In this document: positions 1 to 64,000 of the stretch, one piece after another
Position numbering within the stretch: the first letter of the stretch is position 1
How the letters are laid out: the number at the start of each line of letters is the position of its first letter
Assembly: GCA_948567375.1 (NCBI GenBank)
Contig: OX419757.1
Location: 28,204,732 to 28,268,731, forward strand
Reading direction: 5' to 3'
From: Lunularia cruciata
Lineage: Eukaryota; Streptophyta; Marchantiopsida; Lunulariales; Lunulariaceae
DNA: 64,000 nucleotides
Notes under the pieces: generated by a model
The model's input: the letters and a program-made list of their open reading frames with translations, nothing else
The model's database searches: none
Told to the model about the DNA's origin: nothing
Translations under genes and position numbers: made by a program

Positions 1-547
1 AAGGCTGACTTTTCATAAGATAAATTGTTTTGTGATCCAACTAATGTTGCCATGCATGAACTATATTATAAAGAAGTTCAGAGTTGTTCCAACATTGCTA
101 AGTGTACAATGGAAAATTTTGCAACCCAAAAAATCACTATGATCAGCAAGGTAATTTTACGTATATCAAAAATGTTTGATGAAAATTCATTTAGATCTCT
201 TTTGTTAATAATTTTGTCTGTGGTAGGTTTAATGGTAATTTTGAAACTTGAAAAATATTTCTATCTATTTATTAAGAGAAATTTTATTGAATGATCATAA
301 AATATTTTACATAATTTGAATTATATCAGTTGTTTGTTATATCATAGAGTAATTAACGAACACAATATAAGAACTTGAGAGGTTTTTTGAGAGTTTGGTT
401 CTTGTATATATTATCTAAATAAAAGCTAGCTTTCACAATGTAACTAATTTTTAAAAAAATATCTTAAACTCAAAATATTTTCTACTCACTAAACCTTTTA
501 AATCATTAATTCCTAGTTTTTTATAGCCCTATTTTGTATAAAAAGAT
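1..547. other. AT-rich intergenic DNA
   Basis: The stretch is AT-rich and I recognise no gene in it. An 89-codon open stretch at 25-294 opens on TTG, not ATG, has one hydrophobic segment (about residues 58-72), and matches nothing I know, so I do not call it a gene. Confidence 0.5.
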
Positions 548-640
548 TTAGCCTCATTTTACCTCTTTTGTCTCTCCCTTGTATGGCTTGATGGTGTCTT
601 CCCATCCTTCATGTGCTCTATGTGGTCGCCTTCTTCAATT
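548..640 (+). repeat. Left arm of a long inverted repeat
   Basis: This stretch is the reverse complement of 1223-1310 at roughly 80-85% identity by eye; it shares the core ACAAGGGAGAGACAAAAGAG (as read on the right arm). The arms are about 85-90 bp and lie about 580 bp apart. The space between holds no recognisable gene. It could be a foldback/MITE-like unit or two oppositely oriented repeat copies. Confidence 0.7.
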
Positions 641-1222
641 TTGTATAGAATTATCAACTTTGTTTGAAATCTAATGGAGTTTGAGTGCTTAACCCAACTA
701 CTAATTTTGGAACACATCCATATTTATTAAATCCTTGAGATTTTTATCATAATATTTAAGTCTTTTTGATCATCTAACTACTTTGCAAAAGACCTTGGTG
801 CTCCTTCTCTGTTCAGTAATTGATGTCTTGAGTTCAAACTTCCTATTTCATGTTACAATTAGAAATGGAAATTAATGTGTCAGTGGAACTCTATTTCAAA
901 TCTTTATAAGATAATGAAATTGATATTTTCACTCCCCTTGGAGGGTGTATTCCACTCACCAAGGGATTTGAGACCTTATCTTTGTCCTTAGTGTGAAGCA
1001 TGTGAAACAAGTGTCAATGCAGGGGAAGTAGAAATATCAATTTCCTACATAAATTCTTATTATATAGAAAGGTTCTTGACTGATTTGGTATGCCACGGGT
1101 GTGAGGACCATAGTGTGCAAGACTCATGCATTTCTTACTTAATCATTTAACTTCCCAATATACTAAATTTTTTAATCTTTTACACATGAGCGCAAAGGCA
1201 GGCTTTTACTTTCATGATTATA
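641..1222. other. Spacer between inverted-repeat arms
   Basis: AT-rich DNA without a recognisable gene or RNA. It is the loop of the 548-640 / 1223-1310 inverted repeat. Confidence 0.4.
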
Positions 1223-1310
1223 AAGGCAACCATGTAGAACACATGAAGGATAGAAAGACCCCACCAAGCTACACAAGGGAGAGACAAAAGAGATAAAATG
1301 GAGCTAGGCC
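1223..1310 (-). repeat. Right arm of a long inverted repeat
   Basis: Reverse-complement partner of 548-640. It ends next to the degraded minus-strand coding remnants that start near 1304, so it might mark a boundary of the element that carried them. Confidence 0.7.
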
Positions 1311-2084
1311 CCAATAGTATCCATATGAGAAATCTGCACTACTGCATCTAATGTAATAAGCTCTTGCGCACTCCTTAACAAATGTGTTGAACACCGTGTA
1401 CATTGCTCCAATAACTCCAATGCTAGAGGAACAAAGAGGTGATCTTGTTGCATACCACTATACTTGGAGACCTTGCATGCTACAACTCCACTCGCCACTC
1501 ATCCAAGACGATGAGTGATCACTCCCTCCAAAATTGCATCACACGTAAGGTAACCACAACATTTGCCATTGTCACCTAATCATCTTGGACCAAGTATAAG
1601 TATGCTCTGACATGTATCACTTGCAAAGCATACAAATGCTCCCTCCAAGCAAGGCTCTCGTGCCATAGTAAACACAATATCCCCAATAGTATCATGGGTA
1701 GCTATCCTCTGTCCTCCAAAAGGACACCATGTCATATAGACCGTTGGTGCATCTAGTGCAGAACAACACTCACGAGTAATGAAGATGCAATTGTGTGGGT
1801 TAGGCAAAATATCATCTATGTAGAGAAGGTAGTTGGTGAAAGTCAAAATGCCCAAATGCAAGGTCGAGCTAGGATGCAAGAGCCTACACCCTTACCAAAG
1901 CAAGAGCAAAAATGTGCTCTAGTGGACCGAGGAATGGACAAGTCAATGAAGAGAGAATGTAACGTATGTTGACACTATTGCTCCATCGAGGACCATCAAA
2001 CATCTCATCCAATTTAATAGTAATGAAACAAAAGATGGAGGGTCTTCCCATGCCCGTGGGGATAGACCATCTCTTGTATGTCAC
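1304..2084 (-). pseudogene. Unidentified degraded coding remnants
   Basis: Three adjacent minus-strand open stretches (1884-2084, 1580-1879, 1304-1498) read like successive parts of one broken protein. They are interrupted by stops and frameshifts, and the most downstream piece has only a GTG, not an ATG, at its head. Segments such as HDTIGDIVFTMAREP and QQDHLFVPLALELLE faintly recall the C-terminal region of plant non-LTR retrotransposon polyproteins, but this is a memory-based resemblance I cannot test. It may equally be a remnant of an unrelated plant repeat. No function is assigned. Confidence 0.25.
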
Positions 2085-4042
2085 AATAACATATGGAGAG
2101 AAAAGGATCCCTCTTCCACCTCGATCACATATATCTCTAAAACTGGCATATCAACAATCATAAAATGGGAGGAAGATAGGGTGCAAAGAGAACACAACTA
2201 CCCAAAAATACTATAGTTGTAGTCTCCTCTATAGTTAGTAGGCATATTCTTCTACGAGATATCAATATAGATCTCTGTCTTTGTGCCAAATCCCCCTCAC
2301 ACATTCAAATGTCCTTGGTCCCATGATATCACCAAAAACTCTTATATTCCTCCAATCAAAAACTCTCAAATGTGAGAGGAAAGTAAAAGAAAGGAGAACT
2401 ATGTGGAGAAAGTAAGTCAGTCAATTAACAATATTAGAGGAGAGTATATCAAATACCATCCACATATCTCCTGGTAGAGGAAAGTCATTGACATGGAGAA
2501 TATACTCTACAAGTGCAACATCTAAGAAACGCAGCTTAGGAAGGAATTTGTGCTTGCGTTTCTCCCCCAGCTAGAATGGGAATGGCAGGGATCCTTAATT
2601 TGAATATACGTCATCTTTCCCTAAATCTAGTGTTTCGAGCAAGGACTGTTCGGCGAGACAGCAACATGCCAGGCCATGAGAGTTCATTCTAGAGGGAAAA
2701 GAAGATCCATACGATGCCGTAAGCGAGGAGAAGAAGGGACTGGCGCCAGTCCAGTCCAGTCCATGGCCATGAAGCAAGGGGCGGTTGCAGTCTATTGCCA
2801 GGAGGAGAGTCGGGACTAGAACAGTGGAGCTGTATAGTGATCTCCAGTGGAGAGGTTGCGGTAACTCACGTTCCTGTATCGAGTGACGACGTTGAGTACG
2901 TACAGTAGTTGAAAATTTTCACCCACGAGCGCGTGAGACTTGGAGAGACCGGGACTAGAACTGGAGATGCCACCGTCAGATGTTCATCTGACGGCTTCGC
3001 CTCGTGACTCGTCGCCTGTTACGGAGAGAGGAATAGACTGAGCGGGAGGAGTACGAGGTTCCTCCGAGGTATGGACTCGAAGCTGTTGGCGGGGTCCAGG
3101 TCCCCACGATGCAGTTGGTGGGGGTCCAGGTCCCACTGGCCAGCTTAGCTGTCTTGCGCCGATTGATTGCTTAGTCATTTCCTCATGTTGGCCAGTCAGC
3201 ATACTAGCTGACGAATCGGATGCCCAAAGTTCAAGCTCTTTCTCTCCTACCAGGTCCTCTGAGAGAGAAAGAGAGAAAGGCCGGAGGTTGAATTTCCGAT
3301 TGAATCTGTCAAAGACAGTAATGCGAGCTCTCGCAACGGTTTTGATTTCTCGTTCCCTGCGAAGAAAGCAACAACGATTATGATGATACAGGAGATTATA
3401 TGTTTTAATCCAGCTCAATGAGTTGAAGATTCAAAGATAGATTTCTGAGGAGAACTGAAGAGGAAAGAGAACAGAGATGAGAGGGTACTTCTACAAATTG
3501 AAGGTCGGGAGGGTGGAGAGAGTGCTGACAAGTCTTTTCAGTTCAGCGGAGCAGGAGCAGCAGGAGGAGATCTAATATATGGGTCGCTTGCTGCTGATGC
3601 GAACCGATGGGCGAAAGTTGCTTGAGCACTTGGATTCGTTGACATGCTGTTGCGTCGAGTCAAACTGCGTCCGCAGCTGCTCAATTGTAAGCATGGAGAA
3701 GTAGTGTATCATTGAGTGGGTGCGGATATCTGTAGGGAAGGTTGATTCAAATTGCTATTGCAATTGCAGGATGTGCATTGCCTACATTGTTCGCGGTTAG
3801 AATTATGGTCTGAATTGTCCAGATCGAGACTTTCTACTGGAGGCATGCACGCAGGCTGCTGTAAGTCGGAGAAGAGCCTGAGGTGCTTGGTGAAGATTGA
3901 AAGCATGAAGCTGTACAAGAACGACCGAATTTCCACCAGAGATTACAGGATCTGTCTAAGCGGGAAAGGATTGTGAAGTGGAGGGAAAGAATCTAGCAAA
4001 GTGGGAATTAGTGGAGTTGGTTTTAATTATCACGTGAGCGAA
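2085..4042. other. Upstream region of the 4043-5824 gene (promoter/5' leader)
   Basis: Base composition becomes more GC-rich from about 2.5 kb, marking the low-copy island. It contains a GA-rich tract near 3258-3278 of the kind common in plant core promoters and 5' leaders. A 144-codon minus-strand open stretch at 2984-3418 is proline/serine-rich without a domain and I treat it as chance. Splice-like signals occur (GTAAGC near 3686 with an AG near 3770; GTAAGT near 3861 with an AG near 3949), so the leader may hold one or two small introns; this is inference only. Confidence 0.4.
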
Positions 4043-5824
4043 ATGCATAGAGGAGTAAATGCTAGAGGTATGGCGGGAATGCCAGGGACTAACGTTTCGC
4101 CTTCTTCGCCTTCGAGCACCTCAAGCGTGGCTGAAGATCTGGAAGCTGAGCATGAAGAACCGCGAGCAGAATTTGTGTCACCATTTGAGACCATCCTAGA
4201 CGATATGTCGAAATATGACGAATGGGCGCTGAACGTTGGCGAAATGCGAGTTTCAGCGACCGAGGACTACTATCAGCTTTACTTCCCGCCGGGCGCAAAC
4301 GAGCCGGAGCCGGAGCCACCGTTGCAGGTGTACGATAATCTGATGCTCACCATGAGGAAAGGAGATCTCACTATGACCAAGGAGGAAGAATTATTCCGGA
4401 AGAAAGACAAACCGGTGATGGCTAGAGAGCACAGTGGCAGTGGACACGGTAAGCATTATAAGCACGACGGGTCCGGGCACCACACCAGGGATCCCGGATT
4501 AAATATTTCCCATCCCCTCCTACATTTTGCCAAAGACCTGAAATCTCGAGCTGCCGAGAAGTTCAAGGAATCCCCTTTGAAGAAATTGCTCCATGCCAAG
4601 AGCATCAGGTTTCGGATCGATGCAAAGAACAAGACCCACGACCTGCACAAGAGCCGCGGATTTCTTTCCTCGTCCGTGTCCTTGCTCAAGCACTTGAGCA
4701 TGTCACAGACTCCTCACAAGGACGTTCGTGTAGCAACATTTCGTCTCCTGTCCTCTCAAAATCCTACGGATATCCCACCGTCGATAGCCCCCTCTTCAAC
4801 CACTTCCCATATAGAATTGTCTTTCGTTCCAGGAATTTTACCCACCGCAGCGCTGACGGACGGTGCCGTGGCGGCGCAGAGGGGTTTACTCGCCTTTCTA
4901 GCCATGTTCCCATTAGATGATCCTCACTCGAATCCAGATACCTGGCAATTATTAGTTTGCAATCCTCTTCTGAGAGAATGCAAGTCCATATTGGAATTCT
5001 CCACCGCTACTCCATTCATCTCCTGGCAAGCGGACATGCTGGTGAACCCAAATGCACATTGCTACAATCTGTTCGTGTCCACTGTCGTCTTGGCAGACGA
5101 CGGAGGTGTTGGACCGTGGACCGTACAAGTTTATACTTCCACGGACGGCTCCTGGAAATCGTACTACCGACAAGATGTCACGGATTCGGAGTCCGAACGT
5201 CCCTCTCACGCCTTCTTCCTCCATGCTGGGCAGGAGCTGCTCGTTTTTACCATTGAGCAAAATGACAAGGAGTTGATTTTGTACGAGTGTGTCGATTCCA
5301 GTTCACTGCTGAAGAGGAAGTTCAGTATTCAAATGCCTCACGGTGCGTACGCGCAAAGTGGGCACTCGGCGTTTTTGGTAGAGTACCACGGGTGTGCGAT
5401 ACTGGTCGCATTAACGCAAGTGGATGAGGACCAGAGTCAATTGACCACGTTCGGGATTTGGAGGCTCGCAGTGGACACCGCGAAATCGGACACGGACTAC
5501 CATTGGGACGAGATCTCAATCATGTTGGAAGATATTATTGATTATATAGACCGGAGAGGTGTGGCCCTGGACGATGTGGAGGAGCTGCGGTACTCGATCA
5601 ATGGAGCAGTCATCATAAGCGAAATCATCTGTATCGAAGTAGACTTCTGGATGTCTCTTGGTGATCGGCAAGAGATTACACGGCTTCTGATCGAGTACCA
5701 CATTCAATCACATACTTGGAACGTCATGCGAACTAAGGAAAGAACTGTTGAAGCTCCGGGCTGGGACCTATGGGGAAAACTCCTTAGGACAGTGTTCGAA
5801 CCCAGATGGGACATCCGTCCTTAA
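4043..5824 (+). CDS. F-box-associated/propeller-like protein without a visible F-box
   Basis: Single open frame of about 593 codons ending TAA at 5822-5824. The frame stays open upstream to a GTG at 4001, but the first ATG is at 4043 and a second, in better Kozak context (G at -3, G at +4), is at 4070. The first 110 residues are Ser/Pro/Glu-rich and probably disordered. A Lys/His-rich stretch (about residues 130-215) could bind nucleic acid or lipid. From about residue 270 onward there is an aromatic, beta-rich region with short phrases such as WQLLVCNPLLREC, typical of the F-box-associated/kelch-like beta-propeller of plant F-box proteins. I see no N-terminal F-box, so either it was lost, the gene has an unseen upstream exon, or the resemblance is only to the propeller. 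It is the only intact, GC-richer ORF in the window, surrounded by low-copy DNA, which supports a real host gene. Role as substrate adaptor would be inference. Confidence 0.72.
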   Translation: MHRGVNARGMAGMPGTNVSPSSPSSTSSVAEDLEAEHEEPRAEFVSPFETILDDMSKYDEWALNVGEMRVSATEDYYQLYFPPGANEPEPEPPLQVYDNLMLTMRKGDLTMTKEEELFRKKDKPVMAREHSGSGHGKHYKHDGSGHHTRDPGLNISHPLLHFAKDLKSRAAEKFKESPLKKLLHAKSIRFRIDAKNKTHDLHKSRGFLSSSVSLLKHLSMSQTPHKDVRVATFRLLSSQNPTDIPPSIAPSSTTSHIELSFVPGILPTAALTDGAVAAQRGLLAFLAMFPLDDPHSNPDTWQLLVCNPLLRECKSILEFSTATPFISWQADMLVNPNAHCYNLFVSTVVLADDGGVGPWTVQVYTSTDGSWKSYYRQDVTDSESERPSHAFFLHAGQELLVFTIEQNDKELILYECVDSSSLLKRKFSIQMPHGAYAQSGHSAFLVEYHGCAILVALTQVDEDQSQLTTFGIWRLAVDTAKSDTDYHWDEISIMLEDIIDYIDRRGVALDDVEELRYSINGAVIISEIICIEVDFWMSLGDRQEITRLLIEYHIQSHTWNVMRTKERTVEAPGWDLWGKLLRTVFEPRWDIRP

Positions 5825-7953
5825 AAGTGTTGGTCACAATGATTCATCATAAAGTATGTATCGCTGGCTCCTTGAATTCACTTCTCGGATTCTTCATCCT
5901 CCCTCACACGATTATTCGACGGTTTTTGTTCCATCACTAGGGTCTCTGCTTACAATTGCCAGATAAAATCCGACAGATCTCGATTTGCATTTGGTATAGA
6001 GCTGGACAATCATGGTGGCATCGTCGCAATTCGGTGAAACTAGTAAGCGTTTGCACTCATTCTTGGTTCTCCTCAATTTAAGAACCAGGGAGGGAGCGTC
6101 ACCACGTCATTGTGAATTTGCTCACATCCGCACTTCTTGTGAGCTACAACAACCACTTTCAAGCAGTCGATGTATTGCCCTACCGGCATATCAAATTCGT
6201 GCTTCGAATAGCACGCACTCTTGGGCATGAACGTAGTATATAAGCTCCGAGGGATTTGGAGGGTTCTCGAGATACTAGTCATCTTCAGTCAGCAGACCTT
6301 GAACTTTCTAAACCTGTCGTACCGAGTTCATTCCATTGACAGCCATAATTCTGGTCGGGAGTACTAACACTCGAGCTTCTATAAAAGGTGTCTGCAATTG
6401 CATTCGATGCTGCATTGATCCTAAGAAAATATTGTGTTCAAGATTAAGTGTTATCAGGACAAATAGTCTCTTAGCATCCAACAGCTAGCTGCTGGCTTTG
6501 AGCTGATCTAGGGTCCAGCCATACCCAGGACCCACCTTAGTTTCTAGCTCTCAATTCATATCATTCAATTGGTAGTGAGTGATGTGCATGCACACGGCCG
6601 GCAGCTGCTTCTTCGGCAGTACCGCACATCTCCTCACCCCTTGTATTTATACATCTTGAAGACTTTTGTCAATCTCGATTACTTATCCATCTTCTTCAGG
6701 TGTTGATCTGTGGATACAGCTAATGGACAAACTTTTTCCGATTCAAATAAAGCAAGATTGAAACGTGATTACGATCTTAAATATCACACAGATCTGGAAC
6801 TCCTACGCTCATAAAGTGAACTCTATATATGGACCTGATTACCACATATTGTATACACATCCGTACATTCCACCTACGCCGTGTTCCTTCAATTCCAGAC
6901 ACAATTGACAACTATTTCCCCACGATCTTCGATGACGATCAGCTTAGGCTTTCCACGCGTTCCCGAAGCTCCGGGCGATTTCGTGACCAGCCTGTTCCTC
7001 TAAATTTGAAGTCAGTCAACTAGAAGCTTCATGTTTTGCAAGTTAGTCACTGTTCTTTCGGATACGACGGCGTGGAGATATTTTCTGAGTGCCAGGTAAC
7101 GAGTAGGGTAGCGAAGAGCGACATGATCTTGCATACCACACGTGAAGTAGATTGAAACCTCCTCAGAGGAGGAAGAAAATTCAGGGTTGCGGAAATTTTC
7201 CTGTTTTGATCCAGATATAAAAGGAGGATAATTTATACCTTAAATTGGCCTGTTCCTGGTCATGGAGTGCACGGATGCCAAAGAGGCTGTAGATGACGAT
7301 GATCGGATCCTAGGATCATGAATGATGAGCCGAGTCAAACTCGCAAGGAAATGGGAGAATTCACGACACCGCGAGCTCAGAAACGTGTTTCATACCAGGT
7401 GTTCCACTGGGAAGGTTCGGGAATCGAGTTACCTCCAAGTTCCAACAGTGATCTACTACGCGGAATTAGCTAGCCACTTCCACGCAAAGTTCCGGGGATT
7501 GCGCAATAAATTCGTTCGGGCTGTAGTTGAACACCGCCCACTTCTAGGTTAGATTGTCACCATGTCATGTGTAGACCTCGAAACTGTCAAGAGAACTGTG
7601 GAAGATAGAATGGATTCATAAATTCGTTTAAAAATATTACGAGAAAAAAGTACATTTCGTAGAATTTTGTGGTGCATTCCTACATTCCCCGCCCAATTCT
7701 ATATTCTGTTACAGTCCCCATTCGTAATGCCACGCACCAAAGCTGTTTGTTTCTTTCAAACATCGTCGTGCATCGATCTCTCTCTCGAGCTGTAATCGCA
7801 GAATGGCAGAATTTCTCCCCATCAAGACTACAGTATCATCATAGTCTGGAACGCTCCCCCCACGAGTTAGAGTTCTCTGAGGGAACCATGCGTACTGTGT
7901 CCATCTCACATCTGTTGGAGCTAAACGAAAAGTCTGCAAGCTTAGAATTTTGA

Positions 7954-7983
7954 ACCTAATGGTTGATCAATCAACCATTAGGT
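7954..7983. repeat. 30-bp perfect hairpin
   Basis: Arms ACCTAATGGTTGAT and its exact reverse complement, separated by CA. It could be a MITE footprint, a protein-binding palindrome or an RNA hairpin; nothing nearby decides. Confidence 0.8.
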
Positions 7984-8751
7984 CGGATTCCAGCATCTCA
8001 ATTCACAGCAGTAGATTTTCTAGCCTTTCGGAAAGCTCGCCTTGTACCGACGCGCTCCTGTCTAGTTTCCAATAGAGCAAGCTAATGAATTGACACCAAT
8101 GCAGAATTGGTGTCAGAGTGGACACGGGTTGACGACAGGACAACGTGTACCGCCGTTATCGAGATGTTGAGATGTAGGGATGAGAATTTCTCGATCTTAA
8201 GGTACACGAGAACGAAATAGGGATGTCTCAACAATGAATTGGTTTAAAATTCGTCAAAATCTCCAAGGTAGTTGGTTGAGTAATGCCTGGGCTAGCAGAT
8301 GTGTGTGAGCGTGTTCAATGACGTTTGAACTCGCAGCGAGCAAGTCCCCAACGTATGGGGGAAGATCCGTGAATGTGAACATGTTTACGACCCTTCACAT
8401 TCCGAATTTGAACATTCCGCGGACGGAAAGAAAGCACTGTAGATGGAATATTTCGAAGATCTAGGTGGTGGATCATAGAGCACTACGGTACTACTCATAT
8501 TCTCTTTGACTTGTTTGCACGCAGACGAGGTCGTAAGATTCCCTCTGAGAAGCGGAAAACATTCTTCTTCGACTTTTAGCGGAATGGTGTACTGTGACAA
8601 GGATTGGTCAAAACCCCAAGACATTCATAGACTACTTGTCAACAAGGATATGTTTCGGCTGTTCTTCGTCACTATTCGCCTTTATGCTCTATCCTGCGTT
8701 AATGGCTTCCCGGAAACCCCGGTGTACATTAATTCACTGCACAAGAATATC

Positions 8752-8787
8752 AACAGCCAGTTCCCCGACAACAGCCAGTTCCCCGAC
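8752..8787. repeat. Two perfect 18-bp direct repeats
   Basis: AACAGCCAGTTCCCCGAC occurs twice back to back. It lies inside an open stretch (8506-8850) that I do not consider a proven gene; the unit length keeps frame. Confidence 0.85.
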
Positions 8788-10152
8788 GATTCCTCTAGTT
8801 TTGTTGCGTCTTTTAGCCCTGCCAGTTTGGAGTTGGTCAAAAGGTGGTAAGTCCAAGCGCTGCAACCCAAGAGACCAAGTCATTAATCGAACGCGGAGGT
8901 GGATTATTTCACGACAACCTTTGATTTTGTGAAGAACTCTTGTGCATTTTTTTAATTTTTAACTCCCAAAGCTAAAAAATTTGTCTGTTTAGTTTGCGAA
9001 GATTGAAGCTGAATCTGAAATAGCTACTACTGTTCTTGCACCAATCAGGGACGCGCCTTGTGTGATCATGGCTAAAGTTCTGCGCGGCCAGATTTGTTAC
9101 AGCTGAATAGATCTAGAAGGAGAGCAATAGCTCTGGCGCAGGTATTCAGTCTGAATAAGAAGTCCAGCGGCGGACTTGGTGAACCCCGGCTATGGGTGGC
9201 ACGAACGGAGGACATCCTACTTGGATGAAGCTCAGAAAATTTCAAGCCTATTCAGATCTGATAAGAATTTACGTACGAAGTGGTGGCTTAAGAACGGAAT
9301 CAGCAGGAAACCCCTGATATTCTGATTCTGTGGAGCACAACGAGAGCTTCAGGAGACTTCGTTTGGTAAAATTGCAGAGCAGGTTCAACCAGACGTGGTT
9401 GATATGCAAATCTTCGAGTAATCGGCAAAGCGTCTAGCTTTCTTCACCGGTGTCTAACGTCATACCGGACGAACGGACTTACGTTTGAGCAATGTAGTAC
9501 ATCGATATATTTATGCATACAGTGCTAGCATTTGCACTGTCATATTTTTCGAAGTCTTGGTATTCATGTCTTAGCTGAAGCAAATACATACATGATTCCC
9601 AGGGTTTTTCTTGTCCTGTCAGTGAACTGTAGGCGATACTCACTTTAAGTGGCAGACGCTGAATGGAGTCCTGATCCCGTGATAGAAAACCGGATCAATT
9701 GCTCAAATCGGTAACTGGAATTCATCCGTTGGAAGAGCTGATGCAACCTTACTGACGTTGATGGTCTTGAGAGACATTTGCACTTAACTTCTTGATGAGA
9801 ACATAAGAATTTGCCAGATTATGAGATCGCTAAAATGTCCACATAGCTGGATCTTTTCAAACATGGGGAAAATTTGCAGCTTCACAACTCAGATTGGAAC
9901 TAAGATGAGATGCACATGCTTGACGCATTCGAATTCCCCAATTGGCGCCTGGTCATAGAAGTTCGGTTCTTGACTGGATTCGCTAAAACGTATGGGGAAG
10001 AGAGCAAACCAGTACAATCAATATATCTACATAAGAGAAAGCTAGCGTTCGTCCGCACAGCGTAACCGTCCTGGAACACATGCCCATATTATTTTTCGTC
10101 TCCGTTCACGTTCTTCAAAAGATTTAGTTTAGAATTGTAAATTCTTTCCCTG

Positions 10153-10210
10153 ACTGTCTAAACCGTGGTTCAGACAGTGACATGTTTCCTCTCGTGAGGA
10201 AACATGTCAC
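10153..10210. repeat. Two abutting hairpins
   Basis: First hairpin 10153-10178: 12-bp arms with one mismatch around GT. Second hairpin 10177-10210: 15-bp perfect arms GTGACATGTTTCCTC around TCGT. They overlap by two bases. Such paired palindromes are unusual in otherwise ordinary intergenic DNA. Confidence 0.85.
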
Positions 10211-10402
10211 ATTTGGTAGTGCTTAGAAACTGTGAACACGAGGTGCCAGATTGTTTGTTAGGTTAACGAAACCTGCGAGTTCGGTTCTCAATACGACGGA
10301 TAGATTGCCGTGCTTGACTTGTACTGCGTGGTTCGATGAGATGAGATATCCATGATGTTCTTTTTATATACTGGATAAAGTTTGAACAGAATATCGTTGT
10401 CC

Positions 10403-10504
10403 GCGAAGTCCCTAGACACGCCTTCAACTCGCTTGAGCGAAGTCCCTAGACACGCCTTCAACTCGCTTGAGCGAAGTCCCTAAACGCACCTTCAACTCGA
10501 TTGA
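10403..10504. repeat. Three tandem copies of a 34-bp unit
   Basis: Units at 10403-10436, 10437-10470 and 10471-10504. The first two are identical; the third has a few substitutions. Each contains CTTCAACTCG. Outside the array GAATATCG and GGAATATTC flank it. Confidence 0.9.
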
Positions 10505-10740
10505 GCGGAATATTCTGCACGGGTGAGTTAGGTGTTTATTCCATGACTTTTACAAAAATATTACAGAGACACACCAGGGGTTTCAAATTTACCCTTTCCG
10601 ATGACCTAAGGATTCCATAAAGTCATTTACGCGTAACCCCGGAAAAAGTTAACTGGCTGCAAGATCAAGTGAATTGGTTTACAGGTGCTCCATCCAATAT
10701 CCGTAATGTAAAGATCTTACTGGGAATCAAAACCATGACC

Positions 10741-11606
10741 AGCCTGGGTGCGTTTGGCAGGCCACCATAACTCTTAATTGCTAATTCAAATCCAGTTGAT
10801 TATGACCACTAATGAATCGTTTAATTTTGGAAAAGAAGATCAAGCTAATGTGTTTTTCACTTTCTTACTAATGCTATATTATCCATGTTTTTCTTTTAAC
10901 ACCTCTATTCCTATCACTCAAGTATTAGTATTAACTGTGCTTCTCCATCATCTATTTCCCATCACTCAAGTATGAGCTCCGGTCACGCGAGTAAACATGG
11001 TTGTCATTAACACAAGATCTTGTTGTTCACAATTTGCATATTTGCAAAGTTATCATAATTGATTATAATAATCCTTGCAACGTTGCATATTCTTCTCATT
11101 TTTCTCATCCTTGGTCGCCTATCACTCATGGAGATTCTTATTGTGTTTGCATTCCTTCACCTTGAGGAATTGATGTTCACAAATTGAATTGGATATTTGC
11201 CAAGTGTTAGGTTGAAAAGAAAAAGATTGATTGATTTTAGTCCATCCTTGTCACACACTTTAAGTGTTTCTTTTCATTCTCAAGTACCCTCATGTTTCCT
11301 CTCTTTGTAGCTCTCCCTTCTTTTCCACTACTTGGTTGCTCCTACTCCTTCCTCTTGTGTTCCTCGCTTTGTTCCTATTTCCTTTTTTAGCTCACACTCC
11401 TTTTGCACTACTATGTTGCTCGCACTCCTTCCTCATGATACCTCTCTTTGTTCATGTTTCCTTTTTGTAGCTTGCACTCCTTTTGTATGACTTAGGCACA
11501 AGAAATTGTTCATAGTGAGTTCTCTTTGTTCACCACTTGGATATTTGCCAAGTTGAATCCTTGCTAAGATGCCTTGCACTAGTGATAAAATTTTACTCCC
11601 CCCTAA
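10741..11606. other. AT-rich spacer with C/T-rich imperfect repeat
   Basis: No gene recognised. About 11281-11500 holds roughly two and a half imperfect copies of an about 80-bp pyrimidine-rich unit (phrases CATGTTTCCT, TTGCTC-CACTCCTTCCTC). The segment leads into a Harbinger transposase remnant and may be part of that transposon's non-coding DNA. Confidence 0.45.
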
Positions 11607-12037
11607 AATTGTAAAATCTATGAGTGTGATTTGAGAGAAGAAATTAAGAGTGATGTTCTTGATTTAGAATGGATTCATTGGAGCTCGGACGAGGAAGAAG
11701 ATTCAATGAGGATCCTTCCAAAGTGGTGGAATGATACTTTGGAATCCTTATATTTGCAAGAGAAGGTCCAATGTACAAGAAGTAATGAGTTTGTCTTAGC
11801 AAAATTTGTGGATTGGACACCATTGCCTTTAGACATCTCACAAGAATGAATTTTTCTCATTTCAAGCTTTGGTGAATATGATACAAGACCATGGAGTATT
11901 TAAAAATGCATCTTAGAAGTACCAATCTCCTTTCTGGATTCAAGTTGCACTTGCTTTGGATAGGTTTGAGCATCATAGCAATAGGATAAATGTGGCAAGA
12001 GGCTTAAATCTATGGGAGATTCGTGCGGGATCTATAT
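11607..12037 (+). pseudogene. PIF/Harbinger-type transposase N-terminal remnant
   Basis: Frame one, open from 11607 after a TAA, encodes an acidic stretch followed by WWNDTLESLYLQEK and VDWTPLPLDISQ. After an apparent one-base insertion near 11845 the reading continues as NEFFSFQALVNMIQDHGVF, a stop at about 11916, then FWIQVALALDRF and NLWEIRAGSIF. The order of an N-terminal helical part, a QDHxVF phrase, then QxAxALDRF and a final G-I-x-x-G-S phrase is what I know from the region preceding the DDE domain of PIF/Harbinger (HARBI1-like) transposases. The catalytic DDE part is missing because a family B LTR begins at 12038. It is a dead fragment. Confidence 0.55.
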
Positions 12038-12532
12038 TTTAACAATATAGAGTTTACCAACAAGTTAGTTAAGGCTAAAAAAGAAACAAATAGGCCAAAT
12101 TAGCCTAGAATATTCTAGAAGTATCTAGGAAGCTACATGGTACCTCCCAAGTATTAGGTAATGTGCATGCCAAGTATTAACTTCTAGGAGAAAGCTTCTT
12201 GTGAAGCTTCCAAGCTAGTTTAGCTTGCACTCCAAGTAGGTAGCTTCTAGGAGAAAGTTACTCAGGAAACTTCCAACTAGCTTAGCTTGCATGCCAAGTA
12301 GGTGGCTTCTAGAAGGAAGCTTCTTGTGAACTTTCCCTATTAACTTGGCTTGCACTCCAAGAATGCAGCTTTAGAAAGCCTCTTGAGAAGCTTCTCAAGA
12401 GCCTTGTATGTTCCTTGTAAATACCAAAGCCCAAGCTCATGCTAGGCATTTGGAGTTTCCCTCATTCAAGTGTCCCGATTTGATCTTCCATTCTCCTATT
12501 TCTCACCTTGATCTTGGTCTCAATCTTTTACA
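12038..12532 (+). repeat. 5' LTR of B3
   Basis: Starts TTTAACAATATAG, where other copies have TGTAACAATATGG, and ends CTTTTACA. It is immediately followed by a tRNA-Met-type PBS, TTGGTATTAGAGC (12533-12545). AGCTTCT/AGAAGCTT motifs recur. The TATA box of B1 (TATAAATA) is TGTAAATA here. Confidence 0.8.
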
Positions 12533-12882
12533 TTGGTATTAGAGCATGAAAGGGATGGATGGATGGAACTTATGGACCACCACATCCATTTCCACCAAAC
12601 CATTGGGATTTTGTGTTTTTGTATTATCCAAGTATCATTTCACATAGTTCATCACCTCACACTTTAGGCAGAATTTTCTAAATGCGACCACCTTGTCCAA
12701 TGAACCCTTGGTACTTTTGATTGTAACTTATGGAAAATGGTGGAAAAGTTGTATCTATGTGTTAATTTAGATAAATCATGGATAGTGTGATAGAGTAGTA
12801 GCCATGGCGTCAATGCCCAAAGTTATCATTGTTATGTAGCAACAAATCGAGCACCTTACTCGATTGTTGGAAGAACAAGACC
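12038..12882 (+). mobile_element. Family B LTR retrotransposon, 5' fragment (B3)
   Basis: A 5' LTR plus about 350 bp of leader matching the start of B1 (46647-47430), including the end of the leader with a phrase shared by both copies (CAACAAAT-GAGCACCTTACT). It is cut at about 12882 by the family C LTR of C2. Only the start of the element remains here; the rest is not seen in this window. Confidence 0.8.
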
Positions 12883-13498
12883 ATTATTTACTCCAAATAC
12901 TCCATTATTACTCCAAGTACAAGAGAACTCTCCAAGAGAAATACAAGAGAGAAAAAAAAAGCTTCACATTCAAAACTTCGATGCCCCGAAGGAGCACCTT
13001 CTCTTTATTATATAGCAAAGAGGGTCCCTTCAAAGGAAGCTCCACCCTTGGATCAGATACATGGATTGGTGACATGTTAGCAAGCTCCACCCTTAGATAA
13101 GTTGCCTAGATGGGTAACATGTTTTTCATTGTCCTATGTAGTGGGTCAAACAGGTTTAACCAAAAGGGAATTTTTAGGGAATCTTCCTATAAAAATATCC
13201 AAATCACATGGGTAAGGTCCCATTAGAAAGCTCTCAATGAGACAAACCCTGGGAGAAGGTAGGCTAAGTTTTAGTGAATTGAAGGGAATTTTCACATTTT
13301 CAAGGCCTAATTCATTTGTTTAGGCCTCCAAAATTGGTTTTGAAGTTTTGAAGTTATTCTCGGCTCTTGCTTTATTAGTGGAAGTGCTTTTGGTGATATC
13401 TCTATCTGATCTACATACTCCATCATATATAACATCCTCCCAAATGTTACAAAACCAATTTTCACCTCTAGGTAATACGTCTAGCTATTGGTATTACA
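12883..13498 (-). repeat. 3' LTR of C2
   Basis: On the minus strand it starts TGTAATACCAATAGCTAG (from 13498) and runs to about 12883-12904; the exact left end is blurred by a short local duplication of an ACTCC-containing phrase. Homologous to the C1 LTR (15165-15901) and the C3 LTR (58152 on). Confidence 0.7.
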
Positions 13499-13839
13499 AA
13501 CCTATCTCCTTGTAAGACATAACATCCTCTTTGCAAAGTTGTTGCTCAAAATATTTCACTAGCACTGGTGCATGGTTAAAGTTGGCTACTTGCTCCAATG
13601 TTGCCTCATACTACGGGTACCTTTTCTATTGTACAATATATTATACATGTGGATGGCAAGTTTTAGGGAAGATGCATTTCTAAAGAATGTGTTTGACTTC
13701 ATGTTCTTCCGTGTCATCAATGAGTATTAGACAAGATCAAATGTCTTGTATGGAAAGAAAGTGGGAAAATTGGGGAGCATATTTGTGTAATAAGGAGACA
13801 TGGAATATTGGATGGATCTTCATGTGTGACGATAGCTTG

Positions 13840-15164
13840 AGGTGGTAGCCACTACGTCAATTCAACAAAGAATGGAGAAAGGTCTAATAAAACAAGGTCT
13901 AAGCTTACTAGGGCCAACTAACATGAGGTTGATGGTTGACATCTAGACTTGATCTCCAACATTGAACTCCATGTGTTGGTGGTGTGTATCTACATACTAC
14001 TTTTGTAAATTTTAGGCAATTTGCAACTTGTGTTTGGCGTTCTCTAGACCCTATTGGATTTTAGAAACAAAAGTGTTTACAATATCAACCTTGGTAACCA
14101 ACAGATGGACCTTCATCAAGCTCAAAGATATGAAAATATTCTCTTCATACATGAGGAACAATAGTGTGACCTATGTGGAGGTATTCACTAAATAGTTGGA
14201 AGCAAATTCCACCAATGGGAGAAAGATGTCCCACCTCTCTTGCTCATCTAAGGTGAAGCCTTAGAGCATGTCCTCAATAGTGCAATTTTCTTGCTTTATT
14301 TTTCCATCAGTCTATGGATGGTAAGCTATGGATATGGCCAATTGGTTTTGAAGAAACCAAAGAGTGTTCTCCAAAACAAACTAGTGAATTGAGTGCCTCT
14401 ATTTATGATGACCACTCGAGATAGGCTATGGTGAGAGAAAGTTGCATCTAAGTATAATTGAGATGGTTGAAGTGCAGTCAAGTCCTTGATGGTAGGACAC
14501 ACATGAATATTTTGTTGAGTTGGTCAACAAAGACTATGATGGAGTCAAGGTGGTCTTGGGCAATTCACAAACCAGATCCATGCTTTTATATCCCCAATGT
14601 TGTGTAGGAGTGGGAAGGAGTTGAAAGAGTCATGTGTGAGCTTGATTAAAAGCTTTATTTTGTTGATATAGTAGGCAACTCCAAAAATATACTATGACAT
14701 TATTGCTCATCTTGTGCCAATAATAATGGCATTTGATTATTCCAAGGTCTTGTCTACTCCAACATGACTTGCAATGGTGGAATCATGACATTCTACTCGG
14801 ATGGTGGTTCTTATATCCATGGCATCTAGGATCCATAACCTACCCCCACTAAAGGTAAGTCCTTGGGTGTTGGGTGATGCTTTTGGATGATTGAGCACCT
14901 ACAATCTGTGAATCAGTTTTTGGAGCAGCAAGAATCATTGACCATAATTTAGGGTTCATCTTGACCTCCATCACCTGATTGTTTTCCATTGGCATTAGGG
15001 TGAATGCATATACATGGTGCCATTTTAATGTATTTGGGTGAATGCATCTCAAAGTAGACAAGAGGTTTGTGGTCTATCTCCACTACAAATGCTTTCTCAC
15101 CAAGATAGTGCTTCCAATGCTTGGTTGCAAGGACAATGGCTAGCTCTTCTTTTTTGGTGATGTG
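13840..15164 (-). pseudogene. Family C integrase and RNase H remnants
   Basis: Reading down the minus strand: an RNase H end (ELAIVLATKHWKHYLGEKAF near 15150-15070), a degraded integrase with AYHP-stop-TDG and NCTIEDML (about 14340-14250), and an integrase C-terminal phrase HMEFNVGDQV (about 13975-13945). Several stops stand where Gln codons are expected (YHPQTDG is the usual motif). The element is dead. The order RNase H then integrase shows Ty3/gypsy class. Confidence 0.7.
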
Positions 15165-15901
15165 TGTAATATCAAGAGCTAGCCATATGATCTAGATGTG
15201 AAATTTGGTTTGGTAACATCTAGAATGATTTTATACATCATGGTCAAAATAGATCAGATAGAAGTATCACCAAGAGAGTCCTTCTACTAATAGAGCAGAA
15301 ACCAAAATAGACTTGAGAACCTTAGAACCAATAGCTACACATATGATTTAAAGGTGAGAATTGGTTTGGTAACATCAGGAAGGATGTTACACATGATGGA
15401 CTAAACAGATCAGAAAGAGGTATCACCAAAAGGGGACTCCTACTAATAGAGTAGGAACCAAAATATGCCTGAAATCTTTGAAGGCAATTTTGGAAGCTTA
15501 AAAGGATAAATTAGGCCTTGAAAATGTGTACAACCCCCCCTCCTCCATAACGGAGGAAAGGCAGGCCTTCTCCCCCAAGTTTGTCTCATCGAGAGCTTTC
15601 CAATGGTACCTTAGGTGATTCTAAGACTCCTACAGGAAGATTGCCTAAAAGATTCACTCCGGTCAAAGCTTGTTTGACCAACCAGATGGGACCTAGACCG
15701 ACATGTCACACATCCAAGTAAGTAATACAAGGGTGGAGCTTGCTGACATGTCACCTATTTGTGTGCCTAATCCTATGGTGGAGTTTCCGTAGAAAAGATC
15801 CTCTTTGTTTATATAATAAAGAGAAGGTGCTCCTTTGGGGCACCAAATGTTGAGTGTGTAATTTGTGTTTCTCTCTCTTCTCTTGTCCTTGGAGTATTAC
15901 A
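15165..15901 (+). repeat. LTR of C1 with internal duplication
   Basis: Starts TGTAATATCAAGAGC and ends GGAGTATTACA; the 8-bp termini are inverted repeats. The first about 165 bp are present twice in tandem (from 15165 and again from about 15330; compare GGTTTGGTAACATC at both), so this LTR is longer than that of C2. ATGGTATGAGAGTGAG right after it (15902-15917) is a degenerate tRNA-Met PBS. Confidence 0.75.
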
Positions 15902-16041
15902 ATGGTATGAGAGTGAGTGTCTTAGTCCAAGAGAGTGGATCACCCCTCTTGGAAGAGCACAAACTACTGAAACTGAGTAATTTGAGGTGGAGAACATAGA
16001 GTAGTTGCTAGACTTAGGAAAGACTTTAGAGAGCGGACGAG

Positions 16042-17299
16042 ATGGATGCACCGGGAGGACAATTTTCCACACCTTGCTTTCCATTCCCAAATCCATTCCA
16101 CATCAATGTTATGTACATCCAGCGTGAGCAAATGAGGGTATTGCTAGTTTATCACTTTGGCGCAAAATTCATGGACATGGTGATGAACTCACCAAACCCG
16201 GTGATTCTACCTGTGGTGATATATGACAAAGAGTGGGATTTGACAATCTATATTCTACTATGATGATATGGATGTGAATGTCCCAAATTCTCTCCCTTTC
16301 AACACTCAAGTAGAAATCAGTTATGTAGTGAGACCAAAAGTGATGTTTAGAGATTTTATGGTTAGAAATTTGGCAAGGAGTATTATCAATGAGTGATAGC
16401 TTATGAGGTCCCAATGGTAGTTCTAATAGTTTGTGCGCCTTCCAGAGTGATCATATTGACTTTGTATTGAAGTAGACATTAGCAATTGAGTGTTGTAGGA
16501 CCCATGGATCCGCAATTGCAAGAGCTGGTGCAAGGAATGCAAGGGATGTTGAATGAATTTTGAGAGATTAAGATGACCATGGAGACATTACAAAGTCAAG
16601 TCATATTCTCAAGAACAATCAAGCCATGCAAGAAGAAGAGCCGTCTCAAAACCCAGTACTTGCAACTAAAGTACTTGGAGAGGCACTTGGGCCTACGAAC
16701 ATTATCAATGATGAAGCCACATTGCTACTCCGGATGAAGAAGACCTGCAACATTGAGCCTTACAAGGGGTAGCATATGATGGGAGTAGTGGAAAATTAGA
16801 TCTCGAGAATGAATTGATATTTCTGATTGTTCTCAACAGAGATCACGGAGCATGTTGCAAGTGTGTTTGCATGTGGGTACTTGACCAATAAAGCCCTCAC
16901 ATGGTATGATGCTTGGGAACAATCCATGTTGGCAGAGAGAAGGGAGGTCACGTAGACATCAATGCAAAAAGGATTTTTGAAGAATTTCCAATGGGTGGAT
17001 TCTGTGCAAATGGCTCGAACCCGACTATGGGGATTGAGACAGAAGAACAACATACAAGAGTATGTGGTGGCATTTCAAGATCTACAAGTTGCAATACCCG
17101 ACATGAGTCCAACAAAGGCTCTTGACAATTTCAAACGAGGGTTAAAGAAGCAGATTCGTCATGAAGTCATGGTGCAAAATCCTCACACGGTATTTGAAGC
17201 CATTGCTTGTGCACAGAGAATAGCAAGAGCATTGGGTGGAGGTGAAGGAGTAGTTCAACATCAACATTATCGAGCAAAAATGCCACACATGGGTGGACC
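16042..17299 (+). pseudogene. Family C leader ORF and gag (broken)
   Basis: An ATG at 16042 opens a 73-codon stretch (MDAPGGQF ... VMNSPNPVILPVVIYDKEW) also present in C3 (near 55870-55620, minus). The main gag begins with ATG at about 16504 (MDPQLQELVQGMQGM), is interrupted by stops, and continues at 16962-17299 with IRHEVMVQNPHTVFEAIACA, a helical capsid-type segment that is nearly the same in C3 (54561-54830, minus). Zinc knuckle and everything downstream are lost at the 17299/17300 junction with the family A LTR. Confidence 0.7.
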
Positions 17300-17981
17300 T
17301 GTGAGCCGGCCTATCTCTCACTCAGGATGAACCTCTGATGGCTAATATGGTAACGCACTATGGACTAAGAAGGCAAGGAACTCCAACTCCATCATACTCC
17401 TCCAAGGAAAACACTTCAAGACTCAAGACGTTGATCACTAGAGAACTCAATGAGAGAGAGATAGTTAAAAATCAAAGGATGATGAGTACCTCCTCACCCC
17501 TTGTTTATATACTAGTTACGCACCAAAGTTACTAATTACTGGAGTAACTCAAGTTACTAGGCTAAAGGTCAAGTAAAGTCAAAAATTAGAAAGGAATATC
17601 CATTCACATGGGCATATTACACTAGCATGTGATATTATCTTGACCCAACTACTAAGTCAAGGATTCCTTCATATGGGCTATCCTTGGACTAAAGAAGAAT
17701 CCAAAAAAAAAGGCTTGCGGGCCCAAGAGTTCTCAATTCTTTCCTCAAAGCCAAACTCCTAGGAATAATACCAAGTCAACACACTAGAATCCAAAATAAT
17801 GGTGCTCATCTTTTCCGCTTCCTCTAAAGTAAGGTCCCCTCTATCTTAGCTATGACTAAATCTAGCTAATCATGACTAATGTAGAACCATCATTTATCTC
17901 TATATAAATAATATCTCTCAAGTACTTGTAATACCAAGCTAAATATCACAATATCACACACATGCACAAATGGGTGTTATG
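17300..17981 (-). repeat. 3' LTR of A-minus
   Basis: On the plus strand it reads from TGTGAGCCGGCC to GGGTGTTATG. The terminal dinucleotide is altered relative to TGTAACACCC of other copies. A C-rich PPT complement, TTTACCCCCAGACT, follows at 17982-17995. Confidence 0.9.
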
Positions 17982-18029
17982 TTTACCCCCAGACTAAGTT
18001 TTCACTTTGTCCTCAAAGTGAAGGTCTCT

Positions 18030-21000
18030 CTACCTTCTATGGTACATCTTCAACTTGTCATGGTTAATCCTATCAAAGTGTCTTCCTCCCAACTCCTTGA
18101 GATCATAGGTGTAATTGCCCCATACCTTCTCCACTGTGAAAGGTCCAAAGTATTTAGGCAAAAACTTCTTTTGCACTCTCTTGAATCGATTAGAATCAAA
18201 CAACATTACCCAATCACCTTCTTTGAAAGGCTCCACCTTCTTCTTGCCTTGCCTCTTGTCATAGCTCTCCTTTTGTTTCCTTTGGGCTTGCTCTACTCAA
18301 ACCATAGCAATTGCTCTTGCCTCTTCCAACTCCATGAGTTGTTCCTTCCTTGACTTCTCGGCATCACCTCCTTGTGCTTTCTTCAATCTCCTATGAATGC
18401 TTTGGAAGGTAGGAAGATCAAAGTGAATAGGTAAGGTAGACTCAATACCATATACCAACTGAAATGGAGAATACCCGGTGGAAGTCTTCATGGTTGTCCT
18501 ATACTCCCACAAAACTACATGAATCCTCTTGTCCCAATGATGTTTAGCCTCCTCCATTTCTGCATCTTTGGCCAACATCATGCACAAAGTTTGATAGGTT
18601 CTCTCTGCCAAGCCATTGGAATTTGGCTTATAGGATGTAATTACTCTATGTGTGATAGAGAAATGTCGTAGCATGGCTGTAGTGATGCTTCATGTTAACT
18701 CTTCTCCTCTATTAGACACCAACTCCAAAGGGCATCCAAATCTAGTGATAATACGTTCATAAAGAAATCTACCAACTTCATCTTCATTCTTGTTCCTCAA
18801 TGGTCTAGCCTCAACCCACTTAGTAAGTTAATTAGTAACTACCACAATGTACCAATTGTTCCTTGGGGTTCTATTGAGAGGACCTACAAAATCAATTCCC
18901 CACTTCTCAAAAGGTCCTAGCAATGGAATTGATCTAAGTGGTGGAGTGGAAGTAGACTTTCTAGCAAAAGCTTGACAAACATGACACGTTTTCCAATAAT
19001 CAAGACAATCCTTGAAAATCCCTCTCCAATGGTAACCTGCATCTAGAATCTTGAAAGTAGTCACCTTTCATGCAAAGTGTCCTCCACATACTAAACCTTC
19101 ATGAAACTTCTTTACGAGTGAGACAGACTCTTCCTTACCCACTGCTCTTGAAGTAGACCATCTGCTCCTTGGTGAAAAAGAATATCCTCCACCATTGTGT
19201 AAGGTCTAGATCTTGCTGCAAGGGCCTTCTTCTCCCTAGCATGCATCCCTTCTCGATAGTTACCTCTTGTCACAAAATCCACAATCTCCTTGTACTCCAT
19301 TGGAACCTGTTGAGTGATTGAGATTTTCATGAGCTCTTCATCCGGGAAGGAATCATCTAGTGGCTCATCTCCATCACAATCATAGGCTCTAGATAACAAA
19401 TCAGCATTTGCATGTTTCTTTCCTGGCCTATCCTCAATGGTGTAATCATACTTAGACAAGAGTATCATCCACCTTGCTATTCTCCCTTCAACATTAGGCT
19501 TGTTGAAGATGTACTTCAAATCCTTGTGATCTGTGACAATGGTGGCTTTCCCTCCAATCAAGTAGTGTCTAAACTTCTTGAGACCAAAGATCACTACCAA
19601 CTCTTCTCTCCCCATGACAAAGTAGTTCTTTTCTGCTGAAACCATCTGCCTACTAGCATAAGCTGTTGTTTGATCATGCCCATCTTGGTCTTATTGACTA
19701 AGAGTGCATCCTATAGCTACATTAGAAGCATCAGTGTAGAGGATGAAAGGCTTACTCCAATCAGGTTTAGCAAGAATTGGAGCTACAACCAGGAATTGCT
19801 TGAGCTCCTCAAAAGCTTTGAGAGCCTCCTTGTCCTCCAAATCACCATGTAATCTACACTCTTCTTCATGTAGATGATCAATGCATAAGCCTTGTTGGAA
19901 AATGAGAAGATGAACCTCCTATAGTATCCAACCATCCCCAAGAATTGGCGTAACTTTGTCAAGCTTGAAGGGAATGGAAGGTCTGAGATTTTCCTCACCT
20001 TCTCAAGATCAATTGCTATTCCATCCTTGGAGATGATGTACCCCAAAAGTAGACCTTCTTCACATCCAAAAATGCACTTCTCTAGGTTGAGTGATGCATT
20101 TGCTTCATCCAAGCGTTGCAAGACCTTGATTAGGTGCTCAAAGTGCTCCTCCTTGCTCCCATAGACACAAAAGTCATCAATGAAGTCTCTCACAAATTTC
20201 CCAATGAAAGGTTCAAATACCTTGTTCATGAACCGTTGGAATGTGGCTGGAGCATTGCAAAGCCCAAAAGGCATGACCTTGAAAGCGTAAGTTCCCCAAG
20301 GTGTGGTGAATTGGTGAGTTGTTGATGCTCTGGTGCAATCTTGATTTGGTTATATCCACTATAACCATCTCCAAAACTATACCTCTCATGACCTACAACC
20401 TCCTCCAAGAACTCATCAATGCATGGCAATGGGTAGTAGTCGTTCTTGGTTACAGCATTGAGCTTCTTGGAATCCACACATACTCGAAGCTTGCCATTCT
20501 TTTTATTCACAATCACAATTAGAGACACCCATTCTGAATTCTCCACCTCAAATATAAATCCAACCTCCTTGAGCTTATCAAACTCCTCCTTCACAACCAA
20601 AAGATATTGGTGGGCTAATGCAACGTTGCTTTTGGCAGATTGGTCTTGCATGCAACTCCACCTCTATCTTGTGCTCCTTTAAGGTGATTTCTTTCAAATC
20701 CTTGTATCTAAAAGAAAACACATGGATGAACTTGCGGAAAATCTCCTCAAATCTCACCTTCTCCTCCTTCGTAACATTTGGACCATACTTGAGGGTAGAT
20801 AACCTTCTCTCTACCTCCTCAAGTGTCAATGGTGATTTATTTGGGTCCTTCAAAACCTTTGGCTTAGGTGCAAAATCCATAGCACAAAAACGATACACAT
20901 CTGAATTAGATTCAGATTCATCCTCCTCCGTGGAAGTCTCCTCTTCCATGCTTGTGTCCACACCTGAAGCTCATTCTTCATAATCTGATTCCCAATAATC

Positions 21001-21240
21001 AGAAGATGGTGTATCTGAATGTGAAGTGTTGGTGGTGTTAGTCACAGGAACTGTGACTCTATGGTTTGATGGCCCAATCCTCAAGTACCCTTTGTTCCAC
21101 CTATCAATTGTGCGTGCTGCTCTCAACCATGGCCTCCCAAGAAGTAAGTCATAGCTTGAATCCTTCAAGACTTGGAAAGTCATGAGATTTTGAACTCCCA
21201 TAATTGAAACTACCACCTTATCCATCACCTTACTGGTCAA
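18030..21240 (-). pseudogene. pol of A-minus: RT, RNase H, integrase (broken)
   Basis: Broken frames on the minus strand follow the A-plus polyprotein. They are the protease end with LLLGRPWLRAARTIDRW (from 21240), RT with a FIDDF catalytic motif (19783-20274), RNase H (19112-19645), an integrase zinc-binding CHVC region (18828-19064), the core with GLAERTYQT (18297-18674), and a tail, GPFTVEKVWGNYTYDLKELG (18030-18236). The tail is intact here although deleted in A-plus. A one-base loss near 20315 breaks RT. There is no chromodomain. Confidence 0.88.
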
Positions 21241-23301
21241 ACTTGTTGCTTGGTTTTCATGCTCACCACAACTGTTGAAGGTCTTGAGGGTATCATACCC
21301 AACTTCTTCATCAACCTTTCTGATATGGCATGTACTGCTGATCCTCCATCAACCAATGCATCCTTGATGTTGTGATCATTCACTCTCACATCAATCTTGG
21401 AGGCATATTCATAAGCCTCCCATGGTGTTGGCTTGGCATCCACCACTCCCATTGATACTGGAGCTTTTGCCTTCTTCTTCCCCTTACTCTTTGTAGAACT
21501 CAAACCACCTCTAAGCTCCTTTCTCAAGGTAGGGTTCAAAGCAATCAATTGGCCCATTGTGATGTTAGCCTTGTGACTACCAACATCCTCCAACACATTG
21601 TAGTTCCATTGTTGCTTTGAAATCAAGAAATCCTCCATCCCCAACTTCTTCCTTGGAGTCTTTGTTGTCGATGGTGTTGAGGTGCGAGTCCTCCTAGTAG
21701 ACATAGGAGTATCCTTGCTTGGAGTAAATCTTTGAGAAGAGTGAACATCCTCTGCAAAACAAACTCTCTTCTTCTCTTGTGCCAAAAGCTCCAAATTAAG
21801 ACCCTTGGAGTTTGAGCACTCTCCTTTCTCATACTTGCTCTCCACCACATCTATGGATGCTATCCCCTAACCTTTGTTTTGATTAGGAGCCACTTGGGTT
21901 TTACTACCTCCCTCTTTCTCTCTATTGGCTCCTTCATAACCCCTTCCTCCATGGTAAGTGGAATTTGGGTTTCCTCCATGGTAAGTTCAAAGCAATCAAT
22001 TGGCCCATTGTGATGTTAGCCTTGTGACTACCAACATCCTCCAACACATTGTAGTTCCATTGTTGCTTTGAAATCAAGAAATCCTCCATCCCCAACTTCT
22101 TCCTTGGAGTCTTTGTTGTCGATGGTGTTGAGGTGCGAGTCCTCCTAGTAGACATAGGAGTATCCTTGCTTGGAGTAAATCTTTGAGAAGAGTGAACATC
22201 CTCTGCAAAACAAACTCTCTTCTTCTCTTGTTCCAAAAGCTCCAAATTAAGACCCTTGGAGTTTGAGCACTCTCCTTTCTCATACTTGCTCTCCACCACA
22301 TCTATGGATGCTATCTCCTAACCTTTGTTTTGATTAGGAGCCACTTGGGTTTTACTACCTCCCTCTTTCTCTCTATTGGCTCCTTCATAACCCCTTCCTC
22401 CATGGTAAGTGGAATTTGGGCAATTTCTTTGGATATGGCCTCTTCCTCCACAACCAAAACAATTTCTATCATTGAAATTGTTGGCTGGTTGGCCTCCTCT
22501 ATATGGATAGTTTCTATAACTTCTAGGCCCTCTTCCTACATTCTGATCCACCTCTCTCTTCTCCCATAGTTGCACCACATTGATCTTGAGATCCGCAAGT
22601 TGTTCTGTGATGGTTTGAAGTGGATCTTTTGGTGGAGGTGCAAGAATTGGAGCAGCTACTACTTGTGGTGCAACCCTTGCCACCAAACTTCAGAAGTTCC
22701 ACCATACTTGTAACCTTGAGGAGGATGCACAACCTCCTTCACCACCAAACCACTCTCATCCCCTCACAACTCTCCTCCATACGAATTGTGATCTTGATAC
22801 CTTCAACCTTGGAAGAAGGTTTCTCATATCTCACCTTGCTTCTAATTTGTGGTCTCAACCCTCCCACAAAATTCTTGGTGAGCATGGCTCCTATGCCAAT
22901 CATAGTAGTCTCCACATCATCCCACCCTTCCTCAACACTATGTGAAATCTGGACTCTAACTTTTCCACTCTTTCTACATAAACTCTCACTTTCTCTCCAT
23001 CTCCTTGTTTGAGAAAGGTAACCTCACTCATCAATCTCTCATAACTCTTATCTGGGAGAAATTTCTCAATGAGTGTTGAAGTCAAACTCTCCCAAGACTC
23101 TTCTTCCCCATCTCTCCTCTCTCTCTTTTGGTATTCTGACTCATACCATGTAAGTGTTGCATCCTCAAAGAAATCTGGTAATAATGAGGCCCACTCATTC
23201 TTCCTCCTATCATTGTTTCCTATGAAAACTCTCTTGAAGTCTCTCACAAAGGCCTCCACATCTTCTCCATCCTTGCCAAAGAAAACCGGAAGTTTCCTCA
23301 T
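21237..23301 (-). pseudogene. gag and protease start of A-minus (broken)
   Basis: ATG at 23301 (MRKLPVFFGKDGEDVEAF). A missing G near 22925 shifts the frame. The zinc knuckle CFGCGGRGHIQRNC lies at about 22430-22475. The spacer after it is tandemly duplicated (451 bp). The protease begins with VDGGSAVHAISERL (about 21360-21310) and stops at TGA right after KTKQQV, at the same codon as in A-plus; a one-base loss just after it also shifts the frame here. Confidence 0.88.
21535..22436 (-). repeat. 451-bp tandem duplication in gag
   Basis: 21535-21985 and 21986-22436 are near-identical copies; the start TTCAAAGCAATCAATTGG recurs 451 bp later and CCATGGTAAGTGGAATTTGG closes both. A-plus has one copy. 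451 is not a multiple of three, so the duplication breaks gag. Confidence 0.9.
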
Positions 23302-23544
23302 CTTAACCCTTCATTATCTTTCTTTCTCTCAAATTTTTTTTCTTTTTTTTTCTTTTCTCTCACTCTGTAACTAATAGAGTATGTACATGACTAACACCAT
23401 TTGAGAGTAATACACCCTAGGGAACACAAAAGGCTTAGTTTGCTCCAAGATTTCTATAGCAACATCAAATCCCAGAGTGCATATTAATCAGAACTCTCAT
23501 GGATAGTTTATCCATAAGTTGAAAGATTATCTCCATCACTAATC

Positions 23545-24204
23545 TTAAGAACTAGCTGATGAAAGTGGTAGTATTTCTGTAGCTGTACTAAGACTCTCTC
23601 CAAGATCCTTCACCAAAGTACCCAAAAGTAATTTTACTCTACTAAACTCATGTCCTTTTGGAAGTCCTTCAACTCCACAAACCTCACACACGTCCTTGGT
23701 CTTAGAGCTTCTCCCTCCCAATCTTGGTGAAGAAGGTCCAGCATGCAAACCCAAGTCAAGTAAGCCTCTCCTTTCTCTCAATCTCTTGCTCTCAAAGGTC
23801 AATGGACATGACCTTGCCTTATGTCCCTTCTCTCCACATAGAAAGCACTTGGACTCACGCTCTCCTCCAAGTGGTTTAGGTTTTTGGATCCTCTCAACAC
23901 TCTCTTCAAATTCTATTGTAAACTCTCTTTTCCTCAAATCCACCCCTCCAATCACCTCAAACCCTTTGGAAGCTTGCATAGTCTCAATTTCCACTCTTGA
24001 TGACACTCCATATTCCCAAGATGAATTTAAACACTCAAATATGCTTTTTGTTGCTCTCAAACTCCTCATGCATGAGCTCTCAACTCTGCAGAATTGACCC
24101 TTCCTCACAATTTCACTCAAATCTCTTAACTCAAATGTGACAGTCCTCTGAAATTTTTCACACTTGATCACAACTCCAGGGAGTCCCTCCCTGAAAAGTT
24201 TCAA
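23545..24204 (-). pseudogene. Extra zinc-knuckle ORF upstream of gag, A-minus
   Basis: 219 open codons between PBS and gag, opened by a stop and a TTG, so the true start lies further upstream in now-broken leader sequence. About residues 120-133 form a perfect CX2CX4HX4C knuckle (CFLCGEKGHKARSC); a second cysteine pair (CEVCGVEG) follows about 45 residues later. It is separate from the gag knuckle. Tat/Ogre-type plant gypsy elements are known to carry an additional ORF before gag, but I do not know one with this knuckle. The function is unknown; nucleic-acid binding is inferred. The homologous A-plus region is 38041-38701. Confidence 0.75.
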
Positions 24205-24658
24205 ATCTTTTCATCAAGCTATTTGTCCTATACATCTTTCCATTCAGCACACATATTTTAGATTTGGTCTGAAAACCACCCCCCTCACTTCAAAAACCCA
24301 TAACTTCCTCAGTAAGACTTTTCTCTCTCTAATTTTTGTGGCAAAACTTAGGATACAATGAACTGAATTGTCTTGAAAAGTTTCAGGACAATCCACCGGA
24401 AATTGAATAAATAGCTAACTCTATACAATTTTCCAGAGAGCATTCAGTTGCGGGAGCAGTTTACCCTATCAAGTTTCAAAAAATCTAGCCCAGTGCGCAG
24501 AGTAACTCTCACAATAATTTTAAGTGTTCTATTTGAAGGATAACCCAAGATATCATGTGTAGAAATTTTGAGTCTAGATCTTAAACTTGAGATTTTGCCC
24601 AAAATCACCTTAATTCCCAAAATCTACAATCCACCTCACACAACCTCTCCAATTCCTC

Positions 24659-24829
24659 TCATGTGTACAAGATATAAAAAATCACTTCAAAGACATCATA
24701 ATGAACTACAGGGTATAAAAATGGATCTTGGTTCTCTAATATAAGTTCAGCCCTCTCCTCTCCTAATGTTCTCTCCAAGTGAGCTCTCATAGCCTCCTTT
24801 TGCCTAATGTAGAATTGAAAGCGGAACAT
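24659..24829 (-). pseudogene. 56-codon leader ORF after the PBS, A-minus
   Basis: ATG at 24829, TGA at 24661-24659, encoding MFRFQFYIRQKEAMRAHLER and on to FYILYT. The same ORF with the same stop is in A-plus (37410-37580). It could be the intact start of the extra ORF or a regulatory uORF. Confidence 0.6.
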
Positions 24830-24847
24830 TATTTTGCCTTCTAGAGA

Positions 24848-24869
24848 GGTCCCGGCAACGGAACCAAAA
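24848..24869 (-). promoter_or_regulatory. Primer-binding site of A-minus
   Basis: On the minus strand, TTTTGGTTCCGTTGCCGGGA directly follows the LTR terminus. It resembles the tRNA-Asp PBS (TGGCGCCGTCGCCGGGGA) used by many plant Tat/Athila-type elements. Confidence 0.7.
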
Positions 24870-25560
24870 TGTGAGCCGGCCTATCTCTCACTTAGGATGA
24901 ACCTCTGATGGCTATTATGGTAATGCACCATGGACTAAGAAGGCAAGGAACCCCAACTCCATCATACTCCTCCAAGGCTAACAATTCAAGACTCAAGACA
25001 TTGCTCACTAGAGAACTCAATGAGAGAGAGATAGTTGCAAATCAAAGGATGATGAGTACCTCCTCACCCCTTAATTATATACTTGGAAATAGTTACACAC
25101 CAAAGTTACTTATTACCGTGGTAACTCAAGTTACTAGACTAAAAGTCAAGTAAAGTCAAAAATTAGAAAGGAATATCTATTCACATGGGCATATTCCCCT
25201 AAGCATGTGATCTTATCTTGATCTAACTACTAAGTCAAGGATTCCTTCACATGGGCTATCCTTGGACTATAGAAGAATCCAAAACAAAAAGGCTTGCGGG
25301 CCCAAGAGTTCTCAACTCTTTCCTCAAAGCCAAACACCTAGGAATAATACCAAGTCAACACACTAGAATCCAAAATAGTGGTGCTCATCTTTTCCACTTC
25401 CTCTAAAGTAAGGTCCCCTTTATCTTAGCTATGACTAACTTTAGCTAATCATGACTAATGTAGAACTATCCTTTATCTTTATATAAATAATATCTCTCAA
25501 GTACTTGTAATACCAAGCTAAATATCACAATACCACACACATGCACAAATGGGTGTTATA
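24870..25560 (-). repeat. 5' LTR of A-minus
   Basis: On the minus strand it starts TATAACACCC (25560; other copies TGTAACACCC) and ends GGCTCACA at 24870. It retains the CACATGCTTAG segment that both LTRs of A-plus lack. Confidence 0.9.
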
Positions 25561-25915
25561 GGTCAAGATAAGATCATATGCTTAGTGGAATATGCCCATG
25601 AGAATAGATATTCATTTATTCTTTTTGACTTTACTTGACTTTTAGCCTTGTAACTTGAGTTATTGTGGTAAATAGTAACTTTAGTGCATAACTATTTCAC
25701 AAGTACATAAACAAGGGGTGAGGAAGTACTCATTATACTTTCATTTGCAATTATTTCTCTCTCATTGAGTTCTCTAGTGAGCAATGTCTTGAGTCTTGGA
25801 GTGTTAGCCTTGGAGGAGTATGATGGAGTTGGGGTTTTTTTCCTTCTTAGTCCATTGTATGCTACCATAATAGCCATTAGAGGTTCATCCTAAGTGAGAG
25901 ACAGGCTGGCTCACA
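25561..25915 (+). repeat. Right half of a family A LTR
   Basis: Plus-oriented A LTR sequence from GGTCAAGATAAG to GGCTCACA, abutting the U3 end of the minus-strand A LTR. The breakpoint is the same LTR position as at 44437. Element D resumes at 25916. Confidence 0.88.
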
Positions 25916-27394
25916 GATCCTACTAGTTGGGACATGGGTTTCTACTCAACCCATCTGCATCACTCCACGTTTGTGAATAATCTGGAATCATACTCTTGTA
26001 AAATTAAAGCTCATTGTGCAAGCTTCCCTTAAATCTGGTCAGAATCCATCAACCACTTTAATAGCTAATGATCAGTGATGGGAGTAAAAGGGTTGCCAAA
26101 TAGGTAATATCAGAAATGTGCTACTGTCCATACTGCTACCAATCACTCTCCCTCGTATGAATTATACTTCACCTTTGCTAAATTGTTGGAGCAACTAGCA
26201 TAGGTCACCATGAACTCCTTTCCCTCATTGTCATGTTGGGTGAGCACTGCTCCCAGCCCTATCAAACTCCAATCAATGTGAACCTGAAATTGTCTTCCTC
26301 TAATCGGTCTCCTCAAAATAGGAGCAAATGCCAACCTCTACTTGAGCTCTACAAAATCTTTCTCTTGCTCATCTCCCCAACACCACTCTTGTGTAAGTAT
26401 GGTCAGCTTCATCAAGGCCTTGGCAATGGCACTCAATCTTCTAACATAGCCGGCAATAGAAGATTGCCAACCCAAGGAATGCTCGCACTCTACTCACATC
26501 CGTAGGCCAGGAATATGCACAATAGCCTCCACCTTGGTCTACTAAACACCAAGTCCTCTAGGGTAGATAGTGTGACCCAAATACTCAACCTGCTCATGGA
26601 AGAACCTACACTTCTCAAGATGTAATTTGAGTCCATGAGATCTCAACCTCTCAAATACCTCAAAAGACTATCTCTCATACTATATATGCACAATAGTATT
26701 ATAACCCAAAATGTCATCAATATAGCATTGAGCAAAATCCAATCCAGCCAGGATCCTATCTATGACTCTCTGGAACTCACCAAGAGCGTTATTTAACCAA
26801 AATGGTAAGAACCTCTACTAATATAACACATCCTTGCCATGAGGATCAATAGCCCAAAATGTTGTCTTGGACTTATCTTCCTCCTTGATTGGCAACTAAT
26901 TATATCTTGCTTGAAGATCCAAAGTACTAAAGAGCTTTGCATGCTCAATTGCATCAAAGATCTCCTTTGGTGTAGGCATGGCATACCAATCAGCCCTAGT
27001 CTATCATTAATAAGACAAAAGTATCCACACATCTGCCTATTTTTGTAAGTGCCATGCATATCCTTCTTGGCTGGCATCACTATAGCTGATGCATACTCTT
27101 CATGTGAAATCTCTACCAAACCAACTTCAAAAAGGTCTCTACTCTGGCTCTCTGAATCAATGCTCTCTCTATGTCATTATATTGATAGGGATGTTGGAAA
27201 ATTGGTGTTTTGCTAGTCAGCTCAATTTGTATCCCAGGTCCCCTCAGAGCACCCAAATCCTTCATATTGAAGGTAAAACAACTCATATAGCTCCTCAAAA
27301 ACCTCCAAACTCTCCATCTTTCCTCTCTTGTAAGCTTAGGTCCAAGATTTGGCTCCCAAGTATCCTTTGTAATTGTCATAGGAGTGGAAGACAT
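25916..27394 (-). pseudogene. RT and RNase H of element D (broken)
   Basis: Reading from 27394: WEPNLGPKLTREERWRVW, then HEEYASAIVMPAKKD (RT start), LDLQARYNQ, the catalytic CYIDDI at about 26713-26727, HLEKCRFFHEQVEYLGH, then RNase H with PILRRPI, VHIDWSLIGLGAVLTQ, and YNSYEGE. It ends beyond a WALILQEYD phrase near 25990, just before the LTR half at 25915. Frames change several times and Gln-to-stop type changes are common. Integrase is not present. Confidence 0.82.
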
Positions 27395-27658
27395 ATTGAC
27401 AGGCTGCTACATTGGGCCCTTGGGAGAAATAGTGTCATGCTCCCAACCGCTAGATGTTCCAACCTCAGTGGGAAAAACTCCCTCCACTGTGGCTACAAGC
27501 TCCTTACATCCTCTAGCTGCATCCCAAGTAGACTAAGGGTGTAATCCAAGTAGACCATGTTCACTTGGATGGACTCCAAGTAGACCACTCTCCCTAGTAG
27601 CCACTAGCTATGTCCCAAGAATACACTGTCCACTCTGTCCATCACCCCCAACATGTGC

Positions 27659-28830
27659 CTAAATTGTCTCATTAGGCATAGAGCTCACAAGTGTCCAACT
27701 GGTAATCCCTATCAAGTGCATCATGTGTTGCTCTGCCCAGCCAAGGCTTACAATCCAGGTTAAATAGTTCAGGTCCATAGCCTGACCTAATACTTGATGT
27801 CTGGATGCCTCTAACACTATTGGAATAGTGGTAATACTAGCACAAAAACCAATTGCCCACTCTCTCTCATCGGTGTTGGGCTCCACCAACTACTATAACT
27901 ATAAGTCCCAAACCAATCCAAGACCTCTCTCTCAAAAAAGATGAAAGCTTGGAAAACTCATGAGTGTGGGAAAAGCGGCTCTAAGCTATCCAACTAGGTT
28001 CACCATTGCCATAGATGACCTATCAACCACTACCACCATTTGAGATTGATACCCAAAATCCAAGATGTCATCAACAAGAAGGTGGTCAAGTTGTTGAATC
28101 CCATCATAAGCATGTTGTAGAACCTCTCTAAGTAAGAGGTTTGTCCACCAAAGACAAAGACAATGAGCCCGTGATCCCACTTTGGTTGCATTTAATAACA
28201 CTGCAGGTCCCATCCAAGAATGGTCATGATGCATACTCACCACCACACAAGTATGAGAATCACCCATCACAAGGACATTCTCCAAAATGTAAGCTGGAGA
28301 AACAGATTGATGAACCTGGAGATGTTGTAGTATCCATAACATCTCCGTAAACACACCAGAATGGGAATCCTGAAGACCCAAACCTTGGCTAGCACATATA
28401 TGTCCTTGACGTGGCCATCCAAAAATCACCAAATGAATGGAACCATGTCTCTCCAAATCCTACTCCCCCAACAAGGAAATATTTTTTGGTAGGATCTTCT
28501 AATCAAGTTGATTAGGCGTATTAACAACAATATAGTAAAATAGAGTAATGAAGTTGGGATTTGTCCCAAAAAATGCTATGAATACCATTATCAATTGCCA
28601 TCAATACAGATAAGTCTTGACTATTGACATTGATAATAACTTAGGATATTGATAGGCCAAGTGTGCCACATGAGATAAAGAGACTAGCCTAGCAGTCTCA
28701 TCTCTCTCCACATACAAGTACCCCGAGTACTTGTATACCTGCCTATAGTACCGTAGCTAGACCAGTGCTAATCCTACCGAACAACTCTAATAGACATACT
28801 CCCTCTATTGGATATTGCCAAGCAATGAGT
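27659..28830 (-). pseudogene. C5-cytosine DNA methyltransferase domain of element D (broken)
   Basis: Motif I (SAM binding) is CLLELFGRISTGLATVL at about 28745-28797. Motif IV is VIFGWPRQGH at about 28397-28426, where the catalytic Cys of PCQ is Arg (CGT at 28409-28411). It is followed by GLQDSHSGVFTEML. Motif VI is YILENV with ENV at 28274-28282. Motif VIII is AHCLCLWWTNLL (28130-28168), where family members usually have Arg residues. Motifs IX/X are DEREWAIGF (about 27850-27876) and SRHQVLGQAMDLNYLTWI (about 27750-27805). The order is canonical (I-IV-VI-VIII-X), as in bacterial and DNMT3-type enzymes and unlike the rearranged plant DRM. The domain lies in line between protease and RT, so it was part of the pol polyprotein. 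In life it would have methylated cytosines, perhaps in the element's own DNA; that is inference. The segment between motifs I and IV (28.46-28.74 kb) is heavily frameshifted. Confidence 0.85.
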
Positions 28831-29129
28831 GTGGTATCTAGAGGTGTCAAGTAATCTACTCTAGAGGCTTATCCTCACACTTATTGCCTAGTGGTACAAA
28901 GGCTCCACTCCAAGCCTATTGCACCAACCAATCTGCATGTTGCTGTAATGCCACCTTTGAACTCCAAAATGAACATCCAAGGTGGATGGAACAATCCCAC
29001 TTGTACTCCAAATCTGAGTGATCTCCTCTCCAATAAATCTAGTACTAGAGTATCTTTTGTATGTGCATTCCTCCAATAAATCACCAGGCCAAGTACCAAC
29101 ACCATTGAAAGCTAAAACTAATGTTGTTA

Positions 29130-29640
29130 TGGTCTTGGACTATAGTGAGCCAAGACTACCACTATTGAAGCATAATGGTAGGCGCTATACTTGTCCCTCA
29201 CCTGATTCATCCCCAACCTGGTCTATAGGAGGTTATCTTGTCCCAATAGTCAATATTGAAACCCATAGGGTATAACATTGCTCCCCCAACTAACACATCA
29301 TATGACTTACTACTATCGCAATGGCTTGAGCTCTCACCACAAAGCTATCAGTCAGATGAGCAGGCTGAATTTGAACAACAAGCTCTCCACATGCAATGTA
29401 CTATGTAGAACCACTACCTAGAGATGTCTGGATCTGAAATGGACACCTCTCCACATCAGTCTTTTGTAACTCTAGACCAACAATTGTAGCCTTCTCTAAC
29501 ATAAAGGGTTGCATACCAAAGTCTAGTAAGACCCTCTATGGTGTATAGACCTTCCTTGAAGGTCCCACCAAACAAAAAATCTCCCTCTAGTTATCCAATA
29601 GGACAACCTTAGGTGTAAACCATGCTTGCTCAAAGGCCGG
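29130..29640 (-). pseudogene. Aspartic protease region of element D (broken)
   Basis: RVLLDFGMQPFMLEKATIVG at about 29475-29535 corresponds to the retropepsin LLD(S/T)GA motif, with the Ser/Thr after Asp replaced by Phe. Downstream, LRxx-type beta strands with stops lead toward 29.1 kb. An embedded frame, 28881-29105, then links to the methyltransferase. The exact end of the protease is uncertain. Confidence 0.55.
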
Positions 29641-30459
29641 TCTAGTTGGTAACTCCTCCAATCTAACCACTATTGCCTACTAACCATTGGTTGTTGAGCG
29701 GATCCCATGCTCCTCAACCAAGTCAGCTCCAATATCAACCAGCTCTAGTCTAGTAGTAGGGACCACATCATCCCTACTCTCACAAACTATGGCAGCCAAC
29801 CGGAATACTAGGGTTGGGTCAACTTCCACTATAAACATATCACTAATTGAGAATAATGGAAAGCACATAATCAATTGAGCCGCCCCCATCATTGTGTTAG
29901 ACTCAATCTATGTAGTAGTAGGTGGTTGACTAGTAGGTATTCCATCATGCATCTCATCACCACCTACCACACCTACATCAGGATATGTAGGAGCCATGGA
30001 TGTCATCTGTAGTGCTTTAAAGAGTGTAAAAGACTAGGGAAGTCTGACTTGTCTACCAGCCTCTCCTCTTTGTGGGTCCAACTCCATTGATGCTCCTCTA
30101 GGCTCTTAAGCATGTACTACACTTCTAGATACTAGGGTAAATGCATCCACTTGTGCTACTCTGCACATGAAATCCAAGATATCTCTATCACCAGTATATG
30201 AGGTGGAAGCCTCAACACCCAAACTTGATCTCTTCTAAGCTATGGCCATGCTAGCCAATCTCTGCTCCAACTACTCACTCCGAGTAGTCATGACTATATC
30301 AAAAGTAAGGGCAAGTACTACATCCCTACTAAGTGTGGATCCTCTACCACCTGCCATAGCAACTCTACCACTCCATAACTTTGGGTGAAGGTCAGAGCAT
30401 CGATCACCAGTGTGACCAAATTTGTATCAATGCTCACACTATCTCTATGTTGGCTGTGA

Positions 30460-31610
30460 TGCACTAGAGGTATTAGGTTTGTTGCCCTAAGTGCACTCTC
30501 TCTTATGGTGAGGTCCACCACAAGTCCAACAAGGACCACTACCACTCATTGGCTATTGTTGACCAAAAAATGAAGGTAAGGATCTAGCTACAATAGGCAC
30601 TCCACTCACTCCATAGGATTTGGGCTATCCACCTTGTCATTGGAAACCAACATGGTGTGGTGTACTCCCTGAGAAGTAACAACCGTGGATGAGATCTCCC
30701 TACCAAATCCAGATGTCATTCCTCTCTCCTCCACCATGTTGAGCTCAATATGCTCAGCCAAACCAAAGACCACTACCAAAGTAGGTGAAGTAGCTTATAA
30801 CAACATAGCATCACGGACTCTACATTGCAACTCCTTGTCCAATATCCCATACCAAGACTAGACTGCTTGGGCCTTAGTTATTCCCTGAGTAAAATTGATT
30901 AGCCATCCCATGCAAGTATATGCCTCAAGTAAGCTCTCTCCGGCCTTCCATTCAAAGCTCCTCAACTTGTCCATCCACACTTCTTGGTAGTTTTGCCTCA
31001 AACACTAGAAGAACTCCATCATAGAGTTAAACCCATGTACTAAACCATCTCTTGTAGTAGTACCATCTCCAAGAGAAACACCAATGCTAATAGAGCTAAA
31101 ACTCATGGGTACTGCCAATCTACCCCTAGAAACCAAGCCTAAAGTAATGAAGACATAATTTGAAGACCAATATTGTCTCCAAAGCCCAATCTCCTCCAAG
31201 TGAGCTCTCTTAAACTCATGGTAGTCATCTATCAATGGACCCTCTAAGTGCTAAGATAACCCCTTCCATGCCATGATGGGAGTGAACAAAGTTGGGTTCC
31301 ACATCTAGTGTAGATCACACCAACTATCAAGCTCTTGGATGAAGTCATCCAACTCAATGGTACCCACTATACTAGAGTAACGTCTAGGACCTTTGGAGAC
31401 CCCATAAATCTTATCCATTTCCCTTAGCAACGGCGCATACACACCAAGTGCGCTCTCAATTGAATCAGCTCGTGTGCCAAACTCCAGCTCAGAGTCAATC
31501 TTCTTCCTCAATAGGACTTGAGATATTGGCTACTATCAAGCACCACTCTAAGTAAACCCACTATGTATTGCAATGTTATCTCCTCCAAAATCCCCAAAGA
31601 ACTCCATCAT
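30460..31610 (-). pseudogene. gag of element D with CCHC knuckle (broken)
   Basis: The start is probably an ATG-ATG-GAG near 31600 (MMEFFGDFGGDNIAIHSG). It continues with PRRYSSIVGTIELDDFIQEL (31305-31511), YHEFKRAHLEEIGLWRQYW (31005-31235) and a capsid-like helical region to about 30700. A zinc knuckle CWTCGGPHHKREC at 30493-30531 has the CX2CX3HX4C spacing seen in several gypsy gags. Stops interrupt each part. Confidence 0.7.
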
Positions 31611-33400
31611 GATAAAGTAACCAAGAATTGCAACTCGTAATTGGAACCATTGCAAGTACCGCACCAAAAATCACCACCAAGCGCCAACACCACCAACTGA
31701 ACATCACTAACTAATGTAGCTCTAACTATAACAACTACACTAGGGGAATGGAAACCTATAACTTACAATCACAACATGCATTCTCACCATCTGCAGGTCA
31801 TCATTTCCTACCTCATCAAAGAGAAACATAGATAGGGTGATTGGTCATCACTCTAGCCTCACTATCAATAGCACATCAAAGCACCAATGGTTTGAAGTCA
31901 AGGCACCTCACACAAACATGGTGCACAAACAAGAAGCAAAGAATAGAAAGGGTCCAATCACAAGAAATCTAAACAAAAACTGTCAATTTCATAAATCAAC
32001 ATTGGATTGACTCTACACCATTTGGCATTTGACATAATATGAGTTATCTTTTTCCTAAGCTACTAGGATCACCACGAATTGGATCAAACTATCTCTCCTA
32101 GCCAAAGCTATAGGTGTATAGATAATAGCAGAACAGTCACTAGGACAACAAGTGAGGGTGGACCAATTGGCTAGGGATCCAATCTAGAAACCAAAGATCT
32201 AGAGGTCAAACCCTATTGCGCACAATCTAGCAGAGTGGGCAGATTTAACCAAACAATGACCAAAATCACTCTAAACTAGCTAGCCTCATGCCAACAAGCT
32301 GGCCCTTCTAGGCCTTCAAAGCTTCTCATAGCCCACAGCCCTATGCCTTGAAGCCTCTAAAAGCCAAATGAGGCCTTTCTTCTTGCCACTTCAAACCCTC
32401 TCTAAAGCTGGCAAACAAGTGAAACTCCTCCAAATCTAGGAAACTCCTCCAACTTGAGCAAAACTTGTCCAAATCTGGCCAAAATCTGACATAAACTCCA
32501 ACAAAAATTTGACATAATCCCTAAAGTTGGCTAACCACCAAATCTTCCACTAACTCTCCTCTTGAGCCAAATTAAAAAGACGTGTTTCTCCAAATCATAA
32601 ACTCATGGGGATGGGTTTCCTACTCCACCTTCAATTTCACTCTCTAAGCTCAACTCACACCAAATTGATCCTACTTTCACCTCCTCAGCCCAAAATCACA
32701 ACTACCGCTTAAAAATTGCTTCTCTTTGCTCAAAATATGGCCAGCACTTCTACACACCGTCTGCCTCACTACCAAATCTACGTCAATCAAATAAGCTTTT
32801 GCACACTAGGGAAAATCAAAACTCCAATTGAGCTACCAACTATCAAAAGTCTTGGAGATTACCACCATTACTCTTAGTTCTTGCACCCGATTTCCCCTTG
32901 ATCTCACTTCTCTAATGTAATCAATTTGTTAATACAACTCAAATCACACTCAATCAGATTATTACTCAATCTGTCATTCCATAATCTGCCAATAACTAGG
33001 CACTAATTACACTCAAGCCACACTCACTCTAGCTAAGAGAATCTAGTTGACATTTGCCGGCCTCTATCTACCATAGCCAAGAACTAAAGGCTAAATATCA
33101 GAGAAATGAGTTCTCTAGAGTTGCACTTTGGAAGTATACCCCTTGGTCTCTAACCCTAATGGTCTTATTGAAGGTATACTTGAGAGTGCAAATGGTGCAA
33201 GTGAGAATGGGTCTCACTATGTAGTCAGTACCAAACACAAAATCTGACCGTCAATAAGTAGCCTATGAGTAACTACCAACACTACTTCTCCAAAGTCAAG
33301 CAATCTAGGTGTGAAATTACAAATGGCATGACAAAGAAGAGTCCCTCACTCAGAATGAGGAATTGTATGATTCAAAGGTTAGATGTCATAGCAAGGATTG
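31611..33400 (-). other. Non-coding leader/probable 5' LTR of element D
   Basis: About 1.8 kb with no ORF over 60 codons, rich in CCAAAT/AAATC words on the plus strand. By position it should contain the PBS and 5' LTR of D. A candidate PBS on the minus strand, TTTTTGGTGCGGTACTTGC, lies near 31645-31665 but no clean CA terminus precedes it. LTR ends not determined. Confidence 0.4.
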
Positions 33401-33664
33401 AAGTCTTGAGTAGACTTTTGATCACCTTTCTGGCCTAGAATTGGAACTTGAGTTTTCCAAGTTTCATGGGAAAAATAGCCGTGTAATTGTGAGGAGGGTC
33501 CTGAAGAAGAAGAGAAGAGAAGAGAAGAAATCTTGCTCAATGGACAGAGTTGGATTGGAGACTTGTCCTGGGGAAAGAGGTTGGTGAGGAGTCCGGAGTC
33601 ATATTCTATGGAAAGGGAGAGTTTACAAAAGAGACCATAGAAGGGAAAATTCCTTTATTGCTCC

Positions 33665-35660
33665 ATGTACAAAGAATGGATACAAAGTGGATATATATCA
33701 AGACCTGATAAGGTTAAGTATTGTCAGAGCAATGATGGCAATCTTCAAGCCAGAGCAAACCACTTATGTAATGAAGCACTGTGCGGTATTCTTCCATCAA
33801 ATATATGCAAGAGAACCAGTGAATTGGGTGAAGTGCTTTCATCACTAAACAAGGAAAATGATTTGGAATTGGAGAGAAAGATGACCACCATACTACTTAG
33901 TGCCATTTGCAGTGTACTTTTACCTTGGTTTGAATTTGTTGAATGTAGCCAAAAGACAAAAGGTGGTGTTTCACTTTCACCTAGATTTGCAAAGAGAAGC
34001 AGATGCAAAACAGCAGTAGTTCATTTGCCAAATCCAAAGTAGCAATAACCTCTTTGCCAAGACGAGATAGCAAAGAGAGTGGAGGTGACCATTCCAAAAA
34101 TAAAGAAGCAAACCCAACCAAAAGAATTAGTGTCACCAATATAGCCACAAAAGACAAGAAGGTTGGACCCAAGGCATGAAGTAGTCTTGCAAGACCCGTT
34201 GTCAAGAGAAGAATTAGAAGAAGAAGTTGAGTACAATTTAGAGGACTTGGCCAAAGAAGATGTAGAACTTATGTTGCAAAGTGAAGAATAGAGCAGCAGG
34301 ACTGAAGGAGAATCCAAAGTTCAATAGTAGTTGGAGGAAGCAGTTGAGGAGGAAGATCAAGTGTTCCATGTGGTGATTGACCAGATGGAAGGAGGAGATA
34401 TTCCTTGTCTAGAGTTGCCTACTATTGAGAAAGAAGAGCAGCAAGAAGAAGAGTTGAGGTTAGTATTCTTGTGAGGAACAAGAATGAAGAAGGCTTTGCA
34501 ATCTGCCATTGTAAGACCTAATACAATAAATGAAGATGAAGGAGAAGAAGAGAGCTCAGAAGAGGTTAATCTAAAGGTGAGAAGATCAAGACTTTAGGAT
34601 AAGGCATTGGTTGAAGAATCACCAACGTAGGCAAAGTACAAAGACAAAAAAGATGAAGGAGATTTTGGTGGAGTAGCGTAGTTGTCCAAGATTGTCTATC
34701 CATTACTATTAGAACTGAAAAAGAAGAAGAAGGATCATCTGGAGGTAAGGGATGAACTGCACATTGTGAAGTACCTGAGTGAAGAGATAGTGCAGCTGAA
34801 GGAGAAGTTAACCCAAGGAGAGAAGCAAGCCAAGGAGCTTTGAGTTGATGTCATACCATAGTCAGCAAAAGAGCTTTGAGAACTTGCAAAATGCATTTAA
34901 GAAGCAAGGAGGTGAGCTTGAAAGTCAAGCTGAAGAGTTAAGTAAGCAAAAGATAGCTTTTGAGAAGTTGAAAGGAGAATTTGATGGAGCTCGTATCAAA
35001 GTCATACACTCAAAAGCAATTGCAGCCATAATAGAACAAGAATTGGAGAGTCTAAAGTCAAGTGCAGCAGAGAAGGACTAAGCTAGCAGTGTGAGTTAGT
35101 CGGGAGGAATAGAGAAGAGGAGAAATTGTGAGGACTTGTCATAAATGTAGAAGCCCAACTTGCTCGATACATGGAGAAGGAAGCATTGAAAGCCAAGTTT
35201 AAAGATGCATTGAAGATGTACTGTGAAGAGTTGCAGGTGGAGCAAACTTGAGATCATACATCAAAGCAAGTAGGAGAAGTAGTTGAGATCAAAGCAATGT
35301 TGAAGACAAAAGCAGAAGTTAAAGTGGAAGAAGTCAGACTACACAAGTTGAAGATGTTAGTGTAGGAGATGAGGAAGAGAAAGGCAAAGGACACATACAT
35401 GAATAAATTGTTGATTTTCTTAAGAGAGAGAATGGATCAGAAGATGTTAGAAGTAGGAGACAATGTATGTCTCAGACTAGATTTAGTTAGATCAGAGTTA
35501 GATGCAATTTGGATTAGCATGAAAGTAGAAACCCAATGCAAAGTAAGTGAAGTAGTAGTGCAAGTGGTCTTTGGGTAAGTTACCTGAGATATTAGGAGAG
35601 AGTGGGTTGGATAATAAGGGGGTTGATATAATACCCATGACTTCAATTGCAGTTTAGAGG
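33665..35660 (+). pseudogene. Degraded Lys/Glu-rich coiled-coil ORF of unknown function
   Basis: 33665-34042 is open for 125 codons (begins MYKEWIQSGYIS, contains LSSLNKENDLELERKMTT). After that, plus-strand frames keep a strongly charged composition through many stops, ending near 35660 with LKMLV-stop-EMRKRKAKD and FLRERMDQKMLEVGDNVCLR. 34845-35081 has a heptad-like pattern (SQQKSFENLQNAFKKQGGEL). The continuous bias over about 2 kb argues for a decayed real protein of perhaps 600 residues. I recognise no catalytic domain; an accessory retrotransposon ORF or a captured host gene are both possible. Confidence 0.45.
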
Positions 35661-35799
35661 GTGTCATTGGGAAAATAATCTACATGCTATGTTAACCCTA
35701 GTTAGGATGACATGAATTTTGAGAGTAGTGGTAATAGGGTTAGAGTGAAAAGATTATTGGAAGCAAGGGCTAATGACATGGAGTTTGGTGTGCCTCGTG

Positions 35800-36348
35800 A
35801 CTTATTTTATGTTACAACAAGCTCAGAAGTTTATTTTAAGTTGCTATAAGCTTGGGAGTATTTTAGGTTATTGTAAGCTTGAAAGTTTATTTTTCATGTT
35901 ATTGAGCATCAAGAGGAGGACCTAAAGAGGGACATAGAAGAAAATCCAAAGGTTTTGGGCTTTGAATTGTGATAGGACCAAAGAGGGAATAAGGGAAATC
36001 ATCAAGAGAGCCTTTGAACTGTGACAAGACCAGAGAAGGAATAAGGGAAATCATCGAGAGAGTCCTTAAACTATGATAAGGCAGGGAGAGGAGAAGAAGT
36101 GCATAGAAAGAAAGGTTGGAGAGGAAAAATTGAAGGACTAGCCTGGCTGTATAGAAGTGAATAGGGATTTGAAGAATGAAGAAGTGGCCTTGTTGATAGG
36201 AAGGAAACCATCAAGAGAAAGGTTGGAGAGGAAAACTCAAAGGATTGGCCTGGCTGTACAAAAGTGAATAGAGATTTGAAGAATGAAAAAGTGCCTTGGG
36301 GTGGCAGGAAGGGCTGGACATCAAAGGAGAGACTTGGTATGTTTGTAC
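35800..36348 (+). repeat. Degenerate tandem repeats (about 38, 52 and 107 bp)
   Basis: Three neighbouring arrays. An about 38-bp unit with TATAAGCTTG/TGTAAGCTTG lies at about 35810-35905. An about 52-bp unit with GAATAAGGGAAATCATC lies at about 35960-36090. An about 107-bp unit beginning AAAGGTTGGAGAGGAAAA lies at 36111 and 36218. The style continues after the A insertion (44779-45880). Confidence 0.65.
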
Positions 36349-36688
36349 TGTAACACCCATTTGTGCATGTGTGTGGAATTGTGATATTAGCTTGGTATTA
36401 CAAGTACTCAAGAGATATTATTTATATAGAGATAAAGGATGGTTATATATTAGTCATGGTTAGCTAAAGTTAGTCATAGCTAAGATAGAGGGGACCTTAC
36501 TTTAGAGGAAGTAGAAAAGATAAGCACCACTATTTTGGATTTTAGTGTGTTGACTTGGTACTATTCCTAGGTGTTTGGCTTTGAGGAAAGAGTTGAGAAC
36601 TCTTGGGCCCGCAAGCCTTTTTGTTTTGGATTCTTCTTTAGTCCAAGGATAGCCCATGTGAAGGAATCCTTGACTTAGTGGTTGGGTC
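36349..36688 (+). repeat. Left half of an A LTR that hosts A-plus
   Basis: TGTAACACCC to GGTTGGGTC. The right half is 44437-44778. The break is at GGTC, which is repeated on both sides of the inserted element (36685-36688 and 44437-44440). The rejoined LTR would be about 680 bp. Its own flanks are GTAC (36345-36348) and GGAC (44779-44782), a possible 4-bp duplication with one change. Confidence 0.9.
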
Positions 36689-37368
36689 TGTAACACCCAT
36701 TTGTGCATGTGTGTGGTATTGTGATATTTGGCTTGGTATTACAAGTACTTAAGAGATATTATTTATATAGAGATAAAGGATGGTTCTATATTAGTCATGG
36801 TTAGCTAAAGTTAGTCATAGCTAAGATAGATAGGACCTTACTTTAGAGGAAGTAGAAAAGATGAGCACCACTATTTTGGATTTTAGTGTGTTGACTTGGT
36901 ATTATTCCTATGTGTTTGGCTTTGGGGAAAGAGTTGAGAACTCTTGGGCCCGCAAGCCTTTTTGTTTTGGATTTTTCTTAAGTCCAAGGATAGCCCATGT
37001 GAAGGAATCCTTGCTTTAGTGGTTGGGTCAAGATAAGGGGAATATGCCCATGTGAATGGATATTCCTTTCTACTTTTTGACTTTATTTGACTTTTAGTCC
37101 AGTAACTTGAGTTACTACGGTAATTAGTAACTTTGGTACGTAACTATTTCACAAGTATATAAACAAGGGGTGAGGAAGTACTCATCATCTTTTTCATTTG
37201 CAACTATCTCTCTCTCATTGAGTTCTCTAGTGAGCAATGACTTGAGTCTTGGAGTGTTAGCCTTGGAGGAGTATGATGGAGTTGGGGTTCCTTGTCTTCT
37301 TAGTCCATGGTGCGCTACCATAATAACCATCAGAGGTTCATCCTGAGTGAGAGACAGGCCGGCTCACA
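36689..37368 (+). repeat. 5' LTR of A-plus
   Basis: TGTAACACCC to GGCTCACA, 680 bp. A TATA box TATATAAA at 37156-37163 lies about 210 bp before the LTR end. Confidence 0.95.
37156..37163 (+). promoter_or_regulatory. TATA box of A-plus 5' LTR
   Basis: TATATAAA in the sequence CACAAGTATATAAACAAGG; the matching position in other A LTRs is conserved or nearly so. Transcription would start about 25-35 bp downstream. Confidence 0.6.
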
Positions 37369-37390
37369 TTTTTGGTTCCGTTGCCGGGAT
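37369..37390 (+). promoter_or_regulatory. Primer-binding site of A-plus
   Basis: TTTTTGGTTCCGTTGCCGGG follows the LTR terminus; tRNA-Asp-like with two or three mismatches. Confidence 0.7.
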
Positions 37391-37409
37391 CTCTCTAGAA
37401 GGCAAGATA

Positions 37410-37580
37410 ATGTTCCGCGTCCAATTCTACATTAGGCAGAAGGAGGCTATGAGAGCTCACTTGGAGAGAACATTAGGAGAGGAGAGGGCTGAACTTATGT
37501 TAGAGAACCAAGATCCATTTGTATACCCTGTAGTTCATTATGATGTCTTTGAGGTGATTTTGTACATCTTGTACACATGA
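37410..37580 (+). pseudogene. 56-codon leader ORF, A-plus
   Basis: ATG at 37410 just after the PBS, ending TGA at 37578-37580; same length and stop as in A-minus (24659-24829). About eight base differences between copies, roughly half changing the residue, so no strong sign of constraint. In-frame sequence after the stop (EELERLCEVDCRFWGL) also looks protein-like in both copies, suggesting the ORF was once longer. Confidence 0.6.
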
Positions 37581-38701
37581 GAGGAATTGGAGAGATTGTG
37601 TGAGGTGGATTGCAGATTTTGGGGATTAAGGTGATTTTGGGCAAAATCTCAAGTTTGAGATCTGGACTTGAGATTTCTACACATGATAGCTTGGGTTATC
37701 TTTCAGTTAGCACATTTGAAATCATTGTGAGAGCTTCTATGCGCACTGGGCTAGAATTTTTGAAAGTTGATAGGGTAAAGTGCTCCCGCAACTGCATGCT
37801 CTCTGGAAAATTGTATAGAGTCTGCCATTTCTTCAATTTTCAGTAAATTTTCCTGAAAATTTCCAAGAAAATTAAGTGCATTGTATCCTACCTGTTGCCA
37901 CAAAAATTAGAGAAAGATTGTTCTTGCGCAAGGAGAAATGAGTTTTTGAAGTGAGGGGGGTGGTTTTCAGACCAAATCTGAAATTTGTGTACTGAATAGA
38001 AAGGTGTCCAGGCAAAATGGCTCGATGAAAAGATCTGAAATTTTGCAGGGAGCGATATCATGGAGCTGTGATCAAGTGTGTTAAATTTCAGAGGACTATG
38101 ACATACTAGTTGGGAGATTTGAGTGATATTGTGAGGAAGGGTCAATTCTGCAGAGTGGAGATCTCATGCATGAGGAGTTTGAGATCAACAAAAAGCATGT
38201 TTGAGTGTTTAGATTCATCTTGGGAACATGGAGGGTCATCAAGAGTGGAAATTGAGATTATGCAAGGTTCCCCAAGGGTTTGAGGTGATTGTAGGGGTGG
38301 ATTTGAGGAAAAGAGAGTTTACAATAGAATTTGAAGAGAGTGTCGAGAGGATCTAAAAACCTACACCACTTGGAGGAAAGAGTGAGTCTAAGTGCTTTCT
38401 ATGTGGAGAGAAGGGACATAAGGCAAGTTCATGTCCATTGACCTTTGAGAGCAAGAGATTGAGGAAAAGGAGAGGCTTACTTGACTTGGGTTTGCATGTT
38501 GGACCTTCTTCACCAAGATTGGGAGGGAGAAGATCTAAGACCAAGGAGTTGTGTGAGGTTTGTGGAGTTGAAGGACTTCCAAAAGGACATGAGTGTAGTG
38601 GAGTAAAATCACTTTTGGAGACTGTGGTGAAGGATCTTGGAGAGAGTTTTAGTACAACTACAGAAATACTACCACCTTCATCAGCTAGTTCTCAAGATTA
38701 G
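37581..38701 (+). pseudogene. Extra zinc-knuckle ORF upstream of gag, A-plus (broken)
   Basis: The leader reads as broken coding sequence: KISSLRSGLEISTHDSLGYL near 37640-37690, then stops. From about 38041 it aligns with the 219-codon frame of A-minus. The knuckle CFLCGEKGHKASSC is at 38393-38434, followed by CEVCGVEGLPKGHEC (about 38551-38595), where this copy keeps a final Cys lost in A-minus. It ends TAG at 38699-38701. Its place before gag resembles the additional ORF of Tat/Ogre elements. Confidence 0.7.
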
Positions 38702-38932
38702 TGATAGAGATAATCTTTCAACTTATGGATAAACTATCCATGAGAGTTAGAATAATATGCACTCTAGGATTTGATGTTGCTATAGAAATCTTGGAGCAAC
38801 CTGAAACTTTTGTGTTCCCTAGAGTGGATTATTCTCAGATGGTGTTAGTCATGTATATACTCTATTAGTAATAGAGTGAGAGAAAAGAAAAGAAAAAATT
38901 TTGAGAGAAAAGAAAGATAGTGAGGGGTTAAG

Positions 38933-40519
38933 ATGGGGAAACTTCCGGTTTTCTTTGGCAAGGATGGAGAAGATGTGGAGGCCTTTGTGAGAGACTTCAA
39001 GAGAGCTTGCATAGGAAACAATGAGTGGGCCTCATTATTACCAGATTTCTTTGAGGATGCAGCACTTACATGGTATGAGTAAGAATACCAAAAGAGAGAG
39101 AGGAGAGAGGGGGAAGAGGAGTCTTGGGAGACTTTGACTTCAGCACTCATTGAGAACTTTCTTCCTGATGAGAGTTATGAGAGATTGATGAGTGATGTTA
39201 CATTTCTACAGCAAGGAGATGGAGAGAAAGTGAGGGTCTATGTGGAAAGAGTGGAAAAGTTGGAGTCCAGATTTCGCATAGTGTTGAGGAAGGGTGGGGA
39301 TGATGTGGAGACTACAATGATTGGCATAGGGGCCATGCTCACCAAGAATTTTGTGGGAGGATTGAGACCACAAATTAGAAGCAAGGTGAGATATGAGAAA
39401 CCTTCTTCCAAGGTTGAAGCTATCAAGATCACAATTCGTATGGAGGAGAGTTTGGAAGGGGATGAGAGTGATTTGGTGGTGAAGGAGGTTGTGCATCCTC
39501 CTCAAGGCTACAAGTATGGTGGAACTTCTGATACTTTGGTGACAAGGGTTGCACCACAAGTAGTAGTTGCTCCAGTTCTTGCACCTCCACCAAAAGATCC
39601 ACTCCAAACCATCACAGAACAACTTGCGGATCTCAAGATCAATGTGGTGCAACTATGGGAGAAGAGAGAGGTGGATCAGAATGTAGGGAGAGGGCCTAGG
39701 AGTTATGGAAACTATCCATATAGAGGAGGCCAACCAGCCAACAATTTCAATGATAGAAATTGTTTTGGTTGTGGAGGAAGAGGCCATATCCAAAGGAATT
39801 GCCCAAATTCCACTTACCATGGAGGAAGGGGTTATGAGGGAGGTAGTGAAACCCAAGTGGCTCCTAATCCCAACAAAGGTAAGGGGATAGCATCCATAGA
39901 TGTGGTTGAGAGCAAGTATGAGAAAGGAGAGTGCTCAAACTCCAAGGGTCTTAATTTGGAGCTTTTGGCACAAGAGAAGAAGAGAGCTCGTTTTGCAGAG
40001 GATGTTCACTCTTCTCAAGGATTTACTTCAAGCAAGGATACTCCTATGTCTACTAGGAGCACTCGCACCTCAACACCATCAACAACAAAGACTCCAAGGA
40101 AGAAGTTGGGGATGGAGGACTTCTTGATCTCAAAGCAACAATGGAACTACAATGTGTTGGAAGATGTTGGTAATCACAAGGCTAACATCACAGTGGGCCA
40201 ATTAATTGCTTTGAACCCTACCTTGAGAAAGGAGCTTAGAGGTGGTTTGAGTTCTACAAGGAGCAAGAAGAAGAAGAAGAAGAAGGCAAAAGTTCCAGTA
40301 TCAATGGGGGTGGTGGATGCCAAGCCAGCACCATGGGAGGCTTGTGAATATGCCTCCAAGATTGATGTGAGAATGAATGGTCACAACATCAAGGATGCAT
40401 TGGTTGATGGAGGATCAGCAGTGAATGCCATGTCAGAAAGGTTGATGAAGAAGTTGGGTATGATACCCTCAAGACCTTCAACATTTGTGGTGAGCATGGC
40501 AAACAAGCAACAAGTTTGA
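38933..40519 (+). pseudogene. gag and protease start of A-plus
   Basis: ATG at 38933 (MGKLPVFFGKDGEDVEAF). A TAA at 39080-39082 replaces the Ser codon of A-minus (TWYES). Relative to A-minus, 15 bp are lost near 39023 between AATGA direct repeats. The frame is then open to 40519. The zinc knuckle CFGCGGRGHIQRNC is at about 39762-39803. A Ser/Thr/Lys-rich spacer follows, then retropepsin DALVDGGSAVNAMSERL near 40394-40444. The frame ends at TGA (40517-40519) after ANKQQV, inside the protease domain, with the rest of the protease in the same frame beyond it. Confidence 0.92.
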
Positions 40520-43500
40520 CCAGTAGGGGTGATGGATAAGGTGGTAGTTTCAATTATGGGAGTTCAAAATCTCATGACTTTCCAAGTCTTGAAGGATTCA
40601 AGCTATGACTTACTTCTTGGGAGGCCATGGTTGAGAGCAGCACGCACAATTGATAGGTGGAACAAAGGGTACTTGAGGATTGGGCCATCAAACCATAGAG
40701 TCACAATTCCTGTGACTAACACCACCAACACTTCACATTCAGATACATCATCTTCTGATTATTGGGAATCAGATGCTGAAGAAGGAGCTTCAGGTGTGGA
40801 CACAAGCATGGAAGAGGAGACTTCCACGGAGGAGGATGAATCTGAATCTGATTCCGATGTGTATCCTTTGTGTGCTATGGATTTTGCACCTAAGCCAGAG
40901 GTTTTGAAGGACCCAGATAAATCACCATTGACACTTGAGGAGGTAGAGAGAAGGTTATCTACCCTCAAGTATGGCCCAAATGTTACCAAGGAGGAGAAGG
41001 TGAGATTTGAGGAGATTTTCCGCAAGTTCATCCATGTGTTTGCTTTTAGTTACAAGGATTTGAAGGAAGTCACCTTGGAGGAGCACAAGATAGAGGTGGA
41101 GTCACATGCAAGACCAATCCGCCAAAAGCAACGTCGCATTAGCCCACCAATATCTTTGGTTGTGAAGGAGGAGATTGATAAGCTCAAGGAGGCTGGATTT
41201 ATCTTTGAGGTGGAGAATTTAGAATGGGTGTCTCCAATTATCATTGTGAAGAAAAAGAATGGCAAGCTTCGGGTATGTGTGGATTACAAGAAGCTCAATG
41301 CTGTTACCAAGAAGGACTACTACCCATTGCCATTCATTGATGAGATCTTGGAGGAGGTTGCAGGTCATGAGAGGTACAGTTTTGGAGATGGTTATAGTGG
41401 ATATAACCAAATCAAGATTGCACCAGAGCATCAACAACTCACCACATTCACCACACCTTGGGGAACTTACGCTTTCAAGGTCATGCCTTTTGGGCTTTGC
41501 AATGCTCCAGCCACATTCCAACGGTTCATGAACAAGGTATTTGAACCTTTCATTGGGAAATTTGTGAGAGATTTCATTGATGACTTTTGTGTCTATGGGA
41601 GCAAGGAGGAGCACTTTGAGCACCTAATCAAAGTCTTGCAACGCTTGGATGAGGCAAATGCATCACTCAACCCAGAGAAGTGCATTTTTGGATGTGAAGA
41701 ATGTCTACTTTTGGGGCATATCATCTCCAAGGATGGAATAGCAGTTGATCCTGAGAAGGTGAGGAAAATCTCAGACCTTCCATTCCCTTCAAGCTTGACA
41801 AAGTTACGCCAATTCTTGGGGATGGTTGGGTACTATAGGAGGTTCATCTTCTCATTTTCCAACAAGGCTTATGCATTGACCATCTACATGAAGAAGGGTG
41901 TAGATTACATGGTGATTTTGGAAGACAAGGAGGCTCTCAAAGCTTTTGAGGAGCTCAAGCAATCCCTTGTTGTAGCTCCAATTCTTGCTAAACCTGATTG
42001 GAGTAAACCTTTCATCCTCTACACTGATGCTTCTAATGTAGCTATAGGATGCACTCTTAGTCAATTAGACCAAGATGGGCATGATCATCCAATAGCTTAT
42101 GCTAGTAGGCAGATGGTTTCAGCAGAGAAGAACTACTCTGTCACGGAGAGAGAAGGGTTGGCAGTGATCTTTGGTCTGAAGAAGTTTAGACACTACTTGA
42201 TTGGAGGGAAAGCCACCATTGTCATGGATCACAAGGCTTTGAAGTACATCTTCAACAAGCCTAATGTTGAAGGGAGACTAGCAAGGTGGATGATACTCTT
42301 GTCTGAGTATGACTACACCATTGAAGATAGACCAGGAAAGAAACATGCAAATGCTGATTTATTATCTAGAGCCTATGATCATTATGGAGATGAGCCAGTG
42401 GATGATTCCTTCCCGGATGAGGAGCTCATGACAATCTCAGTCACTCAAGAGGTTCCAATGGAGAACAAGGAGATTGTGGATTTTGTGACAAAAGGTAACT
42501 ATCCAGAAGGGATGCATGCTAGGGAGAGGAAGGCCCTTGCAGCAAGATCTAGACCTTACACAATGGTGGAGGATATTCTTTTTCACCAAGGAGCAGATGG
42601 TCTACTTCGAAGAGCAGTGGGTAAGGAAGAGTCTATCCTACTCATAAAGGAGTTTCATGAAGGTTTAGTATGTGGAGGACACTTTGCAGGAAAGGTGACT
42701 GCTTTCAAGATTCTAGATGCAGGTTACCATTGGAGAGGGATTTTCAAGGATTGTCTTGATTATTGCAAAACTTGTCATGTTTGTCAAGCTTTTGCTAGAA
42801 AGTCTACATCCACTCCACCACTTAGATCAATTCCATTGCTAGGACCTTTTGAGAAGTGGGGAATTGATTTTGTAGGTCCTCTCAATAGAACCCCAAGGAA
42901 CAATCGGTACATTGTGGTAGTTACTGATTACCTTACCAAGTGGGTTGAGGCTAGACCATTGAGGGACAAGAATGAAGATGAAGTGGGTAGATTTCTTTAT
43001 GAACGCATTATCACTAGGTTTGGATGCCCTTTGGAGTTGGTTTCTGATAGAGGAGGAGAGTTTATAGGAAGCATTACTACAGCCATGCTACGACATTTCT
43101 CTATCACACATAGAGTAACTACATCCTATAAGCCAAATTCCAATGGCTTGGCAGAGAGAACCAATCAGACCTTGTGCATGATGTTGGCCAAAGATGCAGA
43201 AATGGAGGGGGCTAAACATCATTGGGACAAGAGGATTCATGCAGTTTTGTGGGAGTATAGGACAACCATGAAAACTTCCACTGGATATTCTCCACTTCAA
43301 TTGGTGTATGGTATTGAGTCTACCTTACCTATTCACTTTGATCTTCCTACCTTCCAAAGCATTCATAGGAGATTGAAGAAAGCACAAGGAGGTGATGCAG
43401 AGAAGTCAAGGAAGGATCAACTCATGGAGTTGGAAGAGGCAAGAGCAGTTGCTATGGTTCAAGTGGAGCAAGCCCAAAGGAAACAAAAGAAGAGCTATGA

Positions 43501-43710
43501 TAAGAGGCAAGACAAGAAGAAGGTGATTGGGTAATGTTGTTTGATTCCATTCGATTCAAGAGAGTGAAAAAGAAGTTTTTGCCTAAGTACTTTGGACCTT
43601 TCATAATGGAGAAGGTGTGGGGCAATTACACCTATGATCTCAAGGAGTTGGGAGGAAGACACTTTTATAGGATTAACCATGATAAGTTGAAGATGTACCA
43701 TAGAAGGTAG
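40520..43710 (+). pseudogene. pol of A-plus: protease end, RT, RNase H, integrase
   Basis: Open for about 1000 codons to 43534 in the same frame as gag. Starting count at 40529, the protease end is LLLGRPWLRA (about residue 28), RT has VCVDYKKLN (about 250) and the FIDDF catalytic motif (about 348), and RNase H has LYTDAS (about 498) and TEREGLAVI. The integrase zinc site is H-x-H with CKTCHVC (about 705-755). The DDE core is GIDFVGPL (about 777), VSDRGGEF (about 838) and GLAERTNQ (about 872). A 19-bp deletion at about 43523-43524 removes the start of the integrase tail and shifts the frame, stopping at 43534. The tail itself (KYFGPF, VWGNYTYDLKELGG) persists to a TAG at 43708. There is no chromodomain, so this is a non-chromovirus gypsy. 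Confidence 0.95.
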
Positions 43711-43744
43711 AGAGACCTTCACTTTGAGGACAAAGTGAAAACTT

Positions 43745-43758
43745 AGTCCGGGGGTAAA
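43745..43758 (+). promoter_or_regulatory. Polypurine tract of A-plus
   Basis: TAGTCCGGGGGTAAA directly before the 3' LTR TGTAAC; the G-run is the likely plus-strand primer. Same tract in A-minus (17982-17997, complement). Confidence 0.65.
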
Positions 43759-44436
43759 TGTAACACCCATTTGTGCATGTGTGTGGTATTGTGATATTTA
43801 GCTTGGTATTACAAATACTTAAGAGATTATTTATATAGAGATAAAGGATGGTTCTATATTAGTCATGGTTAGCTAAAGTTAGTCATAGATAAGATAGATG
43901 GGACCTTACTTTAGAGGAAGTAGAAAAGATGATCACCACTATTTTGGATTTTAGTGTGTTGACTTGGTATTATTCCTAGGTGTTTGGCTTTGGGGAAAGA
44001 GTTGAGAACTCTTGGGCCCGCAAGCCTTTTTGTTTTGGATTTTTCTTTAGTCCAAGGATAGCCCATGTGAAGGAATCCTTGCTTTAGTGGTTGGGTCAAG
44101 ATAAGGGGAATATGCCCATGTGAATGGATATTCCTTTCTACTTTTTGACTTTACTTGACTTTTAGTCTAGTAACTTGAGTTACTACGGTAATTAGTCACT
44201 TTGGTACGTAACTATTTCACAAGTATATAAACAAGGGGTGAGGAGGTACTCATCATCTTTTTCATTTGCAACTATCTCTCTCTCATTGAGTTCTCTAGTG
44301 AGCAATGACTTGAGTCTTGGAGTGTTAGCCTTGGAGGAGTATGATGGAGTTGGGCTTCCTTGCCTTCTTAGTCCATGGTGTGCTACCATAATAGCCATCA
44401 TAGGTTCATCCTGAGTGAGAGACAGACCGGCTCACA
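43759..44436 (+). repeat. 3' LTR of A-plus
   Basis: TGTAACACCC to GGCTCACA, 678 bp; shares with the 5' LTR the loss of the ATCACATGCTTAG segment after AAGATAAG. Confidence 0.95.
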
Positions 44437-44778
44437 GGTCAAGATAAGACCACATGCTTAGGGGAATATGCCCATGTGAATGGATATTCCTTTCTACTTT
44501 TTGACTTTACTTGACTTTTAGTCTAGTAACTTGAGTTTCTTCCGATAATTAGTAACTTTGGTACGTAACTATTTCAAAGGGTGAGGAGGTACTCATCATC
44601 CTTTCATTTGCAACTATCTCTCTCTCATTGAGTTCTCTAGTGAGTAATGTCTTGAGTCTTGGAGTGTTAGCCGTGGAGGAGTATGATGGAGTTGGGGTTC
44701 CTTACCTTCTAAGTCCATGGTGCGCTACCATAATAGCCATCAGAGGTTCATCCTGAGTGAGAGACAGGCCGGCTCACA
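44437..44778 (+). repeat. Right half of the A LTR that hosts A-plus
   Basis: Starts GGTCAAGATAAG (GGTC is the duplicated target) and ends GGCTCACA; retains the CACATGCTTAG segment, so it comes from an older LTR than those of A-plus. It lacks about 18 bp around the TATA box (CACAAGTATATAAACAAG). Confidence 0.9.
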
Positions 44779-45880
44779 GGACAAAGAGGATTAGGGACTC
44801 AAAGAAGGAAGAGTGTGGTTTCATGCTTGGTGATAGAAAGAGTAGAGCATTGAGATAGGCTTGACTGGTTGTACAAAAGAGAGACCATTTGAAGAGAGAA
44901 GGTTTGGTGTGATAGGAAAGGAGAGGCAACATTGAGAGAGGGGTTTAGCCTGTATAGAGGAAGGATACATTGAAAAGAGGGAATAGGGCTTTGATTTGGC
45001 TTGGACAGAGAGAGGATTTTTGAAGGGAGAGCTTTGATCTAGACAAGATAGGAGGAAGAAATCTCGTAGGGGTTTGGCTCAGGAAGGAAATTTTGAGAGG
45101 AAAAGGGTTTTGGGCAAAGGAAGTTGCAAGAGAGAATTTAGAGAGAGATAGGGAGAACTCCCAAAGGAAGGAGAGAGGAGATTTTGTGCAGGAGTTGACA
45201 AGCAAGAAGAAATATTGAGGTGAGGTCTAGGCAAGGGAACTCTCAAAGGGAAGGTCCGAGCTGAACAAAATTCTAGCAGAAAGAGAGAAATATAAAGGAA
45301 ATGTTGGGTAGATAGGAAGCAGGTTTCAAGAAATAGTGGGGCTAGACCTGAAGAAGTCTTGAGAAAGGACTGGACAGTAGCAAAAGAATTCTTGAAGAGG
45401 AGACTTTGGCCAAGACAGAGGAAGAGTGAGGAGTGGAAGAGCATCAAAAGAAGGATTTGCTTTGGACTATGGCTAGACAGAAGAGAAGGGGAAGGAGAAC
45501 TCAAAGGACTGAGCTTGGTTGTATGGAGGAGTAGAGAACATTTGAGAGAAGAGCTTGGCTAGGACTGTACAAGAAGAGACTAAGGACATGAATTTTTGAG
45601 AGGAGAAGTGTTTGTTGTGGTGGAGAGTAAAAGCAATTTTGAAGGACAGGCTTGGCTGCATGAGAGAATTTTTGAGAGGAGAAGAGTTGGACAAGTAGAA
45701 CTTCTCAAGAAAAGAGCTTGGCTTGGACTAAACAAGTAGAGACAACGGGACAAGAAAGAGAACTCTCAAATTTGGCTTTGGCCTGGACAAGGGCAAAGGA
45801 GAAACCATCAAAGGACAAATATGATTTGCTACAACAAGAGAATTCTCAAAGTGAGGCTTTGGCAGAACATAGAATTATCA
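44779..45880 (+). repeat. G/A-rich degenerate repeat field (block F continued)
   Basis: Loose repeats of about 50-60 bp built on phrases like GGCTTGGCT-GTACAAGAAGAGAC and TTTGAGAGGAGAAG. Same composition as 35900-36348, confirming that the A insertions split a single field. Minus-strand open stretches here (up to 141 codons, Leu/Ser/Phe-rich) are by-products of the purine bias. Confidence 0.6.
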
Positions 45881-46646
45881 TGTTGTGAAATATTGTTAGA
45901 ACTAAGTTGTGCTTGGTTCTTTTCTTTCTTGCTTGAGCAATTGTAGAAGCTTAGGTGTGTCATTTTACGGTCTGGAATTGTTTGGCTTCTCTAAGTGTGT
46001 TTATAAATTGCAAAGCTTGTCATTATGGTGAATGTTATGTGGTCCTTGGTGAGTGAATTCGTGCATTCTATTCTGTGAAAAGTGTCAAGGGAAGAGGACT
46101 CCATTTTTGGAGTTTCCAATCCAGCTTATGCAAATGGATCAAGTCACTGATCTACTTGCACAGATTTGAGTCCGTCCATACAATTTGTGGCCAATTCTAC
46201 AAACCCCACCAGACCCACTTCTGCAAACTCCATAGACCAAAAAATGCTAAACCTAATAATAAATGACCAAGAACAATAGCTAGTGATACGTGAAGGACAA
46301 CACTAATCCAAGAAGCTCAACACAAAAAGCCATTGAAAAGTGTGTACATCCAAGAGCAACCGCATGCAAGTTGCTTCAGCAAAAGAGATATTGCCATCAG
46401 ATCCAAGAGTAGAGCCAACCTCAAACTGCGGGAAAACTTCCAAGTCATTGACAAATAGGGCAGCCTAAGCGCAAGCAGCAAGATGCTCGGTGCATTCTCA
46501 AGACCATACAATCCTCATGACAACAAAAGCGGTGATAGAAAGAAGAGGAGATATAGAAGTTGTGGATAAAGCCAAAGTATAAGATATAAAGGAAGTTACA
46601 TAAGGTGTAAAAGAAGAAGAGGTAGACATCAGATTGGATTTGTAAT
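45881..46646. other. Non-coding part of block F before B1
   Basis: AT-rich; no ORF with recognisable content. Ends GGATTTGTAAT next to the B1 LTR. The sequence resumes after B1 at 52248 (GTACTCAATTTG). Confidence 0.4.
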
Positions 46647-46735
46647 TGTAACAATATGGAGTTTATCGACGTAGTTAGTAAGGCTAACAAAGTAGATAAT
46701 AAGCCAAATTAGCCCAAAATATTCCAAAAGCATCT

Positions 46736-46945
46736 AGGAAGCTTCTTGGGAAGCTTCTTGACTAGCTTAATTTGCACCCTAAGCAGGTAGCTTTTGAAAA
46801 GAAGCTTCTAGAAGCTTCTAACTAGCTTAGCTTGCACGCCAAGTAGACGGCTTCTAGAAGAAAGCTTCTTAAGAAGCTTCCTGGTTAACTTGGCTTGCAC
46901 TCTAAGAAAGTGGCTCAAGGAAGCTTCTTGAGAAGCTTCTCAAGT
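46736..46945 (+). promoter_or_regulatory. Heat-shock-element-like array in U3 of B1
   Basis: GAAGCTTCTAGAAGCTTCTA at 46801-46820 is four perfectly alternating GAA/TTC units with 2-bp spacing, the consensus bound by heat-shock factor trimers. Further GAA/TTC pairs lie at about 46736-46760, 46850-46882 and 46920-46945, all upstream of the TATA box at 46971. Heat induction is inferred by analogy with the Arabidopsis ONSEN LTR. Confidence 0.6.
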
Positions 46946-46970
46946 ACCTTGTATGCTACTTATAAATACC

Positions 46971-46978
46971 AAAGCCAA
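46971..46978 (+). promoter_or_regulatory. TATA box of B1 5' LTR
   Basis: TATAAATA after GTATGCTACT; conserved in the 3' LTR (52136-52143) and, on minus, in B2 (63630-63637). Confidence 0.65.
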
Positions 46979-47072
46979 AGCTCATGCTAGGCATTTGGAT
47001 TTTTCACTCATTCAAGTGTCCCAATGTGAGCTTCCATTCTCTTATTCCTCTCCTTGGTCTTGATCTTTTACA

Positions 47073-47085
47073 TTAGTATCAGAGC
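47073..47085 (+). promoter_or_regulatory. Primer-binding site of B1
   Basis: TTAGTATCAGAGC, one base from the initiator-tRNA-Met-type PBS TTGGTATCAGAGC. Confidence 0.75.
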
Positions 47086-47339
47086 AAGAATGGGATGGAT
47101 GGCATTTATGGACCACCAAATCCACTTCCACCAAACCATTGGGATTTTAGTGTCCAAGTACTACCCAAGCATCTTTTCACACAATTCATCACCACACACT
47201 TTGGATAAGATTTTATGCATATGATCACCATATCTGAGGAACCTTTTGTGGTTCCGATTGTAACTTATGGAGAACGGTGGACATGTTGCTTCTATGTGTT
47301 AATAAATTAGATAGATTAGGGGTGGCGTGATAGAGTAGC

Positions 47340-48190
47340 AACTATGGCAACAATGCCCAATGTTATCCTTACTATGCAACAACAAATTGAGCACCTTACT
47401 CAATTGTTGGATGAACAAGATCTTTGACAACAAGAGCACGTAGAGAGAGTACCAATTTGAGAAGGAGAAGATAAAAATCTGATTCTCTAAACCTAAGGTA
47501 TTTAAGGGCAAGAATCTCTCGGGTGCAATGGAGAATTTTTTGTTTGACTGAGATGTTATTTTGACGCTACCAATCTACAATATGAGCAAAAACAGATTCT
47601 CTTGGCTTCTAGCCAATTGGATGGAATAACAAAGCTATGGTGGAGGTTTCAAGTGGAGCTAAACGATAGCTAGCCAGCTAAACGACAAATTGTTGCACCA
47701 ATCTTGACATGGGCAGAATTCAAGAGTCCAATAATTAGTAGGTTCTAAGCTATAAATGTCACACGAGCTGCACGAGATAGGTTGGCAGAGTTGAAATAGA
47801 TTGGCTCTGTACAAAGTTATATCATGCAATTCCCACACTATCATGCAAATTCCAAAAATACTAGAAGGTGAAGCTCTAGATCAATTTGTGAGGGGCTTGA
47901 AGTCAAGAACCAAATTAGAGGTAACCATGCAAGAGCCGCAACACTTGGAGGAAGCCATGCGGTTGGCCGGACATTTTGATTCCTTGGTTGCAACAACTAG
48001 GTCTTGACCTCAACCTCCATAGAACCTACCGATACACTCCACAAGGGTGGAGGAGCCTGTACCAATGGAGATTGATGCCATTCAACAGAGACCACTTGAC
48101 GCTATAGATAGAGAGAAACTACGACAAAATGGTAGTTGTTTTTATTGTCACTAATAGGGACATCGCATCGTTGGATGTCTATTCAAGAAT
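47340..48190 (+). pseudogene. gag of B1 (broken)
   Basis: A leader phrase LTQLLDEQ near 47400 precedes a broken capsid region. The clearest part is 47801-48007 with ALDQFVRGLKSRTKLEV and HLEEAMRLAGHFDSL. A zinc knuckle CFYCH...GHRIVGC at about 48130-48178 carries two stop codons in the middle. Confidence 0.75.
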
Positions 48191-48360
48191 TGGCGATCTC
48201 AACAAGTTGCCTAGATGGAGTTTGTGGAGCAAAATGATCAAGGAAACAAGGAATCCCAATAGGAGATTTTGAGCCACCTATTGAGAGCTTGATTAGTTCC
48301 AATGGGATTAAAAGCTTGACCTATGCAAGTTTGCTTCACTTGAAAGTATGATATCTAATT

Positions 48361-48690
48361 GAGGCTGTAGGATTTTGGAGGATTTTGGTTGATTTTGGAA
48401 GTTCAGAGAATTGTATGTCTATGCAAGTAGCAAATGAATTGGGTATTCCTATCAAGCTAGTAATTGGAAGTAGATTGATGATGGCGGATGGTAGAAAGGG
48501 TTTTGCATTCCGTACCTTACATCCTATTACCTTCAAGATTAGGAAGGAGTATTTAGAGTGTATGAGGTTTGTAGTGGCACCTCTACACTACAATGTCATT
48601 CTAGGACTACCTTGGCTTGAACATCATAAGGTTCAATTTGATTGGACCCGACAACAAATTCAAGTACAACACCAAGGTAAGAATTTCTAA
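48361..48690 (+). pseudogene. Protease of B1 (broken)
   Basis: LVDFGSSENCMSMQVANELG near 48382-48441 is a retropepsin active site in which D(S/T)G has become DFG. It is followed by YNVILGLPWLEHH (about 48589-48627), the usual ILGxPWL end motif. Confidence 0.8.
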
Positions 48691-48744
48691 TTAGGTTGTA
48701 TAGCACCTCTAAGTAAGACACCCAAAAATAGTCAATCTCAAGAT

Positions 48745-48925
48745 GGGAATTTTGTCAAGAAGGTAGCCATAGAGCAAGCCTTGAAGGGAGATGAGTCCCA
48801 AGATAGGAATTTTACCAAGAAAGTAGCCATAGAGCAAGCTTTGAAGAAAGATGAGTCCTTACATGGGAAGTTTGTTAGTGAAGCAGCCATAGAGCAAGCT
48901 TTGGAGGAAGATAAGTTTATTTTTG
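48745..48925 (+). repeat. Three 60-bp in-frame repeats in the protease-RT linker
   Basis: Each unit encodes about 20 residues beginning (V/A)AIEQAL and ending in a Asp/Glu-Lys-rich part (units at about 48763, 48823 and 48883). B2 has two recognisable units (61660-61770, minus). A charged, repeat-built linker with variable copy number. Confidence 0.75.
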
Positions 48926-49020
48926 CAATGTATATCAAGCCGATTGCACAAGGACAATCTGAGGAGGACCAAGAGTCTCATCAAGCAATGGTTGATCAGA
49001 TAATTCAAAAGTTTACAGAT

Positions 49021-50340
49021 GTGTTTCTGGATTATCTACAGAAGGGATTACCTTCCAATCATGGTATGCCCTTCAAGATTGAGTTATTGCCAAGGAATAC
49101 TCCAATGAGTAGACCAATCTATCGGCTCTCACCAAAGGAGTTGGAGGAGTTGCAAACAACACTTACGGAGTTGTTGGAGAAGGACTTCATGGGACATAGC
49201 ACTCTCCTTGGAGAGCACCAGTACTATTTGTTCCAAAGAAGGATGGAGGACTTCATTTCTGTATTGATTACCATGGGCTTAATAAGCAAATAGTGAAGAA
49301 TGCATATCCCTTACCTTGGATCCATGACATGCTTGATCAATTGAGTGGAGCATAATACTTTTCCAAGTTAGATCTTTGTAGTGGCTATTGGCAATCCCCA
49401 TTGATAGGGAAGATGTACAAAAGACTGCCTTTTGCACAAGGTATGGGCGTTTCAAGTGGAGAGTTCTACCTTTCGGGCTTACTAATGCTCTAGCAGTCTT
49501 CATGGATCAGATGCATCGTGCATTGGATGGACTATTGGATTGGTATGTGGTGGTGTTCTTGGATGATATCTTAATCTATAGCTAGACAAAGGTAGAACAC
49601 ATGAATCATGTCCTAAGATGACTATGACAACAGAAATTTTACTGTAAGAAGTCAAAGTGTGCCTTTTGGCAAAAGGAAGTTACCCTCTTGGGGTCACAAG
49701 ATCTCATCGGAGGGGATCAAGATGGAAGAGGCAAAAATCAAGGCCATTATTGATTGGCCTACTCCAAAGGATGCTATAGAAGTACAGGCATTTAATGGAT
49801 TGGCCAATATTTCCTGATGGTTCATCCATTATTATGCTCATGTGGCTGCATCATTGACTGATCTCTTAGGTAAGAACTCAAGCTTCCAGTGGAACACCAA
49901 GCACAAAGAAGCATTCTAGAAGTTGAAACATATGGTGTCTTCAGGGCCCATTCTTCAACCATATGATTGACAGCAACCCTATGTGGTTGATTTTAATGCT
50001 TCTAACTTTGCAATTGGAGCCATGTTGCAGCAAGAATTCCTAGATAAACTGCATCCCATTGCCTTTGTGTCTCACCAACTAAATACAGCTGAAAGAAATT
50101 ACTCTACACGAGACCAAGAACAACTTGCAGTGGTATATGCCACCAAAGTATGGAGGCATTATCTCTTGAGGAAACAAGTGATCATGCAAACTGATCACAA
50201 ACCATTGTTGCAGATCTCACACTTGGAACTCATGAAGAGTTGACATTATTGATGGGAGGAACAACTCCAATTGTTTGACATCAAACTTGAGTACAAACCA
50301 GGTTGGTTCCATGTCATCCTTGATGCTCTATCACGATAAC
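49021..50340 (+). pseudogene. RT and RNase H of B1 (broken)
   Basis: RT begins near 49021 with a PFKIELLP phrase and RPIYRLSPKELEELQ (49100-49150). The catalytic VVVFLDDILIYS is at 49549-49584, followed by a TAG. RNase H has VDFNASNFAIGAMLQQ (49983-50030), AERNYSTRDQEQLAVVYA and LLQISH. Several stops and frameshifts. Confidence 0.88.
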
Positions 50341-50345
50341 CTCAT

Positions 50346-51650
50346 TTGAAGTCTCTTCCTCTCATCACGGTAGCAATTATGACGGTTTCAATTGACTCCA
50401 AGGTCCAAACCAAGTTTCAATTAGCTCTACAACAAGATCCCTTCTTCCAAATGGTACATGATTGTCTCATAACATGTGACAACACCTTCTCCTTCAAGAA
50501 AGGCCTTTTATTCCATGAGGACCAGATCTATGATCTCCAACTTGTGCACCTTCAAGAAGCCCATGATTTACCATTAGTTGGTTACATAGGTGTAGACAAG
50601 ACCTTGGGCAACCTCCAACATCAATGGTGGTGGCCCAATATGACACAAGATGTTCAAGAGTTTGTCTTATTGTGTGAGAGCTGCCAATGTAACAAGGCCA
50701 GCAACCAAAAGCTGAGTGTATACCTTCAACCACTCTTTGTTCCATCCGCTCAATGGGAACATGTGAGCTTGGATCTCATCACATCCTTGCACACAACAAA
50801 GCAAGGACACACTAATTGTGGTGTTTGTGGATAAGCTTAGTAAGCAAATCCGCTTGGCACCAACCTTTGATATTGTGAATGCTCCAACCTTAGTGCAAAT
50901 TTACTTCAACAATGTCTTCAAGCATCATGGGATGCCACGTGTACTCATCTCTGACCGTGATCCTTGATTCTTCAAGAAGTTTTAGCAAACATTCTTCCAG
51001 ATACTTGGCATGAAACTTGCTTTGTCCACAGCCTATCATCCTCAAACAAATGGACAAACCAAACATGCAAATTGCACCTTAGAGGATTGTTGTGTGCCTT
51101 AGTCAATCTCCACCATACCAATTGGGATGAATGTCTTGCAATTGTAGAATTTGCTTACAATAATTTCAAATAGGCAAGCACCAGATTTTCTCCTTTCTTT
51201 CTCAATTTTGGCCAAGATCCGCTTGTTCCAAATTCTCTTCTTGCTCCTCCTCCATCTGAGGTTCCTCATATTTCAACCTTCTTGACCACCATATCCCAAT
51301 CTCTCCAACAAGCCAAATCTCACCTCCTTGTTGCTTAGAATTGTCAAAAACAATATGCGGACCACCATCATTGTGATCTCACATTTGAAGTTGGTGTTAA
51401 AGTCATGTTATGCTCTAGTAACTTATCCCTCTCACTTGCTACCCAAGTTTTTAAACTTGCCCCTAATTGGATAGGACACTTTGATGTCACCAAAATCATC
51501 TCTCCTATTGCTTATTGACTTGCCTTACCTTGTCATATTTGCATCTATCCTCTCTTTCATATTTCCAAGTTAAAACCCTTTGTTCCTAACCCATCTTCTT
51601 TTTCCTCTTGTGTTCAACCTCCTCCTCCTCCCATCCTTATCAATGATCAT
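50346..51650 (+). pseudogene. Integrase of B1 (broken)
   Basis: 50346-50834 carries the zinc-binding part (GYIGVDKTL ... CESCQCNKAS) and AQWEHVSLDLIT. The core continues frameshifted with LISDRDP (about 50948), STAYHPQTNGQTK (about 51025-51060) and ECLAIVEFAYNNFK. Confidence 0.85.
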
Positions 51651-51825
51651 GAGGAGTACAAATTTGATCGTATCCTTGCACGTTGCCACATTCAATGAGG
51701 ACGCCAACAACATACGGAGTACAAGGTCCTTTGGAAAGAGTATCTCCTTCATGATGCCATATGGGAACCTTTTTCTCACCTCTTGAATGCACAGACAGCC
51801 ATCCAAGAGTTTGAAGTTTCAATGG
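51651..51825 (+). pseudogene. Chromodomain of B1
   Basis: EEYKFDRILARCHIQ, one TGA, then GRQQHTEYKVLWKEYLLHD and AIWEPFSHLLNAQTAIQEFE. The aromatic cage positions and the WEP motif match the chromodomain at the C-terminus of chromovirus integrases, which targets integration to modified histone tails. B2 has the same domain at about 58750-58925 on minus. Confidence 0.85.
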
Positions 51826-51859
51826 CGACGAGGTGTCACCAACTAGCAGTGGGGGAATA

Positions 51860-52247
51860 TATAACAATATGGTGCTTAGCGATGTAGTTAGTAAGGCTAA
51901 CAAAGTAGAGAATAAGCCAAATTAGCCCAAAATATTCCAAAAGCATCTAGGAAGCTTCTCGACTAGCTTAACTTGCACCATAAGTAGGTAGCTTCTAGAA
52001 GCTTCCAACTAGCTTAGCTTGCATGCCAAGTAGGCGGCTTCTAGAAGGAAGCTTCTTGGTTAACTTGGCTTGCACTCTAAGGAAGCGGCTCAAGGAAGCT
52101 TCTTGAGAATCTTCTCAAGGATCTTGTATGCTACTTATAAATACCAAAGCTAAAGCTCATACTAGGCATTTGGAGTTTTCCTTCATTCAAGTGTCTGAAT
52201 GTGAGCTTCCATTCTCCTATTTCTCTCCTCGGTCTTGGTCTTTTACA
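51860..52247 (+). repeat. 3' LTR of B1
   Basis: TATAACAATATGG (first G changed) to CTTTTACA, 388 bp, shorter than the 5' LTR through losses in the GAAGCTTC array. A G-rich PPT, GCAGTGGGGGAATA, precedes it. HSE-like units at about 51989-52005 remain. Confidence 0.9.
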
Positions 52248-53034
52248 GTACTCAATTTGAGATTTGAATTGATAGATATGAAGAGTGGGTTGTCATTTTG
52301 GATCTAGAGATTGTTAGGAAATGGTATATTTTTAGACAACTATCAAATTTCTCTACCTATTTAAAGGAGACATTTGTAGTACAGTTTTTTCTAGTATTTT
52401 TAATTTTGAAGTTGCGTAAAACAAAGCGTTGTAACTCAGTTCTGGTTGTTTTAGCTTAATTTTGAGTATCAATTGTGTGTGTGTGTGTTTGTGAGTGTTT
52501 GGAGAAGTTTGAAGTGCAATTCTGAGTGTTAGATGTTGGATTCTACATCTCTGATTTCATTCTACATGTTTGATCTTGAGTGGATAGCAATCGATGCAAT
52601 GCCTTGATAGATCCATGAGGAATTGTAGTGTTTGTAGTATTTTATAATTGTGAGTGCAACATTGGATTGATACAAAGTAATTTTGATTGAGGAAGTTGTG
52701 CCTTTGATGGAGAGGTGGAACACAATTCTGAGGCAAAGTCATTTTGTAGTGTAGAAGCCTTCTTCAAGAAGAATTGAATCATCACAAATCAAGATCATTT
52801 AGAAAGATTTGAAGTATTGTGATTATGGGTGACATTTTATTGTGATAAGACTATGATTCAATGCTTGTTATTCTTCTTTGAGTGTGGTTTCTACTTGAGA
52901 GATTAAAGTTGCAGCCAAGAAGAATTTTTTTGTTACTATTTTACTTTGTATTTGACCATTTTTGAATCATATCTCTGTGGGAACAAACTTACTTACCAAT
53001 TACCGCAAAAGTGATACTTGTCGGGTTGTCACAC
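52248..53034 (+). repeat. LTR-like block F end
   Basis: AT-rich with a TATA-like CTATTTAAAGGAG at about 52357-52369, a (TG)n run at 52474-52488 and an end CTGTGGGAACAAACTTAC ... GGGTTGTCACA, the style of U5 ends in some large plant gypsy LTRs. It abuts the family C RT at 53035. The left limit and family are not determined. Confidence 0.4.
52474..52488. repeat. (TG)n microsatellite
   Basis: About seven TG dinucleotides inside the LTR-like block. Confidence 0.9.
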
Positions 53035-53500
53035 TATAGATTAAGATGTTATTGAGGAAAATGATAACAGATTTATCCAAGTATGGATGAAATATGTTAT
53101 TTATCAAACTTATGAAAGTGGTTGGAGCATTGGTGAGGCTAAATGGCATCACCAAGTACTCAAAGTGACCATACCTTGTTTAAAAGGCCATTTTGTGTAC
53201 GTCTTCCTCAGCAATCCTAATTTAGTTGTAACTATAGATCAAGTTTGGTGAAGTTCTTTTCCACATTGATTTGATCAAACAAGTCATCTATGCAAGGTTA
53301 TGGGTAATGTTTCTTCACTATTTGTTGATTTAGTCCTCAGTAGTCAATACACATACGCATTGTTCTGTCTTTCTTCTTCACAAACAATACAAGAGCCCCA
53401 TATGGTGATATGTTAAGATGGATAAACCTCTTCTACAACACATCCTTGATTTGATCCTTACACTCTTCCAACTCATGAGGTAATAGTCAAATATAGGGCC
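53035..53500 (-). pseudogene. RT of C3, N-terminal half (broken)
   Basis: From about 53480 down: [52 protein letters not shown], then fragments to [12 protein letters not shown] at about 53070-53036, the polymerase motif where Asp-Asp has become Asn-Asn. The sequence stops one residue past this motif at the block F junction. Confidence 0.75.
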
Positions 53501-53939
53501 TTAGAAGGAGGTGTCTTCCCATGAAGTATCTCAATTTTATGATTTACCCTCCTTTTTGGTGGTAAACCTAAGGATAATTCATCCAAAAAGACATCATGAA
53601 ACTCATTGACCACATCTTTCAATTTCTTAGGAATTTAAAAATTGTGTTGGGCACTTTGGATTTCTCTTATTAGACCCATGAAGCCTCTATCTATCTTACC
53701 AATAGATGTGGTCCTTATGGCATAGAGACTTAGCTCTTGCCTTTGCGATCTTTCTTTATCCCCAAAGATCTTCCATTGACTAGTTCTCACTACTGTCTTT
53801 CTCCAATACACCATGAGGTTGTAGTTCTCTATCTACATTATGCATAAGATTGCATTGTATAGAGCTAATTATATCACTCACCACTTGATTACTTCTTGAT
53901 ACTCTCCTATAGAGAGTATTATGTTTCTAGGTAATCATT

Positions 53940-55870
53940 CAATCCTCTCTGACTAACAATTAGGTAACTCTAGTTTGTCATTCTCATCCTTCTCTAGTTC
54001 CATCCCCAACCTTATTGCAATAGACCAAGATAAGAAATTCTCTATTGCCCCAAGGTCTATCAATACTCTCACCGGATTGCCTTTGAGTACTCCATTTATG
54101 ACAATAAATTGTGTGTTTGTCTTCCTCCACCTTTGCACACTCATCTTCTTCCTCCTCCTTGCTTTTACTCTTCTTTATTAAGCCAATAAGGCCATGAAAT
54201 ACATCTACTAGCAATCCTTGTTTGCCACCTTTGCACACTTGTACTCTTGCTCCCCCCACTTTTACTCTTCTTGATTGAGCAAATAAGGCCATGAGGTACA
54301 TTTACTAGCAATCCTTGTTTTCCAATGTGATTTCAACATCCTTCTCTTTGATTCATCTCTCCATGTAGTTCAAGGATTGCATGTATAGAGGTTGAAGACC
54401 TCTAGGATGACGAGCACAACAATTGATGGTTATGTGCCCAACTCGGTTACAATTGTAACAATATCATTGTTCTACTGAAGCCCCTTCTCCTCTTGGGACT
54501 CCTTCTCTCCTTTCTTTGTTCTATCCTCATTCTCCTTGGAGGGGTATTTGCTCCTTGGTCTCAAAACCAAATGTTGCCCAACTCCGTAGGAGTTGGTCCA
54601 CCAAAATGGTGTGTCTCTGCTTGATAGTTTTGCATCAAGGTTACTTCTTCACCTCCTCCAAGCACCTTTGCTATTCTTTGAGTGCAAGCAATGGCTTCAA
54701 AAATAGTGTGAGGATTTTGTACCATTACCTCTTGGCAAATCCGCTCTCTTAATTCTCTTTTGAAATTGTCACAATCTTCAGCTAGACTCATATCCGTTAT
54801 CTCAACCTGTAGATCAAGAAATGCCTCCACTTACTCTTGTATGTTATACTTCTACTTCAACCACCAAAATTTGTTTGACCCATCTACATGGAATCCATAG
54901 ATTGGAAATTCTTGAGCATCCCTTCTTGCATAGTTGTCCAAGTGAACTCTCTTCCTTCTACCCGTAATGATCATTCCCAAGTATGATACCATGTGAGAGC
55001 TTTATCGGTCAAGTACCCACATACAAACACACTTGCAAAATGATCAATGATCTCAGTTGTGAACAATCAAAGGTATCAATTCATTCTTTAAATTCATTTT
55101 CCACTACTCCCATAGAACATTATTCCTTGTAATGCTCAATGTTGCACATCTTTTTCATTCATCGTAACAATGTCGCTTGGTTGTTGACTGGAGTCGGTGT
55201 CATCAACATGAGTGGCTCTCTAGGTACTTTGATCATTGGTGTTAGTTGTTGTGATGGTTCTCCTTCTTGCATTACTTGATTATTCCTAAAGTTACATACA
55301 TGATTTTTCAATTCCTCCATGGTCATCTTGATCTCCCAAAACTTGTTCAACGTCCCTTGCATCAACTCCTACAACTATGAATCCATGATTCCTACACATA
55401 GTGAGTGTTCAATTACTACTTCCTACTTCAATAGAGGGTTAATATGATCACTCAAGAGGGAACATGAACTAGTAGGATGACCATTGGGACCTCAAAGGCT
55501 ATCACTCATTGATAATATTCCTCACCAAAATTATGGACTATGAAATCAATAAACATCACTTTTGATCTAACCACATAACAGATTTCTACTTACACGTTGA
55601 AAGGAGGAAGATTTGGTACATTTAGGCCCATAACATCATAATAAAATGTAGATTATCAAATTCCACTCTCTGTCATATACCACTATAGGTAGAATCACCG
55701 GGTTTGGTGAATTCATAACTATGTCTATGAACTCTACTCCAAAATGATAAACAATAGATACTCTCATTTGCTCACGTTGCATGTACATAATCTTGATGTG
55801 GAATGGATTCAAGAATGAGAGTTTGGGTGCAAGAAATTATCCTCCAGGTGCCTCCATCCCATCCTCTCTC
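53940..55870 (-). pseudogene. gag and protease start of C3 (broken)
   Basis: MEAPGG ... NPFHIKIMYMQREQMRV begins near 55870, as in C1. gag proper includes MQGTLNKFWEIKMTMEELKN (55159-55365) and ICQEVMVQNPHTIFEAIACT (54561-54830). The zinc knuckle CYNCNRVGHITINC lies at 54419-54460. Protease starts with VRVLIDLGAIENFLSW at about 54025-54075, Ser/Thr of the active site replaced by Leu. Two similar Lys/Glu-rich stretches at 54130-54180 and 54240-54275 look like a small internal duplication. Confidence 0.75.
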
Positions 55871-55879
55871 TTAAACCTC

Positions 55880-58030
55880 CCAAGTTTAACAATTGCATTA
55901 TGTTTTCTCCCCTCAAAATTACTCAACTTTAGTAGCCCATTGTTGTACTTTGCCTTTCTCTCTCTAGGAATCCATAGGGTGCCTAGCTGTGGAACTTATG
56001 GATCAGAGGTCATGCATAGACTTATCATTACTAATTTGAGTGCATGTGGTACCCAACCATTAGAACCCTCTACTTTTGTTTCTAAGATTCCTTCTACCGG
56101 ATAGGGACGTAAAGTGCAACCTAACTTGTCATCATAACACGTGATCTTGGTCTGTTGGTCATCACTTCCAACATTACCAAGGAGAAAAACACAACAAACC
56201 AAGAAGGAAGGAACCTAACCACAATGCTCACAAACCAATATAAGCCAATTGGGCAAACAAACATGCATGTAAGCACCAAGAGGATCCAAACACAAGAATT
56301 TGACAATAACTCTATAATTTTTGTTAGAAAAAGAGCTTCAAAGCATTCTTGATCTATCATCAAGCTAAATTTAACTTATACTCCAAGCCTCCTCCAATCT
56401 ATTCTTTAGATATCAAGCAACTTCTAATCCAAGTGTGGAACTTCTATGTCTTATGAGGAAAAAATTACAAAACTCATATAAACATAACATTTTTTGTGTG
56501 ACTTGAATTCAAGTGTTCTAGGATTTAATGAAAAGCTTGTAAGATAATATTTCCAATGATATGGAAAAATCTCCAATATGATCACAATAGCTCCCCTGAA
56601 AAGCTCTCAAACTTGGACAATTTTTTGTAATTTTCACCCTAATTTTGAAAACCCTAATTTAGGGTTTTCTCTTGTTCTTGGCAACTTTTCTCCAGATTTC
56701 TAAATCAAAGGTACACTTGATGCTCATAAACACTCCAAAATTCTAAAATCCTCAATCAAAGTCATATAAAATAGGAGAATTGCCAATCATTCATGATTGA
56801 AGATAGAATTTATCTATCAAGTTCATGGCAATATTTCAAAAACCATTGTTGCATCAATTCTCACTCTCCAAACACCCAAAGCCAACCAAATTTTATAAAG
56901 TAGCTGATTGTGCCTTTTTCTAACCCTTTGCAGAGTTTGATGGCCTAATTTAACCTCAATCCCTAGATATAGATCAATTCTTGAGTTGGGCTAACTTATG
57001 AGCTCTATAGACCCAAGTATACTTGATCCAAGACCATGAATTCTCCTTTTGAGGATTGCACATGAAACCTTTGCATAGAGGTGAAAAACCTAACCACCAA
57101 TAACACTAGAAATTTTCATAAGGTGACTCAAACCACAACTTGGAGAGTGATCAAAACTCCAAACCTCATCATCAACTTTTCTCCAACACCTTATGTCCCA
57201 AAAGCACCAACTTCAATCAACCAAATCTGATTTGAGATTGATCCAAAATTAGATTTCTTGTGCTTAGCACTATAAGCACTTTTTCTACTCTCCAACTACA
57301 TTAAAATCATAAAAAATTCTCATAAAGCTCTCCAAGTTGCCTATTTTGTGCTCTTGGATATGAATTCTACCCTCCTTGATTCAATTGATTATAACCCTCA
57401 CAGAATCTGCTCAAATCATCTTATTTCTATCTCCGAATTGTAGCCTATTAGCTCTTCTCTCCAACCATGGTCTTTATTTCTGAAATGCCTTCCTCAAACT
57501 CCCTTGATGGTCCAAAAACTCCCAAGTTCTCCTCTTGGCACCCAATCTCTTACAAGTTTGTCATTTATTCTCTTCACTTTTTGACAAATGGACCCCACAA
57601 ATCCACCTTAAAGCTCATGAGTGAAATTAAGTTGTTCTTCATTAATTCCATTAATAGTACCCCAAAATGTATCACCATCTAATCTCATAAGCCGTTGTAA
57701 TGTAGAATATAAAGCCTGATGAGAAAAAGATTTGGGAGTGGTAGATCGAGAGCAAGGGACATCTCCTACTCAACTGCTCTCTCTAACACTTGGTCTCCAC
57801 ACTCTCTTACAAATCTCACTCTCAACATCCTCCTCTTGTTCAAGACTCCTCCCACTTGAGACTCCTCTCGCTTGAGACACACTTCTTTGATTCAACTCTC
57901 CACATTGTATATACATCAGAGCCCTTGAAAAGGATTAGATCATAACCCATGTAGCCAATCGCATATACATACATAGATGCTCATATGGCAAAAGCTCAAC
58001 TGTGGGATCCGTCATACAACCTACTCCACT
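55880..58030. other. Non-coding insertion in C3 leader
   Basis: C1 has only about 50 bp between homologous points, so about 2 kb was inserted here. No ORF of note. The style (long AAATC/CCAAA words; CACTTG-AGACTCCTC repeats at about 57840-57880) resembles the non-coding DNA next to element D, so a long solo LTR is possible, but I could not align the two. Confidence 0.35.
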
Positions 58031-58151
58031 AATGTGGAGATAAACTATGCTAATTCACTTTTCCATGGTTCCGCAAACCACAACACAACATCATGTTCTT
58101 CCAAGATGGATAATCTACTCTCTTGGATCAAAACACTTGCTTTGATACCAT

Positions 58152-58271
58152 TGTAATATTCCAAAGATGGGGGAACTCTCCAAAATACAAGAGAGAAAAC
58201 ACAAGCTTTACATTCAATACTTTGATGCCCCCAAAGGTGCACCTTTTCTTTATTATGTTGCAAAGATGATA
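58152..58271 (-). repeat. 5' LTR of C3, inner piece
   Basis: TGTAATATTCC on the plus strand marks the U5 end; beside it, TGGTATCAAAGCAAGTG read on minus from 58150 is the PBS. The LTR is interrupted at 58271 by B2 and continues at 63939. Confidence 0.8.
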
Positions 58272-58696
58272 TGTAAAAGAGTCAAGATCAAGGAGAGAAA
58301 TAGGAGAATGGAAGATCACATTGGGATACTTGAATGAGGGAAACTCTGAATACCTAGCATGAGCTTTGGCTTTGGTATCTATTGGGAGCATACAAGGCTT
58401 TAAGAAGCTTCTCAAGAAGTTTCCTTGAGCCACTTTCTTGGAGTCCAAGCCAAGTTAATCAGGAAGCTTCTCAAGAAGCTTCTTTGTAGAAGTCGCTTAC
58501 TTGGCATGCAAGCTAAGCTAGTTGGAAGCTTCTAGAAGCTTCCTTCTAAAAGCTATCTACTTGGGTGTAAGCTAAGCTAACCGAGAAGCTTCTTGGGAAA
58601 TTTTTTAGATACTTTAGGAATATTCTAGGTTAATTTTTTCTATTTGCTACTTCATTATCTCTAACTAAATTTGTCACTAAACTCCATATTGTTACA
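58272..58696 (-). repeat. 3' LTR of B2
   Basis: On plus reads TGTAAAAG to TTGTTACA, 425 bp. The perfect palindrome GGAAGCTTCTAGAAGCTTCC at 58524-58543 is a four-unit heat-shock-element match. Confidence 0.92.
58524..58543. promoter_or_regulatory. Perfect four-unit heat-shock element
   Basis: GGAAGCTTCTAGAAGCTTCC consists of nGAAn-nTTCn-nGAAn-nTTCn without mismatch. It lies in the U3 part of the B2 3' LTR. Confidence 0.65.
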
Positions 58697-58739
58697 TATT
58701 CCTCCACTACTTGTTGGTGATATCCTCATCACCATTGAT

Positions 58740-60300
58740 GTTTCAAACTCTTGGATGGTTGTTTGTACATTATGCAGATGAGAAAGAGGTTCCCATGTGG
58801 CATCATGAAGTGGATACCCTTTCCAAAGTACCTTCTACTCCATATGTTGTTGTCAGCCTTGTTGAATGTATCAACATGCAAGGATACTATCAACTTTGTA
58901 CTCCACATGATCATTGATAGGGATGAGAGGAGGAGGTTGGATTCAAGAGGAAAAAGAAGATGGGTTAGGAACAAAGGGTTTCAACTTGGAAATATGAAGA
59001 CATGGTGGATGCGTATATGATAAGGCAAGGCAAGTCAATAAGCAACAAGAGAGGTGATTTGGATGACATCAAAGAGTCTTATCCAATAAGAGGTGAGTTT
59101 ATGAACTTTGGTATCAAGTGGGAGGAGTAGGTTACTAGAGGAAAGCATGATCTTATCACCAACTTGAAAGGTGAGTTCACATTGATGGTGGTTTGCATAT
59201 TGTTTTTGATGATCCTAAGCAACAAGGAGATGAGATTTGGCTTGTTGGAGGGATTGGGATATGATGATCAAGAAGGTAGAAGTATGAGAGACTTGAGATG
59301 GAGGAGGAGCAAAAAGTGAATCTGGAATAAGTGAATCTTGGCCCAAATTGAGGAAGAAAGGAGAAAATTTTGATGCTTGCATGTTTGGAATTATTGTATG
59401 CAAACTCCATAATTGCAAGACATTCATCCAAATAAGTATGGTGGATTTTGACAAAAGCATGAAGCATATCCTCCAAGGTGCAATTTGCATGTTCAATTTG
59501 CCCATGAGTTTAAGAATGATAGGCCATAAACAAAATAAACTTGGTGCCACGTATCTAAAATAGTGCTCACTAAAATTTCCCAATGAATCAAGGATCATAA
59601 TCTCAAGGCATCCCATGATGCTTGAAGACAGTGTCAGAGTAGATTTGTGCTAATGTTGGAGCATCCACAATATCAAAGGTTTGAACCAATTGGATTTGCT
59701 TATTAAGCTTATCTACAAACACCACAATTTTTGTGTGACTTTGCTTTGTCTTGGGCAAGGATGTGATGAGATCCAAGCTCACGTGTTCCCATTGAGCAGA
59801 TGGAATGTGGAGTGGTTGAAGGAGTCCACTCTATTTATGGTTGTTGGTCTTTTTGCATTGGCAGCCTCACATGATTGGATAAACTCTCAAACATCTCATG
59901 TCATGTTGGGCCACCACCATTGGCATTGGAGAGTACCCAAGGTCTTGACCACACCCATGTGATCAACTACTGGTAAGTCATGGGCTTCTTGGAGGCGCAC
60001 AAGTTAGAGATCACCCTTGGTTAGAACATAAATTTGGTTCTCATAAAATAGAAGGCTTTCCTTGAAGGAGAAGGTGTTGTGTTCCTAGTTGCATGCTACA
60101 AGATGACCTCATACCATCTGAAAGAAGGGATCTTGTTGTAAAGTTGACCTAAACTTGTTTTGGACCTTGGAGTCAATTGATATTGTTGTAATTGTGATGA
60201 GAGGTAGAGACTTCAAATCAGGTCTTTGTGATAGGGCATTAGAGATGATATGGAACTGACCAAGTTTTTACTCAAGTTTGATGTCAAAAATTTAGATTCT
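58740..60300 (-). pseudogene. Integrase and chromodomain of B2 (broken)
   Basis: Chromodomain at about 58925-58750 (HMEYKVLWKGYPLHDATWEP). The integrase core shows ECLAIMEFAYNNSKHAS near 59437-59390 and LDLITSLPKT-like sequence near 59780-59740. Frames break repeatedly. Confidence 0.75.
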
Positions 60301-61520
60301 CTCCTCCTATCGTTGATATTGACTCTTCATATGTTCCAAATGTAGTGTCTCCATAAAGGTTTGTGATTGATCTACATGATCACCTATTTTCCCAAGAGAT
60401 AATATCTCCATACTTTTGTGGTATATACCATTGCTAGTTGCTCCCAATCTCATGTAGAGTAATTCCTTTTTGCGGTGTTTAATTGGTGAGACACAAAGGC
60501 AATGGGATGCAACCCATCTCAAAAGTCCTATTGCAACACAACTCCAATGGCAAAGCTAGAAGCATCAAAGTCAACCATACAAGGTAGTTGAGGATCATAT
60601 AGTTGAAGAATAGGTCTTGAAGACACCATATATTTTAGCTTTTGGAATGCTTCTTCATGCTTTGTGATCCATTGAAAGCTTGAGTTTTTCCCCAAAAGGT
60701 CAATAAATGGTGCTACCATGCGTGCATAATAATGGATGAACCGTTTGTAAAAGCTTGTCAATCCATTAAATGCTCACACCTTTATGGTATCCTTTGGAGT
60801 AGGCCAATCAATAATTGCTTTGATTTTCTCATCTTCCATCTTGATCCCTTTTGATGAGATCTTGTGACCCAAGAAAGTGACTTCCTTCTACCAAAAGGCA
60901 CACTTTGACTTCTTGCAATAAAACTTCTATTGATATAGTCACCTTAGGACTTCCTGCACATGATTTATATGTTCTACCTCCATCTTGCTATAGATCAAAT
61001 ATCATCAAAGAATACCATCACGTACCAATCCAATAGTCCATCCAACACCTAATGCATCTAATCCATGAAGACGGTTGGAGTATTAGTGAGTCCAAAAGGT
61101 AGAACTCTCCATTCAAAATGCTTATACCTTGTGTAAAAGGTAATCTTTTGCATATCATCCCTATCAATGAGGATTTGCCAATAGCTATTGTAAAGATCCA
61201 ACTTGGAGAAGTATTGTGCTCCACTCAATTGATCAAGCACGTCATCAATTTGAGACAAGAGATATACATTCTTCATTTTTTTTGTTTATTGAGCCTATGG
61301 TAATCAATATAGACATGAAGTCCTCCATCCTTCTTTGGATGAAAAGTACCAATTCTCTCCAAGAAGATGTACTATGTCGTATGAAATCCTTCTCCAACAA
61401 CTCTGTAAGTGTTTTTTGCAACTCCTCTAACTCCTTTGGTGAGAGCTGGTAGATTGGTCTACTCACTAGAGCTCTCCCTAGCAATAACTCAATCTTGAAG
61501 TGCATACCATGATCATAGGG
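60300..61520 (-). pseudogene. RT and RNase H of B2 (broken)
   Basis: RT: RPIYQLSPKELEELQKTL (61245-61505), VYLLSQIDDVLDQLSGAQYF and SKLDLYNSYWQILIDRDD (61058-61276). Connection and RNase H: TSFYKRFIHYYARMVAPF and MVDFDASSFAIGVVLQ (60528-60761). Closely follows B1. Confidence 0.85.
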
Positions 61521-61659
61521 TAGTCACTTTGGCAAATCATCCAAAAACACATCCTCAAACTCTCAAACTATTTGATCAACCATTGTTTGATGAGGCTCTT
61601 GATCCTCCTTACATTCTCCTTGTGCAATTGGCTTGATCCATATCACAAAACTAGACTTA

Positions 61660-63500
61660 TCTTTCTCCAAAGCATGCTCTATAGTTGTTTCACTAACAAA
61701 CTTCCCATCTAAGGACTTATCTTCCTTCAAAGCTTACTCTATGGTTGCTTTCTTGAAAAACTTCCCATCTTGGGTCTGACTATTCTTAGGTGTCTTACTC
61801 AAAGATGCCAAACAACCTAATCAAAAATTCATACCTTGGTGTTGTACTTGAATTTATTGTTGGTTCCAATTAAATTGAACCTTATGACATTCAAGCCAAG
61901 ACAAACCCAAAATGACATTATAGTGTAGAGGTGCTACAACAAACCTCATACACTCCAAATACTTCTTCCCAATCTTGAAGTTAATAGGATGCAAGGTATA
62001 GAATATAGAACCTTTTCTACCATCTACTTCCAATTATTGGTTTGATAGGAATGTCCAACTCCTTACTAATTGCATAAACATGAAATTCTCTGAACTTCCA
62101 AAATGAACCAAAATCCTACAACCATGATTAGATATTGTACCTTGCAAGTGAAGTAAACTTGCATAGGTCAAGCCTTCAATCCCATTGGAACTAATCAAGT
62201 TCTAAATAGATGGCTCAAAATCTCCTTTTGGGATTCCTCATTTTCTTCATCATTTTGCTCCACAACCTCCATTTACACAATTTGTCAAGATCATATATAC
62301 TTGAGTGGACAATTCAACAATGTGATGTCCAATCTAGTGACAATAAAAGTAACTACCATTTTGTTGCAATATTTTTTCATCCATTGTACCAAATGGTCTC
62401 CTTTGGATGACATCAATCTCTATAAGTGTTGGCTCTTCCACACATGTCTAATGTGCTAGTTGGTTTTGTGAAGGTCAAGATCAAGACCAAGTTGTCTCAA
62501 CCAAGGAATCAAAGCACTTTACTAGCTACATGGCTTCTTCCAAGTATTTTGGCTCTCACATAATCACTTCTAATTTGGTTTGTGAGTTCAAGCCCTCACA
62601 AATCAATCCAAAGCTTCACCATCCATTATATCTGGAATTTGCATAATGGTGTTTTAGAATTACGTGATGTAGCTTTTTATAGAACCAATCTACTTCAACT
62701 TTGCCAACATATCTCGTGCAGCTCATGTGGCATTTATCACTTGGAATTGCCCAATAATTGCACCTTTGAATTCTTCCCATGTCAAGATTGGTACTACAAA
62801 CTGCCTTTCAGCTTGCTCCACTTGGAATCACCACCATAGCTTTGCTGCTTCATCCAATTGGCTTGAAGCTAAGAGAATTTTTTTTTGTTCATCTTGAAGA
62901 TTTGTAACCTTGAAATGACATTCACAGTTAGAGAACTCAATGAGAGAGGGATAGTTGAAAATGAAAAGATGATGAGTACCTCCTCACCCTTAGGTTATAT
63001 GCTTGCAAAATAGTTACACACCAAAGTTGCTCATTACTTGAAAAACTCAAGTTACTAGTAAATTCTCCACCGTGACCAAGAGATTCTTGCCATTAAATAC
63101 CTTGGGTTTTGGAAATCAAAATTGGTCTTGTCCTTCTTGAAATGATTCTCTCTCTATTTGCTCTTGTCATTGTTGGTCTCATTCATCCAACAAATTGAGT
63201 AAGGTGTTCAATTTGTTATTGCACAGCAATGATAACCTTGGGCATTGCCACCATGGCTACTACTCTATCACATTGTCTCCAATTTATCTAATTTACTAAC
63301 ACATAAATGCAACACCTCTACCGTTTTCCATAAGGTACAATCAAAAGTACCAAGGGTTCCTCGAAGAAGGTGATTGTATTTAGAAAATTCTATCCAAAAC
63401 AAGAGGTGATAAATTGTGTGAAAGGATGCTTGGGTAGTACCTAGACACAAAAATCTCTATGGTTTGGTGGAAATGGATTTGGTGGTCCATAAATTCCATC
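61660..63500 (-). pseudogene. gag, protease and linker of B2 (broken)
   Basis: Two 60-bp linker units at 61660-61770 with AIEQA-type phrases. Protease remains at about 61850-62150 (ILGLSWLECHKVQF). gag lies at about 62400-63260. It is interrupted by a 130-bp fragment of a family A LTR at 62929-63058. Confidence 0.7.
62929..63058 (-). repeat. 130-bp internal fragment of a family A LTR inside B2 gag
   Basis: Matches the interior of the A LTR (minus orientation, compare 17437-17562) from TAGAGAACTCAATGAGAGAG to CAAGTTACTAG. It has neither LTR end and no target duplication, so it did not arrive by ordinary transposition. Confidence 0.85.
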
Positions 63501-63512
63501 CATCCTATTCCT

Positions 63513-63525
63513 ACTATAATATCAA
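63513..63525 (-). promoter_or_regulatory. Primer-binding site of B2 (degenerate)
   Basis: On minus TTGATATTATAGT follows the LTR terminus TTTTACA; it matches TTGGTATCAGAGC with several changes. Confidence 0.5.
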
Positions 63526-63938
63526 TGTAAAAGATCCAAGATTGAGGAGAGAAATAGGATAATGGAATATCACATTGAGACACTTGAATGAGAGAAACTC
63601 CAAATGTCTAGCATGAGCTTCAGCTTTGGTATTTATAGGGAACATACAAGGCCTTGAGAAGCTTCTCAAGAAGTTTCCTTGAGCTACTTTCTTGGAGTGC
63701 AAGCCAAGTTAATTGGGAAGCTTCTCAAGAAGCTTCTTTTTAGAAGTCGTTTACTTGGTATGCAAGCTAAGCTAGTTAGAAGCTTCTAGAAGCTACCTAC
63801 TTGGGTGTAAGCTAAACTAGTCAGAAAGCTTCCTAAGAAGCTTCTTAGATACTTCTAGAATATTCTAGGTTAATTTTTCCTATTTGCTACTTCATTAGCT
63901 CTAACCAATTTCATCGCTAAACTCCATATTGTTACATG
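63526..63938 (-). repeat. 5' LTR of B2
   Basis: 413 bp, TGTAAAAG to TTGTTACA on plus. TATA box TATAAATA on minus at 63630-63637. GAAGCTTCTAGAAGCT at about 63779-63794 keeps three heat-shock units. Confidence 0.9.
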
Positions 63939-64000
63939 ATCCCCTCAAAGAAAGCTCCACTCTTGGATCAGATACATGGATAGGTGACATGTTAGCAAGC
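63939..64000 (-). repeat. 5' LTR of C3, outer piece (continues off the window)
   Basis: TGATCCCCTCAAAG ... GACATGTTAGCAAGC matches 13027-13085 of the C2 LTR, so the C3 LTR resumes directly after B2 and runs past the window end. Confidence 0.8.

Follow-up and report, generated by a model that had tools for sequence, protein, structure and literature searches.

Cytosine methylation is a main weapon of plants against retrotransposons, so an element that has an enzyme of this kind inverts the usual picture. Retrotransposons carrying a DNA methyltransferase (DNMT) have been described in dinoflagellates, together with a Gypsy element carrying Dnmt3 in Klebsormidium (de Mendoza et al. 2018, PMC5890265). 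In the account available there, KnitGypsy-Dnmt3 of Klebsormidium nitens is an LTR Gypsy element with a DNMT3-class enzyme inside the Pol frame and motifs in unpermuted order, and SymbioDIRS-Dnmt3 of Symbiodinium combines a DNMT3-class domain with a DIRS retrotransposon. A 2025 survey of DNMTs (PMC12344493) cites de Mendoza et al. for streptophytes and dinoflagellates and, in its available text, names Copia and DIRS elements. The main text of PMC5890265 does not contain the terms moss, Marchantia, Sphagnum or liverwort; its tree held bryophyte Dnmt3 sequences. One paper on the Marchantia methylome lists host methyltransferases, five in number, from the MET, CMT and DRM classes (PMC5784723), and the accessible portions of that paper, PMC6453930 and PMC9998398 contain no further case of a DNMT-bearing retrotransposon.

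The element described here lies in a 64-kb window, by which we mean the whole stretch of DNA analysed, and belongs to a family that shares with KnitGypsy-Dnmt3 the LTR Gypsy type, the DNMT3-class enzyme inside the Pol frame and the unpermuted motifs (PMC5890265, as far as its available text describes the element). The hosts differ, being a charophyte in the published case and bryophytes plus a chlorophyte in ours. In the present family the DNMT comes after the protease in some members and after RNase H in others. No sequence named Klebsormidium occurs among the relatives we retrieved. SymbioDIRS-Dnmt3 is alike in having a DNMT3-class domain in a retrotransposon, but it is a DIRS element of a dinoflagellate and is described in the available text as an independent acquisition (PMC5890265). 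The closest comparison within the window is an ordinary Ty3/gypsy element at 36689-44440, which has gag, protease, reverse transcriptase (RT), RNase H and integrase of gypsy type but no convincing DNMT match between protease and RT. No published land-plant or chlorophyte case was found in the full-text collection searched, from which bioRxiv and most subscription journals are absent. DNMT-bearing retrotransposons are already known from dinoflagellates and Klebsormidium; the bryophyte and chlorophyte hosts are new within the literature searched.

The decayed element and its methyltransferase domain

The minus strand from 31418 to 25932 carries a decayed Ty3/gypsy element in the order gag, zinc knuckle/protease region, C5-cytosine methyltransferase, RT and RNase H. 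Its parts are as follows.

30684..31418, minus strand: gag remnant (tblastn of Marchantia P0073 residues 1-253, 56% identity)
28972..30588, minus strand: zinc-knuckle and protease region (tblastn of P0073 residues 286-819)
29592-29171, minus strand: retropepsin, split over two frames (protease profile from relatives, E 7.4e-17 and 2e-13)
27719..28805, minus strand: decayed C5-cytosine methyltransferase domain of predicted DNMT3 type (profile of relatives and homologues)
28403..28420, minus strand: motif IV GWPRQG, with Arg at the catalytic Cys position (alignment with relatives)
27437..27718, minus strand: tail of the methyltransferase frame, linker to RT (the P0073 tblastn match stops, at residue 1271, at 27437)
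26497..27358, minus strand: reverse transcriptase in several frames (PF00078 at 4.8e-16 in piece 26952-26497; tblastn of P0076)
25932..26358, minus strand: RNase H, the last element part seen (PF17919 at 1.4e-20, PF17917 at 3e-20; profile match 26358-25990; tblastn to 25932)

RT and RNase H of this copy give direct Pfam matches in the raw pieces; gag and retropepsin were recognised through relatives. At its 3’ end the copy adjoins a neighbouring LTR that belongs to a different element, for which the match runs to 25919 (about 25.92 kb). A profile search of the window found no integrase beside it, and the relatives’ own integrases did no better as queries; the window does contain integrase matches in four regions, around 18.9, 42.8, 50.8 and 59.8 kb, all of them away from the DNMT element. 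No flanking LTR pair was found. The window copy is an old, dead, 3’-truncated Ty3/gypsy copy, and we read the missing integrase as part of that truncation. We regard the anatomy set out above as very nearly certain.

The original prediction had named a series of methyltransferase motifs on the minus strand, and a reading of the frames confirms that they are present in the order claimed. LELFGRISTG lies in the frame read over 28805-28701; the open piece 28459-27986, which at 157 amino acids is the longest of the domain, holds GWPRQGH, GLQDSHSG, YILENV and AHCLCLWWTNLL; DEREWAIGF and VLGQAMDLNYLTWI follow downstream in the frame of that piece, past in-frame stops. The numbering of these peptides as motifs I, IV, VI, VIII and IX/X is that of the original prediction.

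Recognising the domain with general resources proved less direct. One of the two Pfam families proposed as a check, PF00078 for RT, was found; the other, the methylase family PF00145, had no match in the raw pieces, and neither Pfam (E up to 1) nor NCBIfam nor the PDB returned a methylase for the raw pieces of the window. Read literally, this is the lack of a significant DNA_methylase match that was to count against the prediction, yet a decayed copy calls for a more sensitive test: frame changes, stops and Arg at the catalytic Cys position leave this one so broken that Pfam misses the methylase in its raw pieces. That no methylase exists here, as the empty raw-piece searches would have it, we reject, since relatives bridge the gap: one raw frame of 247 amino acids, with X at the stops, gave 70 protein matches, the strongest of which (E 4.5e-82) is 58% identical across 98% of the query. 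Named proteins among them come from Sphagnum troendelagicum, S. jensenii, Calypogeia fissa, Marchantia paleacea, M. polymorpha and Riccia sorocarpa; several of the matching proteins carry precomputed PF00145, and relatives 58% identical are among these carriers.

A profile built from the relatives matches 28531-27719 at 310.7 bits, with weaker N-terminal pieces at 28805-28674 and 28783-28598. With a second profile, made from 69 relatives with the window excluded, the DNMT region scores 303.5 bits, as against a maximum of 1.7 bits in 100 dinucleotide shuffles, by which chance motifs are rejected, and a maximum of 4.9 bits in 47 other 1.3-kb pieces of the window. The central claim of the prediction, a C5-cytosine methyltransferase domain inside a gypsy element between protease and RT, is borne out, and the same linkage occurs in other species.

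The state of the domain is another matter. Its match is spread over more than one frame, with in-frame stops; the catalytic Cys of motif IV is replaced by Arg, the Glu of motif VI is retained, and motif VIII has Cys at both Arg positions. Given the frame changes, the stops and the Arg in place of the catalytic Cys, the window copy must be inactive, and the suggestion that the element could methylate its own or host DNA fails for this copy. It keeps 55 of the 74 columns that are at least 80% conserved in the relatives, and in six of the 19 changed columns an Arg has become Trp, Cys, His or Gln. The observed/expected ratio of CpG is 0.12 over the DNMT element, 0.14 in each of two other elements and 0.23 in a third; it is 0.28 for the whole window and 0.95 in the gene-like frame 3977-5824. 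This loss of CpG in the elements of the window resembles that of methylated DNA. CpG loss and Arg changes together suggest that the window copy was long methylated, with no indication of the enzyme responsible.

Relatives of the element and placement of the domain

Searches for long relatives, in which the DNMT part alone was scored against candidates of about 620-2511 amino acids, yielded 54 proteins (P0071-P0124); stand-alone short methyltransferases were excluded by design from both of these searches. Because the proteins were retrieved through the DNMT, its presence in them is a matter of construction, and the neighbouring domains are the finding. The protease precedes the DNMT in 39 of the 54 (type A), including proteins of Marchantia polymorpha, Calypogeia fissa and Sphagnum fallax. 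Behind the DNMT of these 39 there is nothing in 28, RT in 10, and RNase H with integrase in one. In 13 of the 54 the order is RT-RNase H-DNMT (type B), two of the 13 being named Haematococcus lacustris; an integrase and a PHD finger follow the DNMT in 12 of these, and a protease is included in only two. Two further members of the 54 are DNMT-integrase-PHD fragments. By name the set comprises 12 proteins of M. polymorpha, one of C. fissa, one of S. fallax and two of H. lacustris, the other 38 having no species label.

Relatives do have the integrase that is lacking beside the window copy, P0103 and P0081 among them; in P0103 a single frame of 2352 amino acids encodes zinc knuckle, protease, methylase, RT, RNase H and integrase. 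Several Marchantia protein models are marked as partial, and some look like annotation joins across the boundary between DNMT and RT. As 28 proteins stop after the DNMT, we infer that the bryophyte-group element has two frames, gag-PR-DNMT and RT-RH-INT. Among 19 relatives scanned by Pfam at thresholds of 0.1 or 0.01, PF00145 was found in 12 (E 2.2e-12 to 3.5e-6) and had no match in seven (P0077, P0079, P0081, P0014, P0037, P0119 and P0114). The domain is almost certainly an integral part of this element family. With members in Marchantia, Riccia, Calypogeia and Sphagnum, the range of such elements extends to land plants, as anticipated in the event of a land-plant host. Proteins P0109-P0121, P0123 and P0124 represent a second kind of DNMT-bearing gypsy element, with the DNMT placed after RNase H and a PHD finger placed after the integrase.

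Trees of the RT and of the DNMT were built from the 124 proteins fetched, with omission from both of those whose longest domain match was under 190 amino acids. The 22-row RT tree places the window piece with Marchantia P0076 and P0107 at 100/99. The DNMT tree holds 63 of 70 rows, seven having been dropped by hand: P0122, P0111, P0123 and P0124 for long branches, and P0005, P0009 and P0018 as partial or near-duplicate. There the window falls in a 24-row set, supported at 98/92, with that tree’s Marchantia rows, Calypogeia and Sphagnum troendelagicum; its branch is long (0.59), as expected from decay, so that its exact place within the tree is unsure. Its position among bryophyte elements points to a bryophyte, or failing that some other land plant, as the most probable host, horizontal transfer or a host from an unsampled group being lesser possibilities. 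Type B proteins form a single clade in the DNMT tree (100/99) and a single group in the RT tree (73/100); in the full 70-row DNMT set the RNase H-DNMT group needs three label changes, with the unlabelled fragments P0123 and P0124 inside it. Both trees are without an outside methyltransferase as root, and are therefore compatible both with a single capture and a later change of place and with separate captures of two related enzymes.

Class of the methyltransferase and its possible role

Searched against the PDB, a profile of 52 relatives ranks DNMT3A (72.5 bits), DNMT3C (67.5) and DNMT3B (59.5) above chain 4onj (37.9), HaeIII (32.9) and HhaI (30.4), and neither DNMT1 nor CMT is named among the best 60 of 88 sequences. 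DNMT3A also comes top with a 17-relative profile, at 51.9 bits (56 sequences). The structure predicted for relative P0003 from a 52-row alignment has a mean pLDDT of 89.6 and a pTM of 0.88; an earlier model from 17 rows was set aside at a pLDDT of 45.4. Compared with the PDB, the best 50 of the 1110 matches of the P0003 model (E up to 10) are all DNMT3A, 3B or 3C, some of them complexes with DNMT3L, with TM-scores by target length up to 0.84 among these 50. Judged by profile and by the predicted fold of a relative, the domain is of DNMT3 type.

The residues expected of a working enzyme are conserved in the relatives that cover each site: the catalytic Cys in 58 of 59, the Glu of motif VI (ENV) in 68 of 69, and the two Args of motif VIII in 65 of 69 and 67 of 68. 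Immediately before the catalytic Cys, 45 of 60 relatives have P, 12 have E and three have S. The form with E, GWECQ, is found in P0102, P0103, P0105, P0106 and most type B proteins; to our knowledge an E at this position is unusual for C5 methyltransferases. Chain 4onj carries the title ‘DNA methyltransferase’ and is presumably a DRM. Plant DRM methyltransferases are likewise related to DNMT3, and both DRM2 and 4onj match our profiles weakly (19-38 bits). They differ in their rearranged motifs, as noted in the available text of PMC5890265, and DNMT3A scores about twice their bits. In our family motif I comes first and motif X last, which means that the domain is not rearranged in the manner of DRM.

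It is possible to outline how such an enzyme might serve its element. In live copies of the bryophyte group the methyltransferase would be made joined to Gag and protease, then cut free and packed into the particle with the genomic RNA. An enzyme so joined would be expected in the particle, where new cDNA would be the nearest substrate. It may then methylate cytosines de novo, probably at CG, on the new cDNA or at the insertion site, and the new copy would bear host-like marks or be quiet enough to be tolerated. The available text of the 2018 study offers a precedent, in that the SymbioDIRS DNMT3 introduced de novo CG methylation when tested in yeast, and the authors suggest cDNA as the target; KnitGypsy-Dnmt3 had no activity in yeast, and human DNMT3B was likewise silent in the same assay (PMC5890265). 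We predict that the enzyme of live copies is probably active, and we consider the anatomy and a working enzyme, taken jointly, to be quite likely. That the enzyme acts mainly on the element’s own cDNA is a tentative proposal.

Other readings of the locus and of the domain have to be weighed against this one. The linkage could be local, with a host DNMT pseudogene or a chance insertion lying within or next to a gypsy element of the usual kind; in favour of this, no LTR pair marks off the degenerate window copy, whose borders can therefore not be demonstrated. A local pseudogene is nevertheless rejected on the recurring order of domains in the relatives, with the protease before the DNMT in the 39 long relatives that include Marchantia, Calypogeia and Sphagnum. 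The RT and DNMT of the window moreover both group with bryophyte members, and we consider a local origin of the linkage extremely improbable. Derivation of the domain from a bacterial or viral methylase, rather than a eukaryotic DNMT3, might seem indicated by the PCQ of motif IV in most relatives, as against PCN in DNMT3A, and by the presence of HhaI and HaeIII among the profile matches. DNMT3A nonetheless scores more than twice the bits of either, the best 50 of 1110 structural matches are all DNMT3 entries, and two scans of viral contigs recovered no relative. The PDB profile ranking and the structural matches lead us to reject a bacterial origin, and a bacterial or viral source altogether appears unlikely.

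More evenly poised is the question of substrate. The domain may have been kept for something other than cDNA, namely host chromatin near insertions, competing elements, or RNA that is methylated or only bound. The PHD finger in 12 of the 13 RNase H-DNMT-integrase elements would fit a role at chromatin or the insertion site, RNA was discussed for the SymbioLINE enzyme by the 2018 authors in the available text (PMC5890265), and the lack of DNA methylation by KnitGypsy-Dnmt3 in yeast points the same way, subject to the silence of human DNMT3B there. Against this, the predicted fold is of DNMT3 type and not that of a tRNA methylase, DNMT2 scoring 23-25 bits and DNMT3A 52-73; and the bryophyte-type enzyme, joined to Gag and protease, would be in the particle with the cDNA. 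A substrate other than cDNA is a real possibility, if a somewhat doubtful one.

Relatives of the DNMT element with open reading frames occur in liverworts, peat moss and a green alga, and mobile DNA with a methyltransferase seems to occur across a wider range of green organisms than the searched literature reports. We put forward, as a proposition whose chances we judge to be slightly short of balanced, that DNMT gypsy elements are an old lineage of green organisms, from chlorophytes to land plants, whose DNMT3-type enzyme has persisted across deep divergence as a functional central part at no fewer than two positions: fused with Gag and protease or, in elements that have a PHD finger, lying between RNase H and integrase. 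Such elements are predicted to methylate their own DNA in their life cycle. This is testable in copies of Marchantia polymorpha. Marchantia polymorpha is a genetic model plant with good tools, and its relatives of the element with long open frames provide a model in which to ask why the element keeps a methyltransferase. Several relatives carry database names such as DNA (cytosine-5-)-methyltransferase, and gene tallies and phylogenies of bryophyte and algal DNMTs may include genes of elements along with those of the host.

Surroundings in the window

A search of the whole window with Rfam gave nothing at gathering scores. The frame at 3977-5824 is open for 615 amino acids, with a GC content of 0.50 and a CpG observed/expected ratio that stands apart from that of the window (0.95 vs 0.28); it has no Pfam match at E 0.01 and is probably an exon of a host gene. 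Two gypsy elements of one family, at 36689-44440 and 17296-25561, flank the DNMT element in opposite orientation and are 91-93% identical over most of their length. The element at 36.7-44.4 kb has two long open frames, of 478 and 1004 amino acids, with gag, protease, RT, RNase H and integrase. A second related pair in opposite orientation, at 46647-52247 and 58272-63936, is about 77-80% identical and carries decayed gypsy-type matches to RT, RNase H and integrase.
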